Shown here in pieces: positions 1 to 64,000 of a stretch of 64,000 nucleotides of DNA. The DNA comes from Terrabacter sp. Ter38 (lineage in GTDB: Bacteria > Actinomycetota > Actinomycetes > Actinomycetales > Dermatophilaceae), in contig NZ_JALJRZ010000004.1 of NCBI RefSeq assembly GCF_024519435.1, positions 62,001-126,000 of the forward strand, read 5' to 3'. How positions within the stretch are numbered: position 1 is the first letter of the stretch; each line of letters starts with the position of its first letter. The notes under the pieces are model-generated. The model was not told where the DNA came from and did no database searches. It saw only the letters and a list, made by a program, of their open reading frames with translations. Made by a program: the position numbers and the translations under genes.

Positions 1-198
1 GCTGCCCCGCGACTGAGTCCCGCGGCCGCCGCCACCAACCTGCGTACGCCGTGTCGCGAGCGAGCACGGCGGTATCAGGACAGTGCGGCCCGGAGCACGT
101 CGCCGTGGTCGACGACGACGCGACGTCCCGGCCAGGTCCACGCGTCGATCCCCGTCGGCGTCTTCGACCGTCTCGTGGCCCTGCCCGTCGGCGTAGGT
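1..198 (-). other. unassigned stretch with a possible gene tail
   Basis: No complete gene was found. On the minus strand a frame with very high G/C third positions ends in TGA at 77-75 and reads TPTGIDAWTWPGRRVVV followed by DHGDVLRAALS. It has no ATG or GTG start before an in-frame stop inside the hairpin at 199-235. It could be the remnant 3' end of a gene or a chance open frame. I do not recognise the sequence. Confidence 0.25.
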
Positions 199-235
199 CT
201 GCGTCAGTGCCCCGCCTGGCGGGGCACTGACGCAG
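199..235. terminator. perfect 17-18 bp inverted repeat, terminator-like
   Basis: The arms at 199-215 and 219-235 are perfectly complementary around a 3-base loop. No T-run follows, as is common for actinobacterial hairpins. The repeat lies just past the end of the minus-strand reductase gene and could stop transcripts from either side. Confidence 0.6.
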
Positions 236-245
236 AGGACCGGAC

Positions 246-273
246 CCGGGACCGCGCTGGGGCGCGGTCCCGG
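246..273 (-). terminator. hairpin terminator of the aldo/keto reductase gene
   Basis: A 12-bp perfect stem (246-257 with 262-273) closes a TGGG loop 21 bases beyond the stop codon of the reductase at 294. A GGCATAC motif follows at 280. Confidence 0.6.
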
Positions 274-293
274 CCAGACGGCATACGCCATCG

Positions 294-1337
294 TCAGTGG
301 GCGCTGGAGGTCTTCCAGAGGTTGATGCCGCCCTCGACCGCGTGCTGGTCGATCGTGTCGAGCTCCTCCTGCGAGAAGTCGAGGTGGTCGAGCGAGCCGA
401 GGCTGTCCTCGAGCTGGGCGACCGACGAGGCGCCGATGAGCACCGACGTGACGCGCTGGTCGCGCAGGATCCACGCGAGCGCCATCTGCGCGAGCGACTG
501 GCCGCGCGACTGCGCCATCTCGTCGAGGGCGCGGATGTGCGTGAGGTTCTGCTCGGTCAGCAGGTCGGTCGAGAGCGACTTGTCCTGCGACGCGCGCGAG
601 CCCTCCGGGACGCCGTCGAGGTACTTGCTCGTGAGCATGCCCTGGGCGAGCGGGCTGAACGCGATGCAGCCGACGCCCTCGTCGCCGAGCACGTCGAGCA
701 GGTCCTCCTCGACCCAGCGGTTGAGCATCGAGTAGCTGGGCTGGTGGATGAGCAGCGGCGTGCCCAGGGCGCGGAGGATCTCGACGGCCTCGCGCGTGCG
801 CGGACCCGAGTAGGAGGAGATGCCGGCATACAGCGCCTTGCCCTGGCGGACCGCGGTGTCGAGCGCGCCCATCGTCTCCTCGAGGGGCGTCGTCTCATCG
901 AAGCGGTGGGAGTAGAAGATGTCGACGTAGTCGACGCCCATCCGGGCGAGGGACTGGTCGAGCGAGGACAGGACGTACTTGCGGCTGCCACCGCCCTGGC
1001 CGTAAGGGCCGGGCCACATGTCGTAGCCCGCCTTCGTCGACAGGATCAGCTCGTCGCGGTAGCGCTTGAAGTCCTGCGCGTAGATGGTGCCGAAGTTGCG
1101 CTCGGCGCTGCCGTAGGGCGGTCCGTAGTTGTTGGCGAGGTCGAAGTGCGTGACGCCGAGGTCGAACGCGCGGCGCAGCGTCGCGCGCTGGCGGTCGAGG
1201 GGCACGTCGTCGCCGAAGTTGTGCCACAGCCCGAGCGAGACGGCCGGGAGGTCGAGCCCCGAACGGCCGGTGCGGCGGTAGGTCATCGAGTCGTAGCGGC
1301 TGCGTGAGGCCTGGTAGTCGTCGGCGTGAAGAGTCAT
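294..1337 (-). CDS. aldo/keto reductase, YghZ (L-glyceraldehyde 3-phosphate reductase) type
   Basis: This is a soluble NADPH-dependent aldo/keto reductase of 347 residues. The sequence follows E. coli YghZ closely: [17 protein letters not shown] near the N-terminus, [10 protein letters not shown] with the catalytic Asp and Tyr, [20 protein letters not shown] with the catalytic Lys, and IFYSHR with the catalytic His. The C-terminal SVLIGASS segment is the usual phosphate-binding loop of NADPH. Family members reduce L-glyceraldehyde 3-phosphate and other aldehydes, including methylglyoxal. The ATG at 1337 gives [24 protein letters not shown], the usual length for the family; an in-frame ATG at 1373 and another at 1286 are possible. 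The gene is divergent from coxS, with no functional link evident. Confidence 0.9.
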
Positions 1338-1472
1338 GCGACCCAGTCTCGTCCCCATGGCGTATGCCGCCAAAGCCGGCTCACGCTGCGGCCGTCGCCT
1401 CCTCCGGCTGGGGATCCGATGCGGCCCGCCTGCGGGTGCCCTGCGGATGTGGAGGGTTTCTCCCGTTGCCCT

Positions 1473-1527
1473 TGTGCAGTAGTTGAACGCGAGTCAGACT
1501 GCGCGTGGGGAAGTCAACGATGTCAAC
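1473..1527 (+). promoter_or_regulatory. candidate promoter and operator of the cox operon
   Basis: TTGTGC (1473-1478) and CAGACT (1495-1500) are 16 bases apart and resemble -35 and -10 boxes. Just past the predicted start point sit two direct GTCAAC hexamers at 1513-1518 and 1522-1527, 9 bp apart, which could be a regulator site. All of this is inference from pattern. Confidence 0.35.
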
Positions 1528-1553
1528 TGCAGCGTGGCAGGAGGACCGACAGC

Positions 1554-2074
<521 letters not shown>

Positions 2075-2078
<4 letters not shown>

Positions 2079-4576
2079 CGATCACCGAGGACCGCGCGGC
2101 GGACGCCGCGACACCCGAGATCGGCAGGGCGCGCACCCGCAAGGAGGACGCGCGCCTCATCACCGGACGCACCCGGTGGACCGACAACATCCAGCTCCCC
2201 GGGATGCTCCACCTCGCCATGGTGCGCAGCCCCTTCGCCCACGCCACCATCACCGCGATCAACACCGACGAGGCGAGGAAGGCCCCCGGCGTCGTCGGGG
2301 TCGTGACCGGCGCGGACATCAAGGACGTCCAGGGCGCCGTCGCCAACGCGTGGCCGATCACGGCTGACCAGAAGACCCCGGACCACCTGCCGGTGGTCGT
2401 CGAACATGTGGCCTGTGCGGGCGAGATCGTCGCCGTCGTCGCGGCCCGCACCGCCGCCGAGGCGAGGGACGCGGCCGAGCTCGTCGACGTCGACTACGAC
2501 GAGCTGCCCGCGGTCCTCGACCTCAAGGAGGCGGTCAAGGACGAGGTGCTCGCGCACCCGGCCCTCGGCACCAACACCTCCGCGGTGTGGACCCTGGACT
2601 CGGCCGCCCAGGGGTCGGGCACCGACGTCGAGGACGAGATCGCCGCTGCCCGCAGCGACGGCGTCGTCATCGAGCGCGAGTTCCGCCAGCAGCGGCTCAT
2701 CCCCGCGTTCATGGAGCCGCGGTCGACCGTGTGCGACCCGACCGGCGAGCAGATGACGGTCTGGACCTCGACCCAGGTGCCGCACATCCTGCGCTTCCTC
2801 GTGGCCGCGACGACCGGCATCCCGGAGTCCAAGGTGCGGATCATCGCGCCCGACGTCGGCGGCGGCTTCGGCGGCAAGCTGCAGACGACTCCCGAGGAGT
2901 TCGCCACGATCGCCGTGGCCCGCCGGCTCGGGAAGCCGTGCAAGTACACCGAGACGCGCAGCGAGTCCCTGCTCTCCGGCCACCACGGCCGCGACCAGTG
3001 GCAGAAGCTGACGCTGAGCGCCCGCAAGGACGGCACCGTCACCGGCCTCAAGGTCGAGCTGCTCGCCGACCTCGGCGCGTACATCGGGGTCGTCGGCGGC
3101 GGCGTACCGGTGCTCGGCGCGTGGATGTTCAACTCCATCTACAAGTTCGCCGCCTACCACTTCACCGTGCGGACGATGCTGACGAACAAGACCTGGGTCG
3201 ACGCCTACCGCGGCGCCGGTCGCCCGGAGGCGACCTTCGCCATCGAGCGGATGATGGACGAGCTCGCGGCCGAGCTCGGACGCGACCCGCTCGAGGTGCG
3301 CGAGCAGAACTGGATCACCCACGACGAGTTCCCCTTCACCTCCGTCGCGGGCATGACCTACGACACGGGCAACTACGAGGCCGCCACGGCCAAGGCGAAG
3401 GCGCTCTTCGGCTACGACGAGCTGCGCGCCGAGCAGCGGCGCCGCCGCGAGAGCAAGGACCCGGTCCAGCTCGGCATCGGCATCTCGACGTTCACCGAGA
3501 TGTGCGGCCTCGCGCCGTCCCGCATCCTCGGCACGCTCAACTACGGCGCGGGCGGCTGGGAGAGCGCCAGCATCCGGATGCTCGCCACCGGCAAGGTGGA
3601 GGTCCTCACCGGCGTCTCGCCGCACGGGCAGGGCCATGAGACGGCGTGGAGCCAGATCGTCGCCGACCGGCTCGGGGTGCCCTTCGAGGACGTCGAGGTG
3701 CTGCACGGCGACACCCAGATCTCGTCCAAGGGCATGGACACCTACGGCTCGCGCTCCCTCGTCGTGGGCGCCGAGGCCGTCGTCCGCGCCGCCGACAAGG
3801 TCATCGACAAGGCCAAGGTCGTCGCGGCCCACCTCCTCGAGGCGAGCGTCGACGACATCGAGTTCACGGCCGGGAAGTTCGGCGTCAAGGGCACCGACAA
3901 GGGCGTCACCATGCCCGAGGTGGCGCTCGCGACGTGGACGGGTCACAACCTGCCCGACGGCGTCGAGCCGAGCCTCGACGCGGACGCGACCTTCGACCCC
4001 GAGAACTTCTCGTTCCCGCACGGCACCCACCTGTGCGCGATGGAGGTCGACACCGAGACCGGTGCCACGTCGATGCGCAAGTACGTCTGCGTCGACGACA
4101 TCGGCACCATCATCAACCCGCTCATCGTCGAGGGGCAGGTCCACGGCGGCCTCGTCCAGGGCATCGCGCAGGCGCTCTGGGAAGGCGCCGAGTACGACGA
4201 CCAGGGCACGCTCGTGACCGGCTCGTTCGTCGACTACACGCTTCCGACCTCGGCCGACACGATCAGCTTCGTCACCGACCACACGACCTCCCCCTCCACG
4301 TACACCGCACTGGGCACCAAGGGAGTCGGTGAGGCCGGCGCGATCGCGTCGACGCCCGCCGTCGTCAACGCGATCGTCGACGCGGTGCGACCCCTCGGGG
4401 TCGACGACGTCGTCATGCCGTGCACCCCGGAGCGCGTGTGGAAGGCCATCCAGGCCGGCCGCGCGGTGTCGACCGAGGGTGACCGCGACGCGCAGCCGCA
4501 CTTCGACGAAGGTGCGCCCAACCAGGACCCCGGGGCCGCGAGTCCCGAGTCCACGAGCGACGGGAGCCAGTCGTGA
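2075..4576 (+). CDS. coxL: CO dehydrogenase/xanthine oxidase family, molybdopterin large subunit (form II)
   Basis: This is the catalytic Mo-cytosine-dinucleotide subunit, 833 residues, normal for CoxL. Cofactor-binding segments such as [10 protein letters not shown] are present. The active-site loop reads AYRGAGR (residues 377-383). Form I, true CO-oxidising CoxL, has AYXCSFR with a cysteine that ligands copper, so this protein lacks that cysteine and falls in the form II group. Form II substrates are mostly unproven, and aldehydes, purines or other heterocycles are possible. The gene overlaps coxS upstream by 4 bp (ATGA) and coxM downstream by 4 bp (GTGA). An Asp/Glu/Ser-rich tail after about residue 800 looks dispensable. 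Confidence 0.93.
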
Positions 4577-5430
4577 TCCCCGCCCAGTTCGACTACCTCG
4601 CTCCGACGTCGGTGGCGGACGCCGTCGCGGCGCTCGCCGAGCACGGCGACGAGGCCAAGGTGCTCGCGGGCGGTCAGTCGCTGCTGCCGATCCTGCGCAT
4701 GCGGCTCAACGCGCCCGGGGTCGTCATCGACCTCGGTCGTATCCCCGAGCTGCAGGGCGTCTCCGAGGACGGTGACCACCTCGTCATCGGAGCCATGACG
4801 ACGTATGCCGCCGTGCTGGCCTCGGAGGCCGTGACCACGCACGCGGCCCTGCTGTCCAAGGCGATCGCGACCGTCGCCGACCCGCAGATCCGCCACCGCG
4901 GCACCGTCGGCGGTGCGCTCGTGCACGCCGACCCGGCGGGTGACGTCGGGGCCCCGGCCCTCGCGCTGGGCGCCGAGCTCGTCATCGCGGGCGCGGACGG
5001 CTCCACCCGCACCGTCGCGGCCGAGGACTTCTTCGAGGATCTCTTCGCGACAGCCGTCGGCGAGGGCGAGCTGCTGACCCAGATCCGCATCCCGAAGCAC
5101 ACGGGCTGGGGCGCGCACTACGAGAAGTTCGTCCGGGTCAGCCACCAGTGGTCGATCGTCGGCGTCGCGGCCACCGTGCGCAGCGAGGGAGGCTCGATCG
5201 CCGAGGCTCGGGTCGGCCTGACGAACATGGGCTCGACGCCGCTGCGGGCGCGCTCGGTCGAGGAGGCCCTCGTCGGGCAGCCCGCGACCGACGAGGCCGT
5301 CCGTGCGGCGGTCGCGTCGGTGAACGACGGCACCAACCCGCCGTCGGACCTCAACGGCGACGCCGACTACCGCAAGCACCTCGCCACGGTGCTGACGCGG
5401 CGCGCGGTCCTCGCCGCGGCAGGAGCGTGA
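4573..5430 (+). CDS. coxM: CO dehydrogenase/xanthine oxidase family, FAD-binding medium subunit
   Basis: The FAD subunit (285 residues) takes electrons from CoxS. It carries the two flavin-binding motifs of the family, AGGQSLLP at residues 36-43 and TVGGALVHADPAGD at about 112-125, in the vanillyl-alcohol-oxidase-type FAD fold. The GTG start overlaps the coxL stop. A CoxG-like gene follows 7 bases after the stop, so all four genes read as one operon. The final electron acceptor cannot be told from sequence. Confidence 0.93.
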   Translation: MIPAQFDYLAPTSVADAVAALAEHGDEAKVLAGGQSLLPILRMRLNAPGVVIDLGRIPELQGVSEDGDHLVIGAMTTYAAVLASEAVTTHAALLSKAIATVADPQIRHRGTVGGALVHADPAGDVGAPALALGAELVIAGADGSTRTVAAEDFFEDLFATAVGEGELLTQIRIPKHTGWGAHYEKFVRVSHQWSIVGVAATVRSEGGSIAEARVGLTNMGSTPLRARSVEEALVGQPATDEAVRAAVASVNDGTNPPSDLNGDADYRKHLATVLTRRAVLAAAGA

Positions 5431-5437
5431 TCGTCGG

Positions 5438-6199
5438 ATGGACCTGACGCACTCCTTCAGCGTGCCGACCTCCGTCGACGACGCCTGGGCCCTCTTCATG
5501 GACCTCGAGCGCGTGGGCAGCTGCTTCCCCGGGGCGACCGTGACGGAGGTGACCGACGACGGCTTCTCCGGCACGGTCAAGGTCAAGCTGGGGCCGATCG
5601 CGCTCGTCTACTCCGGGTCGGGCTCGTTCGTCGAGCGCGACGACGCCGCGCACCACGCCGTCATCGAGGCCAAAGGCAAGGACAAACGGGGCAACGGCAC
5701 GGCCGGCGCCACCGTGACGATCACCCTGAGCCCCGACGGCGACGGCACCCGCGCCGACGTCGTCACCGACCTCGCCGTCACCGGCAAGCCGGCGCAGTTC
5801 GGCCGCGGTGTCATGCAGGACGTGTCCGACAAGCTGCTCAACGCGTTCGTCGCGTGCATCGAGAAGCAGCTGACCGGTCCGTCGGCCGAGCCGGAGGCCG
5901 CCCCGGCGGCGGCCGGCGCTTCGGCGGGCGCGTCGGCGGGGGCTTCGGCTGGCGCGGGCTACGTCGAGACGGGGTCGGATGCGCTCGCCGCGGACACCGG
6001 TCCGCAGGTCGGTGTCACCGCCGCGGCGGCCCACACGTCGCCGTCCCCGCGCCGGGTCCCGGCCTCCGTCGAGGAGGACGCGCCCCTCGACCTCGGTTCG
6101 GCAGTGATGCCCGTGCTGGTCCAGCGGTATGCCGGTTACGCAGCGGCTGCCGCCATCGGGGTCGTCATCGGCTGGCTCATCGGCCACCGGGGCGACTGA
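5438..6199 (+). CDS. coxG: CoxG-like SRPBCC protein with C-terminal membrane anchor
   Basis: This 253-residue protein starts MDLTHSFSVPTSVDDAWALF and continues VGSCFPGATVTEV, matching the START-like SRPBCC fold of CoxG proteins (about residues 1-150). An Ala/Ser/Gly-rich linker follows, then one hydrophobic helix (YAGYAAAAAIGVVIGWLIG) at the extreme C-terminus. In Oligotropha, CoxG recruits CO dehydrogenase to the membrane. The lone terminal helix here fits the same anchoring role; that is inference for this enzyme. It is the last gene of the operon, followed by a hairpin. Confidence 0.85.
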   Translation: MDLTHSFSVPTSVDDAWALFMDLERVGSCFPGATVTEVTDDGFSGTVKVKLGPIALVYSGSGSFVERDDAAHHAVIEAKGKDKRGNGTAGATVTITLSPDGDGTRADVVTDLAVTGKPAQFGRGVMQDVSDKLLNAFVACIEKQLTGPSAEPEAAPAAAGASAGASAGASAGAGYVETGSDALAADTGPQVGVTAAAAHTSPSPRRVPASVEEDAPLDLGSAVMPVLVQRYAGYAAAAAIGVVIGWLIGHRGD

Positions 6200-6213
6200 C
6201 CCCAGCACGTGCA

Positions 6214-6245
6214 GCAGGCCCGGTCGCGCTCCCGGCCGGGCCTGC
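6214..6245 (+). terminator. terminator of the cox operon
   Basis: A 10-bp perfect stem (6214-6223 with 6236-6245) lies 15 bases after the coxG stop. The GGCATAC motif overlaps its 3' foot at 6246. Confidence 0.6.
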
Positions 6246-6311
6246 GGCATACCCGAGGGGTCCGGTGGCGTTGGACCTGACGAGACCCCGTCCCCGAACC
6301 CCAGGAGAGTC

Positions 6312-6980
6312 ATGTCCCGCGTCATCCTCATCGGCGGCCACGGCAAGGTCGCGCTGCTCGCCGCCCCGCTGCTCGTCTCCGACGGCCACGACGTCACCTC
6401 GGTCGTGCGCAACCCCGACCACGCGGCCGACGTCGAGGCGACCGGTGCCACCGCTGTCGTGCTCGACGTCGAGCACGCCACGACCGAGCAGATCGCCGAG
6501 CTCGTGCGCGGCAGCGACGTCGTCGTGTGGTCGGCCGGCGCCGGCGGCGGCAGCCCCGAGCGGACGTATGCCGTCGACCGCGACGCGGCGATCCGCTCGA
6601 TGGACGCCGCGGGGCAGGCGGGCGTCGGGCGCTACGTCACGGTCTCCTACTTCGGAGCCGGTCCCGACCACGGCATCCCCGAGGACCACTTCTTCCACGC
6701 GTACGCCGAGGCCAAGACCGCGGCCGACGAGCACCTCCGGGGGACCGACCTCGCGTGGACGATCCTGCGGCCGAGCGCCCTGACCACCGATGCGGCGACC
6801 GGGCACATCGAGACGGGTGAGGGCGTCGTGGCCGGAAGGGTCTCGCGCGACAACGTCGCCCACGTCATCCGCGCTGTCGTCGAGCACCCCGACACGACGG
6901 CCCGGCGCATCCTGCCCTTCAACGACGGCTACCAGCCCATCGGCGAGGTCGTCACCAACCCCACCTCCCCAGCCGAGTGA
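6312..6980 (+). CDS. NAD(P)-binding SDR-like protein (NmrA/YwnB type)
   Basis: This is a 222-residue Rossmann protein. SRVILIGGHGKVALLAAPLL is the N-terminal dinucleotide-binding loop, with VVRNP for the adenosine end. SYFGAG is followed by a Tyr-containing stretch AYAEAKTAADEHL and LRPSALT, as in atypical short-chain dehydrogenases of the NAD(P)H-binding (pfam13460-like) group. Such proteins act as oxidoreductases or redox sensors; the substrate is unknown. The ATG at 6312 follows AGGAG at 6303-6307. It is a separate unit behind the cox terminator and converges on the next gene. Confidence 0.8.
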   Translation: MSRVILIGGHGKVALLAAPLLVSDGHDVTSVVRNPDHAADVEATGATAVVLDVEHATTEQIAELVRGSDVVVWSAGAGGGSPERTYAVDRDAAIRSMDAAGQAGVGRYVTVSYFGAGPDHGIPEDHFFHAYAEAKTAADEHLRGTDLAWTILRPSALTTDAATGHIETGEGVVAGRVSRDNVAHVIRAVVEHPDTTARRILPFNDGYQPIGEVVTNPTSPAE

Positions 6981-7052
6981 GCGCTCCGTCCCACGTGACT
7001 GGCTCGCGTCGGACCGCGTCCTCGCTCGACGGTGACCGGGCGCGCGCTCGAC

Positions 7053-8009
7053 TCAGGGGCGGGCGAGGTGCTCGGCGATGACGAGGTCCTGCCAGGCCAT
7101 GCCGACGCTCTTGAAGACGTTGGGCCGGTCGGTCGCCCGCTCGACCCGGCCGCGCACGAGATCGGCGAGCGTCCGCACGTCACCCCAGTCCAGCGCGCCC
7201 TGCGCGGCGGCGAGGATGACGTCGCCCGCCTCGCGGTGCGCCGTGCCGATGTCCTCGACGACGACGAGCGAGCGACCGAGCAGCGCCGAGCCGAGCTCGC
7301 GCCGGTGCGGCTCGTGCGACCCGATGGCCACGACGCAGGCGCCATCGGCCACCCAGTCGTCGCCGAGCACCGGGGTCGCGGCCGACGTCGCCGTCACGAC
7401 GACCTGCGCCTCGCGCACGGCTGCCTCGACCTCCTGCGGGTCGTCGACGGTGAGCCCGCGGGTGGTGAGCCGGTGCGTCGAGGCCAGCCCCGAGATCCGT
7501 TGCGCGGTCGCTCGCGCCGCATCACCCCGCCGGCCGACGACGGTCACGGCGGTCGTGGGCCGGATGGCGAGCAGCGCCTCCGCGTGACCGAGGGCCTGGG
7601 GTCCGCTGCCGAAGATGACGGCCGACTCGACCTCGTCCGGGGCGAGCGCGTCCATGGCGACGGCGGAGACCGCCGGGGTGCGCAGCGACGTGACGGCGGT
7701 GCCGTCGACGAGCACCGACGGCGCCAGAGTGTCCGCGTCCATGAGGACGTAGACCGCCTGGACGCGGTCGAGGCCACGCGCCGCGTTTCCCGGTGCGACG
7801 GTGAGCACCTTGACCCCAGCCGCGCGGCCGTTCGTCGACGGCATGACGAGCAGCTGTCCGCTGCCGTCACCGACGTCGGCGACGAGCCGGGCGGGGTCCG
7901 ACGCCGGGTCGAGGCCGTCAGCGAGCTCGCGACGGATCAGCCTGCGGGCGCGGTCGGGGGAGAGGGTCCGGCGCACGGCGGCGGCGTCGACCCAGCGCGG
8001 CTGCTGCAC
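7053..8009 (-). CDS. ornithine cyclodeaminase / mu-crystallin family protein
   Basis: This 318-residue NAD(P)-dependent protein has the family Rossmann motif FGSGPQALGHAEALL in the middle. The substrate-binding half ahead of it includes LVMPSTNGRAAGVKVLTV and DGTAVTSLRTPAVSA, where the conserved Lys and the Arg-Thr-Pro(Ala) loop are visible. Family members include ornithine cyclodeaminase, alanine dehydrogenase and imine/ketimine reductases, and the sequence does not decide between them. The GTG at 8009 is preferred because it sits directly behind the upstream gene's TGA with a GAGG-type ribosome site; the open frame extends further but overlaps that gene. Confidence 0.85.
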   Translation of the reverse strand: MQQPRWVDAAAVRRTLSPDRARRLIRRELADGLDPASDPARLVADVGDGSGQLLVMPSTNGRAAGVKVLTVAPGNAARGLDRVQAVYVLMDADTLAPSVLVDGTAVTSLRTPAVSAVAMDALAPDEVESAVIFGSGPQALGHAEALLAIRPTTAVTVVGRRGDAARATAQRISGLASTHRLTTRGLTVDDPQEVEAAVREAQVVVTATSAATPVLGDDWVADGACVVAIGSHEPHRRELGSALLGRSLVVVEDIGTAHREAGDVILAAAQGALDWGDVRTLADLVRGRVERATDRPNVFKSVGMAWQDLVIAEHLARP

Positions 8010-8010
8010 C

Positions 8011-8241
8011 TCAGTCCTCGCTCGCGCTCGAGCGGGCGCGCTCGACCCGCACCGGGTCGACGGCATACGCCGGCGTCAGCGCGACGAGCGTGCCGTCGCC
8101 CTCGGCGTCGAAGCGCCACGAGAAGGGCTCGGGGGTCACGTGCGGAGGCAGTCGGAGCGCCGGCTCGCCCACGGACGCGGCCAGCGCCCGCGCGACGGAC
8201 GGCGGGAGCGGGACGTGGACATCGGCACTGACCTGGGGCAC
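8011..8241 (-). CDS. hypothetical small protein, 76 aa
   Basis: I do not recognise this protein. It would start at GTG 8241 and read [20 protein letters not shown], then a Pro-rich middle ([14 protein letters not shown]) and an acidic-to-basic tail. It shows no membrane segment or motif. Support comes from coding-like third positions, from TACAGT six bases upstream (leaderless pattern) and from its stop lying one base before the start of the downstream cyclodeaminase-like gene, implying one transcript. Confidence 0.5.
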
Positions 8242-8247
8242 TCCTCG

Positions 8248-8253
8248 ACTGTA
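8248..8253 (-). promoter_or_regulatory. -10 box for a leaderless transcript (start 8241)
   Basis: TACAGT on the minus strand, six bases before the GTG at 8241. Confidence 0.4.
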
Positions 8254-8402
8254 GGTGTCGGCGTCGGGTGCCGCCCGTCCGGGCTGTGCTGGGGGGCCCG
8301 GATCCACGCATGTGCGCGTCGGTGCCCCCGGGACGTAGGCTCGAGCGGATCGCCCACCACCCCGGGCGGCAGCCGTCAACGACGACACGAAGTCAGGACT
8401 CC

Positions 8403-9776
<1,374 letters not shown>

Positions 9777-9850
9777 CGCCGCACGGCTAGGCTGAGGACG
9801 TATGCCGTCCGGCCGAGTCACCGTGCGTGGTTCGGGCCCGTGTCGGTCGG

Positions 9851-11170
9851 TCAGCGGTGGTGGGCCTCGGCGCTGCTGACCGGATAGGTCTGTCCCGCAA
9901 CGTATCTCGCGTACATGTCACCCGTCGCTCCACCCTCACGAGCGACCTCGGCGAAGAAGCGCCCCGAGTCACGGACCGTGCGTGCCTGCGTCTCGTAGTC
10001 GAGGGCCACGAGACCGAACCGCGGCCCCTCACCCTCGTTCCACTCCCAGTTGTCGACGAAGCACCAGTGGTAGTAGCGATCGACCGGAACCCCTTGAGCC
10101 CGAACGTCCCTCAGGACCGACAGGTGCTCCCAGAGGTATCGCGACCGGAAGGCGTCGGCGGCGTCGCAGGTGCCGTTCTCGGTGACCCAGACCGGGAGCC
10201 GGTAGGTCTCCCACGCCCACCTGGCCGTCTCACCGAGCCCGGCGGCATACACCTCCCAGCCGAGGTCGTTGACCGGGACGCCCGGCGGCGTGCCGTCGTC
10301 GAAGCGCGTCACCGTGGTGCGGGAGTAGTAGTTGAGCCCGAAGAAGTCGGCGTAGCGCCCGGGGGCGATCCCCGGCGGCCGGCGGAGCGGCGGCGCGAAC
10401 TCCCCGGTCGTCATCGCCCGCACGATCGCGTCCTGGAAGAGGTGGCGCATGACGGGCGTCAGCGCCCGGTGCCACGGGTTGCGGGCGTTGCCCGGCCGGA
10501 AGGGCCGCAGGTGGTGGGCGACCCCGACCATGGTGTCCGGCGCGGGCCGCAGTGCGTGGATGAGGGCGTACGCCCGGATGTGCGCGGTCGCGAGCACGCC
10601 GTAGACCCGCATCCCCTCGCGGAGGCTCCGGTGGCCCGGCGGGAAGTCGCCGAAGACGTGGGCGCCCGTGACGTAGACGTTCGGCTCGTTGATCGTCACC
10701 CACTCCGCGACGAGGTCGCCGAGTCGTGTCACGACCTCGCTGACGAAGCGCTCCCACACCCACAGGGCGCCGGGCGCGAGCCACCCGCCGTCGCGCTCGA
10801 ACCACAGCGGGTGGCTGAAGTGGTGCAGCGTCACGAGGGGGCGGATCCCCTTGGCGCGCAGGAGCTCCAGCTCCTCTCGGTAGCGGGCGAACGCGGCGTC
10901 GTCCCACACGCCCGGACGCGGCTCGAGGCGCGCCCACTCCACGCTCATCCGGTAGACCTGCACCCCGAGGGAGGCCATCAGCTCGGTGTCCTCGCGCCAG
11001 CGCCGCCAGTGGTCGGTGGCGCGCCGTGGCGTCGAGCCGTCGGCGATGGTGCCCGGGCGGTCCGCCCAGTCGGTCCAGCTGCTCTCGACGTCGCCGCCCT
11101 CGACCTGAGTGGCCGCGGTCGCGACGCCGAGCAGCAGCCCGTCGAGCCGGAAGCCGTCAGCGGTCGCCAT
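9851..11170 (-). CDS. glycoside hydrolase family 1 beta-glycosidase
   Basis: This 439-residue TIM-barrel enzyme retains the GH1 catalytic pair: the acid/base Glu162 in VTINEPNVY and the nucleophile Glu331 in VWVTENGT. The N-terminal GVATAATQVEGG and the late WCFVDNWEWNEG are the substrate-pocket segments of the family. It has no signal peptide, so it probably acts on imported or intracellular glycosides; the exact sugar is not readable. The ATG at 11170 was chosen because family homology begins at MATADGFRLDGLLLGVATAA. It is divergent from moeA, with 42 bases between the starts. Confidence 0.93.
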   Translation of the reverse strand: MATADGFRLDGLLLGVATAATQVEGGDVESSWTDWADRPGTIADGSTPRRATDHWRRWREDTELMASLGVQVYRMSVEWARLEPRPGVWDDAAFARYREELELLRAKGIRPLVTLHHFSHPLWFERDGGWLAPGALWVWERFVSEVVTRLGDLVAEWVTINEPNVYVTGAHVFGDFPPGHRSLREGMRVYGVLATAHIRAYALIHALRPAPDTMVGVAHHLRPFRPGNARNPWHRALTPVMRHLFQDAIVRAMTTGEFAPPLRRPPGIAPGRYADFFGLNYYSRTTVTRFDDGTPPGVPVNDLGWEVYAAGLGETARWAWETYRLPVWVTENGTCDAADAFRSRYLWEHLSVLRDVRAQGVPVDRYYHWCFVDNWEWNEGEGPRFGLVALDYETQARTVRDSGRFFAEVAREGGATGDMYARYVAGQTYPVSSAEAHHR

Positions 11171-11199
11171 GCCGCTCAACGTACCGGCGCCCGATGCGA

Positions 11200-11205
11200 C
11201 AGACT
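11200..11205 (+). promoter_or_regulatory. -10-like CAGACT ahead of moeA
   Basis: CAGACT is spaced seven bases before GTG 11213. The same hexamer precedes mobA and the Fpg/Nei gene at the same distance, consistent with leaderless starts. Confidence 0.35.
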
Positions 11206-11212
11206 GGCGCCC

Positions 11213-12406
11213 GTGGGTCACGTGTCCGTCGCAGATCACCGTGCCGCCGTCGGGCGGCTGCTCGGCGACGGGTCCCTCGAGCGGGTGACGCTCGACCGCC
11301 ACGCCGCCGGACGCCGCCTCGCCGCCGACCTCGTCGCGGCCGACGACCTGCCGCGCTTCGACGCCTCCGCCATGGACGGGTACGCCGTGTGCCCGGGTTC
11401 GCCGGACCAGCGCGCCTACCCCGTGGTCGGGGACGTGCCCGCCGGGTCAGCACCCGACTTCGTGCTCACCCCCGGTGGGGCGGCCCGGGTCATGACGGGC
11501 GCGCGGGTGCCGCGGGGCACGGTCGCCGTCGTCCCCGTCGAGCGCACCGACGCGAGCCCCACCGGGCCTGCGCCCGAGCACGTGACCGTCGACCTCGACC
11601 CCGCACCCGGCCAGCACATCCGTCGCCGCGGCGAGGACGTGGTGGCCGGGTCGGTCATCGCGACCGCCGGCACGGCCGTGACGGCAGCGCTCATCGCGCT
11701 CGGCCGGTCGGCGGGGTGCACGACGGTCGAGGTCCACGCGCCGACGCGGGTCGCGGTCATCGCGACCGGCGCCGAGCTCGCACCGCCCGAGGCCGACCCG
11801 GGCGCCGGCGGCATCCACGAGTCGAACTCCGACATGGTCGCCGCTCTCGCCGAGGCCAACGGCTGCGACGTGCGCCGGGTCGAGGTGTGCTCCGACGAGC
11901 CCGACGACCTCCGGGCCCGGCTCGAGGCGCTCGACGCCGACCCCGACGTCGACCTCGTCGTCACGACCGGGGGCGTGAGCGCCGGCGCCTACGAGGTCGT
12001 GCGACAGGTCTGCGAGCCGCTCCCGACGTTCGACTTCGTCCACCTCGCGATGCAGCCCGGCGGCCCGCAGGGGCTCGGCCGCTACGGCTCCACCCCGGTC
12101 GTATGCCTGCCGGGGACGCCGGTCGGCGCGTTCGTCGCCTTCCACGTGCTCGTCCGCCCGGCGCTCGACCGACGCCACGGGGTGCCGCCCACGCGAGCCG
12201 GCCGGGCGGCATACGTCGGCAGGACCCGACGCACGCGCACGGGGCGCGTGCAGTTCGTCACGAGCGTGCTCCACGACGACGGCACCGTCAGCGCTCCCGA
12301 CGCCCGGCACCTGACGGCGCTCGCCGCGGCGACCTGCCTCATCGAGGTGCCCGAAGGTGTCGACCAGCTCATCGAGGGCGACCTCGTCGCCGTCCACCCG
12401 GTGTGA
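11213..12406 (+). CDS. moeA: molybdopterin molybdenumtransferase
   Basis: MoeA inserts molybdate into adenylated molybdopterin in the cytosol. The 397-residue protein has the family landmarks: DASAMDGYAV in domain III, GARVPRGTVAVVPVE, HIRRRGEDV, then the MogA-like domain with ATGAEL, ESNSDM and TTGGVSAG, and LPGTPVGAFVAF near the end. GTG 11213 gives a normal length; GTG 11222 is equally possible. It supplies the cofactor for the cox molybdoenzyme and for the sulfite-oxidase-fold protein at 40.9 kb. The ABC-F gene follows 36 bases later. Confidence 0.93.
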   Translation: MGHVSVADHRAAVGRLLGDGSLERVTLDRHAAGRRLAADLVAADDLPRFDASAMDGYAVCPGSPDQRAYPVVGDVPAGSAPDFVLTPGGAARVMTGARVPRGTVAVVPVERTDASPTGPAPEHVTVDLDPAPGQHIRRRGEDVVAGSVIATAGTAVTAALIALGRSAGCTTVEVHAPTRVAVIATGAELAPPEADPGAGGIHESNSDMVAALAEANGCDVRRVEVCSDEPDDLRARLEALDADPDVDLVVTTGGVSAGAYEVVRQVCEPLPTFDFVHLAMQPGGPQGLGRYGSTPVVCLPGTPVGAFVAFHVLVRPALDRRHGVPPTRAGRAAYVGRTRRTRTGRVQFVTSVLHDDGTVSAPDARHLTALAAATCLIEVPEGVDQLIEGDLVAVHPV

Positions 12407-12429
12407 ACGGGGCACCCGCCGAGCGCCCC

Positions 12430-12435
12430 TAGGCT
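12430..12435 (+). promoter_or_regulatory. -10 box TAGGCT for the ABC-F gene
   Basis: TAGGCT lies seven bases before GTG 12443, which suggests a leaderless transcript and favours that start over the GTG at 12437. Confidence 0.45.
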
Positions 12436-12442
12436 GGTGGGC

Positions 12443-14080
12443 GTGAGCGCGACCCTCGTGGCCAAGGACCTCGCCGGGGGCCACGCCCACCGGACCCTCT
12501 TCGAGCACCTCGACCTCACGGTCGCACCCGGTGACGTCGTCGGGGTCGTCGGCGCCAACGGGGCAGGCAAGTCGACGCTGCTGCGCCTGCTCGCCGGCGA
12601 GGTCGAGCCGCTCGGCGGCACCGTGACGACGGCGCCCTCCGACGCGTTCGTCGGCTGGCTGCCGCAGGAGCACGAGCGGATCCCCGGCGAGACCGTCGCC
12701 GACCACATCGGTCGCCGCACGGGCGCCACCGCCGCGACCCTCGCCATGGAGGAGGCGGCTGCCGCGCTCGGCGGTGACGACCCAGCCGCCGACGAGAGGT
12801 ATGCCGTCGCGCTCGACCACTGGCTCGTCAGCGGTGCGCCCGACCTCGACGACCGGATCCCGCCGATGCTGGCCGAGCTGGGCCTCGACGTCGGACCTGA
12901 CGCGCTCATGACGTCACTCTCCGGAGGCCAGGCGGCCCGGGCGGCGCTCGCCGCGCTGCTGCTCAGCCGTTTCGACCTCGTGCTCCTCGACGAGCCGACC
13001 AACGACCTCGACCTCGCCGGGCTCGACCGGCTCGAGGCCTTCGTCCACGGCCAGCGCGGGGGAGTCGTGCTCGTCTCGCACGACCGTGAGTTCCTCGCCC
13101 GCTGCGTCACCCGCATCGTCGAGCTCGACCTGGCGCAGAACTCCGTCGCCGTCCACGACGGCGGCTACGAGTCCTACCTCGAGGAGCGCGAGGTCGCCCG
13201 TCGGCACGCGCGGGAGGCGTACGAGGCGTATGCCGGCACGAAGTCCGACCTCGAGGCGCGCGCCCGCACCCAGCGCGAGTGGTCGTCCAAGGGCGTCCGC
13301 AACGCGATGAAGAAGAGCCCCGACAACGACAAGATCCGGCGCTCGGCGCAGCAGGACTCGGCCGAGAAGCAGGCGCGCAAGGTGCGCCAGATGGAGTCGC
13401 GGATCGCCCGGCTCGACGAGGTCGCCGAGCCGCGCAAGGAGTGGGTGCTCCAGTTCAGCATCGCCGCGGCGCCCCGGTCGAGCTCCCTGGTCGCGACGCT
13501 CAACGAGGCCGTCGTACGCCGGGGTGAGTGGACGTTCGGTCCGGCGTCGCTGCAGGTCGAGGCGCGGCGGCGCATCGGCATCACCGGGCCGAACGGTGGC
13601 GGCAAGACGACCCTGCTCTCGCTCCTGCTCGGGCGGGTCGACCCCGACGAGGGAAGCGCCTCGCTCGGGGCGAGTGTCGCCGTCGGCGAGATCGACCAGT
13701 CGCGCACGGGTCTGCGCGACGACCTCCCGCTCGGGGACGCGTTCGGCGAGGCCGTGCCCGGCCTCGACCCGGCCGACCGCCGCACCCTGCTCGCGAAGTT
13801 CGGGCTCAAGGCCGACCAGGTCGGCAGCGCGGTCGGGCGGCTGTCGCCCGGCGAGCGCACGCGCGCGGCGATGGCGCTGTTGCAGGCGCGGGGCGTCAAC
13901 CTCCTCGTCCTCGACGAGCCGACGAACCACCTCGACCTTCCCGCCATCGAGCAGCTCGAGGAGGCGCTCGACTCCTACGACGGGGCCCTGCTGCTCGTCT
14001 CGCACGACCGCCGGCTGCTCGAGAACGTCCGCCTCGACGAGCGCTGGCACGTCGAGGCCGGCCAGGTCACCGCGACCTGA
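12443..14080 (+). CDS. ABC-F family ATPase
   Basis: This soluble protein of 545 residues has two ABC nucleotide-binding domains and no membrane segments. The first domain has Walker A GANGAGKST, signature LSGGQAARAAL and Walker B LVLLDEPTNDLDL. The second has GPNGGGKTT, LSPGERTRAAM and LLVLDEPTNHLDLP. Between them lies the basic, helical P-site tRNA-interaction linker, rich in Arg, Lys and Glu (about residues 240-330). ABC-F proteins act on the ribosome, either as translation factors or in ribosome protection against antibiotics. Sequence alone does not say which, so a resistance call would be unsupported. Confidence 0.92.
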   Translation: MSATLVAKDLAGGHAHRTLFEHLDLTVAPGDVVGVVGANGAGKSTLLRLLAGEVEPLGGTVTTAPSDAFVGWLPQEHERIPGETVADHIGRRTGATAATLAMEEAAAALGGDDPAADERYAVALDHWLVSGAPDLDDRIPPMLAELGLDVGPDALMTSLSGGQAARAALAALLLSRFDLVLLDEPTNDLDLAGLDRLEAFVHGQRGGVVLVSHDREFLARCVTRIVELDLAQNSVAVHDGGYESYLEEREVARRHAREAYEAYAGTKSDLEARARTQREWSSKGVRNAMKKSPDNDKIRRSAQQDSAEKQARKVRQMESRIARLDEVAEPRKEWVLQFSIAAAPRSSSLVATLNEAVVRRGEWTFGPASLQVEARRRIGITGPNGGGKTTLLSLLLGRVDPDEGSASLGASVAVGEIDQSRTGLRDDLPLGDAFGEAVPGLDPADRRTLLAKFGLKADQVGSAVGRLSPGERTRAAMALLQARGVNLLVLDEPTNHLDLPAIEQLEEALDSYDGALLLVSHDRRLLENVRLDERWHVEAGQVTAT

Positions 14081-14249
14081 GGCGCCGCCCGCCGCCGCCG
14101 CACCCGGCGACACCAGCCGCACACCTCCGGGCCTCCCGCACACCGTCCACGAGGTGCGCCTGGCCTCGAGGTGTGCGACCGGGTGGGTGTCGACGAAGGG
14201 CGCCGGTGCGTCACCCGGCCCGGCCCATCAGCTCTGACCCACCCGGACC

Positions 14250-14320
14250 GCAACACACCGTGTAGGTCACAACGCACCGCGGTCCGATCCCGGTGTGTCG
14301 CGACCTGCACGGTGTGTTGC
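14250..14320. terminator. long imperfect hairpin between convergent genes
   Basis: Arms of 19 bases (14250-14268 with 14302-14320) match except one G-U pair. Inside them a second, looser pairing (about 14270-14279 with 14291-14301) extends the stem. It lies between the ABC-F stop and the stop of the convergent YciI-like gene and can serve both strands. The flank 14081-14249 holds a further weak inverted repeat of CGCACACC/GGTGTGCG and no gene. Confidence 0.55.
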
Positions 14321-14338
14321 CGAGGGGCGTGCGGAGCG

Positions 14339-14677
14339 TCAGCCGGGGGAGTTGGTCGGGTCGGCCACCCACGGGCCGAGCGGCGGGTCCCACCGGCGCA
14401 CGACGCGGCGCAGGATGTGCCCGCCGAGCCAGTAGGGGTCCTGGTCGAAGGTCTCCGTGACCGCCTCGAGGGATTCGCCGGAGCAGACGATGAGCGCCGC
14501 GTTGGCCGCCTCCTGGTCGGTCGGCTCACCCTCGCTCACCTCGTCGGTGCCGTCCTGGTACATCCCGGCGACGAGCAGCCCCGACTGCCCGCTCAGCCAC
14601 TCGCGGTGCTCGGGCCGGATCGTCAGCATCTCGGTCGCGTCGTCGGGGTAGGTGTAGTGGATCGCGAAGATCGCCAC
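14339..14677 (-). CDS. YciI-like protein
   Basis: This 112-residue protein begins (V)AIFAIHYTYPDDATEML and has the YciI/EthD-like dimeric ferredoxin fold pattern: His and Tyr in the first strand, RPEHREWL in the first helix, GLLVAGMY, and a C-terminal strand ending in GGHILRRVVRRWDPPLG. YciI relatives are small oxygenase- or dehalogenase-like proteins, mostly of unknown role. The GTG start at 14677 has GGAGG ten bases upstream. It lies 35 bases downstream of fdhD on the same strand, so co-transcription is likely. Confidence 0.8.
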   Translation of the reverse strand: MAIFAIHYTYPDDATEMLTIRPEHREWLSGQSGLLVAGMYQDGTDEVSEGEPTDQEAANAALIVCSGESLEAVTETFDQDPYWLGGHILRRVVRRWDPPLGPWVADPTNSPG

Positions 14678-14712
14678 GGGTGTGCCTCCGGTCGCTGGGG
14701 TGGTGAGGGTGG

Positions 14713-15561
14713 TCAGGTGGCCGTGATCCGGTGCGCGCCGGCATACACGTTGAGGCGGGTGCCACGCACGAAGCCGAGCAGGCTCATCCCGGCGTCCTCG
14801 GCGCACTCCACCGCCAGTGACGACGGCGCCGACACTGCTGCGAGGCAGGGGATCCCGGCCATGATCGCCTTCTGGGTCAGCTCGAACGACGCGCGACCGG
14901 ACACGACGAGCACGCAGCCGACCCCGGGCACGCGGTTGCTCTGCAGCGCCCACCCGACGACCTTGTCGACCGCGTTGTGCCGGCCGACGTCCTCGCGGAC
15001 GACGAGCAGCTCGCCGTCGGCGGTGAAGAGGCCGGCGGCGTGCAACCCGCCTGTCTTGTCGAACGACCGCTGCTCGGCGCGTAGGGCATCGGGCAGCTCG
15101 GCGATGATCCTGGCGGCGAACTCCGTCGTGTCGCCGCGCACGTCGAAGGCCGACTGCGCCCGCAGCTGCTCGATGCTGGCCTTGCCGCAGACGCCGCACG
15201 ACGAGTTCGTGAAGAAGGCGCGCGTGACCGACGCGGCCGGGGCTGCCACGCCGGGCGCCAGCGTCACGTCGATGACGTTGTACGTGTTCTCGTCGAAGCC
15301 GCTCTCACCCGAGACGACCGCGCCCTCGCAGTACCGGGCCAGGGCGATGTCGTCGGCGGACCTGATGAGCCCCTCCGACATGAGGAAGCCGTGGACGAGC
15401 TCGATGTCGTGCCCCGGCGTGCGCATCGTCACCGTGAGCGGCGTGCCGTTGACCCGCAGCTCGAGGGGCTCCTCGACGGTGAGGGTGTCCGGGCGCGTCG
15501 TCGACGACGGGGTCGCGAGGTCGATCGTCGTGACCTTGCGCCTGACCGTGACCCGTCCCAT
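14713..15561 (-). CDS. fdhD: sulfurtransferase FdhD
   Basis: FdhD transfers sulfur from a cysteine desulfurase to the molybdenum cofactor before insertion into formate dehydrogenase-type enzymes. The 282-residue protein has the mobile-loop catalytic pair Cys122-Gly-Val-Cys125 in SSCGVCGKAS, the N-terminal EEPLELRVNG and TMRTPGHDIELVHGF, and REDVGRHNAVDK. ATG 15561 starts MGRVTVRRKV. It is divergent from mobA, with 37 bases between starts. No formate dehydrogenase lies in this window, so its client enzyme is encoded elsewhere or is one of the local molybdoenzymes. Confidence 0.94.
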   Translation of the reverse strand: MGRVTVRRKVTTIDLATPSSTTRPDTLTVEEPLELRVNGTPLTVTMRTPGHDIELVHGFLMSEGLIRSADDIALARYCEGAVVSGESGFDENTYNVIDVTLAPGVAAPAASVTRAFFTNSSCGVCGKASIEQLRAQSAFDVRGDTTEFAARIIAELPDALRAEQRSFDKTGGLHAAGLFTADGELLVVREDVGRHNAVDKVVGWALQSNRVPGVGCVLVVSGRASFELTQKAIMAGIPCLAAVSAPSSLAVECAEDAGMSLLGFVRGTRLNVYAGAHRITAT

Positions 15562-15598
15562 GACCTCAGCCTGCCAGACTCCGTGCCAGACTCCGATG

Positions 15599-16246
15599 GT
15601 GCCGCCCCGCCCACCTGAAGCGCCCCCGGTCGTTATCGTCCTGACGGGCGGGGCCTCCCGGCGGATGGGCTCGCACAAACCCGTCCTCGACGTCGGCGGT
15701 CGCCCGCTTGTCGCGCGCGTCCTCGACGCTGCCGGCGACCGCCCGGCGCTCGTCGTCGGCCCCGGCCAGGGCGTCCCCGACGGCGTACGCGTCGTGTGGG
15801 AGCGCGTCCCGGGCGGCGGTCCGGTGTCCGGCGTGTCCACCGCCGTCGACTCCCTTGCCACCGATGCCGCCACGAGCGCCACGCCGCTGCCGTATGCCGT
15901 CGTGCTGCTGGCCGCGGACCTGCCCTTCGTCACCTCCGCCCACGTCGACCGGCTCCTCGAGGCGCTGGGGTCGGCTGACCTCGCCGTGACGGTCGACCGG
16001 GAAGGACGCACCAACTGGCTCTGCTCGGCTTGGCGCCTCGCCGCCCTGCAGGGGCGTCTCGACGAGCTCGGGGACCCCTACGGCCGGAGCATGCGCGACC
16101 TCGCCGACGGCATGCGCACGCAGACGGTGGACGACCCCTCCGACGTGGCGCTGGACGTCGACACACCGGCCGACCTGGCGCGTGCGCGCGACCGTGCGCG
16201 CGGCCGTGCGCGCGGCCGCGCGGAGCACCGACCGAGCGCCGACTGA
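15599..16246 (+). CDS. mobA: molybdenum cofactor guanylyl/nucleotidyltransferase
   Basis: This MobA-type nucleotidyltransferase (about 215 residues) has the N-terminal VIVLTGGASRRMGSHKPVLDVGG pattern (GG-x3-RMG-x2-K), VPGGGPVSGVSTAV and LLAADLPFVT, which bind the nucleotide and magnesium. It attaches GMP, or CMP in MocA relatives, to the cofactor. Since CODH-type enzymes use the cytosine dinucleotide, a MocA-like specificity is conceivable but not shown. CAGACT sits six bases before GTG 15599; ATG 15596 is the alternative. The promoter region has CCAGACTCCG twice. The C-terminus ends in an Arg/Ala repeat. Confidence 0.85.
   Translation: MPPRPPEAPPVVIVLTGGASRRMGSHKPVLDVGGRPLVARVLDAAGDRPALVVGPGQGVPDGVRVVWERVPGGGPVSGVSTAVDSLATDAATSATPLPYAVVLLAADLPFVTSAHVDRLLEALGSADLAVTVDREGRTNWLCSAWRLAALQGRLDELGDPYGRSMRDLADGMRTQTVDDPSDVALDVDTPADLARARDRARGRARGRAEHRPSAD
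16181..16216 (+). repeat. 12-bp tandem repeat at the mobA 3' end
   Basis: Three copies of CGTGCGCGCGRC encode alternating Arg, Ala, Gly and Asp in the MobA tail. The array keeps the frame and lies outside the catalytic fold. Confidence 0.75.
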
Positions 16247-16493
16247 AGGCCGACGGAGGCCCCTCGACGGGCGACTCTGGGAGATCGCCCAAGTCGGGCC
16301 CTGCGGCGAATCGCCCTGCGGCCAAGTGCTACTCCGGACTTCGGAGGCATTTGGCAAAGACTTGGTAAGCCCCGTTGACCCGTGTTCTGGGCTGCTGCCA
16401 ACGTCACGCTCGTTCCGGCCCGATCTCACGTCGTGAGATGAGCGGAACTCCCTCCAGGCGGCCCACGAGCCGCATCTCGACAAGGAGCAACCA

Positions 16494-18551
16494 GTGAATC
16501 GACTGAAGTCTGGGCTGGCGACCGGAGGGCTGCTCGCGCTCGCCCTCGCCATCTCGCCGGCGATCCCGGCGGGCGCAGCAGCCGGTGCAGGACGCGACAA
16601 GGCGCCTGCCCCCGAGTCGCAGAGCCTCAAGGCGACCGAGCAGTCCCGGGCAGCATCGTCCGCGAGCGCCCTCGGCCTCGCCTCGGGCGAGAAGCTCACC
16701 GTCAAGTCCGTCATCCAGGACGCCAACGGCGCGACGCACGTCCGCTACGAGCGGACCCTCGACGGCCTGCGCGTCATCGGCGGCGACTTCGTCAGCCACA
16801 AGGACTCCTCGGGTGCCGTCAAGAGCGTCACGTGGAACTACCGCAAGAACGTCACCCCCGCGACGATGACCCCGAGCGTCTCCAAGAGCGAGGCGCACCA
16901 GGCCGGTCTCGCCGCGTCGAAGGCCGACAAGGAGACCGCCACCCCCGGTGAGCTCGTCGTCTTCCAGTCGGCCGCCGGTCCCAAGCTCGCCTACGAGGTC
17001 ATCACCGAGGGCATCAAGGCCGACCAGACCCCGACCCGTCTGCACACGATCGTCGACGCCACCACGGGCAAGACCCTGACGAGCTGGGACGACGTCAAGC
17101 AGGGCACCGGCAACGGCATCTTCGTCGGCTCCGTCACGCTGGCCACGACCGCCGGAACGACGTACACGATGAAGGACACGCACGGGAACTACACGACCGA
17201 CCTCAACCAGGCCACGAGCGGCAACGGCACGACGTTCACCGACGCCGACGACGTCTGGGGCACCGGCTCGCAGAGCAACCGCCAGTCGGCGGCCGTCGAC
17301 GCGCACTACGGCGCCGGCAAGACGTACGACTACTACAACACCCAGCTCGGCCGCGCCGGCATCTGGAACAACGGCACCGGTGCGCGCAGCCGCGTCCACT
17401 ACGGCCAGAACTACGTCAACGCCTTCTGGGACGGCACGCAGATGACGTACGGCGACGGCGCGGGCAACGCGGCCCCGCTCGTCGAGCTCGACGTCGCCGG
17501 CCACGAGATGAGCCACGGCGTCACCGAGAACACCGCGGGCCTGGCCTACACCGGCGACGCGGGCGGCCTCAACGAGGCGACGTCGGACATCTTCGGCACG
17601 GGTGTCGAGTGGTACACGAACAACCCCAGCGACACCCCCGACTACCTCATCGGCGAAGAGATCAACATCAACGGCAACGGCACGCCGCTGCGCTACATGG
17701 ACAAGCCGAGCAAGGACGGCGGTTCGAAGGACTGCTGGAGCAGCTCCCTCGGCGGCCTCGACCCGCACTACTCGTCCGGCCCGCTCAACCACTGGTACTA
17801 CCTGGCCTCCGAGGGTTCGGGTGCCAAGACGATCAACGGCGTCAGCTACAACAGCCCGACGTGCAACGCCTCGACGGTGACCGGTATCGGCCACCTCAAG
17901 GTCGAGAAGATCTGGTACCGCACGCTGTCGACGTACCTCACCTCGAGCAGCAACTACGCGGCGGCCCGCACCGGCGTCATCAAGGCGGCCAAGGACCTCT
18001 ACGGCGTCGGATCGGCCGAGTGCACCGCAGTCGACAAGGCCATGGGCGCCATCTCGGCCCCCGCCAGCACCGAGACCTGCGGCACCGGCGGCGGCGGTGG
18101 CGGCGGTGCTGCCCTGACCAACGGCGGCTTCGAGTCCGGGCAGACCGGCTGGACGGGCACGACGGGCCCGATCACGAACAACACGGGCCGCCCGGCCCAC
18201 GGCGGTTCGTACAAGCTGTGGCTCGGCGGCAACGGCACGGCCGGCTCCGAGAATGAGTCGCAGACGTTCGCCGTCCCGTCCACGGCCACCGCTCCGGCGC
18301 TGACCTACTGGATCCGCATCGACACGGCCGAGACCACGACGACGACCGCCTACGACACGGCCACCGTCCAGATCAACGGCGTCACCAAGCAGAGCTACTC
18401 CAACCTGTCCACGCCGAAGGCCTCCTACGTCCAGAAGACGATCGACCTCACGGCCTTCAAGGGCACGAACGTCACGCTGAAGTTCGCCGACACCGAGGAC
18501 TCCTCGCTCCAGACGAGCTTCGTCATCGACGACGTCGCGACGAACTTCTGA
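16494..18551 (+). CDS. secreted thermolysin-like metallopeptidase (M4) with C-terminal beta module
   Basis: This is a 685-residue extracellular neutral protease. A signal peptide (basic MNRLK, hydrophobic core to about residue 28, Ala-rich cut site) precedes an FTP/PepSY-type propeptide (to about 200). The catalytic domain follows, with the zinc site HEMSHG and the third ligand Glu in GGLNEATSD. A Gly-rich hinge after CGTGG joins a C-terminal domain (about 535-685, NGGFESGQTGWT... IDDVATNF) that looks like a galactose-binding or CBM-type jelly roll. The GTG at 16494 has AAGGAG 7 bases upstream. The 247-base leader contains TTGACC at 16375 and a 7-bp palindrome at 16423-16439, possible control sites. 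A strong hairpin follows the gene. Confidence 0.94.
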   Translation: MNRLKSGLATGGLLALALAISPAIPAGAAAGAGRDKAPAPESQSLKATEQSRAASSASALGLASGEKLTVKSVIQDANGATHVRYERTLDGLRVIGGDFVSHKDSSGAVKSVTWNYRKNVTPATMTPSVSKSEAHQAGLAASKADKETATPGELVVFQSAAGPKLAYEVITEGIKADQTPTRLHTIVDATTGKTLTSWDDVKQGTGNGIFVGSVTLATTAGTTYTMKDTHGNYTTDLNQATSGNGTTFTDADDVWGTGSQSNRQSAAVDAHYGAGKTYDYYNTQLGRAGIWNNGTGARSRVHYGQNYVNAFWDGTQMTYGDGAGNAAPLVELDVAGHEMSHGVTENTAGLAYTGDAGGLNEATSDIFGTGVEWYTNNPSDTPDYLIGEEININGNGTPLRYMDKPSKDGGSKDCWSSSLGGLDPHYSSGPLNHWYYLASEGSGAKTINGVSYNSPTCNASTVTGIGHLKVEKIWYRTLSTYLTSSSNYAAARTGVIKAAKDLYGVGSAECTAVDKAMGAISAPASTETCGTGGGGGGGAALTNGGFESGQTGWTGTTGPITNNTGRPAHGGSYKLWLGGNGTAGSENESQTFAVPSTATAPALTYWIRIDTAETTTTTAYDTATVQINGVTKQSYSNLSTPKASYVQKTIDLTAFKGTNVTLKFADTEDSSLQTSFVIDDVATNF

Positions 18552-18603
18552 CGGATCGAGCGCGCCGGGCCGCGTGAGCTGCCCTGCAGGACACGCACCA
18601 CCA

Positions 18604-18647
18604 GAGGTCGGTATGCCGCCGGGTCAGCGCCGCGGCATACCGACCTC
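18604..18647. terminator. 16-bp perfect hairpin containing the GTATGCC motif
   Basis: The arms at 18604-18619 and 18632-18647 are exactly complementary around a 12-base loop. Each arm contains the window-wide motif (GTATGCC in one, GGCATAC in the other). It separates the protease from the convergent lipoprotein gene. Confidence 0.75.
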
Positions 18648-18682
18648 GTGCGTTCGGGGGAGACTCCTGCCCGCGCGGACGC

Positions 18683-19318
18683 TCAGGAGGCGGGCGCGGT
18701 GGCCGCCGCGCCCGGCGCAGCGGCGGTCGGGGTCGTGCAGCGGGTGGTCGCGGGCACCGAGAGGGTGACGTCGCTGACGAGGATGCCGACGAGGCCGGAG
18801 ATCTCGCCGAGCGACGGGTCGCTCAGGTCGACCGCCCGAGCCTGGTGGTCGGTGACCGAGATCGTGATCGGGTCGCTCTCGGGCACGGCGTCGGGGTCGA
18901 GCGCCGTGGAGCCGTCGGTCAGCGGCGGGGCCGTCGATGAGCCGAGGCGGAGCGTCGCGAGGAGGGTGACGAGCTGGCGCTGCTGCGGGACGCTGAGCGT
19001 GCACACGCGGCCGTGGACCGAACGCGTCTCGACGCGGACCCGGCCGTTGGCCTCGAGCACGATCTGGTCGTCGAAGCCGGCGATGCCCCCGGTGCGACGC
19101 AAGGTCAGCGGGAACGTGGGGCCGTACGACGACCCGAGCGCGTCGTCACCGGCGGCGCCGAAGCGCAGCGCCGTGGTCGTGGACGATGTGGGCGCCGGGG
19201 CCGCCGAGGTCACCGCACCCGTCGATCCGTCCTCGGGCGTGGTGGAACCGCAGCCCCCGACGAAGAGTGCTGCGACGGCCATCCCCACACACAGGCCTGC
19301 GCGCCCCATGACGTCCAT
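18683..19318 (-). CDS. putative secreted lipoprotein, unknown function
   Basis: This 211-residue protein has a lipoprotein signal: a hydrophobic AVAALFVGGC with the lipobox Cys, then a Thr/Ser/Ala/Pro linker. The mature part (FPLTLRRTGGIAGFDDQIVLEANGRV onwards) contains alternating beta-strand sequence and two further Cys. It resembles small actinobacterial lipoproteins that read an emetic-type beta sandwich, but I do not recognise a named family. AGGGG eight bases before ATG 19318 supports that start; ATG 19309 is possible. It is divergent from the amidase gene. Confidence 0.65.
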   Translation of the reverse strand: MDVMGRAGLCVGMAVAALFVGGCGSTTPEDGSTGAVTSAAPAPTSSTTTALRFGAAGDDALGSSYGPTFPLTLRRTGGIAGFDDQIVLEANGRVRVETRSVHGRVCTLSVPQQRQLVTLLATLRLGSSTAPPLTDGSTALDPDAVPESDPITISVTDHQARAVDLSDPSLGEISGLVGILVSDVTLSVPATTRCTTPTAAAPGAAATAPAS

Positions 19319-19541
19319 GGTGGCCCCTCGCGGCGGGCGATGCACGCCCGACGCGGTGGAATCGGGACAACGCTTGGGTGACGGTTTCAAGTGGCGGGCC
19401 TCGGGGTGCGCGGTAATGCTCGGTGTCAGAGGTGTGTGTCGGGCTCGGGGCCGGACCCACCCCTTCGCAGGGAGGCGGCACCGACGGATCCACGTCGGCG
19501 TCAGCGTCCTGCTCTCACCAGGACAGGAAAGGGACGATCGC

Positions 19542-21509
19542 GTGATACCCAGCTCCACGCCACACCGAACTCCGGGAAGCCGCAGGGCGCGGCGGTCCGT
19601 CGCAGCGCTCGGCGCCGTCGCGGCCGTCGCGGCCGGTCTGGCCCTGACGAGCCCGGCCGCGCAGGCCGCGGACCCGTCGGCCTCGGCCTCCGGCACCGAC
19701 CCTGCCAGCCGGGAGCGGGCCTTCGCGGCGGCCTCGACGGAGTACGGCGTGCCGCGCTCGGTCCTCGAGGCCGTGTCGTACGCCCAGACCCGCTGGGACT
19801 TCAACCCCGGGCACAGCACGTCCGGTGGCTACGGTCCCATGCACCTCGTCGACGCCGATCTCGGCACCCGCGCCGACGCGAAGGGCCTCGGGGAGCCGTC
19901 CGCTCCGGAGGCCGCACCCGTGGCCGACACGCTCGGCCGCGCCGCGAAGCTGACCGGCCTCGCCGAGGACGCCCTGCGCACCGACGAGGTCGCCAACATC
20001 CGCGGCGGCGCCGCGCTGCTTGCCGCCACCCAGAAGCGACTGGGGCTGCCGGCTGGTCAGGACACCGACGCCGGTGAGTGGTACGCCGCTGTGGCGGACG
20101 CCTCCAGCTCCGCCGAGGAGGACGTCGCATCGGCGTTCGCGGACGACACGTACTCCGTCATCCGGTCCGGCGCCTCACGACGGACCATTGACGGCAAGGA
20201 CGTCTCCCTCGTGCCCTCCGACGTCAAGCCCGACAAGGGGCTCGTCGGCAAGCTGGGCCTGCTGAAGAAGCAGAGCAACGGTCCCGTGGACTGTCCGCCC
20301 GGTCTTGACTGCGAGTGGGTGCCGGCGCCCTACGCCAAGACCGGGCCCGGCGCCGGTGACTACGGCAACCACGACCTCGCCAACCGCCCGGCGGCGCCGA
20401 AGATCACCAACATCGTCATCCACAACACCGAGGCGACCTACGACACGACGCTCAAGCTGGCGAGCGATCCGACCTACCTCGCGTGGAACTACACGCTGCG
20501 CTCGTCGGACGGCCACGTCGCCCAGCACCTCGACCCGAAGGACGTCGGCTGGCACGCCGGCAACTGGTACGTCAACGGCCACTCGATCGGCCTCGAGCAC
20601 GAGGGCTTCGCGGCCACGGGCGCCCAGTGGTTCAGCGAGCCGATGTACCGCTCGTCGGCACGGCTCGTGCGCTACCTGGCTCACGAGTACGACATCCCGC
20701 TCGACATGCAGCACGTCTTCGGCCATGACCAGGTCCCGGGTGTCACGCCCGCCAACGTGGCCGGCATGCACTGGGACCCGGGCCCCTACTGGAACTGGGA
20801 GCACTACTTCCAGCTCCTCGGTGCGCCGCTGCAGTCGCACACCTCCGGTCACGCCAAGGACCTCGTCCGCATCCTGCCCGGCTTCGAGGACAACCGGCAG
20901 ACCGTGACGTACTGCGACGACAAGGTCGCCGACAGCTGTGGCTCGCAGCCGACGAACTTCGTCTACCTGCACACCGCCCCGTCGGAGTCGGCTCCGCTGG
21001 TCAACGACATCGGCCGCAAGGCCAACGGTGCGCCCTCGACGACCTCCGTCTCCGACATAGGCGCGCGCGCCCAGACCGGTCTGACCTTCGCGGTCGCCGA
21101 GCGCAGCCGTGACTGGACGGCGATCTGGTTCAACGGCGTCAAGGGCTGGTTCCTGAACCCGGCGTCCGACCCGACGGCCGTCCCGGTCAAGGGTTCCTAC
21201 GTCGTGCCCAAGGCCGGTCTGGCCAAGGCCCCGGTCTACGGGCGGGCCTACCCGGAGGCGTCGGCCTACCCGGCGGGCATCCCGGTCCAGGCGCTCGCGC
21301 CGCTGCAGTACTCCTTCGCCGCGGGACAGCGGTATGCCGTCAGTGACCTCACGGTCCCGACCGACTACTACCGGGCGACGACGTTCTCGCCCGACACCCC
21401 GAACGACCACGTCGACGTCGTCGGTCAGGACCGCTACTACCAGATCTCGCTCGGCCACCGCTTCGCCTACGTGCGCGCGGCCGACGTGGACGTCGTCACG
21501 GCCCGGTAG
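19542..21509 (+). CDS. secreted N-acetylmuramoyl-L-alanine amidase
   Basis: This 655-residue peptidoglycan hydrolase has a signal peptide (RRARR, then AALGAVAAVAAGLALTSPAAQA). A lysozyme/SLT-like helical region with YGVPRSVLEAVSYAQTRWDFNPG follows, about residues 65-180. The Amidase_2 domain, about 285-425, has likely zinc ligands His294 (VIHNTEATY), His395 (FGHDQVPG) and Asp412 (HWDPGPYW). A C-terminal region from about 450 to 655 looks like repeated SH3-type wall-binding units. It cleaves the bond between muramic acid and the peptide stem. GTG 19542 follows a GGAAAGGGA-type ribosome site. The 223-base upstream gap is shared with the divergent lipoprotein gene. Confidence 0.9.
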   Translation: MIPSSTPHRTPGSRRARRSVAALGAVAAVAAGLALTSPAAQAADPSASASGTDPASRERAFAAASTEYGVPRSVLEAVSYAQTRWDFNPGHSTSGGYGPMHLVDADLGTRADAKGLGEPSAPEAAPVADTLGRAAKLTGLAEDALRTDEVANIRGGAALLAATQKRLGLPAGQDTDAGEWYAAVADASSSAEEDVASAFADDTYSVIRSGASRRTIDGKDVSLVPSDVKPDKGLVGKLGLLKKQSNGPVDCPPGLDCEWVPAPYAKTGPGAGDYGNHDLANRPAAPKITNIVIHNTEATYDTTLKLASDPTYLAWNYTLRSSDGHVAQHLDPKDVGWHAGNWYVNGHSIGLEHEGFAATGAQWFSEPMYRSSARLVRYLAHEYDIPLDMQHVFGHDQVPGVTPANVAGMHWDPGPYWNWEHYFQLLGAPLQSHTSGHAKDLVRILPGFEDNRQTVTYCDDKVADSCGSQPTNFVYLHTAPSESAPLVNDIGRKANGAPSTTSVSDIGARAQTGLTFAVAERSRDWTAIWFNGVKGWFLNPASDPTAVPVKGSYVVPKAGLAKAPVYGRAYPEASAYPAGIPVQALAPLQYSFAAGQRYAVSDLTVPTDYYRATTFSPDTPNDHVDVVGQDRYYQISLGHRFAYVRAADVDVVTAR

Positions 21510-21525
21510 CCCGGCTCACCCCCCA

Positions 21526-21636
21526 ACCGTCGAGAGGCCACGTTCCGCCGCCTCACCGATGTCGAAAGGCCACTTCTCGTCATGAGAAGTGGCCTTTCGA
21601 CGACCCACGGTGGGCAGGACGTGGCCTCTCGACGGT
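21526..21636. repeat. two nested perfect inverted repeats between convergent genes
   Basis: An outer 18-bp pair (21526-21543 with 21619-21636) encloses an inner 18-bp pair (21561-21578 with 21584-21601, 5-base loop). Both arm types share the core GTCGARAGGCCAC, so the core occurs four times in alternating orientation in 111 bp. It can terminate both the amidase and the penicillin-binding protein transcripts, but is larger than a simple terminator. Confidence 0.8.
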
Positions 21637-21646
21637 GGAAGGGAGG

Positions 21647-23572
21647 TCAGCGGAGGTCGTATGCCTTGAGGAAGCTGACGATGAAGGGCGCGGCACCCGT
21701 CACGCCGTTGTCGCCGACCTCGTTGTAGGCCGCGATCGCGATGTCCCCGCGGCCGGCGACCATCCACACGTGGGTGTCGGGCGGGCTCTTCGTGCCGAAC
21801 TCGGCGGTGCCGGTCTTGGCGTACTCCACCCCGAGCGGCTTGAGCACGGTGCCGGACCCCTCGGCGACGACGTCGCGCATCTCCTGGCGCAGCACGCCCG
21901 CCTCGGTGGGGTCGAGGAGCGTCGCGGGCTTGGGCAGGGCGGGGGCGCCCGCCACGAGCTGCGGTCGCACCGTCTGGCCCTTCATGACCGACGCGACGAC
22001 GATCGCCATCGTCAGCGGCGACGCCTCGACGCGGCCCTGCCCGATGAACGACGCCGCGTGCTCGACGACGTCGTCGGTCGTCGGCACCGACCCGAGGAAG
22101 CCGGTGAAGGGCAGGTCGAGCTTCTCGCCCATGCCGAGCGACTGGGCGGCCGAGACGAGGTCGTCCTGGCTCACCTTCTCGTGCTGGCTGATGAAGGCCG
22201 TGTTGCACGAGTACGCGAGGGCGGTCCGCATCGGGATGTCGCCCAGCTTGTCCTTGGGGTAGGTCGTGTAGTTGCTGAACCGGCGACCGTTGACGGTGAG
22301 CGTCTCGGTGCACGGCAGCAACGCGTCGGCCGTGGCGCCCTTGCGCACGTTGGCGAGCGAGCTGACGATCTTGAACGTCGAACCCGGCGCCTCCTTGCCG
22401 GCAAGGGCGAGGGTCGTGCCGGCGGCGGCAGGCCCGACGGCCGCGGCGAGCACCTCGCCGGTCGACACGCGGACGGCGACGAGCGCGGTCGGGTGCTTCG
22501 TCTGCTTGGCCAGGGCCGCCTCGGCCGCGGACTGGGCCTTGGCGTCGAGGGTGATCGTCAGCGGCTCGCCCTCGGTCGACTGCTCGGCGAAGAGCTCGCG
22601 CTTGTCGAGGGCACTGCCGTCGGCGCCGCGCTTGACGGCGTGGACCGCCAGGCCGGGCGTGCCCCGCAGCCGGGCGTCGTAGCGGTACTGGAGGCCGTTC
22701 TTGCCGACGGTGTCGCCGGCCTCGAGGGTGTCCTTCGAGGCCTTGATCTGCTCGGCCGTGGCCTCGCCGACCGTGCCGAGGATCGGGGCGGCCCAGGTGC
22801 GGCTCGGGCCGAGCACCTGCAGGGCAGGCACGGTGAGTGCACCCTTGACCTTCTCGATCGCGGCGCCCCGCTCCTCGATGATCGGGTCGGTGGCCCGCAG
22901 GGTGACGCCCTCGACGAAGGCCTTGGAGCCGGCTGCCTCGACCTTCGCCGCGAAGCGGGCGGGGTCGATCTCGATGAGCGCGGCGAGCTTCTTCGCTGCC
23001 GACGTCGCCTCGGTGCCCGACACCTTCGTCTTGTCGATGCCGACGGCGGCGACCTCGCGCTCCGTCATGATCTTGCCGCCCGAGGAGTCGACGATGTCGG
23101 CCCGTCGAGGCCACTTGCGGGCGAGGTCGAGGGTCTCGTCGGAGGTGAGCTGGGGCGCGACGACGCCGGGCGTCCACGCCACGCGCCACTGGTCGTCGAC
23201 GAGACTCAGGTCGACCTGCGTCTCGTAGGTCCAGTCGGTCGGGGACGCCGAGACGTCCCAGCGGCTGAAGAGCGTGGCCGTGGCGTGGTCGGAGCCCTCG
23301 GTGTGGCTCATCTCGCTGAGGGACACCTGCGGCCGCAGCGTGCCGAGGTCCTTGTAGGCGGCCTTGACGAAGGCGGTCGCCTGGGCGGCCGTCGTGTTCT
23401 TGAACGTGACGGCGCCGAGGTCACCGCTCGCCAGCCCCGAGGCGAGGGCACGTGCCGTCTCGTCGGGCTTCGGCGGCGAGTCGAAGAGGGAGCAGCCGGC
23501 GCCGAGCGTGCCGACGAGCACCCCCGAGAGCGAGACGGCGACGAGAGTCCTGGCACGAGATCCCCTGAGCAT
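21647..23572 (-). CDS. penicillin-binding transpeptidase, lipoprotein with MecA-like N-terminal domain
   Basis: This 641-residue class B-type transpeptidase cross-links peptidoglycan outside the membrane. Its signal ends in a lipobox (GTLGAGCSLF), so it is lipid-anchored. An NTF2-like MecA_N domain follows (about 35-150), then a PBP dimerisation region (about 155-330), then the transpeptidase domain. That domain has SxxK at Ser398-Lys401 (GSTFK), SxN at 455-457 (SCN) and KTG at 586-588. ATG 23572 opens MLRGSRARTL. The MecA_N architecture is usual in actinobacterial PBPs and does not by itself imply beta-lactam resistance. The upstream membrane-protein gene ends 35 bases earlier on the same strand. 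Confidence 0.93.
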   Translation of the reverse strand: MLRGSRARTLVAVSLSGVLVGTLGAGCSLFDSPPKPDETARALASGLASGDLGAVTFKNTTAAQATAFVKAAYKDLGTLRPQVSLSEMSHTEGSDHATATLFSRWDVSASPTDWTYETQVDLSLVDDQWRVAWTPGVVAPQLTSDETLDLARKWPRRADIVDSSGGKIMTEREVAAVGIDKTKVSGTEATSAAKKLAALIEIDPARFAAKVEAAGSKAFVEGVTLRATDPIIEERGAAIEKVKGALTVPALQVLGPSRTWAAPILGTVGEATAEQIKASKDTLEAGDTVGKNGLQYRYDARLRGTPGLAVHAVKRGADGSALDKRELFAEQSTEGEPLTITLDAKAQSAAEAALAKQTKHPTALVAVRVSTGEVLAAAVGPAAAGTTLALAGKEAPGSTFKIVSSLANVRKGATADALLPCTETLTVNGRRFSNYTTYPKDKLGDIPMRTALAYSCNTAFISQHEKVSQDDLVSAAQSLGMGEKLDLPFTGFLGSVPTTDDVVEHAASFIGQGRVEASPLTMAIVVASVMKGQTVRPQLVAGAPALPKPATLLDPTEAGVLRQEMRDVVAEGSGTVLKPLGVEYAKTGTAEFGTKSPPDTHVWMVAGRGDIAIAAYNEVGDNGVTGAAPFIVSFLKAYDLR

Positions 23573-23607
23573 GGCTCCACGGTACGTGCCCGGCTGTGGG
23601 CGCCGTG

Positions 23608-24642
23608 TCATGAGGTCGTGGCGCCGGCGTGACGGTCGTGTGCGGGGACGGGCGTGTGCCGGGCGGCCGGGCGAGGTCCCGTGCCTCCGCTCCCGCGGGT
23701 GGGGGTACGCGGACGCCGCCACAGCACGAGTGACCCGACCAGGCCGACGACCACCGCGATGAGATGCACGGCCCAGGCCTGGTTGGCGGGCGACAGGGCG
23801 GCGAGGAAGACGTCGCGGCTCGCCTCGACGTGGTCGCGCAGCCCGTCGGGCAGTCCCGAGCGCGGCCTCAGGTAGGACGCGAGGTAGGACAAGGCGGTCT
23901 GGCCGGCGCCGCAGACGGAGAGCAGGACGAGCACCGCGAGCCACGCGAGGAGGCGCCGGGCCGGTCGCAGTCCCAGGGCGGCCAGGGCGAGACCCGCGGC
24001 CACCCCCACGACGACGGAGCTCCACTGCAGCAGACCCAGCGACCGCTGGAGGCCGAGCAGCGCGACGACGACGGCGCTGACCCAGCTGCCCAGGGCCACG
24101 GCGAGCGGGGCGGCCGCGAGGGCGCGCAGCACCGGCCCGCCTAGCGCGACGGTCAGGCCGAGCGCGAGACCGAGGACCGTGCCGAGGACGGCGACCGCGA
24201 GGACGCCGAGGAGGACGCGGTCGTCGCGGTCGAAGTCGCTGCCGAGCTGGCGGGTGGCGCCTGCGGACTGGGCGATCGTGTAGGCGCCGGACGTCAGGGC
24301 TCCGAGGGTGGCGAGCACGGCCAGTGGGAGCCGTCGGCCGCCGCGGGGACGCACCCAGAGCGTGGCGAGGGCCGCGAGCCCGCCGCCGACGAGCGTGATC
24401 GTCAGGAGCAGCCCGAGCCGCGCCGTCGTGAACGGCAGGAGCCTGATGTAGCCGTCGGCCGCCGAGCCGGTGGCGACGTCGTAGGGCCAGTTGCGTGGCG
24501 ACCGCGCGCCGAGCCCGTCGAGGACCCAGGGCAGAGCGCCGCCGACCCACCAGGCCGCCGCGGCGAGGGGGAGGACCGGCCACAGGTGGGCGCGCGCAGG
24601 CCGACGGTGTGCCTCACTGCCCACGCCGACGCCGGTGTCCAC
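23608..24642 (-). CDS. polytopic membrane protein, unknown function
   Basis: This 344-residue protein is made of about eight hydrophobic segments (for example LWPVLPLAAAAWWVGGALPW, LGLLLTITLVGGGLAALATL, AVHLIAVVVGLVGSLVLWRR) separated by short Arg/Gly loops. It has no catalytic motif I can name. The C-terminal tail is basic, Pro/Thr-rich and cytosolic in all likelihood. GTG 24642 is the first start in the frame. It precedes the PBP gene on the same strand, so a cell-envelope role is possible but not shown. Confidence 0.7.
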   Translation of the reverse strand: MDTGVGVGSEAHRRPARAHLWPVLPLAAAAWWVGGALPWVLDGLGARSPRNWPYDVATGSAADGYIRLLPFTTARLGLLLTITLVGGGLAALATLWVRPRGGRRLPLAVLATLGALTSGAYTIAQSAGATRQLGSDFDRDDRVLLGVLAVAVLGTVLGLALGLTVALGGPVLRALAAAPLAVALGSWVSAVVVALLGLQRSLGLLQWSSVVVGVAAGLALAALGLRPARRLLAWLAVLVLLSVCGAGQTALSYLASYLRPRSGLPDGLRDHVEASRDVFLAALSPANQAWAVHLIAVVVGLVGSLVLWRRPRTPTRGSGGTGPRPAARHTPVPAHDRHAGATTS

Positions 24643-24694
24643 GCGCAGATCCGATCATGACTGACCCACATCCGCCAATCGTCGGCGCGCTCGT

Positions 24695-24714
24695 GCGCCG
24701 CCGGCGGGCGGCGC
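24695..24714 (-). terminator. short GC-rich hairpin behind the GNAT-like gene
   Basis: An 8-bp perfect GC stem (24695-24702 with 24707-24714) starts 19 bases downstream of the stop codon at 24733. Confidence 0.45.
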
Positions 24715-24732
24715 TCCGGGTCAGCCTTCCGG

Positions 24733-25374
24733 TCAGCGCTCGGGGCGCCAGAGCTGCACGGACGCCACGGGCTCGAAGCCGGCCGCGAGGAACGCGCGCA
24801 GGGCACGGGCGTTGCCGGGTGCGCAGGCCGCGACGACGACGTCACCCTCGTCGATGAGCGTCAGCGCGTCGCGCACGACGTCGGTCCCGACGTGGTCCTT
24901 GGACGAATCGGTCTCGAGGCCCACCTCGGGGAGTCCGCCGAGCCCGGTCGAGAGGGTCACGAGCGTGTGGTCGTCGGGGGCGGCATACCCGAAGGTCCTG
25001 ACGTCGCTGCGCACGGAGGTCGCGTGCTCGGCGCGAGGGTGGTTGCGCAGGTCGCTGCGCGGCACGAGCGCGGGCTCGCCGCCGGCGCCCCGGGCCACGA
25101 GGATGATGTCGAGGGCGTCGATCCAGCCGGTGCCGGCCAGACGCGAGACGAGGCGCGGGTTGCTCGCGCCGCCGAAGCCGTCAGGGCTCAGGGAGTCCAG
25201 GGTGCCGTCGGAGACGTCGTCCTCGACGGCGAGGTAGGCGTGCCCGGTGAAGGCGACGACGCCCTCGACGCCGGGGCGCCACGGCTCGACGCGCTGCCAC
25301 GCGCCGTCGACGGTGGGGAAGTCGCCGCCTGCGGCCTTGCTCAGGACTTCGGCAATGGGGTGCACGGCGTCCAT
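24733..25374 (-). CDS. GNAT-like protein, substrate unknown
   Basis: This is a 213-residue soluble protein. The C-terminal part (EGDVVVAACAPGNARALRAFLAAGFEPVASVQLWRP) looks like the end of an N-acetyltransferase: the N-A-R-A-x-R-A-F-x-x-x-G-F helix that binds CoA, and the last strand. The first half is less recognisable and the full acetyl-CoA P-loop is not clear, so it may be a degenerate member. ATG 25374 (MDAVHPIAEVLS) is preferred to the GTG at 25413. It is divergent from the App1-type phosphatase. Confidence 0.6.
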   Translation of the reverse strand: MDAVHPIAEVLSKAAGGDFPTVDGAWQRVEPWRPGVEGVVAFTGHAYLAVEDDVSDGTLDSLSPDGFGGASNPRLVSRLAGTGWIDALDIILVARGAGGEPALVPRSDLRNHPRAEHATSVRSDVRTFGYAAPDDHTLVTLSTGLGGLPEVGLETDSSKDHVGTDVVRDALTLIDEGDVVVAACAPGNARALRAFLAAGFEPVASVQLWRPER

Positions 25375-25476
25375 CAAACCCGCCGCCTCGACCCGGCGCC
25401 CGCCGGGGTCCACCTGTTGGCACCCTCCCGCTGCCCTCCCGGCCCGCTCCTCTGCTCACCCGACACCCCTGCCGGG

Positions 25477-25482
25477 TAGGTT
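25477..25482 (+). promoter_or_regulatory. -10 box TAGGTT, leaderless start
   Basis: TAGGTT is six bases before ATG 25489, which is therefore preferred to the GTG at 25483. Confidence 0.45.
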
Positions 25483-25488
25483 GTGGCC

Positions 25489-26601
25489 ATGTCCCGACCG
25501 CACGCGGCCGCCATCGTGGAGGACGCCGTCCACGAGCAGGTCGAGCGCGTGCTCCGCAGCCGAGGCTGGGGCAACCGGGTCATCACCCACGTCGGCTACG
25601 GCTCGTCCTCCTTCGTCCGTGTCTATGCGCGGATCCTCCTCGGACGCAAGGGCCGCGAGGACGTCGAGGGTCCGGAGGCCAGGCAGGACGCGACCGGTGC
25701 ACTCAGCCCGGCCCGCTACGACCGGGGTTGGCGCGCCTTCATCACCTCGCCCGCGACGGGCGTCCCGGTCAAGGTCACCGCCGGTGACCGTGAGGTCTAC
25801 GGCCGTTCCGACCGCGGCGGACACGTCGACATCGTCGCCCGCGACCACGGTCTCGCCCCGGGCTGGCAGCAGGTGGTCGTCGAGGTGCAGGGCACCGACC
25901 CCGTCGCGGCCGACGTCTTCATCGTCGCCGACGGCGTCACGCACGGCATCGTCAGCGACATCGACGACACCGTCATCACGACGATGCTGCCCCGCCCGAT
26001 GATCGCGGCGTTCAACACGTTCGTGCGCAGGGGCAAGGCGCGTCACGCGGTGGCGGGCATGGCACCGATGTACCGCCGCATCCTCTCGGCGCACCCGGGT
26101 GCACCCATCGTCTACGTCTCGACCGGTGCGTGGAACGTCGCCGCCACCCTCAACCGCTTCCTCGTCGAGAACGGCTTCCCGCTCGGCCCGCTCATGCTGA
26201 CCGACTGGGGGCCCACCAACACCGGGTGGTTCCGCAGCGGGCAGGCGCACAAGCGCACCTGCCTCGACCGCCTCGCCCGCGACTTCCCCGAGATCACGTG
26301 GCTGCTCGTCGGCGACGACGGCCAGCACGACCCCCAGATCTACGCCGACTTCGCCGAGGCGCGCCCCGACCGCGTCGACGCCATCTGCATCCGGCACCTC
26401 TCGCCGACCGAGCAGGTCCTGTCCAACCCGATGAAGATCGACTCGCCGATCCGTCCGTGGGCGTCGCGGTCCGTCCCGACCTTCTCGGCGGCCGACGGGC
26501 ACGGGATGCTCCGCGTCCTCGAGGGTGCCGGCAAGGTCGGTGAGGTCGTCGCCGCCGACGAGCAGCCCTCGCGTCCGGGCCGTTCCGTCGGCTCCGGGTG
26601 A
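25489..26601 (+). CDS. App1-type phosphatidate phosphatase domain protein (DUF2183)
   Basis: This 370-residue protein has the HAD-like signature VSDIDDTVITT (DxDxT, nucleophile Asp) in the middle, preceded by a beta-rich domain (about 60-160). It is followed by IVYVSTGAWNVAATLNRFL and LLVGDDGQHDPQIYADF, the remaining HAD motifs. The family is named after yeast APP1, an Mg-dependent phosphatidate phosphatase. Bacterial substrates are largely unproven. It ends 12 bases before the DNA glycosylase gene on the same strand, probably by chance or as a loose operon. Confidence 0.85.
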   Translation: MSRPHAAAIVEDAVHEQVERVLRSRGWGNRVITHVGYGSSSFVRVYARILLGRKGREDVEGPEARQDATGALSPARYDRGWRAFITSPATGVPVKVTAGDREVYGRSDRGGHVDIVARDHGLAPGWQQVVVEVQGTDPVAADVFIVADGVTHGIVSDIDDTVITTMLPRPMIAAFNTFVRRGKARHAVAGMAPMYRRILSAHPGAPIVYVSTGAWNVAATLNRFLVENGFPLGPLMLTDWGPTNTGWFRSGQAHKRTCLDRLARDFPEITWLLVGDDGQHDPQIYADFAEARPDRVDAICIRHLSPTEQVLSNPMKIDSPIRPWASRSVPTFSAADGHGMLRVLEGAGKVGEVVAADEQPSRPGRSVGSG

Positions 26602-26613
26602 CAGACTGGGGCC

Positions 26614-27474
26614 ATGCCTGAGCTGCCGGAGGTGCAGGCGCTCGTCGACTTCCTCGCCGAGCGGACGGACGGCCTTGCCGTCACGAAGGTCGAGCTCGCC
26701 TCGTTCAGCGTGCTCAAGACGTTCAACCCGCCACCGCAGGCGCTCGAGGGCGCACCCATCGACGGCGTCCACCGTCACGGCAAGTTCCTCGACATCGACG
26801 CCGACGGCACCCATCTCGTCTTCCACCTCGCGCGGGCCGGCTGGCTGCGCTGGTCCGACCAGCTGCCGATGACCGTGCTGCGGCCGGGCAAGTCGCCGAT
26901 CGCGCTGCGGGTGCGGTTGTCCGACGGCTCCGGTTTCGACCTGACCGAAGCCGGCACGAAGAAGTCCCTCGCGGCCTACATCGTGACCGACCCAGCCCAG
27001 GTCCCCGGCATCGCGCGCCTCGGTCCCGACCCGATGGCCGACGACTTCACGCTGGAGACGTTCCGCTCGATGCTCGAGGGCCGCCGCACGCAGATCAAGG
27101 GGCTGCTGCGCGACCAGGAGTTCATCGCCGGCGTCGGCAACGCCTACTCCGACGAGATCCTCCACGTCGCCAAGATCAGCCCGTTCGCCATCGCGGGCAC
27201 GCTCGCCCCCGAGGTGGTCGACCGGTTGTATGCCGCCCTGCGCGACACGCTGAAGAGCGCGGTCACGACGGCGTCGGGCAAGCCGGCCAAGGAGCTCAAG
27301 GACGCGAAGCGCGCGGGCATGCGGGTCCACGCGCGTACCGGCGAGCTGTGCCCGGAGTGCGGCGACGTCGTCCGCGAGGTGTCGTTCGCCGACACGTCCC
27401 TGCAGTACTGCGCCACCTGCCAGACCGGTGGCAAGCCGCTCGCCGACCGGCGGATGTCCAAGCTGCTCAAGTGA
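26614..27474 (+). CDS. Fpg/Nei family DNA glycosylase (AP lyase)
   Basis: This base-excision repair enzyme has 286 residues. The N-terminus MPELPEV carries the catalytic Pro2 and Glu3. RHGKFL and GKPAKELKDAKRAGMRVHART hold the DNA-phosphate contacts, and FIAGVGNAYSDEIL is the H2TH region. The C-terminal zinc finger is CPECGDVVR...CATCQTGGKP with four Cys. It removes oxidised bases and nicks the strand. The Fpg versus Nei substrate range cannot be fixed from sequence; actinobacteria have several paralogues. CAGACT lies about six bases before ATG 26614, a leaderless pattern. Confidence 0.93.
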   Translation: MPELPEVQALVDFLAERTDGLAVTKVELASFSVLKTFNPPPQALEGAPIDGVHRHGKFLDIDADGTHLVFHLARAGWLRWSDQLPMTVLRPGKSPIALRVRLSDGSGFDLTEAGTKKSLAAYIVTDPAQVPGIARLGPDPMADDFTLETFRSMLEGRRTQIKGLLRDQEFIAGVGNAYSDEILHVAKISPFAIAGTLAPEVVDRLYAALRDTLKSAVTTASGKPAKELKDAKRAGMRVHARTGELCPECGDVVREVSFADTSLQYCATCQTGGKPLADRRMSKLLK

Positions 27475-27514
27475 GCACGTCCCCCGGGCCCCGACGGACG
27501 GGGCGCGGATTCGT

Positions 27515-27534
27515 CCGGAATGCAACGCTTCCGG
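27515..27534 (+). promoter_or_regulatory. palindrome in the promoter region of a lipoprotein gene
   Basis: CCGGAA and TTCCGG (6-bp arms, 8-base spacer) lie 23 bases before ATG 27557. GGAAT within it, followed about 20 bases later by GGTTGTC, also resembles an ECF sigma factor promoter. Either reading is tentative. Confidence 0.3.
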
Positions 27535-27556
27535 TCTCGTGGTTGTCTTCATCGTC

Positions 27557-28366
27557 ATGAAGCCGTTGACCCACCACCTCCCGCGCGGTCCCTTCCACCC
27601 GGTTCGTCCCGGTCGGGCGCTCGTCGCGCTCGCCCTCGGATCCGTGCTCGTCACGAGTGCCTGCGGCCAGGCGACGCCGTCCCCCGGGGCCGCCACGCCG
27701 GCCGGCGGCGACGGCTCGTCGACGCCGGCGAGCGGGGCGGTCGACACCGACACCGACACCGGCGTGGGTGCGGGCGGCGAGACGGTGACGCCCGGCGGCG
27801 TGCACCTCGAGGCCACGATGGCCCCGGGCGGCCCCGAGGTAGGTGCGACGGGCGCAACGGGTGCCGGCATCGCGGCGAGCCCCGGCCTCGTCGTCGACTA
27901 CACGCTGACCAACACCGGCACGAAGCCCGTCCTCGCCTACGACGTCGTCCCCGCCGACCTCGGCAGCGCGACCCTGCCCGCGGACGTCGACGCCAAGCAC
28001 GCGTGGGTCTACGAGGAGTCCGGCGTCCTCCGCCTCAGCAAGCAGGGTTTCGCTCCCGGCCCGAACGTCCGCTTCGCGGCCGCGCCCGTCATGGGCGGCC
28101 ACACGATCGCCCCCGGTGCCAGCATCACCGGGAAGGCGTATGCCGTGTCGCCCCCGACGCTCGACGTGCCGAGTGAGTCGTTCGAGGCCCCGCGCGCCAC
28201 GGTCGACCCGGGGCTCGAGCAGTGGCAGTTCTGCGTCCAGGTCGACGACCGCACGGCGCAGGCCCGTCCGTCCGCAGTCGGAGGTGGTGTGGTCGAGGCC
28301 CCGTCGACGGCCCCCCAGGGCGACGAGCTCGTCTGCACCCCACCGTCGACGATCCCGGTCGCCTGA
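27557..28366 (+). CDS. putative lipoprotein, unknown function
   Basis: This 269-residue protein has a lipoprotein signal (ALVALALGSVLVTSAC, lipobox T-S-A-C) and a long Gly/Thr/Ser/Pro/Asp linker to about residue 85. The compact domain reads VDYTLTNTGTKPVLAYDVVPADLG and later WVYEESGVLRLSKQGF, typical of a beta-sandwich that lies on the cell surface. I know no function for it. ATG 27557 begins MKPLTHHL. It is a single gene. Confidence 0.65.
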   Translation: MKPLTHHLPRGPFHPVRPGRALVALALGSVLVTSACGQATPSPGAATPAGGDGSSTPASGAVDTDTDTGVGAGGETVTPGGVHLEATMAPGGPEVGATGATGAGIAASPGLVVDYTLTNTGTKPVLAYDVVPADLGSATLPADVDAKHAWVYEESGVLRLSKQGFAPGPNVRFAAAPVMGGHTIAPGASITGKAYAVSPPTLDVPSESFEAPRATVDPGLEQWQFCVQVDDRTAQARPSAVGGGVVEAPSTAPQGDELVCTPPSTIPVA

Positions 28367-28499
28367 CGCGCCCGGCTCGGGCGTGCGCGTCGGCCCGGGT
28401 CACGCGGTCGTCGAGGAAGGCGAGCCCGCCGAGACGGCAGCGCGGTCGAGCGCGTCCGGGTCGTCGTGGCCCAGGGGGCCGTGGTCCGCCAGGACTGAC

Positions 28500-28958
28500 C
28501 TACAGGGAGCCGACCACGTGCCCGACCGAGGAGCACGCGAAGAGCAGCATCGAGGCGCCGGGCGAGACGGCAGCGGCGAGCAGGCACCACGTCTTGACCG
28601 ACCGTGAGGCGGCCCGGGCTCCTTCCCAGTCGCCGAGCGCCCACTTCGAGTTGACCTGGGTTGACTTGACGATCGCGACGATCCCGAACGGCACGAAGCA
28701 GAAGAGGGTGCACACGATCGCCCAGCCGAGGCGGGTCGGCGGTGGCGGTGCCTGGCCACGTCGCGGGCCGACCCACCCGGCGATGGGGGTGGCGGCATAC
28801 GGCAGCGGGTCGACCCGGCCTGCGGGCGGCGGCAGCGGGACGGGCGGCGGCATCACCGGAGCGCTCGGCGGCGTCGAGGTGGTGGCACCCGGCGACTCGA
28901 GGTCGGGCAGCCACTGCGACCAGGTGTCCTGCGTGGGATCGGGTCGACGGTCGTCCAT
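28500..28958 (-). CDS. CD225/dispanin family membrane protein
   Basis: This 152-residue protein has a cytosolic Pro-rich N-terminal half (to about residue 75). A CD225 core follows: LGWAIVCTLFCFVPFGIVAIV, a loop with the family pattern STQVNSKWALGDWEGARAASRSVKTW, then a second hydrophobic segment. Bacterial members are small membrane proteins without an established function; the eukaryotic relatives include IFITM proteins. The 134 bases downstream (28367-28499) contain no gene. Confidence 0.82.
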   Translation of the reverse strand: MDDRRPDPTQDTWSQWLPDLESPGATTSTPPSAPVMPPPVPLPPPAGRVDPLPYAATPIAGWVGPRRGQAPPPPTRLGWAIVCTLFCFVPFGIVAIVKSTQVNSKWALGDWEGARAASRSVKTWCLLAAAVSPGASMLLFACSSVGHVVGSL

Positions 28959-29066
28959 GGTCCGGGTGCTCCTGGCTCGGCGGGTCGGTCCCTGTGAGAC
29001 CCGTCAGGAGCGACAGCGTTCCATGGAGAAGACGCGTGCGGGTGTGAACCGGACGAATCCCCCGAG

Positions 29067-29387
29067 TCAGATGATGGTCGGGTCGCCGTCCGCGCTGAGC
29101 TGCTTGCCGGCGCGCTCCCACTCGAGCATGCCGCCCTCGACGTTGGCGACGTCGTAGCCCTGGTGCACGAGCCACTGGACGGCACGCGCCGAGCGGCCGC
29201 CCATGCGGCACACGACCGCGACGGTGGCGTCGGTGTCGGGCAGCTCGTCGATGCGTGCCGGCAGCTCGCCGAGGGGGATGTGGATGGCGTTGGGAGCGTG
29301 GCCCGCAGCCCACTCGTCGGCCTCGCGGACGTCGACGAGGACGGCGTCGTCGGGCAGCTCGGACACGGTCGTCGTGGGGATGCTCAT
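29067..29387 (-). CDS. single-domain rhodanese-like protein
   Basis: This 106-residue sulfurtransferase-like protein has a rhodanese fold with the active-site loop VVCRMGGRSARA: catalytic Cys followed by a six-residue loop, as in GlpE-like and PspE-like proteins. LVDVREADEWAAGHAPNAIHIPLGEL is the CH2A-type motif. It may move sulfane sulfur in the cytosol. ATG 29387 gives the family length; the frame extends to 29420. The upstream DUF1648 gene on the same strand is separated by a nested hairpin. Confidence 0.9.
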   Translation of the reverse strand: MSIPTTTVSELPDDAVLVDVREADEWAAGHAPNAIHIPLGELPARIDELPDTDATVAVVCRMGGRSARAVQWLVHQGYDVANVEGGMLEWERAGKQLSADGDPTII

Positions 29388-29418
29388 GCCTTCATCGTGA
29401 CACGACCGCACCCGACCC

Positions 29419-29496
29419 ACGACCGTTGGTCAGGGCCCGCAGGCGACGCGCGGTGGGACACGCCTGGGTGGGCGTCGCGCGGCGACCAACGGTCGT
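29419..29496 (-). terminator. nested inverted repeat behind the DUF1648 gene
   Basis: An outer 13-bp perfect pair (29419-29431 with 29484-29496) encloses an inner 7-bp pair (29443-29449 with 29472-29478). It begins nine bases past the DUF1648 stop and ends just before the rhodanese start region. Confidence 0.6.
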
Positions 29497-29504
29497 CCGC
29501 TGGC

Positions 29505-30464
29505 TCAGGACGCCCGGGCGGCGAGGGTGTTGAGCACGGCGGCGGCCTCGTCTGCGTCGTCGACCGTGACGACGACGTCGGGCTCGCCGATGCGGTGCAC
29601 GACGAGGGCCTCGCCGGCGCGGGTGACGTAGCCGCGCCGGCCGTCGACGCCGATGCGCCAGCCCCAGCCGCCGAACTCGCGCAGCGGGGAGACGGTCGTC
29701 GTACCGGCCGACGCCACCCGCTCGAGCGGCACGCGAGACCACGAGAGCCCGGCGCTCGAGACCCGCAGGCCGGACGCGTCGACGGTGACCCGGGCGGAGA
29801 CAGTGAGAGCGAGCAGCGCCCCGAGGGCCAGGGCGAGCAGCCACACCCAGGCCAGCCCGGCGAGCGCCACCCAGACGAGGGGCAGCGCGACGACGACGGC
29901 GAGCGCCACCGTCGGGCCCACGCGCAGGCTCGCCCGCCCCGTCCACGCGAGACGGGTCGTCGGCATGACCTCGAGCCGAGGCGCGTCGACGGGGAGGGGC
30001 TCACGGGCTCCCGTGACCTCGGGCGGCGTCGTGCGTCCCCAGCGCCAGAGCCCGACGGCGACGACGGCGGTCAGCACGAGGGTGGGCACCGCCCACTGCG
30101 GCGGGAACGCCTGCGGGACCTGCCCCGGTCGCTGCGCGACGAGGCCGCCGAAGAGCACGCCGCCGAGGAAGACGGCGAGGCCACCGGCGACGGCGGCGAG
30201 CGGACCCCGGGCGGAGCGGTGCATGACGGCGGCGAGGCCGACGAGGGCGAGCGGCATCACCGTCGTGATGGCGGCGGCGGTGACGACGGCCGCCCCGAAG
30301 GGCTGCCAGCGGTCCGGCTCGCCGTCCAGGCCCCAGTGGACGGCCACCGGGTCCGGCACCAGGTCGCGGACGGCATACGCCAGCCCGGTGCCGACCGCGG
30401 CCACGAGGGGAGCCAGGACGGCGCTCGCGACGAGGGCGTGGGTGGGGCGGCGGTCGGTGGTCAT
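29505..30464 (-). CDS. DUF1648-containing membrane protein
   Basis: This 319-residue protein has six or so transmembrane segments. The N-terminal unit, a transmembrane helix followed by DPVAVHWGLDGEPDRW, is the DUF1648 signature. The C-terminal part after the last helix pair (TVDASGLRVSSAGLSWSRVPLERVASA) is a PH-like beta domain. The start overlaps the stop of the GntR gene by four bases, so the two are coupled. Pairing of a short GntR regulator with a DUF1648 protein is seen in many Gram-positives and suggests a self-regulated membrane unit. The function of DUF1648 proteins is unknown. Confidence 0.85.
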   Translation of the reverse strand: MTTDRRPTHALVASAVLAPLVAAVGTGLAYAVRDLVPDPVAVHWGLDGEPDRWQPFGAAVVTAAAITTVMPLALVGLAAVMHRSARGPLAAVAGGLAVFLGGVLFGGLVAQRPGQVPQAFPPQWAVPTLVLTAVVAVGLWRWGRTTPPEVTGAREPLPVDAPRLEVMPTTRLAWTGRASLRVGPTVALAVVVALPLVWVALAGLAWVWLLALALGALLALTVSARVTVDASGLRVSSAGLSWSRVPLERVASAGTTTVSPLREFGGWGWRIGVDGRRGYVTRAGEALVVHRIGEPDVVVTVDDADEAAAVLNTLAARAS

Positions 30465-30817
30465 CGCTGGAACTCGCTCTCGATGAGTCGGGTGAGGTCG
30501 GACGGGGTGGCGCCGACGAGTCGAGCCTCGGCGACGAGCTCGGCGACGAGGGTGCGCAGCCGCGCGTCGCCTCCGGGGTCGGACGCACTGACGACGGCCC
30601 CGCGGCCGCGGCGCAGGTCGATGAGCCCTTCGTCCCGGAGGGACTGGTAGGCGCGCAGCACCGTGTGGAGGTTGACGTCGAGCACGCCGGCGACCTCCTT
30701 GGCGGAGGGCAGGCGGTCGCCCTTCTCCAGTCGTCCGGACGCCATCTCGCGTCGGACGCAGGCCGCCACCTGCACGTGCAACGCCGTGCTCGACGTGGGG
30801 TCCACCTGCCACAACAT
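30461..30817 (-). CDS. GntR family regulator, short YtrA/YhcF-like type
   Basis: This 118-residue repressor-type protein has a winged helix at residues 10-75 (ALHVQVAACVRREMASGRL, LPSAKEVAGVLDVNLHTVLRAYQSLRDEGLI, RRGRGAVV). It lacks the large effector domain of other GntR families and has only a short C-terminal dimer helix, as in YtrA-like regulators. ATG 30817 opens MLWQVDPTSS. It probably controls its own operon with the DUF1648 gene, and perhaps pdxY, through the AT-rich divergent region. Confidence 0.88.
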   Translation of the reverse strand: MLWQVDPTSSTALHVQVAACVRREMASGRLEKGDRLPSAKEVAGVLDVNLHTVLRAYQSLRDEGLIDLRRGRGAVVSASDPGGDARLRTLVAELVAEARLVGATPSDLTRLIESEFQR

Positions 30818-30864
30818 AGTTCTAGTATCGCTATAAATATCTTGTAAAGGCAAGCGGCTAGGGT
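30811..30864. promoter_or_regulatory. AT-rich divergent promoter and likely GntR operator
   Basis: About 40 bases from 30813 to 30850 are strikingly AT-rich for this genome. They contain ATAG...CTAT half sites around TTCTAGTATCG (30816-30834), suitable for an autoregulatory GntR site. On the plus strand TAGGGT (30859-30864) stands seven bases before the pdxY GTG. Confidence 0.5.
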
Positions 30865-30871
30865 GGAGGCC

Positions 30872-31720
30872 GTGAAGATCCTGTCGATCCAGTCCCACGT
30901 CGCCTACGGTCACGCCGGCAACTCGGCCGCGGTCTTCCCGCTGCAGCGGCTCGGGCACGAGGTCTATCCGGTGCTCACGGTGACCTTCTCCAACCACACG
31001 GGCTACGGCTCGACGCGAGGCCCGCTCATCGCGCCCGCTGACGTCGCGGCCGTCATCGACGGCGTCGAGGAGCGGGGTGCCTTCCCGGCCATCGACGCGG
31101 TGCTCTCCGGCTACCAGGGCGCCGAGGCGGTCGGCGAGGTCGTCCTCGACGCCGTCGCACGGGTCAAGGCGGCCAATCCGGCCGCCGTCTACTGCTGCGA
31201 CCCCGTCATGGGCGACGTCGGCCGGGGCTTCTTCGTGCGCGAGGGCATCCCCGAGTACATGCGCGACCACGTCGTGCCGAAGGCCGACATCGTCACGCCC
31301 AACCAGTTCGAGCTCGAGTTCCTCGTCGGTCGCCCGGTGTCGACGCAGACCGACCTCGTCGCCGCGGCGCGCGAGCTCGTCGCGCAGGGCCCGAGCGCCG
31401 TCCTCGTGACGAGCGCGTTGACGTCCGACACCCCTGAGGGCTCGATCCAGATGGCGTGCGTCACCGCCGACGACGCCTGGGTCGTGACGACCCCGATGCT
31501 GCCGATGACGGTGCGCGGGGGTGGTGACGTGACCGCTGCGGTCTTCCTCGCGCACTACCTGACGGACGGCCCGGAGGTGGCCCTGCGCCGCACGGCAGCG
31601 ACGATGTATGCCGTGCTCGAGCGCACCCATGCCAGCGGCTCGGACGAGATGCTCCTCGTCGCGGAGCAGGACGCGATCGCGCACCCCGACGAAGTTTTTG
31701 AAATCTCTTCGATCAGTTGA
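30872..31720 (+). CDS. pdxY: pyridoxal kinase
   Basis: This 282-residue ribokinase-family enzyme phosphorylates pyridoxal in PLP salvage. SIQSHVAYGHAGNSAAVFPLQRLG and FSNHTGYG are PdxY/PdxK signatures that bind the vitamer. CDPVMGDVGRGFFV and TPNQFELEFL are the metal and ATP segments. PMTVRGGGDVTAAVFLAHYL near the end holds the GxGD catalytic Asp. GTG 30872 is preferred (leaderless; the GTG at 30863 would overlap the expected start point). The last ten codons are AT-rich, unlike the rest of the gene, and run into the promoter at 31717. Confidence 0.93.
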   Translation: MKILSIQSHVAYGHAGNSAAVFPLQRLGHEVYPVLTVTFSNHTGYGSTRGPLIAPADVAAVIDGVEERGAFPAIDAVLSGYQGAEAVGEVVLDAVARVKAANPAAVYCCDPVMGDVGRGFFVREGIPEYMRDHVVPKADIVTPNQFELEFLVGRPVSTQTDLVAAARELVAQGPSAVLVTSALTSDTPEGSIQMACVTADDAWVVTTPMLPMTVRGGGDVTAAVFLAHYLTDGPEVALRRTAATMYAVLERTHASGSDEMLLVAEQDAIAHPDEVFEISSIS

Positions 31721-31747
31721 CCGTTTCGCCCGAGAGCGGGTTATAGT
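31717..31747 (+). promoter_or_regulatory. strong-looking sigma70-type promoter after pdxY
   Basis: TTGACC (31717-31722) and TATAGT (31742-31747) are separated by 19 bases and preceded by an AT-rich stretch. The -35 overlaps the pdxY stop codon. The predicted start point, about 31754, is one base before the terminator stem. Confidence 0.4.
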
Positions 31748-31754
31748 CGCAACG

Positions 31755-31800
31755 CGCCGTTCCGCATGACCACCCCTGACCGTGCGGAACGGCGTTTTTT
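31755..31800 (+). terminator. intrinsic terminator with T-run
   Basis: A 12-bp perfect stem (31755-31766 with 31783-31794) is followed by six Ts. It is the most classical rho-independent terminator in the window and lies 34 bases behind the pdxY stop. The rest of the gap to 31940 is comparatively AT-rich and has no recognisable gene. Confidence 0.85.
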
Positions 31801-31939
31801 CATGCCTGAATTGAGTGGAATCCGAATCAAATGACTTCGCTTTCCATGGAGTCGGTGTGGCCTCGCGCTCTCGCCGGGCCCTGCGACGACGCGCCGATCG
31901 GGGTCGATCGGGATGTCTCAGGTTTTCGGTAGAGATGCG

Positions 31940-31945
31940 TATAGC
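31940..31945 (+). promoter_or_regulatory. -10 box TATAGC for the AAA ATPase gene
   Basis: TATAGC, eight bases before GTG 31954, fits a leaderless start. Confidence 0.4.
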
Positions 31946-31953
31946 CTCCGATC

Positions 31954-33222
31954 GTGGACCCGATCACGAACCCGTACGCCCCGGGCGCGGGCCAGCGCCC
32001 GCCCGAGCTCGCCGGCCGTGACGAGCAGCTGCGCACCTTCGACGTCGTGCTCGAGCGCGTCGCCCGCGGGCGCTCCGAGCGCTCGATCGTCCTCACCGGC
32101 CTGCGCGGCGTCGGCAAGACCGTCCTGCTCAACGCCCTGCGGAGCTCGGCCGTGCGGGCCGACTGGGGCACGGGCAAGTTCGAGGCGCGTCCCGACCAGC
32201 GGTTGCGGCGACCGCTCGCCGCGGCCGCGCACCAGGCCGTGCGCGAGCTCGGTCACCCGCGGGGCGAGGACATCGACCACGTGCTCGGCACCATCAAGGC
32301 CTTCGCGCTGCGCGACGCCCCGACGGGAGCGAAGCTGCGCGACAAGTGGCAGCCGGGCATCGACGTCCCGGCCGTCACCGGCCGCGCCGACTCGGGCGAC
32401 ATCGAGATCGACCTCGTCGAGCTCTTCACCGACATCGGTGGCCTCGCCGCCGACGTCGGCAAGGGCGTCGCCTTCTTCATCGACGAGATGCAGGACCTCG
32501 ACCCCGACGACGTGTCGGCGCTCTGCGCGGCGTGCCACGAGATCTCGCAGTCGGGTCTGCCCGTCATCGTCGTCGGTGCCGGGCTGCCGCACCTGCCCAC
32601 GGTGCTCTCCGCCTCGAAGTCATACTCGGAGAGGCTCTTTCGCTACTCGCGCATCGACCGGCTACCCCGCGACTCCGCCGACCGGGCCCTCGTCGGACCG
32701 GCGACCGAGGAGGGGTGCGAGTTCACGCCCGAGGCGCTCGACGAGATGTATGCCGTGACGGCGGGCTACCCGTACTTCATCCAGGCCTACGGCAAGGTCG
32801 TGTGGGACGTCGCGCCCTCCTCACCCGTCACCGCCCAGGACATCCGGGTGGCGGTCCCCGAGGCCGAGTCCGAGCTCGCGGTGGGCTTCTTCGGCTCCCG
32901 CTTCGAGCGTGCGACGCCGGCCGAGCGCGAGTACCTCCGGGCCATGGCCGACGCGGCCCTCGTCGACCCGCAGGCGGGGGAGGGGCGCGCGGAACGGGAC
33001 GTTCCAGCGGACGGCGACGAGACGGCATACCTCCGCGACGGGGTGGCCGAGCGCGAGGCCGTGCCGACGTCCGCCGTGGCGGAGGTGCTGGGGCGCAAGC
33101 CGCAGTCGCTGTCGCCCGCGCGCGACGCCCTCATCAAGAAGGGACTCATCTACTCCGGCGAGCGCGGCCTCATCGCCTTCACGGTGCCCCACTTCGGCCG
33201 CTACCTGCGCACCCAGTCCTGA
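31954..33222 (+). CDS. AAA ATPase with C-terminal winged helix (archaeal-ATPase/Orc-like)
   Basis: This 422-residue P-loop protein has Walker A GLRGVGKT (residues 49-56), Walker B FFIDEMQDL (about 178) and a sensor-like VVGAGLP. The N-terminal NPYAPGAGQRPPELAGRDEQL is typical of stand-alone STAND/ATPase proteins of the archaeal-ATPase group. The C-terminal part has a winged helix (VAEVLGRKPQSLSPARDALIKKGLIYSGERGLIAFTVPHFGRYL). Such proteins are common in actinobacteria without a proven role; a DNA-linked or toxin-antitoxin-like function is speculation. It is monocistronic and closed by a hairpin. Confidence 0.82.
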   Translation: MDPITNPYAPGAGQRPPELAGRDEQLRTFDVVLERVARGRSERSIVLTGLRGVGKTVLLNALRSSAVRADWGTGKFEARPDQRLRRPLAAAAHQAVRELGHPRGEDIDHVLGTIKAFALRDAPTGAKLRDKWQPGIDVPAVTGRADSGDIEIDLVELFTDIGGLAADVGKGVAFFIDEMQDLDPDDVSALCAACHEISQSGLPVIVVGAGLPHLPTVLSASKSYSERLFRYSRIDRLPRDSADRALVGPATEEGCEFTPEALDEMYAVTAGYPYFIQAYGKVVWDVAPSSPVTAQDIRVAVPEAESELAVGFFGSRFERATPAEREYLRAMADAALVDPQAGEGRAERDVPADGDETAYLRDGVAEREAVPTSAVAEVLGRKPQSLSPARDALIKKGLIYSGERGLIAFTVPHFGRYLRTQS

Positions 33223-33251
33223 AGCCCGGTCCCGCGCGAGCGAGGACGGAA

Positions 33252-33287
33252 CCCAGCGGCACACGACGTGTGTCGTATGCCGCTGGG
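33252..33287. terminator. 16-bp hairpin with one mismatch, containing GTATGCC
   Basis: The arms 33252-33267 and 33272-33287 pair except at one position, with a 4-base loop. It lies 30 bases behind the AAA ATPase stop and before the convergent repeat-protein gene. One arm contains GTATGCC. Confidence 0.65.
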
Positions 33288-33328
33288 CTCACGCGGGCGC
33301 GGACGTCACCCCTCGTTCCGGTCCGGTC

Positions 33329-35578
33329 TCAGGCCTCGAGCGAGAACCCGATCGCCCGGGGGACCGCCTCCCAGCCGATGCTGCTGCCCGAGACGATCGT
33401 GCGGTCCCAGGCTCGGAAGCGCAGGACGTAACCGCACGGCGCCATGATCGCGGTGTTCAGCTGCCACGTGCCGGACGTGCCGACCGTGGGAGCCAGCGGG
33501 AAGGTCGAGGGTCCGGAGACCGTCGGCGTCGTGCCCGCAGCCGGACCGGCGGGGTCGAGCTCCAGCGCCAGGGTGCGGAAGTGCTCGTCCGAGACCGAGT
33601 AGGAGCCGACGAGGATGTCGCCCAGCTTGAACTTCATGCACTCCTGCGCCGGGAACGTCGTCCCACCGCGGATGAACTCCGTGATCGTGAAGGTGCTCGT
33701 CGGCGCGACCTCGTCGAGCCGGAGCCGGACGTTGGTGCGAGTCGTCCCGTCGACGCAGAGGACGGTCTGCGCCGAGTAGATCGTGCCGATCGGGTCCTTC
33801 GCCACCACCTCGATCTCCCACCGGCCGCTCATCGGCACCGACGTCGACCACACGGCGAGCACGTTGCCCACGACGCGACGCCATCCTGCGCCGGCGACGT
33901 TGGGGTCCTCTCGGTAGGTGTAGAAGTCGTCCGAGTCGGTCGACTGCGTCATCCCGAACTGTGTCGGCAGGGCAGCCCCGACCTGTTGGGTCACGGTGAT
34001 CCCGAAGTCGTTGGTCAACGCCTTGAAGGAGCCGCCGTTGTCGACGTCGCGGACGCGGACGCGGTACTTCATCGGGGAGGCACTGATGTCCGGCGCGCCG
34101 GGGATGAACCCGGTGATCGTGACGACGCCGCCGAACGGCTGGTCGGCCGGGTCCAGGGTGCGACCGTCTGTCTGGTCGATCGAGCACACCGGCACACCGC
34201 TGATCGCGTCGACGACGGGACGCAGCCCGACGACGACTCCGGCCGGCAGCTGGACGGTCGTCTCCTCTCGGTTGCCCCAGGTCGGCACCCAGTCCGGGTT
34301 GCCGGTCGGGGGCGCCGCCGCCCAGGAGAGGATCGCGCGGACCTTCGGCTGGACCGGCCCGTCGACGCAGGCGCGTCGGTGGGAGAAGCTCGCGATCGGG
34401 AGGAAGACCGCGTAACGCAGGCCCCCGGGCGGCACCGTCACGTCATGGACCTTGACGCTCGCCGTCCCGACGTACTCGAGGCCGCTGCCCCAGTCCATCC
34501 AGAAGGCGACGTACTCGGTGCTGCCCGCGGTGCACGGACCACCGGAGTAGCCGCTGGGCCGCTTGATGGTGATGACGCCGACCAGGGCGTCCTCGACCGG
34601 GTCGTAACCGATGCAGCCGAGCTCCTCGAAATCGGTGTTGCCGTCGGTCTTGGCAAGGGTGTCGAAGATGTCGCCGAGGTCGAGGTCGAGACCACCGAAG
34701 TCGAACATCGACGCGGTGGACGTCGACGCCGCGAGCCCGGCGTCGGCGGCGAGCACCCGCGGCTTCGTCGGATCGGGTCCGGGCTGCACCTCGGTGATGT
34801 CGGCCAGGAGACCACCCGAGGCCTGCAGGGCCTGGGTGATCTGCGGGAAGACGAAGCGGTGCGGCTCGACCTTGTCCTCGGTGTAGGTCTTGACGAGGGT
34901 GGAGAGGGGAGCCGGCGGCGGATCCTTGAGCACGAGCGGCTGGTCGACCTCGACGATGTCGAGGAGAGGCGCCGGAAGCGTGACCTCGAGGGCCTCGATG
35001 AGGTCGCCGACGACGAGGAGCGTGGAACCCGTGGGCTGCACGACGACGTCGACGACGTTGCCCCAGACCGGGACGAAGGTCGGATCGCCGGCCGTCGGTG
35101 GTTGGCTCCACGAGAGGATCGCCCGGAGCGTCGGCTGGTTCGTCAGGAAGCACCACCGGTGCTTGACCGGGATCGGCAGGTTGACCGCGAAGTCGAGGGG
35201 TCGCACCCCCGTGGTGTCGTGGACGCTGAACGAGTCCATGCCGACGTCGACCCAGCTCGCACCGCCGTCGTAGGACACGAAGAAGCGGACGTACTCGCGC
35301 GATCCGCCGTTGCAGAGCGTCCCGCCGTAGCCGGAGTTCGCGTTGATCCGGACGACGGCCTCGGCCTGGTCCAGAGCGGGATTGAGGCCGACGCAGGTCA
35401 GCGCCTCGAAGGACGTGTTGCCCTGGATCGGCGTGATGACCGGAAGCTCTGACTCGGCCAGGGTCCCGAAGTAGTTCGGATTGGCCATGAGCAGAGCCGG
35501 CTGACGGGAGCGAAGGACGAGGTGGGTCTTGTTCACCCGGCTCGGACGCAGCGCGGCCTGTTTTGATGTGGTGGGCAT
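33329..35578 (-). CDS. unknown 749-aa protein with two cysteine-patterned repeats
   Basis: I do not recognise a named family. The protein contains a duplicated module of about 130 residues: repeat 1 at 54-181 and repeat 2 at 314-442. They share N-T-x-F-E-x-L-x-C, SGYxGGxC, GSxEYVxF, a SVHD/KVHD step, a Cys before a variable loop, and AILSW...PP.G.P..VP.WGN. Each copy has three cysteines at matching places (62, 89, 143 and 322, 349, 404). The C-terminal 290 residues look like beta-rich Ig-type domains. There is no signal peptide or membrane helix. ATG 35578 is preceded by AGGAG, which is paired in a hairpin. GC content and codon use look native. Confidence 0.75.
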   Translation of the reverse strand: MPTTSKQAALRPSRVNKTHLVLRSRQPALLMANPNYFGTLAESELPVITPIQGNTSFEALTCVGLNPALDQAEAVVRINANSGYGGTLCNGGSREYVRFFVSYDGGASWVDVGMDSFSVHDTTGVRPLDFAVNLPIPVKHRWCFLTNQPTLRAILSWSQPPTAGDPTFVPVWGNVVDVVVQPTGSTLLVVGDLIEALEVTLPAPLLDIVEVDQPLVLKDPPPAPLSTLVKTYTEDKVEPHRFVFPQITQALQASGGLLADITEVQPGPDPTKPRVLAADAGLAASTSTASMFDFGGLDLDLGDIFDTLAKTDGNTDFEELGCIGYDPVEDALVGVITIKRPSGYSGGPCTAGSTEYVAFWMDWGSGLEYVGTASVKVHDVTVPPGGLRYAVFLPIASFSHRRACVDGPVQPKVRAILSWAAAPPTGNPDWVPTWGNREETTVQLPAGVVVGLRPVVDAISGVPVCSIDQTDGRTLDPADQPFGGVVTITGFIPGAPDISASPMKYRVRVRDVDNGGSFKALTNDFGITVTQQVGAALPTQFGMTQSTDSDDFYTYREDPNVAGAGWRRVVGNVLAVWSTSVPMSGRWEIEVVAKDPIGTIYSAQTVLCVDGTTRTNVRLRLDEVAPTSTFTITEFIRGGTTFPAQECMKFKLGDILVGSYSVSDEHFRTLALELDPAGPAAGTTPTVSGPSTFPLAPTVGTSGTWQLNTAIMAPCGYVLRFRAWDRTIVSGSSIGWEAVPRAIGFSLEA

Positions 35579-35585
35579 GGGAGCT

Positions 35586-35634
35586 CCTCTGGGCGGGGCC
35601 CGGCCCCCGAGGCCGCGCCGACACCACCCAGAGG
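35586..35634 (-). promoter_or_regulatory. 5' hairpin covering the ribosome binding site of the repeat protein
   Basis: On the minus strand CCTCTGGG (35634-35627) pairs exactly with CCCAGAGG (35593-35586), with a very GC-rich loop between. The second arm overlaps the AGAGGAG ribosome site of the gene starting at 35578, so folding would mask it. Confidence 0.45.
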
Positions 35635-35761
35635 TCTGAGCGAGCCGATAGATACCGACGGCTGACGCACCGGCGGTGGGTCCACCCGCGGCGCTGCGGG
35701 CCGTGCGGCCACGTCGGGCATCCCGCGGCACACGTCCTCGGGTGCGTGGCACGCTGATGGA

Positions 35762-36148
35762 ATGGGACAGCGAGATCCGCGCGTCGACGACTACATCGCG
35801 ACGTTGGTCGTCTGGCAGCAGGACGTCGCACGGCAGGTGCGTGAGCTCCTGCACGAGGCGGACCCGGACGTCGCGGAGACGATCAAGCGGCGCGTGCAGC
35901 CGTACTTCGTCCTCGAGGGCAACATCGCGGCCCTGTTGGGGACGAAGACGCACCTCAACGTGTTCGTCTATGACCCCATCGCGCCGGACCCGACGGGGCT
36001 GATCAACCAGGGGCACGGCAACCTCACGGCCCGCTCGATCCAGATCCACGAGGGTGACGCGCTGGAGGACGCGGCCCTGGTCGCGCTGTTCCGGGCCGTG
36101 ATCGCCAACAACCGCGCCGGTGGTTGGAGGACCCTCGGTGGGCGGTGA
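35762..36148 (+). CDS. DUF1801 (YdhG-like) protein
   Basis: This 128-residue protein has the DUF1801 pattern: an N-terminal helix (DPRVDDYIATLVVWQQDVARQVRELLHEADPDVAETIK) and a following beta sheet (YFVLEGNIAALLGTKTHLNVFVYD). The C-terminal helix around ALVALFRAVIANNRAGGW completes it. Family members are small, probably ligand-binding proteins; YdhG of Bacillus is involved in iron homeostasis, but no such role can be read here. ATG 35762 lacks a good ribosome site, so a leaderless start is likely. Confidence 0.75.
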   Translation: MGQRDPRVDDYIATLVVWQQDVARQVRELLHEADPDVAETIKRRVQPYFVLEGNIAALLGTKTHLNVFVYDPIAPDPTGLINQGHGNLTARSIQIHEGDALEDAALVALFRAVIANNRAGGWRTLGGR

Positions 36149-36297
36149 GCTGCGCTGCTGAGGGTCGCGGCCACCACGTCGACCTCGCGAACAGCCAGTC
36201 GGACCACGGCACCCCCCGATGACGTGCGCACCGGGCGCTCACCTGCCCGGCGGGTCGGGATGCGCCCGAATTCCCTTGTGTGGCAAGGTGGCTGATT

Positions 36298-37083
36298 GTG
36301 CCAGCTCGCTCCTTGCCCGCGTCCTTGGCTGTTGTCGTCGCGGCGATCGTGGCCCTCGCCGGCTGCGGCCTCCCTCTGCGGTCGCCCGGGGCCGGCGCCG
36401 GCGTCCCGCACGCCCCGACCCGCGTCGCTCCCGGCAGTGCGGCAGGCGGAGCCACCGCGGACTCCACGTCGTCCCCCGTCCCGACCCTGACACCCGCGCA
36501 GGCGCGCACGGCACTCGTGACGCTCGACGGTCTCCCGGTCAAGGGCCGAGCGCCCAAGACCGGTTTTGATCGGGACGCCTTCGGCCCGGCCTGGAGCGAC
36601 GACGTCGACGTGAGCCTCGGCCACAACGGGTGCGACACGCGCAACGACGTGCTGCGCCGCGACCTCGTCCCCGAACGGTTGAAGGACGGCACGCACGGAT
36701 GTGTCGTCGTCTCAGGCACGCTCGCGGATCCCTACACGGGGCGCAGCATCACCTTCGTCCGAGGACGCGCCACGTCGTCGAAGGTGCAGATCGACCACGT
36801 CGTCGCCCTCGGCGATGCCTGGGTCACGGGCGCGCAGCAGCTGACCCCGACCGAGCGCAGGACGCTCGCGAACGACCCGCTCAACCTGCTCGCCGTCGAC
36901 GGCCCGACGAACAACGCCAAGCGTGACGCAGACGCGGCGTCGTGGCTGCCTCCGAACAGGGCCTACCGGTGCACGTACGTCGCACGTCAGGTAGCCGTGA
37001 AGTCGCGCTACCACCTCTGGGTCACGGTGGCGGAGAGGGCGCAGATCGCTCGGGTCCTCGCCGGGTGCTCGCGAGCGCGCTGA
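36298..37083 (+). CDS. HNH endonuclease lipoprotein (DUF1524/GmrSD C-terminal type)
   Basis: This 261-residue protein has a lipoprotein signal (MPARSLPASLAVVVAAIVALAGC, lipobox LAGC) and a Ser/Thr/Pro linker. The nuclease domain has TRNDVLRRDL, a VQIDHVVALGDAW strand with the Asp-His pair, and NDPLNLLAVDGPTNNAKRDADAASWLP with the later Asn and the metal loop. Secreted HNH proteins of this type are widespread in actinobacteria and may scavenge DNA as nutrient. GTG 36298 follows AAGG at good spacing; GTG 36280 is possible. A nested hairpin follows. Confidence 0.87.
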   Translation: MPARSLPASLAVVVAAIVALAGCGLPLRSPGAGAGVPHAPTRVAPGSAAGGATADSTSSPVPTLTPAQARTALVTLDGLPVKGRAPKTGFDRDAFGPAWSDDVDVSLGHNGCDTRNDVLRRDLVPERLKDGTHGCVVVSGTLADPYTGRSITFVRGRATSSKVQIDHVVALGDAWVTGAQQLTPTERRTLANDPLNLLAVDGPTNNAKRDADAASWLPPNRAYRCTYVARQVAVKSRYHLWVTVAERAQIARVLAGCSRAR

Positions 37084-37103
37084 CCCGGCTGACGCCAAGG
37101 AGG

Positions 37104-37177
37104 TGGAAGGGCCGGACCCCACCTGACTGCCAAGCCGTGAGGGAGGGGTGGAGTGGCAGTCAATCCCGGCCCTTCCA
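37104..37177. repeat. nested inverted repeat behind the HNH nuclease gene
   Basis: A 12-bp outer pair (37104-37115 with 37166-37177) encloses a 9-bp inner pair (37124-37132 with 37154-37162). It can terminate the nuclease transcript. The rest of the gap to 37443 has no firm gene; see the weak reading frame at 37153. Confidence 0.6.
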
Positions 37178-37377
37178 GTAGGACACGCTACGGGACGCGG
37201 GGTGCCGAGCGGGGCGAAGATCCCGGCGAATCCGGCGATTCGACCGAGAACGCCCTTTCTGGCTTCACGACGGGGGCTGACGCAGAGCGCGGCAAGCGCA
37301 TCGCCGACGCGCTGGCCCGGGCTTTCACGGCCACGGGGGCGCCGGCCCCCGACTGTCTCGTGCGGTCGGGCGACTGA
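37153..37377 (+). CDS. doubtful small reading frame, 74 aa
   Basis: The frame starts at GTG in the hairpin arm, reads (V)AVNPGPSSRTRYG and ends in a more coding-like AERGKRIADALARAF. Third positions are mixed in the first half, no ribosome site is seen and no family is recognised. It may be a chance frame in a 360-base gap that holds little else. Confidence 0.2.
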   Translation: MAVNPGPSSRTRYGTRGAERGEDPGESGDSTENALSGFTTGADAERGKRIADALARAFTATGAPAPDCLVRSGD

Positions 37378-37443
37378 CCGGCCCGGACGCCCTGGCCACC
37401 AGCCGGTTTCGCGACGAGGCCCCCGGGAGGGCATGCTCGTCGC

Positions 37444-38448
37444 ATGCGCCCGGCCCTCGACCTCCTCCTCGTCGTGGCGCTCCTCGCCCTCGCGGTCCAC
37501 CTCGCGCGCACCGACCCGCGTCGATGGCGGATCGGGGTCCTGCTCGTCGGCGCGCTCTGGGCCGCGCTGTCGGCGGTCGGGGTGGACGTCCTCCTGCTCC
37601 CGCGGGTCCTCTCGGTCGTGCTCGGACTCCTCTTCGTCGGCAACGGCCTGCGCCTGCTGCGCCCGCAGGGCCGGGGTCTGACCAACGTCCTCGCCCTGCT
37701 CCTCGGCCTCGCGATCCTGACGACGACGGCCGTCGGGATCGGCGTGGCCGGCTCTTCCACGACCGGCGCGATCGACGCCGTGCCGACGGGGCCGGAGGTC
37801 GTCGGGATCGTCGTCCTGCTCCTGCCCGGCTACCCGGCGCTCGCCTTCGGCAGCTTCGTGCTCTACTGCCTGACCTACCGGCGTCACCGCGCGCGCGCCG
37901 AACCGGCGGCGGTCGTGGTCCTCGGCTCGGGACTCGTGGGCGGCACGGTGCCGCAGCTGCTCGCCCACCGGCTCGACGCGGCCGCCGAGGCGTGGCGGGC
38001 CGAGCGCGACCGCGGCCACGAGTGCCTCCTCGTGCCGAGCGGCGGCCAGGGCGACGACGAGCCGATGTCCGAGGGGGTGGCGATGACGGCGTATCTCATG
38101 GCCCACGGCATACCCCAGGCGTCGGTCGCGACCGAGGACCGCGCGACGACGACCGAGGAGAACCTGCTGCTCTCACGCGAGATCCTGCGGTCGCGCGGGA
38201 TCGGCGACGCGGGGCCCTTGCGCGTCGTGACGAGCAACTACCACGTCGGCCGCGCGGCGCTGCTGACCCGGCGCCTCGGCATCGACGCCGACGTCACCGG
38301 TGGCCCGACGGCGTGGTACTTCGTGCCGAGCGCCTTCATGCGTGAGTTCCTCGCAGCGCTGACCCTCCATCCGCGCACCAACCTCGCGGGCCTCGGCCTG
38401 TGGGCGGCGTGGACGGCGTGGCTCGCGTATGCCGTCCTGCCCGTCTGA
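37444..38448 (+). CDS. YdcF-like (DUF218) membrane protein
   Basis: This 334-residue protein has about four N-terminal transmembrane helices (to about residue 150), then a DUF218 domain and one more helix at the end. The DUF218 domain has AAVVVLGSGLVGG, LVPSGGQGDDEPMSEGVAM, ATTTEENLLLSREIL and VVTSNYHVGRAALL. DUF218 proteins (SanA, YdcF, ElyC) bind or cleave nucleotide- or lipid-linked envelope precursors; ElyC acts in envelope synthesis of E. coli. The exact function here is unknown. CATGCT six bases before ATG 37444 may be the -10 box. Confidence 0.88.
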   Translation: MRPALDLLLVVALLALAVHLARTDPRRWRIGVLLVGALWAALSAVGVDVLLLPRVLSVVLGLLFVGNGLRLLRPQGRGLTNVLALLLGLAILTTTAVGIGVAGSSTTGAIDAVPTGPEVVGIVVLLLPGYPALAFGSFVLYCLTYRRHRARAEPAAVVVLGSGLVGGTVPQLLAHRLDAAAEAWRAERDRGHECLLVPSGGQGDDEPMSEGVAMTAYLMAHGIPQASVATEDRATTTEENLLLSREILRSRGIGDAGPLRVVTSNYHVGRAALLTRRLGIDADVTGGPTAWYFVPSAFMREFLAALTLHPRTNLAGLGLWAAWTAWLAYAVLPV

Positions 38449-38461
38449 CGGCGCCCTGCGG

Positions 38462-40012
38462 TCACGACGTGGCTGACCCCTTCGCCAGGTCGTCGCGCAG
38501 CACCCGCTTGAGCAGCTTGCCGCTCTGGTTGCGGGGCAGCTCGTCGACGAAGTGGATCGCCTTGGGCAGCTTGAAGGGCGCGAGACTGGCGCGGGCGTGG
38601 TCGACGAGCTCGGTCTCGGTCACCGTCAGCCCGTCACGCAGGACGACGACGGCTGTGACGGCCTCGACCCAGCGCTCGTGCGGGGTCGCGATGACGGCGA
38701 CCTCGGCGACGGCCGGGTGGGTGTAGAGCGCGTCCTCGACCTCGCGCGAGGCAACCATGACGCCGCCGGTGTTGATGACGTCCTTGATGCGGTCGACGAC
38801 GGTGAGGTATCCGGCGTCGTCGCGGGTGACGAGGTCGCCGGAGTGGAACCACCCGTCACGGAAGGCCTCGGCCGTCGCGTCCTGCTTGTTCCAGTAGCCG
38901 GTGCACAGCTGCGGCGATCGGTAGAGCAGCTCACCGGACTCTCCGGCAGGGACGTCGGCGCCCTCGGGGTCGACGACGCGCGCCTCGACGAAGAGGACGG
39001 TGCGGCCGCACGCCTCGGGTCGCTCGGCGTGCTCCTCGGGCCGCAGCACCGTGGCGAGCGGGCCGATCTCTGACTGCCCGAAGCAGTTCCAGAAGCCGAG
39101 CCCGGGCAGGCGCTGCTGGAGCCGGTCACGCACCGGGACCGGCATGATCGACGCGCCGTAGTACGCCTTCCGGAGCGAGCTGAGGTCGGCGGTCTCGAGC
39201 GCAGGGTGGTTCGAGAGCGGCACCCACACGGTGGGCGCGAGGAAGAGCGAGCCGATGCCGTGCGCGGCGACGCGCTCGAGGATCGCCTCGACGTCGGGCC
39301 GGGCCAGCAGGTGGTTCGTCGCGCCGACCGCGAGGTAGGGCAGGAGGAAGACGTGCATCTGGGCCGAGTGGTAGAGCGGCATCGAGTGCAGCGGGGCGTC
39401 GTCCTCGCGCAGGTCGAGGCCGACGATGCAGGAGACGTACTCGTGGACGAGGGCCCGGTGCGTCATCATCGCGCCCTTGGGCTGGGAGGTCGTGCCCGAG
39501 GTGTAGAGCAGCTGGACGAGGTCGGTGTCGCGCGTCTCGACGTCGAGCGCCGGCACCTCACCCTGGCTCCACCTCGGCAGCACGGCGTCGTTGCCGCCGT
39601 GGAGCAGCAGCACCTGCTCGACGGCGGTGTCGGCGCGGACGGCCTCGACGCCGTCCCGCAGCGCCACGTCGACGAGCGCCAGCCTGGCGCCCGAGTCGCG
39701 CAGCAGATAGGTCAGCTCCGGGCCCGTGAGGGCGTAGTTGACGGGGACGTGGACGAGACCCGCGCGGGCACAGCCGAGGTAGGCGAGCAGGTAGGCGTCG
39801 GAGTTGACCCCGACCGTCGCGACGCGGTCGCCGCCGGTGAGCCCGAGACCGAGCAGGTGCGCGGCCGCGCGGGACACGGCGTCGTCGAGGGCGGCATACG
39901 TCCAGGTGCGGTCGTCGAAGACGAGCGCGACCCGGTCGGGATGGCGCGCGGCGCTGCGGCGGACGATGTCGTCGACGGTGCTCGAGGTGATCTGCGCGGT
40001 GCTGACGGTCAT
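38462..40012 (-). CDS. AMP-binding acyl-CoA synthetase
   Basis: This 516-residue ANL-family ligase activates a carboxylic acid with ATP and CoA. The P-loop motif is YTSGTTSQPKGAMMTH (about 165-180). ILVP-type and YRSPQLCTGYW segments follow, with SGDLVTRDDAGYL in the middle. The hinge and catalytic lysine lie in LPRNQSGKLLKRVLRDDL near the end. It resembles fatty-acid or aromatic acid CoA ligases; the substrate is not decidable. The start overlaps the enoyl-CoA hydratase stop by four bases, so both form one operon. Confidence 0.9.
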   Translation of the reverse strand: MTVSTAQITSSTVDDIVRRSAARHPDRVALVFDDRTWTYAALDDAVSRAAAHLLGLGLTGGDRVATVGVNSDAYLLAYLGCARAGLVHVPVNYALTGPELTYLLRDSGARLALVDVALRDGVEAVRADTAVEQVLLLHGGNDAVLPRWSQGEVPALDVETRDTDLVQLLYTSGTTSQPKGAMMTHRALVHEYVSCIVGLDLREDDAPLHSMPLYHSAQMHVFLLPYLAVGATNHLLARPDVEAILERVAAHGIGSLFLAPTVWVPLSNHPALETADLSSLRKAYYGASIMPVPVRDRLQQRLPGLGFWNCFGQSEIGPLATVLRPEEHAERPEACGRTVLFVEARVVDPEGADVPAGESGELLYRSPQLCTGYWNKQDATAEAFRDGWFHSGDLVTRDDAGYLTVVDRIKDVINTGGVMVASREVEDALYTHPAVAEVAVIATPHERWVEAVTAVVVLRDGLTVTETELVDHARASLAPFKLPKAIHFVDELPRNQSGKLLKRVLRDDLAKGSATS

Positions 40013-40821
40013 GAGGGGTCTCCGGGGCTCGGGCGGTCGTCGGTGCGACGGGTTCGGTGGGCCGGGGCGGCGAAGGACTCGAGGAGCGCGCCCGCCTCGG
40101 CGCCCCCGGCGAGTCGCGCGATGGTCGCGGCCTCGTCGGCGAGCTGCACGGCATACGGGCGCTCACCCGCGAGGCGCAGCAGGCGGGCCGCCTCGCCGAC
40201 CGCCTCCCGAGGAAGGGCGGCGATGGCGGCGACGACCTCGCCCGCGCGAGCGTCGAGGTCGGCGGCCGGGCACACCTCGGTGACAAGACCCCAGTCGAGC
40301 GCGGTCGCCGCGTCGATGGGGGTGCCGGTCAGCAGGAAGAGGGCGGCCCGGCGAGCGCCGACCGCGCCGGGCAGCAGGGCGCTGACGCCGCAGTCGGGCG
40401 ACAGCCCGACGCTGGGGTAGGCCGCGACGAATGTCGCGTGGTCGGCCGCGAGCACGACGTCGGAGGCGAGGACGAGGCCGACACCGGCCCCGGCTGCGGC
40501 GCCCTGGACCACCGCGACGACGGGGACGGGCAGGGCGCGCAGGGCCACGAGCGTCTCGTGCAGCACCCCCGCCAGCTCGGCGACGAAGGCCCGGCGCTCG
40601 GGTGCCGCGGCCATGGCGCGCACGTCGCCGCCGGCGCAGAAGAGCCTGCCGTCGGCCCGGAGGACGACGACGTGCACCCGCGCTGCGCCCGCGACGGCGC
40701 CGACGGCGTCGCGCAGCGCGATGGCGGTCGGCAGGTCCACGGCGTTGCCGGCGTCGGGTCGCGCGAGCCGGATCGTGGCCACGCCGTCCGACACCGACAG
40801 GAGCGGCACCGTCGTCGTCAC
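40009..40821 (-). CDS. enoyl-CoA hydratase/isomerase family protein
   Basis: This crotonase-fold protein of 270 residues has the oxyanion loop FCAGGDVRAM and VQGAAAGAGVGLVLASDVVLAA. VGLSPDCGVSALLP holds an Asp where hydratases often have Glu, closer to PaaG-type isomerases. GTG 40821 has AGGA eight bases upstream. It is coupled to the downstream acyl-CoA synthetase by an ATGA overlap, a fatty-acid or aromatic-acid degradation pair. Confidence 0.88.
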   Translation of the reverse strand: MTTTVPLLSVSDGVATIRLARPDAGNAVDLPTAIALRDAVGAVAGAARVHVVVLRADGRLFCAGGDVRAMAAAPERRAFVAELAGVLHETLVALRALPVPVVAVVQGAAAGAGVGLVLASDVVLAADHATFVAAYPSVGLSPDCGVSALLPGAVGARRAALFLLTGTPIDAATALDWGLVTEVCPAADLDARAGEVVAAIAALPREAVGEAARLLRLAGERPYAVQLADEAATIARLAGGAEAGALLESFAAPAHRTRRTDDRPSPGDPS

Positions 40822-40913
40822 GGGCTCATCCTGCCCCGCCGGAGCCGCCCTGGGGAGGGGTGGCGCACGGAACGACCGCTCGCGTATGCCGTCCGGCGCG
40901 GTCGGCGGCCCCG

Positions 40914-40919
40914 TACAGT
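40914..40919 (+). promoter_or_regulatory. -10 box TACAGT, leaderless start
   Basis: TACAGT stands eight bases before ATG 40928. A GTATGCC motif lies just upstream at 40884. Confidence 0.45.
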
Positions 40920-40927
40920 GACTGGCC

Positions 40928-41527
40928 ATGGACTTCGTGACACGAGGGTTCCAGGGTCGGCCCCGCGGCCGTGACGACCGGCTGCCCCCGGGCCAGTACC
41001 TCACCGGCGACTTCCCGGTGCTGTCGGCAGGCCCCACCTCCAACGTCGACCACGACGAGTGGGAGCTGTGGGTCGCGACCGAGGACGGCACCCGCCACAC
41101 GTGGTCGTGGGCCGAGCTCATGGCCCTCCCGGCCGAGACGGTGACCGTCGACATCCACTGCGTCACGAGCTGGTCCAAGCTCGACACCGAGTGGCGCGGG
41201 GTCTCGCTCGACACCCTCCTCGCCGACGTCGGGACGGCCGCCGACTTCGCGATGGTGCACAGCTACGGCGGCTACACGACGAACCTGCCGCTCGAGGACC
41301 TCCTCGACGGACAGGCCTGGGTCGCCTACGGCTACGAGGGGGACGACCTCCGACCCGAGCACGGCGGCCCCGCAAGGCTGCTCGTGCCGCACCTCTACTT
41401 CTGGAAGTCGGCCAAGTGGGTGCGCGGCATCGAGCTGATGCTCGAGGACTCCCCCGGCTTCTGGGAGCAGCTCGGCTACCACGACTACGGCGACCCATGG
41501 CGCGAGCAGCGATACCAGGGGGACTGA
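40928..41527 (+). CDS. sulfite-oxidase-fold molybdopterin protein (YuiH-like)
   Basis: This 199-residue cytosolic protein has the oxidoreductase molybdopterin-binding fold. The Mo-ligand cysteine is in VDIHCVTSWSKLDTEWRGV, followed by HSYGGYTTNLPLEDLL, GGPARLLVPHLYFWKSAKWVRGIELM and a C-terminal DYGDPW. It lacks a signal peptide and the heme domain of sulfite oxidases. The next genes are a flavin reductase (overlapping) and a DUF6510 zinc ribbon, which suggests an electron-transfer unit. The substrate is unknown. Confidence 0.9.
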   Translation: MDFVTRGFQGRPRGRDDRLPPGQYLTGDFPVLSAGPTSNVDHDEWELWVATEDGTRHTWSWAELMALPAETVTVDIHCVTSWSKLDTEWRGVSLDTLLADVGTAADFAMVHSYGGYTTNLPLEDLLDGQAWVAYGYEGDDLRPEHGGPARLLVPHLYFWKSAKWVRGIELMLEDSPGFWEQLGYHDYGDPWREQRYQGD

Positions 41528-42252
41528 GCGCCCGGCGCGTGTGGCGTGAGGCCACCCTCGTCGAGCGGCGTCCCGAGACCGACAGCGCCGTCACGCTCGT
41601 CCTCGACGTCGACGGGTGGCCCGGTCACCTCCCGGGTCAGCACGTCGACGTGCGGCTCACCGCGCCCGACGGCTACACCGCGACCCGGAGCTACTCCGTC
41701 TCGGCGCCCGAGCGCGGTGACCGGGTCGAGCTGACCGTCCAGCGGGTCCCGGACGGCGAGGTGTCGACCTTCCTCGCCGACGGTCTCGCGGCCGGTGACG
41801 CCGTCCGCGTGCGTGGGCCCGTCGGTGGCTGGTTCGTCTGGCGCGCAGGGCAGCCCGGGCCCGTGCTGCTCGTGGCCGGGGGGTCCGGCGTCGTCCCACT
41901 CATGGCGATGCTGCGGGCCCGCATCCCAGGCGCACCGCCCTTCCGCCTCGTCTACTCGGTCCGCGGGCCCGACGACGTCATCTACCGTGACGAGCTCGCG
42001 GGACTCGCCGCCACGGACGGCGTCGAGGTCCGGCTCGTCCACACGCGCCGGGCCCCCGACGGCGACGAGCGCCCGGTCGGCCGGCTGCGTGAGTCGGACC
42101 TCGTCGCTCCGGGCTGGACGGGGGCGGACGCACCCACGTGCTACGTGTGCGGGCCGACCGGCTTCGTCGAGGGCGCTGCCGACCTGCTCGTCGCGCTCGG
42201 CCACGCGGCCGACCGTGTCCGGACAGAGCGATTCGGGCCGAGCGGCCCGTGA
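41497..42252 (+). CDS. FAD/NAD(P)-dependent oxidoreductase (ferredoxin-reductase type)
   Basis: This 251-residue protein starts with an FAD-binding barrel: WPGHLPGQHVDVRL, then the flavin motif RSYSVSAP. A nucleotide half follows, with VAGGSGVVPLMAMLRA for NAD(P) and CYVCGPTGFVE at the end. There is no C-terminal 2Fe-2S domain. ATG 41497 overlaps the molybdoprotein gene by 31 bases. An alternative GTG at 41540 would not overlap. It most likely feeds electrons to the molybdoprotein or takes them from it; this is inferred from the overlap. Confidence 0.87.
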   Translation: MARAAIPGGLSARRVWREATLVERRPETDSAVTLVLDVDGWPGHLPGQHVDVRLTAPDGYTATRSYSVSAPERGDRVELTVQRVPDGEVSTFLADGLAAGDAVRVRGPVGGWFVWRAGQPGPVLLVAGGSGVVPLMAMLRARIPGAPPFRLVYSVRGPDDVIYRDELAGLAATDGVEVRLVHTRRAPDGDERPVGRLRESDLVAPGWTGADAPTCYVCGPTGFVEGAADLLVALGHAADRVRTERFGPSGP

Positions 42253-42265
42253 AGGAGGACCTCCC

Positions 42266-42556
42266 ATGACGATCCCCGATGGTCCAGGGCCCACGGCGGC
42301 GTACGACGGCAACCTCATGGCCGGCCCGCTCTCGGAGCTCTTCGCGCTCGACGTCAGCGTGGCCGTCGTCCGGTGCCGCGGCTGTGGCGCGAACGCGGAG
42401 GTCGCGACGCTGCGCGTCTACGGGCCCGACCCCGGCCTCGTCGGCCGGTGCCCGGGCTGTGACGACGTGCTGGTCCGGGTCGTCCGCACTCCCGACGCGG
42501 TGTGGCTCGACCTCGGCGGCGTCTCGTCCCTGCGGGTTCCTGCCCCGAAGCGCTAG
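42266..42556 (+). CDS. DUF6510 zinc-ribbon protein
   Basis: This 96-residue protein carries a CxxC pair in RCRGCGANAEV and another in RCPGCDDVLVR, a zinc ribbon. It ends in a hydrophobic strand VWLDLGGVSSLRV. Sequence and position behind a molybdoprotein and flavin reductase match the DUF6510 family. The role is unknown; metal-site or cofactor handling is a guess. AAGGAGG (42252-42258) lies seven bases before ATG 42266. Confidence 0.82.
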   Translation: MTIPDGPGPTAAYDGNLMAGPLSELFALDVSVAVVRCRGCGANAEVATLRVYGPDPGLVGRCPGCDDVLVRVVRTPDAVWLDLGGVSSLRVPAPKR

Positions 42557-42589
42557 CCTGCTCAGCTCAACGGTGCGTCCTTGTGCCGC

Positions 42590-42616
42590 AGGTGCGCGCT
42601 GCGACGCGCACTCCTG
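42590..42616 (+). repeat. dispersed 27-bp hairpin element, copy 1
   Basis: AGGTGCGCG...GCGCACTCCTG, with GTGCGC/GCGCAC arms. A second copy at 52855-52881 agrees at 23 of 27 positions. This copy sits behind the DUF6510 gene and ahead of the convergent small membrane-protein gene. Confidence 0.55.
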
Positions 42617-42667
42617 CCGTCGGGGACCATCTCCAGCGCCACCTCGCACCGCTGCCGGTGACCCTGG

Positions 42668-42915
42668 TCAGCTCAGCAGGGCGTGGATGCCGATGGCGGC
42701 GAACGCGCCCGCGGCGAGCACGATCGCGGCGATGCCGACGATGAGGCCGCCACGCTGCTCGGCGTTCATCCGCTCCTTCCAGCCGAGCTCCTGGGCCACA
42801 CCCCGGATGAGGTCGCGTGGCGTGCCCTCGGCTGCCGTGCGGGCACGGTCGGTGAACTCTTGCGTGCTGCTGCTCGCGTGCTCCCCGGGGTGTCGGTGGC
42901 GGGCGCGTGGGACAC
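42668..42915 (-). pseudogene. small membrane protein gene with an apparent frameshift
   Basis: Behind the carboxylase a frame opens at GTG 42915 as (V)SHAPATDTPG. The clearly coding-like sequence STQEFTDRARTAAEG to ELGWKERMNAEQRGG and the final helix LIVGIAAIVLAAGAFAAIGIHALL is in another frame. One extra base in the CCCCGGGG run (about 42885-42892) would join them into an 82-residue protein with a single C-terminal transmembrane helix. It is either a true frameshift or a sequence error. A shorter intact product could start at ATG 42769 (33 residues). Confidence 0.5.
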
Positions 42916-42930
42916 CTCGCGCCCACCCGG

Positions 42931-45900
42931 TCAGCCCTGCAGGCCCGCCTCGATGGCGGCGATGATGCGCGGACGCATGTCGTGGGCGTCGATGACGGCG
43001 TCGACCGACCCGACCGAGACGGCGCGGTGGATGCTGTGCACCGTGTCGAACTCCGACGCGACCTGGCCGAGCTTCTCGGAGCGCACCGAGCTGCGCAGCT
43101 CGGCGAGCTCGGTGGCCAGTCGGGCGCGCTCCACGCCCGTGGTCGACGCGAGCCGCCCCTCGAGCTCGGTGACGCGCGGGTCGGACGCCGTACGGGCGTC
43201 GACGTCGCGCGAGAACACGACGGCCGCGGCGGGCGCCCCACCGAGCACCGAGGCGAACGACCCCTCGATGGCCAGTACCGTCATGCGCGGGTTGAGCGTC
43301 TTGGAGAAGACGACGAACGCGCCGCCGTGGTAGCGGGAGACGACGGTGAAGACGATCGGGCCGTCGAAGTTGACGATGGCCCTGCCGATCTCGGCGCCGT
43401 ACTCGAGCTGGAGGCTGCGCATCGACTCGGGCGAGCCGTCGAAGCCCGACAGGTTCGCCAGGACGACGACGGGGCGGTTGCCGCTCGCCGCGTTGATGGC
43501 GCGCGCCACCTTCTTGCTCGACCGCGGGAAGAGCGTGCCGGCCGTGTACGTGTCGGGGCCGTCGGTGGGCGGGAAGCCGCGGCGCGGGACCGACTTGGAC
43601 TCGATGCCGATGAGGCACACGGGAATGCCACCGAGGTGGGCGTCCTGCACGACCGCGGTCTCGGCGTCGGCCATGCCGGCCCAACGCTCGAGCGGCTCGT
43701 GGTCCTGGTCGCTGACGGCCCGCATGAGCGTGCGGATGTCGAACGGCTTCTTGCGGTCCGGGTTGGTGAGCGGGCTGAAGATGTCGCCGACCGTCGTGAA
43801 GCCGGAGTCGGCCAGCTCGTGGGGGTAGAGCGTCACGTCACGGTGGGACGGGTCGCTCGTCGTGACCCGGCGCGGACCGGACTCGCCCGGGCTGACGTAG
43901 GCGTGCTCGTAGTGCGCCATGAGGATGGCCCGGGCGCCGGCGAGGTCCTTGGCCCAGTACTGCGCCTGGCCGTTCGGGCCCATGACGCGGTCGTAGCCGC
44001 CGATGCCGAAGTTGTCCTCGGCCGAGACGCCGCCCGAGAAGTCGAGCGACTGCTTGCCGGTGAGGACCATGGCGCTGTCGGGCGTCATGACGAGGATGCC
44101 CTTGGTGTGCATGAGCATCGTCGCCTCGGCGTTCCAGTAGGGCTGGGCGCCGACGTTGATGCCGGCGACGACGATGTTGATCTCGCCACCTGCCTGGGTG
44201 AACTCGATGATGCGCTTGAGGGCACGGGCGACCCAGTCCATGTTCTCGGTGCCGGAGTCCATCGAGATGCGCGCACCGGCGGAGAGGGAGTACCACTCGA
44301 GCGGCACCTGCATCCGCTCGGCGAGGTCGAGGGCCGCGATGACGCGGGCGCACTCGGCCTCGGCCACGGAGCCGAGCGACCGGAGCGGGTCGCCCGAGAG
44401 GACGACGCGCGTCACCCCCTCGGGGTGGCGGACCGTCGGCGTGCTGACGACGGCGACGATGATGCCGGCCTTGTTGAGGCCCTGCGGACGGTCGACGGGC
44501 ACGAGCGTGCCCGAGTCGTCGAGGTCGTGCTCGACCACGGTGCCGCCGTCGCCGGCGATCATCGACTGGAGCTCGTAGGGGTAGACGAGACCCCGGCGTC
44601 GGGCCCGGACGACCTTGGAGGCGTAGTCGTCGAGCGGCTTGAGTGGCTCGGTGGGCGGGGCGCCGAGCGAGCCGGTGACGCCCGAGCCGGGCTGGTAGAA
44701 GAAGCGGCCTGCGATCGGGGCGGGCGCCTCGCCGGGTGCTCCGGCCACCTGCGCCTGGACGAGGACCTCCTCGATGCCGGCGCCGGCGGTGACGGGGGCG
44801 ATCTTGCTCTGGAGCGCCGTCAGCTGGCCGAGGTCGGCCTCGATCGTCGGCCAGATCTGCACCCACACGTGGTTCATGTCGAGCCGGGAGCCCTTGGCGC
44901 CGCGGCTCGCTCGGACCCGACGGATCGCCTCGAGGCAGTTGGCGATGGCCCGCTCGACGTGCGGCAGGCCGGTGACCTGGCCGGACTCGTCGCGCACGAC
45001 GACGATCTGGCGCACCTGCGCCAGGGCGACGAGGCGGTGGTCGTCGGGGTTGTCCCTGGCGACGCACTCGTAGAGCAGGACGTCCTCAGGGGCCTCGAGC
45101 CGCGTCACGTCGAAGGACGTGAGACGCCACAGGTTGAGGCGGCGCCCGACCATGGGGTGCACGCCGCGAACGAGACGGTCCTCGACGAGCGTGCCGTCGA
45201 CGGGGCGGAAGGTGAAGTAGCCGACGGGGCGCCCTTGGCCGGCGCTCACGGCGACGGCGACCCGGCGTACGTCCTGGGCGAAGGGCAGCTGCTGGATCAA
45301 CGCGGCGAGCTGCTCGCTCGCGGCGTCCGGCGACTCGGGCTCCTGCGGCCAGCGGAGGTAGAGGTCGACGACCGACTGGAGCCCCGTGGCGCGTGACCAC
45401 ACGTCGTTGGAGACGGCCGCGTCGAGCGGGCTGCCCGGCACGAGCTCGTCGACCCCACCGATCGTCGACGTCAGGTGCGTCGGACGCCCGTCGAGCGTGT
45501 AGTCGGCGACGGCGAAGGGCCGCTCGCCCTCGGAGAAGGTGCGCAGGCCGTGCAGCTCGTGCTCGCGGTAGTGCCGCTTGATGAGCACCTCGAGCATCGG
45601 CTCGTGCTCGGGCAGCCGCTCCGGCGCCTCCTCGTGGAGACGCTCCGTGAGGAACCGGACGATCTGCTCGGGGATCGCGGCCAGCTCGTCGATGCGCGCC
45701 GCGTGGTCCGGCGCGTCGGGCTCGGCCGCGAGCGACGCGAGCTTGTCGCGGACACCGGAGAGGACGCTCTGGCGGTCCTCGTCGACGAGCGGCTGGTCGA
45801 ACCAGCGGAAGCGGACGCTGCGGGCGAGGTCGCCGATGACCGGGAAGCGCAGCTGCGTCGCGACGACGAGTCGGTCGAGCGCGTCACGGGCGGCCCCGTC

Positions 45901-48468
45901 GAGCGGCGCCGCCGGGATCGGTTCGGCCAGCCACCGCTGGAGGAACGACGTCGCGAGCTGCACCTCGGGCGCGGAGCGCTGCTGCGCGAGGAAGACCCGG
46001 AACACCGCCTCCTCGAGGTCGGGCGTGCGCTCGAAGTCGGTGACGCCGTAGTGGCGAAGGACGCGGGCGAGCTTGTCGCGGAAGTCGGCCGACAGACCGG
46101 CCCGGTCGACGTCGAGGCTCTGGAGGTAGGAATGGAAGTGCTCGCGGGGGCTGTGGACGAGCAGCTCGGTGTGGCGCTCCTCGGCGGCCGGGCGGTTGCG
46201 GCTCAGCTCGGCGAAGTCCGTGAGCAGATCGAGGACCGCGATCTCCTCGGCGAGCGGGATCGTCCCCTCCGCGGCGAGCTGGTCGCGCGCCGAGAGGTAG
46301 CCGGCGAGCACCCTGCGGTCGCCACTCGGGTCGCCGTCGAAGCCGAGGACGCTCGCGGAAAGGTCCTCGATACCGCGGTCGACGCGCTCGCGCACGCTCG
46401 CCTGCCCGGCGTTCGAGTCGGGCAGGTCGAGGTCGACCGTCTCGGTGGCCGCGGCCTCGACGACCTCGGCCTCGTCGCCGGTGGGCTCGAGCCGAACGAG
46501 CGGTGCGCCGGTCTCGACCTGGCTGCCGACGGAGACGAGGAGCTCGCGCACGCGCGCGGCGAAGGGAGCCGGGAGGACCGTCTCCATCTTCATCGACTCG
46601 AGCACGAGCACCGGGGCACCGGCCGCGACCTCGTCGCCTACGGCCGCGGGGGTCGCGACGACGAGCGCGGGCGCCGGCGAGCGCACGACGCCGCCCTCGT
46701 CGCGGGACACGCGGTGGGTCACGCCGTCGACCTCGACGAGGTGGACGGGGCCGTGGGTGGCGGTGACGAGGCGGTGCGCGCGTCCCTCGACGACGATGCG
46801 GCCGGCATACTCGTCGATGCGGTCGAGCGTCGCGTCGACGACGTGCTCGTCGCCGCCGTTCGTGATGGAGACGCGGTAGCGGTGCGACGCGGTGCGCAGC
46901 ACCATGACCTTGTATGCCGTGCCGCGCAGCTTGAGGTCGATGGCGCGGCCGACCGTGTGCTGCACCTGCGGGCGTCCCCCACGGGCCGACTCGAGCAGGC
47001 GGGCCCGCTCGATGGCCTCGGCGTCCTCGTAGGCCTCGATGCCGGCGGCGACGAGCGCGACACCGGAGTGGCGGTGCGAGACGAGGCGGCCCTCGGCGCG
47101 GACCCGGTCGATCCAGCCGGTGTCGGCCGAGCCGTCGATGATCTCGGGCTGGTCGAGCAGGTCGAGGATGAAGCTCTTGTTCGTCGATCCGCCGTCGATG
47201 ACGACGGTCGTCTCGGCCATGGCGCGGCGCAGGCGGGCGAGGGCCTCGTCGCGGTCGCGGCCGTGGGCGATGATCTTGGCGATCATCGAGTCGAAGTCGG
47301 CGGGGATCGAGTCGCCCTCTCCGACGCCGGTGTCGACGCGGATGCCGGGACCGGCCGGGAACTGGAGCAGGCTGATGCGGCCGGGGCTCGGGGCGAAGTC
47401 GCGGTCGGGGTCCTCGGCGTTGAGGCGGGCCTCGACCGCGTGGCCGCGCTGCGACGGGCGGCCACCGGGCAGGTCGTCGAGACGGCCGCCGTTCGCGACG
47501 TGGATCTGGAGCTTGACGAGGTCGGTGTCGGTGACGACCTCGGTGATGGGGTGCTCGACCTGGAGGCGGGTGTTGACCTCGAGGAAGGCGAAGAAGCGCT
47601 CGCCCGGGTGGTAGAGGAACTCGACGGTCCCCGCGCCGGCGTAGCCGACGGCGATGGCGAGCCGCTCGGCGCTCGCGCGGACCTCGTCCTCCTGCTCGGG
47701 GCCCAGGACGGGAGAGGCGGACTCCTCGATGACCTTCTGGTTGCGGCGCTGCACCGAGCAGTCGCGCACGCCCACCGCCCACGCGGAGCCCTGGCCGTCG
47801 GCGATGACCTGGACCTCGATGTGGCGGGCGCCGGTGACGAGCTTCTCGAGGAAGACGACGCCCGAGCCGAACGCGCGCTGGGCCTCGTCGCGGGTGCGCT
47901 CGTACGCGTCGGTGAGGTCGGCGTCGGAGTCGACGCGGCGGATGCCGCGGCCACCACCTCCGGCGGTCGCCTTGAGCATGAGGGGGTAGCCGATGCGTGC
48001 CGCCGCGGCCTTCGCGTCCTCGAGGGTGTCGACGCCGCCGCGGCTCCACGGCGCGACGGGGACGCCGACCTCCTCGGCGATGAGCTTGCTGCCGATCTTG
48101 TCGCCGAGCTTGCGCATGGCGTCGGGGCTCGGGCCGATGAAGGTGACACCGATGCGTCCGCACAGCTCGGCGAAGGCGGGGTCCTCGGCGACGAAGCCCC
48201 AGCCGACCCAGGCCGCGTCGGCGTTCGTCTCGCGCAGGGCACGCTCGAGGACGGCGTGGTCGAGGTAGGGCCGCGCCGAGGCCGGCCCGAGGTCGTATGC
48301 GTGGTCGCTCTCGCGCACGAACATGGCCCGCCGCTCGCCCTCGGTGTGCAGCGCGATCGTCTCGATGCGGTGGCCGTCGCGACCCGCGGCGGCGTTGAGG
48401 TCCCGCACCGCGTGGATGAGCCGCATGGCGGCCTCGCCGCGGTTCACGATGGCGATGCGCGAGATCAT
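42931..48468 (-). CDS. single-chain multidomain acyl-CoA carboxylase (BC-BCCP-CT)
   Basis: This 1845-residue biotin enzyme joins all parts of an acyl-CoA carboxylase. Residues 1-450 are biotin carboxylase (AIVNRGEAAMRLI, ATP loop GGGGRGIR, EVNTRLQVEHPITE). The biotin carrier has the modified Lys627 in ESMKMET. A central region, about 680-1230, recalls the non-catalytic domain of eukaryotic ACC (RRLNLWRLTSFDVTRL, NPDDHRLVALAQVRQ). Residues 1270-1840 are carboxyltransferase (GGVSAEDNFGIGGYDR, SGFDGSPESMRSLQ). Its domain order matches eukaryotic ACC rather than split bacterial AccABCD. It makes malonyl- or a longer acyl-malonyl-CoA; the substrate is not decidable. ATG 48468 has AAGGAG upstream. 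Confidence 0.92.
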   Translation of the reverse strand: MISRIAIVNRGEAAMRLIHAVRDLNAAAGRDGHRIETIALHTEGERRAMFVRESDHAYDLGPASARPYLDHAVLERALRETNADAAWVGWGFVAEDPAFAELCGRIGVTFIGPSPDAMRKLGDKIGSKLIAEEVGVPVAPWSRGGVDTLEDAKAAAARIGYPLMLKATAGGGGRGIRRVDSDADLTDAYERTRDEAQRAFGSGVVFLEKLVTGARHIEVQVIADGQGSAWAVGVRDCSVQRRNQKVIEESASPVLGPEQEDEVRASAERLAIAVGYAGAGTVEFLYHPGERFFAFLEVNTRLQVEHPITEVVTDTDLVKLQIHVANGGRLDDLPGGRPSQRGHAVEARLNAEDPDRDFAPSPGRISLLQFPAGPGIRVDTGVGEGDSIPADFDSMIAKIIAHGRDRDEALARLRRAMAETTVVIDGGSTNKSFILDLLDQPEIIDGSADTGWIDRVRAEGRLVSHRHSGVALVAAGIEAYEDAEAIERARLLESARGGRPQVQHTVGRAIDLKLRGTAYKVMVLRTASHRYRVSITNGGDEHVVDATLDRIDEYAGRIVVEGRAHRLVTATHGPVHLVEVDGVTHRVSRDEGGVVRSPAPALVVATPAAVGDEVAAGAPVLVLESMKMETVLPAPFAARVRELLVSVGSQVETGAPLVRLEPTGDEAEVVEAAATETVDLDLPDSNAGQASVRERVDRGIEDLSASVLGFDGDPSGDRRVLAGYLSARDQLAAEGTIPLAEEIAVLDLLTDFAELSRNRPAAEERHTELLVHSPREHFHSYLQSLDVDRAGLSADFRDKLARVLRHYGVTDFERTPDLEEAVFRVFLAQQRSAPEVQLATSFLQRWLAEPIPAAPLDGAARDALDRLVVATQLRFPVIGDLARSVRFRWFDQPLVDEDRQSVLSGVRDKLASLAAEPDAPDHAARIDELAAIPEQIVRFLTERLHEEAPERLPEHEPMLEVLIKRHYREHELHGLRTFSEGERPFAVADYTLDGRPTHLTSTIGGVDELVPGSPLDAAVSNDVWSRATGLQSVVDLYLRWPQEPESPDAASEQLAALIQQLPFAQDVRRVAVAVSAGQGRPVGYFTFRPVDGTLVEDRLVRGVHPMVGRRLNLWRLTSFDVTRLEAPEDVLLYECVARDNPDDHRLVALAQVRQIVVVRDESGQVTGLPHVERAIANCLEAIRRVRASRGAKGSRLDMNHVWVQIWPTIEADLGQLTALQSKIAPVTAGAGIEEVLVQAQVAGAPGEAPAPIAGRFFYQPGSGVTGSLGAPPTEPLKPLDDYASKVVRARRRGLVYPYELQSMIAGDGGTVVEHDLDDSGTLVPVDRPQGLNKAGIIVAVVSTPTVRHPEGVTRVVLSGDPLRSLGSVAEAECARVIAALDLAERMQVPLEWYSLSAGARISMDSGTENMDWVARALKRIIEFTQAGGEINIVVAGINVGAQPYWNAEATMLMHTKGILVMTPDSAMVLTGKQSLDFSGGVSAEDNFGIGGYDRVMGPNGQAQYWAKDLAGARAILMAHYEHAYVSPGESGPRRVTTSDPSHRDVTLYPHELADSGFTTVGDIFSPLTNPDRKKPFDIRTLMRAVSDQDHEPLERWAGMADAETAVVQDAHLGGIPVCLIGIESKSVPRRGFPPTDGPDTYTAGTLFPRSSKKVARAINAASGNRPVVVLANLSGFDGSPESMRSLQLEYGAEIGRAIVNFDGPIVFTVVSRYHGGAFVVFSKTLNPRMTVLAIEGSFASVLGGAPAAAVVFSRDVDARTASDPRVTELEGRLASTTGVERARLATELAELRSSVRSEKLGQVASEFDTVHSIHRAVSVGSVDAVIDAHDMRPRIIAAIEAGLQG

Positions 48469-48579
48469 CGGTGCTCCTTCAGACGGGGGTGGTGTCGCAC
48501 CCTGCAGCCTTCCACGCCTGCCCGGTGACCGGCGAGTAGACAGGCCAGTCGTTCACCCGTGGGCGGCTGGCCGGCGCGC

Positions 48580-48585
48580 TACCGT
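48580..48585 (+). promoter_or_regulatory. -10 box TACCGT, leaderless start
   Basis: TACCGT is six bases before GTG 48592. Confidence 0.4.
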
Positions 48586-48591
48586 CGGCTC

Positions 48592-51081
48592 GTGGAGGGG
48601 AGCTCGGCCGTCGGCGCGTTCGGTACGCGGCTCCGCGCCTTGCGCGAGGCCAGGTCGCTGACGCAGGAGGAGCTGTCGGAGCGATCCGGCCTCAGCGTCA
48701 AGGCGATCGGGGCGCTCGAGCGCGGCGAGCGCCTGCGCCCGCATCCGCACACGGTCCGGGCGCTGGCCGACGCGCTTCTCCTCGGCGACGTGGAACGCTC
48801 TGCGCTCGTGGCATCGGTCCCGCGCCGGGCGGGGCCGTCGGGGCCATCAGGGCCGTCGGCGCCATCAGGGCCGTCGGGGCCGCTTGAGCCCGAGGGCTGG
48901 TCTACAGCAGTGGGTGGCGCCTTTGCGGGGTCGGGACTGACGTCGCTCTTCGGTCGCGACGATGACCTGACGCGTCTCACGGACCTTCTGACCGCGCGCG
49001 GCGCGCGGTTCATCACGCTCACCGGACCGGGCGGCGTCGGGAAGACCCGTCTCGCGACGGAGGCCGCGGTGCGGGTCCGCGACGCCTTTCCCGGCGGCGT
49101 CCGGCTGCTCGACCTCGCGGCTGTGCGCGAGCCGGACGAGGTGCTGCCACAGGTCGCGGCGGCGCTCGGGGTGATCGAGGAACCGACCGGGACCGTCCAC
49201 CTCGTGGAGCGGGTCGCGGGCCACCTCGCAGATCGTCGGGTGCTGCTCGTCCTCGACAACCTCGAGCAGGTCTTCGCGTGCGGGCCTCGCGTGGCCGAGC
49301 TCCTCGGGCTCGCGCCGGGGCTCACGGTGCTCGCCACCAGTCGCGCTCCGCTGCGGGTCCGCGCCGAGCAGGAGGTGCCCGTGGCGCCGTTGGCTCTGCC
49401 CGCCCTCGATGACGGGCCCGACGCCATGACCGCCGTGGCCGCCTCCCCTGCCGTCGCGATGTTCCTCGACCGCGCTTCGGCCGTTGGCGGTCAGGTGCTC
49501 GACGGCGCTGCCGGGGCCGCCACACTCACAGCCATCGCGCGACGCCTCGACGGGCTCCCGCTCGCCATCGAGCTGGCCGCGGCGGCGGCGCGCGTCCTGC
49601 AGCCCGACGCGCTGCTGTCACGGCTGGAGGCAGGCACCATCGACGTGGGCGTCGGCGGCCCGCGCGACCTGCCCGAACGGCAGCGCAGCATGGCGACCGT
49701 GATCGCCGGGAGTGTCGGACTGCTGGAGGCCGGACAGCGCGACCTGTTCCTGCGCGCTGCCGTGTTCTCCGGCGGCTTCTCGCTCGACTGGCTCGCAGCC
49801 GTGGAGCCGATCCTGGAGCCACTTACGACCGTCGGCTCCGACGACGTGTTGCCCCGCGTCGCCGCGCTCGTCGAGCAGGCACTCGTGCTGCCGGCGCCCT
49901 CGCCGGACGGCGTCCCCCGATTCCGCCTCCTCGAGCCGGTTCGGCAGCACGCGATCACGCAGGCGCACGCCGCGGGTCTGGCGCTGCCGGCGGCCGACGC
50001 CCACGCCGCGTACGCCCGGCAGGTGGCCGTGGACGCGCACCGACGCCTGTGGTCGGCCGGCATCGGACCGGTGCTCGACCGCGTCGAGGCCGAGCGCGGC
50101 AACCTGAGGTCGGGACTGCTCCGGCTCCTCGAGCTCGGCCGGGTGTCAGAGGCCGCCGACCTCGCCGGAGGCCTCTGGCCGTACTTCGCGATGCGCGGTC
50201 GCGTGCGCGAGGGCCACGAGTGGCTCGAGCGCGTTCACGGCACCGGCAGCTCGACGGCGGTGGCCTGGTCAGCGGTCGGCCGCATGGGACTGATGCTCGT
50301 CGTCGGGGACGTCGACGGCCTTCGCATGCTCGGCGACCTGGCGATCCGGCTGTCCGAGCGGGCCGGCGACACGCTCCTTGTCGTGGAGGCCTCCCTGCTC
50401 AGTGGGCTTGGTGCGCTCTTCGCCGGCGACCTCGCCGCAGGGGAAAGGCTCCTGGCCCTGGCGGAGGCCCGCGCTGAGGATCTGGGCGTCGAGGAGGCCC
50501 ACCCGGTCGACCCCCTCCGCTGGGCGCGGCTGCACGTGCAGGTCGGGCGCGGACAGGGCCTGCTGCTCGCGGGCGACGCCGAGGGTGCGACGCGACTGCT
50601 CGCGGAGGCGGTGACGGCGGCAAGGGCGCTGGGCAACGAGTTCGGGCTCGCCACCTCGCTCAACACGCTCGCGACGGCACGCCAGGTTGCCGGGGACGAC
50701 GCCGGGGCCGCGGCCCTCCTCGGCGAGTCCCTCGCCGTGTCGTTCCCGCTACGACTCGGCTGGACGCTCGGCTACGCGGTCCCCGAGCTCGCCGGGGTGG
50801 CGGCGCGGTCGGGCCGCCCCGTGGCCGCGGCCCACCTCTTCGGCGCGGCGGCGACACTCGGTGACACGACCTCGGTGGACCCGCACTACCCGCCCTCGCG
50901 CGCCGGCGCGGAGTCCGGGCTGGCGGTCGCCCGGACGCAGCTGGGTTCCGACGAGTTCACCGCCGCGTGGGATGCGGGTCGGACGGCGACGCAGGAGGAG
51001 GTGGCCCGTTTCGCGGCCGCTGTCGTGGCCGACATCGCCTCCCCCGGCGACACGGACCTCAGCCTTCGCGGACGCGGCTGA
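48592..51081 (+). CDS. XRE-type HTH regulator fused to a STAND NTPase and helical repeats
   Basis: This 829-residue regulator has an N-terminal HTH (about 8-65: LRALREARSLTQEELSERSGLSVKAIGALERG). A collagen-like GPS linker follows (about 82-99), then a NB-ARC/AfsR-type ATPase with Walker A GPGGVGKTRLA, Walker B VLLVLDNLEQV and ATSRAPLRV. The C-terminal part after about 480 is Ala/Leu-rich and looks like TPR-type repeats. Such proteins are signal-gated transcription switches. The target is unknown; the divergent carboxylase gene, 124 bases away, is a candidate. Its last 23 bases overlap the convergent hemerythrin gene. Confidence 0.88.
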   Translation: MEGSSAVGAFGTRLRALREARSLTQEELSERSGLSVKAIGALERGERLRPHPHTVRALADALLLGDVERSALVASVPRRAGPSGPSGPSAPSGPSGPLEPEGWSTAVGGAFAGSGLTSLFGRDDDLTRLTDLLTARGARFITLTGPGGVGKTRLATEAAVRVRDAFPGGVRLLDLAAVREPDEVLPQVAAALGVIEEPTGTVHLVERVAGHLADRRVLLVLDNLEQVFACGPRVAELLGLAPGLTVLATSRAPLRVRAEQEVPVAPLALPALDDGPDAMTAVAASPAVAMFLDRASAVGGQVLDGAAGAATLTAIARRLDGLPLAIELAAAAARVLQPDALLSRLEAGTIDVGVGGPRDLPERQRSMATVIAGSVGLLEAGQRDLFLRAAVFSGGFSLDWLAAVEPILEPLTTVGSDDVLPRVAALVEQALVLPAPSPDGVPRFRLLEPVRQHAITQAHAAGLALPAADAHAAYARQVAVDAHRRLWSAGIGPVLDRVEAERGNLRSGLLRLLELGRVSEAADLAGGLWPYFAMRGRVREGHEWLERVHGTGSSTAVAWSAVGRMGLMLVVGDVDGLRMLGDLAIRLSERAGDTLLVVEASLLSGLGALFAGDLAAGERLLALAEARAEDLGVEEAHPVDPLRWARLHVQVGRGQGLLLAGDAEGATRLLAEAVTAARALGNEFGLATSLNTLATARQVAGDDAGAAALLGESLAVSFPLRLGWTLGYAVPELAGVAARSGRPVAAAHLFGAAATLGDTTSVDPHYPPSRAGAESGLAVARTQLGSDEFTAAWDAGRTATQEEVARFAAAVVADIASPGDTDLSLRGRG

Positions 51082-51736
51082 CAAAGCGTCGGTACTGCCG
51101 TGCGCCGAGGGTCCGCACGAGGACACGAGCCGGAAGGGGCAGCTTCGCGAGCATCGCCCGGCGCTCCTCGGGCGAGCACTCCTCGAGCAGCGCACCGAAG
51201 AGCAACGGCAGTTGTGGTCGGGTCATCGCCTCCATTCCGTGCTGCCCGAGGCTGTCCCACTCTGCAACGGTGACATACCGCAGGCACAGTGGCAGGATCT
51301 CGCGCTCCTCGAGGTCGAGGTGCTCGGCGAGGTCGGCGGCGAACCGTTCGAGGACGTCGGCCAGCTCGACGCCGCGCTCTCGGGTCGGCGCGGCCTCCCA
51401 GGCGGGCAGCAGGTGCACCACGCGCTCGAGGTGGTCCTCGATCCCGTGGTGCTGGGCCTGCATCGTCTCGACGAGACCGGTGGACGGTGCGGCCCGTTCG
51501 AGCAGCGCCGGCCACAGTACGGCGTCCTCACTGGTGTGGTGCATCTCGAGGCCGGCGAGCACGAGGCGCAGCGCCTCGGCGAGGCTCCTGGCCCGCGCCC
51601 CGTCGCCGTCCGCGACCTGACGGACGAGTCCCGGCAGCAGGCGCGTCTCGCGGCGGAAGGCGCGGTGGATGATGACCATCTCGTGGACCCACGGAAGGTC
51701 GGAGGTCGGGGTGGTGCTGAAGGTCGTGCTGCTCAC
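51059..51736 (-). CDS. hemerythrin-like domain protein
   Basis: This 225-residue four-helix protein has His/Glu residues in a hemerythrin pattern: HEMVIIHRAF, LEMHHTSEDAVLWP, QAQHHGIEDHLERV and LAEHLDLEEREILPL. It probably binds a di-iron centre and oxygen or acts as a redox/NO sensor; the exact role is unknown. GTG 51736 has AAAGG nine bases upstream and gives VSSTTFSTTPTSDLPWVHEM. Its 3' end overlaps the end of the regulator gene on the other strand. Confidence 0.87.
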   Translation of the reverse strand: MSSTTFSTTPTSDLPWVHEMVIIHRAFRRETRLLPGLVRQVADGDGARARSLAEALRLVLAGLEMHHTSEDAVLWPALLERAAPSTGLVETMQAQHHGIEDHLERVVHLLPAWEAAPTRERGVELADVLERFAADLAEHLDLEEREILPLCLRYVTVAEWDSLGQHGMEAMTRPQLPLLFGALLEECSPEERRAMLAKLPLPARVLVRTLGARQYRRFVSRVREG

Positions 51737-51859
51737 GGTGGTGCCTTTCGACGAGGACGAGCGGTCCCCTCCAGCGTCGGCCGACGAAGCGCGCGGTCCC
51801 AGCCACGGCGGGCCCACGCCACCCCCACGCCACCCCCACAATCCCGCCACAGTGACGCG

Positions 51860-52762
51860 TCAGGTCAGCTCCGCGACGACGGCTCGCACCATGCGGCGGC
51901 CGTGCTCGGCCATCCGCGGGAAGGTGTGGCGGTAGTAGTCGATGCCGGTGAGCGACGGCGCGAGCGCCCAGCCGCAGGCCCGGAGCCACGTGGCGTCGTC
52001 GGGGCAGACGGCCTCGCGGTAGAGCGCTCGGGCGTCGCCGGTGAAGGTCCACAGGGCGGCGGCGACGTCGGGCGCCGGGTCGCCGACACCCAGGGCGCCC
52101 CAGTCGATGACGGCGGCGAGACGGCCGTCATCGACGACGAGGTTGCCCGGCTGGAGGTCACCGTGGAACCAGACCGGGTCGCCGGTCCAGTCCGGGGCGG
52201 CGACGCAGGTGTCCCAAGCCCGCGCGGCGGCATCGAGGTCGAGGCCGTCGTCGTGGCCATGAAGGCGCTCGATCCCGCTGCGCGCCGAGGCGTCGACGTG
52301 GCTGAGCGGGGTGCCGCGCGAGCCGGCTGGCTTGGTGGGGCCGCCCGTGGCATCGGCCGCGCGCAGGCGCAGGGCGAAGGTCGCGAGGTCGCGGGCGAGC
52401 GGGACGTCGTCTGAGCCGAGGCGCGGCGGGGTCGTGCCGTCGACCCAGGGGACGACCGACCACGCCCAGGGGTAGTCGTCGGACGGGCGTCCGAGGTGGA
52501 CGGGGACCGGCACGCTGACGGGCAGGTGCGGTGCGAGGCGAGGGAGCCACCGGGCATCGGAGTCCGCCTGCTGCGCGGCCCACTCGACCTTGGGCATCCG
52601 CACGACGAGCGCGTCGCCGAGCCGGAAGAGCACGTTGTCGGTGCCCTCGACGTCCTTGGGGAGTGCCGTCACGGGCAACCCGTCCCATTGCGGGCACTGC
52701 TCGGCGACCAGCCGCCCGACCAGCTCGGGAGTCGCGCGGACCTCGTCCTCGTGCATCGGCAT
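51860..52762 (-). CDS. aminoglycoside-phosphotransferase-fold kinase (APH family)
   Basis: This 300-residue protein has the kinase-like fold. The N-lobe includes NVLFRLGDALVVRMPK, with the ATP-binding Lys region. The C-lobe has the catalytic loop WFHGDLQPGNLVVDDGRL and the metal Asp in AVIDWGALGVGDPAPD. APH-fold enzymes phosphorylate aminoglycosides, macrolides, choline, homoserine or other small molecules. This one gives no clue to a drug, and a resistance role should not be assumed. The start at 52762 follows TAGCGT. Confidence 0.87.
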   Translation of the reverse strand: MPMHEDEVRATPELVGRLVAEQCPQWDGLPVTALPKDVEGTDNVLFRLGDALVVRMPKVEWAAQQADSDARWLPRLAPHLPVSVPVPVHLGRPSDDYPWAWSVVPWVDGTTPPRLGSDDVPLARDLATFALRLRAADATGGPTKPAGSRGTPLSHVDASARSGIERLHGHDDGLDLDAAARAWDTCVAAPDWTGDPVWFHGDLQPGNLVVDDGRLAAVIDWGALGVGDPAPDVAAALWTFTGDARALYREAVCPDDATWLRACGWALAPSLTGIDYYRHTFPRMAEHGRRMVRAVVAELT

Positions 52763-52768
52763 GCGCGC

Positions 52769-52774
52769 ACGCTA
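52769..52774 (-). promoter_or_regulatory. -10 box TAGCGT, leaderless start
   Basis: TAGCGT on the minus strand, six bases before ATG 52762. The same hexamer is used at 53431 and 54762. Confidence 0.45.
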
Positions 52775-52854
52775 GGGGGTGAGCGGCGTCCGTGGCGACT
52801 GCTTTCCCGGCGGGCGAGGTGGGTCTTCGCCGCAGAGGCGCACCTCGCCCCCGG

Positions 52855-52881
52855 AGGTGCGCGGTGCACTGCGCACTCCTG
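52855..52881 (+). repeat. dispersed 27-bp hairpin element, copy 2
   Basis: This is the same element as at 42590-42616 (23 of 27 identical). An upstream hairpin CGCACCTC/GAGGTGCG (about 52839-52861) shares its left arm, so two alternative folds are possible ahead of the gene at 52987. Confidence 0.5.
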
Positions 52882-52986
52882 AGACGGACGCGTTCTTCTG
52901 GGGCGACGGCGTACCTCCGGCGTGGCAGCAGGAGTACGTTTCCCTCACCGGCGCAGGGGAGCGCCACGGGTGACAGGGGCAGTCGC

Positions 52987-53388
52987 ATGGACGAGACGGT
53001 GACGAGCGCGACGCGGGCTGAGGCGCCGGACGTGCTCGGGCAGCCGGGGCAGCGCGGTCCGGACTCGCCTCTCAGCGGCGTGGAGCGCTCAGTGGGTCGC
53101 CCCGTGAGCGTGGGCCTCGTGCTCCTGCTCGTCGTCGCCAACACCATCGGCTGGCTGTGGTTCGTCAACCACCAGGACGAGCAGTTCCAGATGCTCCAGT
53201 CGCAGTTTGCGACAGTCAACGCGTCCGTCCCGTCCCCCGAGACCGACCCGACGCTGTGCTGGCTCATCGGCGCGGAGGCCCGGGCCGCCGGTCACGCCAA
53301 GGAGCTCGTCGGGCAGGTGACGACGTCGGGCATCGTCGACGCGTGCACCGAGAACGTCATCCGAGGCGCCAACGGCTACGGCCGATGA
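52987..53388 (+). CDS. small single-pass membrane protein, unknown function
   Basis: This 133-residue protein has a cytosolic acidic N-terminal part, a single transmembrane helix (VSVGLVLLLVVANTIGWLWFV) and an outer domain with two Cys (TLCWLIGAEARAAG and VDACTENVIRG) that might form a disulfide. It has no recognised family. The ATG at 52987 follows AGGGG at a usable distance. It ends 56 bases before the thymidine-kinase-like gene and may be independent of it. Confidence 0.65.
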   Translation: MDETVTSATRAEAPDVLGQPGQRGPDSPLSGVERSVGRPVSVGLVLLLVVANTIGWLWFVNHQDEQFQMLQSQFATVNASVPSPETDPTLCWLIGAEARAAGHAKELVGQVTTSGIVDACTENVIRGANGYGR

Positions 53389-53430
53389 CCCGGGTGCGAG
53401 GCGCTGCCACCGACTGACACCGGGGGCCGA

Positions 53431-53436
53431 TAGCGT
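53431..53436 (+). promoter_or_regulatory. -10 box TAGCGT, leaderless start
   Basis: TAGCGT stands eight bases before GTG 53445. Confidence 0.4.
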
Positions 53437-53444
53437 TCTCGCCC

Positions 53445-54053
53445 GTGACCACGATCGACGACGTCAGGCAGGCCGTCCGCACCGCGTCCGAGGTGTCGCT
53501 CGACGTCGTCCTCGGGCCGATGAAGTCGGGCAAGAGCCTGGCACTCATCTCGCTGCTGTCACCGCTGCAGTTCACGCGCGTGCGCCACCGCGTCTACCAG
53601 TCGGAGCGGCACGTCCGTGACAGCGGCGTCACGTCCCGCAGCGGTGGTGTGCTCGCGACGACGAAGGTCAGCAGTCTGCACGAGGCCCTCGACGAGCAGC
53701 TCGACGTCGTGGCCGTCGACGAGGTCCACATGTTCGACCTCGACGACGTCGGGGTCGTCGACCAGCTGCTGCGTCGCGGCACCCGTGTCGTCGTCGCCGG
53801 CATCGACCTCGACCACCGTGGTGAGCTCTTCGCCCCCGTCCGGGCGCTGCTCGAGCTCGGGCCCGACACCGTGACCTACCGCCGTGCCGTGTGCGACCGG
53901 TGCCGGGACTTCAGCGCCACGCACACGCAGGTCCTCCGCGCGGGTGAGCCCTTCCTCGACAGCCTCGGCGGGTCCGAGGCGCTGCCGGACGACGGCACCT
54001 TCACCTACGAGGCCCGCTGCCGATCGTGCTTCGTCCGACCTGTGACGTCCTGA
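53445..54053 (+). CDS. thymidine kinase-like protein (TK1 family)
   Basis: This 202-residue P-loop kinase resembles type II thymidine kinase. It has P-loop GPMKSGKS (usual GPMFSGKS/T), Walker B VVAVDEVHMFD, the lasso segment, and a zinc site with paired cysteines in VCDRCRDFSATHTQ and ARCRSCFV. AGIDLDHRGELFAP matches the substrate-binding region. The Lys for Phe change in the P-loop and the divergent lid (SERHVRDSGVTSRSGG) make the substrate uncertain, but the fold and zinc ligands are intact. GTG 53445 is leaderless. Confidence 0.82.
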   Translation: MTTIDDVRQAVRTASEVSLDVVLGPMKSGKSLALISLLSPLQFTRVRHRVYQSERHVRDSGVTSRSGGVLATTKVSSLHEALDEQLDVVAVDEVHMFDLDDVGVVDQLLRRGTRVVVAGIDLDHRGELFAPVRALLELGPDTVTYRRAVCDRCRDFSATHTQVLRAGEPFLDSLGGSEALPDDGTFTYEARCRSCFVRPVTS

Positions 54054-54101
54054 CGCGCCTGCTCGAGCCGTCGTGTGTGGTCAGGCCCTCACGCGCCGAG
54101 G

Positions 54102-54755
54102 TCACCGCTTCCGGGCGATGGTCAGTCCATCGAAGGCGGTCAGGACGACGGTCTCGACGCGATCGTCGGAGACCACCAGGTCGTTGAAGGCGCGCAACGC
54201 GACGGTGTTCGCGTCGTCGATCTCGGGATCGGTGATCCGACCGCTCCACAGGACGTTGTCCGCGAGCAAGAGCCCCCCAGGGCGAACCCGCGGCACCAGC
54301 TCGGCCCAGTAGGCGGCATACGCCGGCTTGTCCGCATCGATGAAGACGAGGTCGATGTCCGCCGCCGTGGGCAGTGCCCGCAGGGTGTCCAGGGCCGGCG
54401 CGATACGCAGCTCGATCCGGTCATCGAGGCCGGCGGAGGCCCACGCCCGTCGACCGATCTCGGTCCACTCCGCGCTGACGTCGCAACACAGCAGGGAACC
54501 TCCCTCGGCCAGGCCCCGGGCGATGCACAGGCTCGAGTAGCCGGTGAACGTCCCCACCTCGACGGCCCGGCGGGCGCCGACGAGCCGGGCGAGCAGGGTG
54601 AGCAGCTGCCCCTGGTCGTCGCCGATCTGCATCCCGGCGGCGTCCCCGAGCCCGGCCGTCTCCGCCTGGAGCCCCTGGATCACGGGATCGGGACGCCAGG
54701 TGCCGTGGGCGACGGCGTAGGAGCGGATCGCGTCGGTCACCGGGAAGCTACGCAT
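54102..54755 (-). CDS. class I SAM-dependent O-methyltransferase (CCoAOMT-like)
   Basis: This 217-residue cytosolic methyltransferase has the SAM motif VEVGTFTGYSSLCIARGL, CDVSAEWTEIGR, the metal-binding FIDADKPAYAAYW and ADNVLWSGRI, as in divalent-metal catechol/caffeoyl-CoA O-methyltransferases. Small bacterial members methylate catechol-type compounds; the actual substrate is unknown. The ATG at 54755 has TAGCGT six bases upstream. Confidence 0.92.
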   Translation of the reverse strand: MRSFPVTDAIRSYAVAHGTWRPDPVIQGLQAETAGLGDAAGMQIGDDQGQLLTLLARLVGARRAVEVGTFTGYSSLCIARGLAEGGSLLCCDVSAEWTEIGRRAWASAGLDDRIELRIAPALDTLRALPTAADIDLVFIDADKPAYAAYWAELVPRVRPGGLLLADNVLWSGRITDPEIDDANTVALRAFNDLVVSDDRVETVVLTAFDGLTIARKR

Positions 54756-54761
54756 CCTCGA

Positions 54762-54767
54762 ACGCTA
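54762..54767 (-). promoter_or_regulatory. -10 box TAGCGT, leaderless start
   Basis: TAGCGT on the minus strand, six bases before ATG 54755. Confidence 0.45.
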
Positions 54768-54818
54768 CGCCCCGGGGCCAGGGCCGTGCTCCGCGTCCCG
54801 AGCCACCGGCCCTCCCGC

Positions 54819-54824
54819 TACCGT
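54819..54824 (+). promoter_or_regulatory. -10 box TACCGT, leaderless start
   Basis: TACCGT stands seven bases before ATG 54832. Confidence 0.4.
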
Positions 54825-54831
54825 CCTGGGC

Positions 54832-55245
54832 ATGAGCCGACCCACCAGCGCCGTACGCCTCATCAGGGCCGCCGCGCTCACCGACACCGCGCCCTACGCG
54901 TATGCCGCGACGACCGAGGCCAACGCCCGGCTCCTCTTCACGGCGGGAGCCTGTCCCCTCGACGAGTCCGGCGCGACCGTGGCACCCGGCGACATCGCAG
55001 GTCAGGCCCGGCAGTGTGTGGCCAACCTCGTGACCGCCCTCGACGCGGCCGGCGGGACACTGGCGGACGTCGCCTACACGCGCGTCCTCGTGGCGACGAC
55101 CGTGCGGGAGGATCTCGTGGCGGCGTGGACCGTCGTCCACGACGCCTTCGGCGAGCACGAGGTGCCCAGCACCCTGCACGGCGTCACCGTCCTCGGTTAC
55201 CCCGACCAGCTCGTGGAGATCGAGGCCGTCGCGGCCCTCAGGTAG
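54832..55245 (+). CDS. RidA/YjgF family protein
   Basis: This 137-residue protein has the chorismate-mutase-like RidA fold. AYAATTEANARLLFTAGACPLDESGATVAPGDIAGQ matches the family, with QARQCVANLVTALDAAGGTLADV in the helix. The Arg used to hydrolyse imines (usually VKTT/R-V-x-V) is seen as YTRVLVATTV, and the C-terminal Glu in VEIEAVA. RidA removes reactive 2-aminoacrylate formed by serine/threonine dehydratases. sdaA lies in the same window but far away. It converges on the VWA operon, overlapping by eight bases. Confidence 0.88.
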   Translation: MSRPTSAVRLIRAAALTDTAPYAYAATTEANARLLFTAGACPLDESGATVAPGDIAGQARQCVANLVTALDAAGGTLADVAYTRVLVATTVREDLVAAWTVVHDAFGEHEVPSTLHGVTVLGYPDQLVEIEAVAALR

Positions 55246-56404
55246 CCCGCTCGGGCTCGTGGGTGGTGACGATGTCGTTGGCCGCGGCCCAAGCGGTGAT
55301 GTCGCGCTTCTCGATGGCCGTCGCCATGAGGTCGGGGAACTGGTCCGGGGTGCACGCGAAGGCCGGCACCCCGACGGCGGCGAGGGCCGAGGCGTGGTCG
55401 GCGTCGAAGCTCGGGCGCCCCGAGTCGCTGAGGGCGAGCAGGGCGACCATCGTCGCGCCGGACGCGACGATCGAGGATGCGCGTCGGACCATCTCCTCGG
55501 CGACTCCGCCCTCGTAGAGGTCGCTGATGAGCACGAGGATCGTCTCACCCGGCTGCTCGATCAGGCCCTCGCAGTAGGCGAGCGCCTGGTTGATGTCGGT
55601 GCCTCCGCCGAGCTGCACGCCGAAGAGCACGTCGACGGGGTCGTCGAGCACGTCGGTGAGGTCGACGACGGCGGTGTCGAAGACGACGAGGCGGGTCTCG
55701 ACCGAGCGGAGCGAGGCGAGCACCGCACCGAAGACGCTGGAGTAGACGACGGACTCGGCCATCGAGCCGGACTGGTCGATGCAGAGGATGATCCGCCGCT
55801 CGACCCGGTGTGCCCGCCGGGCGTGACCGACGAGCCGCTCGGGCACGACGGTGCCGTGCTCGGGCTGGTAGTGCTTGAGGTTGGCCGCGATGGTGCGGTT
55901 CCAGTCGATGTCGGAAGCCTTCGGGCGCCGGGTGCGTGACGCCCGGTTGAGCGCGCCGGAGACGGCCTGCACCGTCTCGGAGCGGAGCCGCTCCTCGAGC
56001 TCGTCGGTGACGACGCGGACCACCGCCCGCGCCGTGGCGCGCGACCGCTCGGGGATGACGCGGCCCAGCCCGACGAGCGTCGTGACGAGGTTGACGTCGG
56101 GCTGCACGGCCTCCATCAGCTCGGGCTCGAGGAGCAGCTGGGTCAGGCCGAGGCGGTCCATCGCGTCGTGCTGCATGACCTGCACGACCGACGACGGGAA
56201 GTAGCCACGGATGTCGCCGAGCCATCGCGCGACGCGTGGCGCCGATGCCCCCAGACCGCTGCGGCGCTCGCCGTCGTAGAGCTCGCGCAACGCCTCGTCG
56301 CGCTTGAGGTCGTCGGCATCGAGGCTCGCACCCTCGCCGATGCCGTCGGACTGGTCGCCGCCGAGGACGAGGCGCCAGCGGGTGAGCCGGTCGCGGTCGG
56401 TCAT
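55238..56404 (-). CDS. von Willebrand factor A domain protein (CoxE/YehP-like)
   Basis: This 388-residue protein has a helical N-terminal half and a VWA domain from about 200. The intact MIDAS motif is D210-Q-S-G-S214 in CIDQSGSM, followed by FDTAVVDLTD and GGTDINQALAY with the Thr-Asp metal residues. It partners MoxR-type ATPases in many operons. It is the last gene of the five-gene operon, overlapping DUF5682 by four bases. It binds a partner through the metal site by analogy; no partner has been shown. Confidence 0.9.
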   Translation of the reverse strand: MTDRDRLTRWRLVLGGDQSDGIGEGASLDADDLKRDEALRELYDGERRSGLGASAPRVARWLGDIRGYFPSSVVQVMQHDAMDRLGLTQLLLEPELMEAVQPDVNLVTTLVGLGRVIPERSRATARAVVRVVTDELEERLRSETVQAVSGALNRASRTRRPKASDIDWNRTIAANLKHYQPEHGTVVPERLVGHARRAHRVERRIILCIDQSGSMAESVVYSSVFGAVLASLRSVETRLVVFDTAVVDLTDVLDDPVDVLFGVQLGGGTDINQALAYCEGLIEQPGETILVLISDLYEGGVAEEMVRRASSIVASGATMVALLALSDSGRPSFDADHASALAAVGVPAFACTPDQFPDLMATAIEKRDITAWAAANDIVTTHEPERAT

Positions 56405-58626
56405 GAGGCCACCTCCATCCCCAGCAGCCGGGCGACCTCGGCGATCGCGGGTGCCGCCCGGTCGAGGTCGAGCGAGTCGGTCGACGACGGGGTCGTACGC
56501 GTGCCGCTGGCGAGGTCGCGCAGGTGCGTCCCGATGAGGCGGCGTTCGGCGGGCTGGTAGCGCGAGAACGTGCGGCGCACGAGCGGCAGGAGGTCCTCGA
56601 AGGCCTCCTCGGACGCGCCGACGAGCCACTCGTCGATGATCGAGAGCAGGTCGTCGCCGTGGACGAGGAGCAGGGCCTCGCCGGTGAGGAAGCCGTCGAG
56701 CCAGGCCGCGGCAGCAGGGGCCGGGGTGCCGGGGGAGAGCCGGCGGCTCAGGCGCGCGGCCGCCTCGTCGTGCGCGAGGTGCCCGCCGTCGAGCAGCAGC
56801 CGGTTGACGCGTCCGGCGACGGCGCCGTGGATGGCCTCGTCGCGACCGACGGTCACGAGCGCCTCGGTCCACGGGTCGCGCAGGTCGTCGCGGTCGACGA
56901 GCGCCACACCGCGGTGGGCCGCCTCGAGGGCGGCACGCATGGCGGCCGCGCTGTCGTCGTCGAGGCTCGAGCACGCGGCGCGGAGCCCGACGGACGCGCG
57001 CACGACGACGGTCTGGAGCACGCGCGCCACGTCGGCGACGTCGACTCCGCGCACGTCGCCGTAGCGGCACGTCCGCGCGAGCGGCTCGACGGTCTCGAGC
57101 AGGGCCTGGGTGTCGTGCTGGCGGGCCGTGCGCTCGGCCAGCGCGGCCACGACGGCGCGCAGTCCCTCGGGCAGGTCGGCGAGGAGGCACTCCTCGATGA
57201 GCCTTCCGAGGACGCGGAGGTCGGCCGCCTCCCGCGCCTCCTCCGCGATGCGGGACTCGGCGGCGCTGCGGACCGTCGTGCCGTGGAGGCTCGCCTCGAT
57301 GACGGCGACGGCGAGCTCGGGTGTCCACTCGAGCTCCCACGCCTCCTTGAAGGTGCCCGTCGTGCGGCCGGCGTCGACCTGCGTGCCCCACGGGACGTCG
57401 AGGACGGCGAGTCGGTGCAGCAGCACGGACCGGGCGAGCTGGGACTCGCGGCGCAGGTCGAGCCGCACGACCGTCGAGGTCGCGGACGCCTTGAGCCGCA
57501 AGGTCTTCTGCTGCTTCGCGAGGTCCCCGGCCAGCGGCACCGTCGGGGTCGACTCGGGCACTCTGCCGAGCAGCTCACCGATGACGAGCGTGCGGTCGAC
57601 GAGCCGCAGGGGAAGGTCGGAGCCCTCCGTGAGGACTGCCCGTGCGGCATCGGTCAGCTCGGCGAGCCCGACCGAGGGCCGGCCCCGTACGGCGGCGAGC
57701 GCGGCCGCGAGACGGGTCGCCTCGACGACCGAGGCGGTCGAGGCATCGAGGTCCTCGCCGCGCAGGGCCCGTGCGACGCGGACGAACCACGACGGCACGA
57801 CCTCGTCGTCGGGGGTGACGAAGAGGTGGTGGTACCAGCCGGGCGAGCGGACCCCTGCGCCGTAGCCACTGGCATACGACAGGCGCTCGGAGCTCCACGG
57901 CGCCCACGTGGCGGCGACCTTGACCTTCGGCAGCTTGCTCATGAGCGCGGTGTCACGGCTCACCGGCGGGAAGGATGCGGGGTCGAGGGCCGGGGCGTGG
58001 TAGGCACCGCACACGACGGCGACGCGCTCGCGTCCGCCACGCATCTCGGCGCGGATCACTCTGCGCATGAAGGCTTCTCGGCGCGCGTCGTCGTCGACCT
58101 CGAGGTCGACGCGGACTCCCTCCATCGCTTCGCGGAGGTGGGCGAAGTGGGCGAGGGACGACGTGCGCCGGTGCTCGACGGCGTCCTCCCACCAGCGCTC
58201 GGGGTCGTCGTAGCCGGCTGCCGACGCGAGGGCCGAGATGGGGTCGAGGCGCCGGCCCGGACGACGCGGAGCGTCCTCGGAGTCGCCGCCGGCGAGGTGG
58301 TGCGTGGCGGGCAGGTCGGCGAAGCGCACGTCGACCCCGTGCTCGAGGGCCCACCGCAGCGCCACCCACTCCGGGGAGAAGACGGCGAACGGGTAGAACG
58401 CCGCCCGCCTCGGCTCGTCGACGGCGTAGACGAGACCGGCCACGGGCGGCACGAGGTCGGCGTCTGCGGCGAGCGGGACGAGCGCGTCGAGCTCGGGGGG
58501 CCCTTCGATGACGACGACGTCGGGCAGCAGTTCGTCGAGGGCGCGGCCGACGGACCGCGCGGAGCCCGGGCCGTGGTGCCGGACGCCGAGCACCTCGACC
58601 CGCACGTCCACCCCTGGAACGCTCAT
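56401..58626 (-). CDS. DUF5682 family protein, TraB/ChaN-like hydrolase signature
   Basis: This is a 741-residue protein. The N-terminal 250 residues hold VEVLGVRHHGPGSARSV (His17, His18), VVVIEGPPE (Glu41), RFADLPATHH and VAVVCGAYHAPAL (Gly207-His210). This spacing of HH, E and GxxH resembles the EreA/ChaN/TraB group of putative metal-dependent hydrolases, so a catalytic site is likely (inference). The remaining 500 residues are helical and unassigned. ATG 58626 is four bases downstream of the MoxR stop. The gene overlaps the VWA gene. E. coli yehM sits in an analogous yehL-yehP neighbourhood. Confidence 0.82.
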   Translation of the reverse strand: MSVPGVDVRVEVLGVRHHGPGSARSVGRALDELLPDVVVIEGPPELDALVPLAADADLVPPVAGLVYAVDEPRRAAFYPFAVFSPEWVALRWALEHGVDVRFADLPATHHLAGGDSEDAPRRPGRRLDPISALASAAGYDDPERWWEDAVEHRRTSSLAHFAHLREAMEGVRVDLEVDDDARREAFMRRVIRAEMRGGRERVAVVCGAYHAPALDPASFPPVSRDTALMSKLPKVKVAATWAPWSSERLSYASGYGAGVRSPGWYHHLFVTPDDEVVPSWFVRVARALRGEDLDASTASVVEATRLAAALAAVRGRPSVGLAELTDAARAVLTEGSDLPLRLVDRTLVIGELLGRVPESTPTVPLAGDLAKQQKTLRLKASATSTVVRLDLRRESQLARSVLLHRLAVLDVPWGTQVDAGRTTGTFKEAWELEWTPELAVAVIEASLHGTTVRSAAESRIAEEAREAADLRVLGRLIEECLLADLPEGLRAVVAALAERTARQHDTQALLETVEPLARTCRYGDVRGVDVADVARVLQTVVVRASVGLRAACSSLDDDSAAAMRAALEAAHRGVALVDRDDLRDPWTEALVTVGRDEAIHGAVAGRVNRLLLDGGHLAHDEAAARLSRRLSPGTPAPAAAAWLDGFLTGEALLLVHGDDLLSIIDEWLVGASEEAFEDLLPLVRRTFSRYQPAERRLIGTHLRDLASGTRTTPSSTDSLDLDRAAPAIAEVARLLGMEVAS

Positions 58627-58630
58627 GGGC

Positions 58631-59728
58631 TCAGCCGAGCTCGCGGCACGCGCGGTAGAGGTCGGTCCACTCCGACCGGTCCTTGACGACGGTCTCGAGG
58701 TACTCCTGCCACACGATGCGGTCCTGGACGGGGTCCTTGACGACCGCACCGACGAGGCCGGCCGCGACGTCGTCGGCCCGGACGACGCCGTCGCCGAAGT
58801 GGGCCGCGAGCGACAGCCCGTTGGTCATGACGGAGATGGCCTCGGCGGTCGACAGGGTCGCCGACGGCGACTTGACCGTGGTCCGCTGGTCCGCGGTGAC
58901 CCCCGAGCGCAGCTCGCGGAAGATCGTGACGACGCGCTCGATCTCGGCGAGGGACTCGAGGCCGGGCGGCAGCTCGAGCGAGCGGCCGAGCGAGTCGACC
59001 CGGGTGCGGACGATCTCGACCTCCTGCGCCAGGGTGTCGGGCAGGGGCAGCACGAGGGTGTTGAAGCGGCGCTTGAGGGCCGACGAGAGGTCGTTGACCC
59101 CCTTGTCGCGGTTGTTGGCGGTGGCGATGACGTTGAAGCCCTGCTGCGCCTGCACCTCCGAGTCGAGCTCGGGGATCGGCAGGTGCTTCTCCGACAGGAT
59201 CGTGATGAGGGCGTCCTGGACGTCGGCCGGGATGCGCGTCAGCTCCTCGATGCGCACGAGGGTGCCGGTCTCCATGGCTCGCATGACCGGGCTCGGCACG
59301 AGCGCGCCGCGCGTCGGCCCCTCGGCGAGCAGCCGCGCGTAGTTCCAGCCGTAGCGCAGCGACTCCTCGGGCGTGCCGGCCGTGCCCTGGACGATGAGGG
59401 TCGACGAGCCGCTGACGGCGGCCGCGAGGTGCTCGCTGACCCACGTCTTGGCCGTGCCCGGGACGCCGAGGAGCAGCAGGGCCCGGTCGGTGGCCAGGGA
59501 GGCGACGGCGACCTCCATGAGCCGTCGTGACCCGAGGTATTTCGGCGTGATCTCGGTGCCGTCGTCGAGCGTGCCGCCGAGGAGATAGGTCGTGACGGCC
59601 CACGGTGACAGCCGCCAGCGCGGTGGGCGGGGTCGGTCGTCGGAGGCGGCGAGGGCGGCCAGCTCGGCGGCATATGCGTCCTCGGCGTGGGCGCGCAGGA
59701 CCGTGGTGGGAGAGAGTGATTCGCTCAT
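58631..59728 (-). CDS. MoxR-family AAA+ ATPase
   Basis: This 365-residue AAA+ protein has Walker A GVPGTAKT (88-95), Walker B LVRIEELTRIP, the sensor/Asn region FNVIATANNRDKGVNDLSSALKRRFN with an arginine finger, and a C-terminal lid. MoxR ATPases act as chaperone-like remodellers with VWA proteins. The ATG at 59728 overlaps the DUF5691 stop by four bases. Within this operon it probably supplies the energy for whatever the VWA and DUF5682 proteins do. Confidence 0.93.
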   Translation of the reverse strand: MSESLSPTTVLRAHAEDAYAAELAALAASDDRPRPPRWRLSPWAVTTYLLGGTLDDGTEITPKYLGSRRLMEVAVASLATDRALLLLGVPGTAKTWVSEHLAAAVSGSSTLIVQGTAGTPEESLRYGWNYARLLAEGPTRGALVPSPVMRAMETGTLVRIEELTRIPADVQDALITILSEKHLPIPELDSEVQAQQGFNVIATANNRDKGVNDLSSALKRRFNTLVLPLPDTLAQEVEIVRTRVDSLGRSLELPPGLESLAEIERVVTIFRELRSGVTADQRTTVKSPSATLSTAEAISVMTNGLSLAAHFGDGVVRADDVAAGLVGAVVKDPVQDRIVWQEYLETVVKDRSEWTDLYRACRELG

Positions 59729-61245
59729 CTGAAGGCCTCGGTGATCGATCGCTTGACGGAGTGGAACTGGAGCAGGTTGCGCAGGTTGGTCGTCAGCGTG
59801 TGGTCGGCGCCGGTGGACTCGAGCCAGCGCTCGACCGCGTCGAGCGCGGCGGGGTGCAGCCCGGCGACGAGGTAGGGCAACGTCGCCACGACGATCGCCG
59901 AGCCCTGGGGTGCGGCGCGCAGCCGGGACACGAGCGCGACGCTGTAGTCCGCCGACCACGGGGGCTCGACGGCCGCGATGACGGCGGCCGCGTGGTGCGG
60001 CTTGGTGTTCGTCGCGTCGACGCGCCGCAGCACGGCCCGCTCCCGCAGCTCGCGCGGGAGGGCGGGCACGAGCGTCGGGTCCCAGCCGCCGTCGAGCAGG
60101 GCCGCCGCCCACTCGGGGTCGCGTCGGACTCGCGCGGCACGGCGTATGCCGGCCAGGGCGTCCGTCGCGTGCGCGTCGGTGAGGCGCTTGACCGTTGCCA
60201 CCGGACCGGCTCCGGTCAGCTCGGCCCAGAGCTCCAGCGGGGCGCCGGCGCAGAGCTGCTCGAGCCACCACCCACGGGCGGAGCGGCGCGGCGGGGGCTT
60301 GCCGAGGCCGTCGCGCACGGCGTCGGGGTCGGGCTCGTCGGGCAGGGTCACCTCGACGGCGCGACCGAGCAGGCCACTGCGCCGCACGAGCGGTCGCAAC
60401 AGTGCGGCCATGCGGGCGGCCCGGGCCGAGCCCGGCAGGGCGTCGAGCAGCTCGGCCGCCAGCTCGCGGACGCTGGCGGCCCGGTCGTCGAGGGCGTCCT
60501 CGAGCAGTGGCTCGTCGTCGGGGCCGAGGGCGATGCGCAGCGCGTCGAGGTGTGCCCGACGATCGCGTGCCGCGTCGGTGGCCCAGGTGGCGCGGACGAG
60601 GTCGCGTGCAGCAGCCGGGTCGTGGGCCCGGACACCCGCGAGCACGGAGACCCGGTCGGTCGAGGGCAGCCTGGCCCAGTCGTCGGCGTGCGGCGCGGTG
60701 CCGGTGGTGCGCGAGGCGGTGCGCGCCTCGGCGCCGGCGGAGGCGTCGGCGACCCACGACCACTCGTCGCGCAGCCCGGCCAGCCATCGTCCCCGTTCGT
60801 CGAGCACCGCGGCCGCCGGGCGTCGCAGCTCGCGCGCCCCGGTGGCGAGCGCGATCACCGTCGGCAGCAGGGCGTGCGGCACCCGGCAGTCGGCGTCGTC
60901 GGCGGCACCCAACCAGTGCGCGAGCAGGGCGCTGCGCTGCTGGGCCCCGGCCGGGGGCTGGGTCATGACGAGCTCGAGCAGCTGGACGGCCCGCCGCGGA
61001 GCGACGGGGCGGTGGTCGTCGGGGGCGGCTCCCGGTGGCTCGGTGTGGTCGAGGCGCCGTCCCGCGCGGACGGCCGCTCCGCCCAGCGCCGCGGCGTCGA
61101 GGAGGGCCTCCTCGCGGGAGGACTCGCCGGAACGTCCCAGGACGCCGGCGCTCCCGAGGTCGGGCAGCGGGGGCACCGGCCGGCGCGCCGTGCCCAGCAG
61201 CGCGGCGTTGCCGATGTCGCGCCACCACGTGTCGAGGTCGCTCAC
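59725..61245 (-). CDS. DUF5691 family protein
   Basis: This 506-residue, Ala/Arg/Leu-rich helical protein begins (V)SDLDTWWRDIGNAALLGTARRP, the usual DUF5691 start. The rest looks like HEAT-type helical repeats (ALGPDDEPLLEDALDDRAASVRELAAELLDALPG), fitting a scaffold or binding surface. No catalytic motif was seen. The GTG start overlaps the SWIM gene stop (GTGA) and its stop overlaps the MoxR start, so it is embedded in the operon. Confidence 0.85.
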   Translation of the reverse strand: MSDLDTWWRDIGNAALLGTARRPVPPLPDLGSAGVLGRSGESSREEALLDAAALGGAAVRAGRRLDHTEPPGAAPDDHRPVAPRRAVQLLELVMTQPPAGAQQRSALLAHWLGAADDADCRVPHALLPTVIALATGARELRRPAAAVLDERGRWLAGLRDEWSWVADASAGAEARTASRTTGTAPHADDWARLPSTDRVSVLAGVRAHDPAAARDLVRATWATDAARDRRAHLDALRIALGPDDEPLLEDALDDRAASVRELAAELLDALPGSARAARMAALLRPLVRRSGLLGRAVEVTLPDEPDPDAVRDGLGKPPPRRSARGWWLEQLCAGAPLELWAELTGAGPVATVKRLTDAHATDALAGIRRAARVRRDPEWAAALLDGGWDPTLVPALPRELRERAVLRRVDATNTKPHHAAAVIAAVEPPWSADYSVALVSRLRAAPQGSAIVVATLPYLVAGLHPAALDAVERWLESTGADHTLTTNLRNLLQFHSVKRSITEAFR

Positions 61246-62549
61246 AGTCCGACCACCTCGCCGTCGAGCACGACGGTGAGCGGCCGCAGGCGGGTCTCCT
61301 CGAGCTCGCCGAAGAGGCGTGCCGGCTCTCCGCCGGTCAGGGCGAGCAGCGACCACACGTCGGCGTCGTCGGTCAGGGGGACGCTCGCACCGTCCGCGTC
61401 GACGACCCGGTCGACGCCGACGCGCACGTCGGACAGGACGACGGGGATGCGGCGCGCCCACGGGTTGCGCCCCCAGGTCTCGGCCGCGGCCGACCGCGCG
61501 TCCTCGAGGGACGCACCGGACGGCATACGCACGTCGCCGTCGGAGACGGTGGGCTCGTGGACGAAGAGGGCCCGCCGCACGGCGGCACCCGGATAGCGTG
61601 CGAGCGTCGCGTCGAGGCCGGAGCCGACGATGCGCGCGACCGGCAGCACCTGGCCCCCGGCCGCGAAGTCGAGCACCTGCACCGTCTCGCCGGTAGCGCT
61701 GCCGCGCAGCCACGTGCGCTGCTGCTGGAGGCGGCCGTCGTCCGTGCGATGCGCGCCGAGGACGAGCCAGCGGTCGGTCACGGCGTCGCCCCGGCGCACC
61801 GACTCGGTGCTCGTCGACCAGCCGAGGTAGGCGCGCAGGTCGCCGAGCCGGGCCTCGTCGAGGGACTCGCGCCCCGACCAGGCCCGGGTGGCGGTCCACC
61901 ATCGGCCGAGAGCGACGAGCAGCCGCTCGGCCCAGTCGGGGCGACCGGTCACGGCGCCGCCGACCGAGCGCACGTCGTCGGCGAGTCCGGGCAGCTGGGC
62001 GTCGACGAGGCGCGCGGCCGTGCCGTCCCACCACGCGTAGGACTGGTGCCGGGCGGCTGCCGTGCCGCTGCGCGCGAGGTCGGTGAGCCACCGCGCGAAG
62101 TCGTCCATGCCGTCGTCCATGAGGGCGAGCCGCTCCTCGAGGCGCTTCGCCGCGGCTGCAGGGTCGGGGGTCCTCGGCGGGCGGGCGGCGTCCCCCGCGG
62201 CCTTCGACTCGGCCCGGGCCGAGCGCTCTGCTGCCCACTCCTGGGCGAACCCGGCCACCTCGGTCGCCTCGGCGACCGACCCCGACCCGTCGACCCAGAG
62301 GATCAGGAGCGCGAGCCCGTGCTTGCACGGGAACTTGCGGCTCGGGCACGAGCACCGGAACGCCGGCGCCGTGAGGTCGATGCTCACCTGGTAGGGCGTC
62401 TTGCCCGACCCCTGGCACTTGCCCCAGAGCAACGTCTCGGTGGAGCCGGTGTCGGACCACGGCCCCGGGCGCGCGAGCCTCCGGGCAGCGGCCAGCGACG
62501 AGGCGTCGGGAGCCAGACCGGCCACCTGCTGGGAAGTCCATCGCGTCAT
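61242..62549 (-). CDS. SWIM zinc-finger protein (YehQ-like)
   Basis: This 435-residue protein is the first gene of the operon. Its N-terminal SWIM motif is CxCx6CxH: Cys66, Cys68, Cys75, His77 in FRCSCPSRKFPCKHGLALL, a zinc finger that binds DNA or protein. The rest is a mixed domain without known motifs, ending in LRPLTVVLDGEVVGL. ATG 62549 is preferred to 62579 because homology-like sequence begins at MTRWTSQQVAGLAPD. A TCATGAT box nine bases upstream could be the -10. Confidence 0.88.
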   Translation of the reverse strand: MTRWTSQQVAGLAPDASSLAAARRLARPGPWSDTGSTETLLWGKCQGSGKTPYQVSIDLTAPAFRCSCPSRKFPCKHGLALLILWVDGSGSVAEATEVAGFAQEWAAERSARAESKAAGDAARPPRTPDPAAAAKRLEERLALMDDGMDDFARWLTDLARSGTAAARHQSYAWWDGTAARLVDAQLPGLADDVRSVGGAVTGRPDWAERLLVALGRWWTATRAWSGRESLDEARLGDLRAYLGWSTSTESVRRGDAVTDRWLVLGAHRTDDGRLQQQRTWLRGSATGETVQVLDFAAGGQVLPVARIVGSGLDATLARYPGAAVRRALFVHEPTVSDGDVRMPSGASLEDARSAAAETWGRNPWARRIPVVLSDVRVGVDRVVDADGASVPLTDDADVWSLLALTGGEPARLFGELEETRLRPLTVVLDGEVVGL

Positions 62550-62600
62550 GACTCGCACATCATGACCGACACCTCCCACACCCGTGGGCGGACCGCCGTA

Positions 62601-62660
62601 TGCCGTGTCAGCGCGTGCCGTGTCAGCGCGTGCCGTGTCGGCGCGTGCCGTGTCGGCGCG
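62601..62660. repeat. 15-bp tandem repeat, four copies
   Basis: The unit TGCCGTGTCRGCGCG occurs four times without gaps. Copies 1 and 2 have A, copies 3 and 4 have G at the variable site, as expected from a duplication of duplications. It lies between the stop of the BldC-like gene and the start of the SWIM operon, so it could be a protein-binding array or a slippage-prone tract. Confidence 0.85.
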
Positions 62661-62663
62661 CGG

Positions 62664-62918
62664 TCAGGCGTCGCCGGCCGCGCTACGGGTGCGGTCGGCG
62701 TCACCCTCGCGGACGAGCCGCTCCAGGTGCGCCATGACGCTGGCGCGCTCGAACCGCCGGTGACCGCCGGGCGTCCGGGTCGAGGCCAGCAGGCCCACCC
62801 GCGCCCACCGGGTGATGGTGGCCGGAGAGACCCGGAAGATCCGGGCGACCTCGTGCGGAGCCATGAGCTCCCGGTCATCGCCGTCGTGCCCGTGGCCGGA
62901 TGAGTGTGCTGTCGCCAT
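62664..62918 (-). CDS. BldC-like MerR-type DNA-binding protein
   Basis: This 84-residue protein has a single winged HTH of the MerR/excisionase type: LMAPHEVARIFRVSPATITRWARVGLLASTRTPGGHRRF. This is the BldC pattern, with the GGHRRF wing, and it lacks an effector domain. BldC controls development in Streptomyces; related short proteins are frequent in actinobacteria. The acidic, Gly/His-rich N-terminal arm is unusual. ATG 62918 has AGGGG upstream. Confidence 0.85.
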   Translation of the reverse strand: MATAHSSGHGHDGDDRELMAPHEVARIFRVSPATITRWARVGLLASTRTPGGHRRFERASVMAHLERLVREGDADRTRSAAGDA

Positions 62919-62984
62919 GGTGCTGCCCCTGTATCCCCTGTGCGCCACGTCCCCCGACGCGCGATCAACCACACCATACCCACC

Positions 62985-63191
62985 CTTGGCAGCCGCCAGT
63001 CGGCGAACCGAGCGACGGGCCGGGAGACCGACAGGGCCGCGTCGGCGGGCCTGACCTCGAGGCCGCGTGCGAGGTGGGCAGCAGCCCTGCGGTGACTAGA
63101 GGTGCGCGAACGTCGCGATGCCGGCAGAACCGAGCCCGACGAGGATGCGGCGGTACTCGCGGCTCGCGGGGAGGCGTCCGGCCGAGGTCAT
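62985..63191 (-). pseudogene. remnant of an MFS transporter gene (N-terminal part)
   Basis: From ATG 63191 the frame reads MTSAGRLPASREYRR then ILVGLGSAGIATFAHL, a typical MFS start. The next codon is TAG (63098-63096) where Tyr is expected before SPQG. One base missing then shifts the frame (GLLP becomes unreadable). Another frame resumes with RGLEVRPADAALSVS, the usual continuation, and is lost near 62990. No downstream MFS helices were found. It looks like a decayed, mostly deleted transporter. Confidence 0.7.
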
Positions 63192-63232
63192 GCGCTCGAC
63201 GCCAGGTCGTTCAGATCGTGCGCACGCCTCGC

Positions 63233-63409
63233 TCAGCCGGCCATCCTGACCACGACGGTGATGAGGCCGGCGACGAGGAGCGCGGCGGCGGCGATGCCCG
63301 CGAAGACGAGCCCGATCCGCGGGTCGCGGCCCTTGCGGCCGGGTCCCTCGACGGGCTCCGACCCGACCTGGTCGACGAGGTGCTGCGGGCCGTTCGGTCC
63401 TGCGTTCAT
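63233..63409 (-). CDS. 58-residue single-pass membrane protein
   Basis: This small gene reads MNAGPNGPQHLVDQVG, then a Gly/Arg/Asp-rich stretch and one hydrophobic helix (IGLVFAGIAAAALLVAGLITVVV) with RMAG at the end. Third positions are almost all G or C. GGAG lies 7 bases before ATG 63409. It has no named family. It is followed by the decayed MFS gene on the same strand. Confidence 0.7.
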   Translation of the reverse strand: MNAGPNGPQHLVDQVGSEPVEGPGRKGRDPRIGLVFAGIAAAALLVAGLITVVVRMAG

Positions 63410-63510
63410 GGGAGCTCCATCGGTCGGGTCCTGCGGTCACGGTGCCTGGGCACGGCAAACGAGCCTATCGCCGAACAGGTCACGCGCGTCGTGGGCGGGC
63501 CGGCCCGTCG

Positions 63511-64000
63511 TCAGACAGCCGCGGACTCGTCGATCTCCCTGGCGGAGTCGCCGAGGGCCGCGTGGAGGGTGCGGGCGCCGCGGACGGGGTCGCCGAGGAG
63601 GCGGGTCGCGTGGCAGAGCTGGGCGGCGTCGTCGGTGGCGCCCGCCGCCGCGACGTGCACGGGCGTGGAGCGGGCGACGCGGCGCAGCGCGGGCGCGTGG
63701 GCGGCGAAGGCGGTGGCCCGGCGTGCCGCGACGACGACGACCTCGGGCTGGAGCGTCCGGCAGGTCAGGGCGAGCTCTGCGGAGGGTGTGTCGGCCCCGA
63801 GGTAGCAGGTGCGCCAGCCGAGGCGCGAGAGCACGATCGCGGTGGCCATGAGCCCGAACTCGTGCTGCTCGCCGGGCATGCACGCGAGCACGGCGAGGGG
63901 ACCCTCGGGGCGTTCGTCGGCCCCCATGAGCACCGAGAGCCGCGAGCGCAGGACGTTGCTCGCGAAGTGCTCCTGGGCCACGCCGATCGACCCGGTCGAC
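63511..64000 (-). CDS. MerR-type regulator with B12-binding domain, C-terminal part (runs off the window)
   Basis: Only the last 163 residues lie in the window. They contain the cobalamin-binding region of CarH/LitR-like light regulators: AQEHFASNVLRSRL (four-helix cap with the Glu-His pair), ACMPGEQHEFGLMATAIVLSRLGWRTCYLGADTP (B12-binding Rossmann part, with the His of the binding loop), then VVVVAARR. The frame continues unbroken past 64000, so the MerR HTH should lie beyond. CarH-like proteins bind adenosylcobalamin as a light sensor and repress carotenoid genes. Redox or B12 sensing is an alternative. Confidence 0.88.
   Translation of the reverse strand, partial: STGSIGVAQEHFASNVLRSRLSVLMGADERPEGPLAVLACMPGEQHEFGLMATAIVLSRLGWRTCYLGADTPSAELALTCRTLQPEVVVVAARRATAFAAHAPALRRVARSTPVHVAAAGATDDAAQLCHATRLLGDPVRGARTLHAALGDSAREIDESAAV

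Follow-up and report, generated by a model that had tools for sequence, protein, structure and literature searches.

The window, that is, the whole stretch of 64,000 nucleotides analysed here, carries on its minus strand a run of five genes from 62549 to 55238 in the order SWIM, DUF5691, MoxR, DUF5682 and VWA, and of the four gene junctions three are 4-bp overlaps and the remaining one is a 4-base gap. A preliminary description of this DNA had placed five overlapping genes at 55238-62549, and they were confirmed by exact coordinates and Pfam matches. The genes and the two elements upstream of them are as follows.

61242..62549, minus strand: SWIM zinc-finger protein, first gene; 435 aa, ATG start; PF04434 E=1.3e-5, above the Pfam cut-off
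59725..61245, minus strand: DUF5691; 506 aa, GTG start, 4-bp overlap with SWIM; PF18944 E=1.2e-105
58631..59728, minus strand: MoxR AAA+ ATPase, YehL subfamily; 365 aa, 4-bp overlap with DUF5691; AAA_5 PF07728 E=1.1e-37
56401..58626, minus strand: DUF5682; 741 aa, 4-base gap after MoxR; PF18934 E=3.2e-245
55238..56404, minus strand: CoxE-type VWA protein; 388 aa, 4-bp overlap with DUF5682; VWA_CoxE PF05762 E=3.5e-53
62601..62660, no strand: 15-bp direct repeat, present four times between the regulator and SWIM (Tandem Repeats Finder)
62664..62918, minus strand: small MerR/HTH_17-type regulator just upstream of SWIM; PF00376 E=2.4e-10

The MerR/HTH_17-type gene is a candidate local regulator outside the conserved set; among the best 80 of 555 loci, tblastn (E<=1e-3) detected it only in one close relative (locus L040), which by eye has about one copy of the 15-bp repeat. 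When 54700-63000 was scanned for sigma-70 promoters and terminators, none was found. LexA/SOS control of the window type was rejected, as GAAC-N4-GTTC was absent from the whole window and, in all 75 loci tested, from the 400 bp preceding SWIM. Among 81 clustered loci, no additional neighbour was shared by more than 15. The neighbour groups of 10-15 loci mostly belonged to a Streptomyces/Catenulispora block beside sucCD-like and helicase-like genes, and further groups comprised a Kribbella-centred block and, in 10 loci, a dehydrogenase-like gene (all names by eye).

The MoxR protein matched E. coli YehL with 40% identity over 353 aa (E=8e-77) and RavA over 41 aa only (E=0.024), the VWA protein matched YehP with 36% identity (E=1.8e-75), and E. 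coli YehM belongs to the DUF5682 family. Judged by sequence, the MoxR and VWA proteins are nearest to YehL and YehP rather than to RavA and ViaA, and both marks of a YehL-type MoxR operon were found, namely a MoxR nearer to YehL than to RavA and adjoining yehM and yehP orthologues. MoxR subfamilies such as YehL were reportedly defined by Snider and Houry in 2006 by sequence and local gene structure. In MoxR we take residues 88-95 to be Walker A, the segment with EE at 161-162 to be Walker B, and ATAN at 202-205 to be a sensor-1-like motif; K94 and E161/E162 are invariant in 81 of 81 sequences. In the VWA protein, the MIDAS residues D210-x-S-x-S214, T269 and D295 are present, and D210, S212, S214, T269 and D295 are kept in 82 of 82 sequences. 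Among solved structures, MoxR matched Midasin best (2e-17), followed by NorQ (1.1e-6).

The E. coli set has orthologous MoxR and VWA genes and a DUF5682-family gene in the same MoxR-DUF5682-VWA order, together with a SWIM gene. The parallel with yehLMPQ drawn in the preliminary description was right, with two amendments: the order is yehL (MoxR), yehM (DUF5682), yehP (VWA) and yehQ (SWIM), and DUF5691 had no match in the E. coli control genome. In contrast to the window set, the SWIM gene (yehQ) stands at the end and encodes a longer protein (614 aa), DUF5691 is missing, and upstream there are WGR, DUF4132 and a pseudogene; yehH, yehI and yehK stand between yehF and yehL. No significant similarity was obtained between the SWIM proteins of the two types (probability 8.4%, with a SWIM profile that included some SWIM-DUF5691 fused seeds). 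A search for yehL, yehP, yehI and yehQ in Escherichia coli returned only a reduced-genome announcement (PMC10652928, in part); the genes are present in E. coli K-12 and missing from the reduced-genome strain, in which the set is dispensable. The searched text of PMC8264917 holds no mention of yehM or yehL, and DUF5682 and DUF5691 had zero mentions in the literature searched, which covered part of the matching papers.

At least 80% of the E. coli set was covered in 5162 of 5426 E. coli genomes; of the 5322 matching places, 5320 were chromosomal. In the genus of the window, DUF5682 was present in eight of nine genomes, the ninth being 74% complete. The set was found in 36 of 72,556 plasmid records and in 1 of 50,697 phage records, and its distribution is patchy between families. 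An ancient conserved module with a parallel in E. coli, as had been suggested, is supported. The description of the module as mobile was not supported, given the almost entirely chromosomal E. coli set and the near-constant presence in the genus.

All five genes were found in 73 of the 80 best-matching loci, and the remaining seven were interrupted by contig ends; these loci, almost all of a single type, are the best-scoring of 555 confirmed candidates and give no measure of prevalence. Across the phylum, DUF5682 was detected in 18 of 197 genomes and DUF5691, over the cut-off, in 16, and all 16 of the latter also carried DUF5682 on the same contig within a few kb (Fisher p=1.2e-21, counted without three sub-threshold DUF5691 matches in genomes G048, G146 and G177). 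Because the DUF5691 genomes all fall within the DUF5682 genomes and the genes are close, this grouping is not due to chance. The MoxR-DUF5682-VWA triad was found in 30 of 30 further loci, which were selected for the presence of DUF5682 and include two from E. coli and some that share a genome, and then in 4 of 4 more; the triad loci span Actinomycetota, Pseudomonadota, Deinococcota, Bacteroidota and Fusobacteriota. The triad is the invariant core, and SWIM plus DUF5691 in the window type and DUF4132 (with or without WGR) plus SWIM in the E. coli type are interchangeable add-ons to it. Natural fusions were seen between SWIM and DUF5691 (seven loci) and between DUF5682 and VWA (seven loci). The accessory gene set mostly tracks the core lineage, with type II forming no single split in the MoxR tree (types were set from accessory genes, and contig-truncated loci were scored as type I). 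In several Streptomyces-like genomes, at least two copies of DUF5682 (two or three) occur together. The machine-like set that had been proposed is supported, as a co-evolving one, by the five genes in 73/80 loci and the triad in 30/30, and rare co-occurrence, named beforehand as the refuting observation, was not seen, the genes being nearly always together in the examined loci. Two points were absent from the preliminary description, namely the enzyme-like look of DUF5682 and the triad as the invariant core.

In the accessory part, the SWIM protein carries the CxCx6CxH motif of a SWIM domain at residues 66-77, and its zinc ligands C66, C68, C75 and H77 were kept in 74 of the 76 sequences aligned, with gaps in the remaining two. 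The AF2 model of DUF5691 (pLDDT 86.6, pTM 0.77) is nearly all helix, and armadillo/HEAT-type proteins lead its PDB matches in Foldseek, none of them at E<=0.001, so that the model agrees with the helical scaffold predicted previously. A search of PDB sequences with the DUF5691 profile gave chance-like matches only. Separately, a relationship between DUF5691 and DUF4132 was rejected for lack of profile similarity.

DUF5682 consists of an N-terminal alpha/beta domain (about residues 1-250) and helical repeats behind it. In its AF2 model (pLDDT 87.3, pTM 0.81), strands of the N-domain alternate with helices, and H17, E41 and H210 are predicted to follow strands 9-15, 37-40 and 201-207 directly. 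The N-domain contains the TIKI-like motifs G14xxH17, E41, R183-E184 and G207xxH210, i.e. two GxxH motifs with a conserved Glu and Arg in the order of the TraB invariants. In 30 N-domain rows (29 distinct, since loci L025 and L128 are the same gene) covering types I-III, H17, E41, R183, G207 and H210 were present in all and G14 in 27, and E41, E86, D104, E151 and R183-E184 were as invariant as the histidines. When the 29 distinct N-domains were compared with Pfam at E<=10, 14 families besides DUF5682 were matched; only ChaN ('Tiki superfamily', 5/29, best 0.0078) and TraB (2/29, best 0.011) were matched by more than one N-domain, and a singleton match to CBM46 (0.0042) was better than the best ChaN E-value.

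Using hhalign, the N-domain profile scored 31.9 (P 0.0011; 31.7-31.9 without the duplicate row) against a seven-sequence TraB profile, from which two of nine rows had been left out as too divergent or without the second motif. This score was reached by 0 of 600 column shuffles (maxima 22.8 and 28.5), and an unrelated control alignment with DUF5691 gave 25.4-26.1. The hhalign probability was 18-20%, and default settings aligned 33 columns around R183-H210. Under the permissive setting only, the four-motif register appeared, with the DUF5682-TraB pairs G14-G38, H17-H41, E41-E67, R183-R228, G207-G249 and H210-H252, and all six TraB partners are invariant in the TraB set. E. coli YbaP served as the TraB query; a TraB query from the phylum itself matched nothing on plasmids. 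Global alignment gave nothing, and PDB sequence searches with the DUF5682 profile gave chance-like matches and no TIKI relative. In a Foldseek search with the whole chain, helical repeats dominated the matches, of which none was at E<=0.001, and no TIKI fold was among the best 50 of 643. The comparison with erythromycin esterases (EreA) was not significant, though the aligned stretch was the R-[DE]-xx-M...H region.

The N-domain shares with the TIKI superfamily (TraB/PrgY/GumN, ChaN and erythromycin esterases) two GxxH motifs, a Glu after strand 2 and an Arg in the helix that precedes the final motif, whereas DUF5682 differs in its long helical-repeat C-terminal part, its tie to an AAA+ ATPase and its own Pfam family. 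In excerpts of PMC6254334, two His and two Glu serve the TIKI enzymes, and the fold is not always catalytic, as PMT lacks the motif; ChaN is haem-binding according to its Pfam description. We consider that the N-domain probably is a member of the TIKI superfamily, for which the statistics are suggestive, not decisive. Its likeness to the TIKI/TraB/ChaN hydrolases, with a putative active site, is a new and suggestive observation.

We propose that the locus encodes a protein-remodelling machine of the YehL class of MoxR-VWA systems, to which a TIKI-type hydrolase is coupled, a reading which we regard as plausible if not quite probable. MoxR, DUF5682 and VWA constitute one obligate functional unit, as the invariant neighbourhood and the natural fusions show genetically, and may be in physical contact. 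From the intact motifs and the precedent of NorQ/NorD, MoxR would be an active ATPase that forms a hexamer and takes up the VWA protein at its pore, and the MIDAS metal of the VWA protein would grip an acidic patch of the client. According to the accessible part of PMC9976466, the VWA domain of NorD plugs the NorQ hexamer, which was proposed to be general for MoxR/VWA couples. Once the client has been opened by MoxR-VWA, DUF5682 would cleave or otherwise hydrolyse it or an attached group, with an N-domain that sequence and model suggest to be a TIKI-superfamily domain with the intact active-site signature H17/H18, E41, R183-E184 and H210. SWIM and the helical DUF5691 may serve as a recruiting arm, which in the E. 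coli type is swapped for DUF4132 (with or without WGR) and another SWIM protein.

NorQ/NorD, CbbQ/CbbO and CoxD/CoxE likewise combine a MoxR ATPase and a VWA adaptor with intact MIDAS and, by analogy, may work in a similar mode. The set could accordingly be a cofactor or metal insertion chaperone of their kind, with DUF5682 as a metal or haem delivery subunit and no hydrolase, which we consider possible but rather doubtful. The CoxE type of the VWA protein, Midasin and NorQ as the best structural matches of MoxR, the ChaN family, described as haem-binding, as the most frequent of the weak Pfam matches to the N-domain, the zinc that the SWIM protein is predicted to bind and, weakly, a yehM mutation in copper-evolved E. 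coli (PMC12409786, in part) are consistent with it. Unlike these systems, the window set also includes a SWIM protein, a helical scaffold and a further obligate subunit that carries TIKI-like motifs. The invariance of E41, E86, D104, E151 and R183-E184 beside the histidines argues against the chaperone reading. Insertion chaperones are usually encoded beside their client, whereas here no client gene was recognised nearby and no outside neighbour exceeded 15 of 81 loci. A DNA-damage or genome-maintenance remodeller, with SWIM and WGR reading DNA, is unlikely. In its favour, the E. coli type comes with WGR and DUF4132 proteins, and in the sections seen, D. radiodurans WGR and DUF4132 genes are up on DdrO depletion (PMC8533742) and an SOS gene table lists yehF at values of up to 1.14 (unit unchecked; PMC11002266); in addition, of 19 CTG-N10-CAG sites in 27 kb of K-12 sequence, one ends 9 bases ahead of yehF. 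However, yehF is separated from yehL by the three genes named above, the window type has neither WGR nor DUF4132, and its 75 upstream regions and the window are free of the LexA-like site.

MoxR-vWA pairs with a lineage-defining third component are known from ternary conflict systems (PMC7159879, section 8), and vWA-MoxR-VMAP sets lie near CRISPR loci (PMC10910872, in part). The multiple DUF5682 copies in Streptomyces-like genomes and the occurrence on some plasmids would also fit a phage-defence or biological-conflict system of this MoxR-vWA ternary kind, which we nevertheless judge very unlikely. PADLOC (library dated 2023) returned 0 matches for four proteins and, for MoxR, only IetA and TRIP13 as weak matches through the P-loop (E>=0.005), and the bpMoxR model scored 20.3 bits on MoxR, below its cut-off of 27. 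The third component here is DUF5682, and a Pfam scan of the five proteins gave no VMAP, iSTAND, FtsH, beta-propeller or effector-associated match. The near-universal, chromosomal E. coli set, the shared neighbourhood in Streptomyces and kin, and accessory genes that largely follow the core lineage also speak against it. Of the earlier interpretation, the machine-like set, the ancient module and the helical scaffold were thus supported, and the mobile and conflict-type labels were not, the latter in view of the near-empty PADLOC result and the absence of the published third components from the Pfam scan of the five proteins.

In conclusion, five genes without assigned function and the little-studied E. 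coli yehLMPQ can now be treated as a concrete machine open to testing, for which candidate sites can be named: the putative catalytic H17/H18, E41, R183-E184 and H210, the VWA metal-grip site and the MoxR ATP site. If DUF5682 is catalytic, it would add a hydrolytic branch to MoxR-VWA machines beside their chaperone and cofactor-insertion roles, and if the activity is proteolytic, the set would be an AAA+ protease with a protease fold unlike those of Clp, Lon, FtsH and the proteasome. Tentatively, we suggest that the set, with YehL-YehM-YehP in E. coli, may represent an unrecognised class of ATP-fuelled hydrolases found in at least five phyla, in which a MoxR ring and a VWA client-gripper would feed a TIKI-type catalytic DUF5682 and the recruiting arms would be interchangeable.

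A five-gene set had been proposed in the window; this observation is real, and the interpretation given with it is right in part. All genes were found on the minus strand where they had been placed, and each was confirmed by Pfam.

62549-61242, minus strand, SWIM
61245-59725, minus strand, DUF5691
59728-58631, minus strand, MoxR
58626-56401, minus strand, DUF5682
56404-55238, minus strand, VWA

Three of the four junctions are 4-bp overlaps, and the fourth is a 4-base gap. The functional motifs of SWIM (zinc ligands), MoxR (Walker A) and VWA (MIDAS) are intact and conserved: the zinc ligands are kept in 74 of 76 aligned sequences (the other two have gaps), the Walker A lysine of MoxR together with E161/E162 in 81/81, and the MIDAS residues in 82/82. 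The source genome is Terrabacter-like, and the nearest locus is that of Terrabacter sp. Root85 (L040; 96% in DUF5682). Between the operon start and a MerR/HTH_17-type gene (62664-62918) lie four 15-bp direct repeats (62601-62660); L040 also has this gene, with about one repeat copy by eye, and the two elements are possibly a local, strain-variable regulator and operator array. In L040, SWIM is apparently in two frames near its 5' end (about 5971-7382), which appears to be an assembly error or decay.

The set is conserved as a unit. Among 197 genomes of the phylum, DUF5682 was found in 18 and DUF5691 (over cut-off) in 16, all within those 18 and nearby on the same contig (Fisher p 1.2e-21). A scan across bacteria and archaea yielded at least 555 confirmed relatives, and 73 of the best 80 loci used here hold the complete set, the remaining 7 hitting a contig end. 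Order and direction are those of the window in 62 of these 73, and SWIM and DUF5691 are divergent in 11 (Streptomyces and kin). MoxR-DUF5682 spacing, almost none in most of the 80, is about 1.3 kb in Kribbella steppae (L080, about 8665-9990). DUF5682 is present in 8 of 9 genomes of the genus, counting the window's own (the ninth is 74% complete), versus 15 of 98 relatives; thus, the set is stable in the genus and patchy between families.

To define the core, we read 30 further loci, all picked for DUF5682: 20 phylum stretches (some sharing one genome), 8 plasmid-collection neighbourhoods, E. coli K-12 and one E. coli plasmid copy. MoxR, DUF5682 and VWA occur together in all 30, and also in four more records, from Fusobacterium, Methylobacterium, Proteus and a phage scaffold labelled 'UNVERIFIED'. 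Four locus types were distinguished by their add-on genes. Type I (10 of the 30, plus the 80) has SWIM and DUF5691; type II has DUF4132 in 10/10 and a second kind of SWIM in 8/10 (two weak), with WGR in E. coli yehF and the Sinorhizobium DUF4132 protein; type III (7 loci) has DUF5682 and VWA fused in a single frame, with DUF4132 confirmed in both loci scanned; and type IV (3 loci) has the order VWA-MoxR-DUF5682, its add-ons being searched with our own profiles and one Pfam-scanned frame. Every type forms a single split in the DUF5682 tree (support 0.78-1.0), as do types I, III and IV, but not II, in the MoxR tree, so the add-ons mostly follow the lineage of their core. In Fusobacterium vincentii (L180; SWIM, 638-aa protein, MoxR, DUF5682, VWA), the DUF5691 place is held by an unrelated-looking 638-aa protein (4935-6848) with no Pfam match over cut-off. 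In 7 loci, among them those of Actinoplanes, a planctomycete MAG and Hymenobacter, SWIM and DUF5691 share one continuous frame, which in each case retains the SWIM motif and matches DUF5691. Such fusions between neighbours of the set are strong evidence for joint action.

Several single loci deserve mention. Two type III loci (L127, 12254-17008; L147, 2729-7651) encode, between DUF4132 and MoxR, a roughly 1,600-aa protein that matches nothing in Pfam at E<=0.01. In the Methylosinus plasmid copy, one of the 30 loci (L143), VWA (11172-12397) is split into three frames, and genes for a recombinase and IS elements lie nearby on the record. The phage scaffold (L179, UNVERIFIED Bacteriophage sp., human stool), carrying MoxR-DUF5682-VWA, is probably mislabelled bacterial DNA.

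The parallel with E. coli also held: the window's module is the yeh set in its actinobacterial form. MoxR is 40% identical to YehL over 353 residues, VWA is 36% identical to YehP, and YehM is DUF5682, whereas RavA and ViaA are near background against the window's MoxR and VWA (E 0.024 and 0.014). YehL represents a recognised subfamily of MoxR ATPases, and no function is named for it in the relevant passages of PMC3893208 and PMC11432383. For NorQ/NorD, PMC9976466 describes a VWA domain that plugs the hexamer pore and whose MIDAS residues are required to act on the client; its authors propose that MoxR/VWA couples generally work in this way. By analogy, the window's MoxR and VWA would take hold of a client and remodel it, and DUF5682 would act on that client. 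In E. coli K-12 (L002), a LexA-box-like CTG-N10-CAG site (1450-1465) ends 9 bases before the WGR gene yehF, which lies upstream of the yeh set; with 19 such matches in the 27-kb stretch, the site may be there by chance. A conjugative-typed E. coli plasmid (L150) bears a stretch of chromosomal DNA from yehI to mlrA, one end of which has an IS26-like transposase gene.

The AF2 model of DUF5682 is good (pLDDT 87.3, pTM 0.81), with an N-terminal domain of alpha/beta type that ends near residue 250 and helical repeats beyond it. Across 29 distinct N-domains from types I-III and at least four named phyla (30 rows with one duplicate), R16, H17, H18, P20, A23, E41, P61, A63, P79, S84, P85, E86, A89, D104, W146, E151, R172, R183, E184, M187, G207 and H210 are invariant, position 14 is G in 27/30 rows, and several invariants directly follow model strands (9-15, 37-40, 99-102, 201-207). 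The TIKI enzyme site is given in part of PMC6254334 as two His and two Glu. When the 29 N-domains were scanned with Pfam (E<=10), only ChaN ('Tiki superfamily'; 5/29, best E 0.0078) and TraB/PrgY/GumN (2/29, best E 0.011), of 14 families other than DUF5682, were hit by two or more of them, although the singleton CBM46 (E 0.0042) was better than ChaN's best. Using hhalign, a seven-protein TraB profile scored 31.9 (P=0.0011, probability 19.9%; 31.7-31.9 with the duplicate removed), a score reached by 0/600 column shuffles (maxima 22.8 in 300 and 28.5 in 300 more), compared with 14.6 for reversed columns, 13.6-25.4 (on repeat 13.6-26.1) for five unrelated alignments and 20.7-20.8 for EreA. The default alignment covers 33 columns only, around R183-H210; the permissive one extends over 207, in which the GxxH-Glu-Arg-GxxH series is in register. 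TIKI membership is likely, but it is not proven, because whole-chain Foldseek gave helical repeats only among the 50 matches listed and comparison with erythromycin esterases showed no significant similarity.

The preliminary description had also raised a conflict-type or chaperone system, and the evidence is against the set being a defence system. PADLOC gave weak P-loop matches of MoxR only, and when the five proteins were scanned with Pfam, bpMoxR stayed below its cut-off and neither VMAP nor an effector domain was matched. The E. coli set is present at >=80% coverage in 5162/5426 genomes, and its matching places are chromosomal in 5320/5322. Matches occur in 36/72,556 plasmid and 1/50,697 phage records. 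In 14-15 loci from Streptomyces, its kin and Catenulispora, the set has a common gene neighbourhood that is housekeeping-like (gene names given by eye), and a viable reduced E. coli genome without the set is described in part of PMC10652928.

In conclusion, the module was already known as a set of genes. New here are an obligate triad, two arms that can replace each other, the natural fusions and the likely assignment of DUF5682 to the TIKI type.
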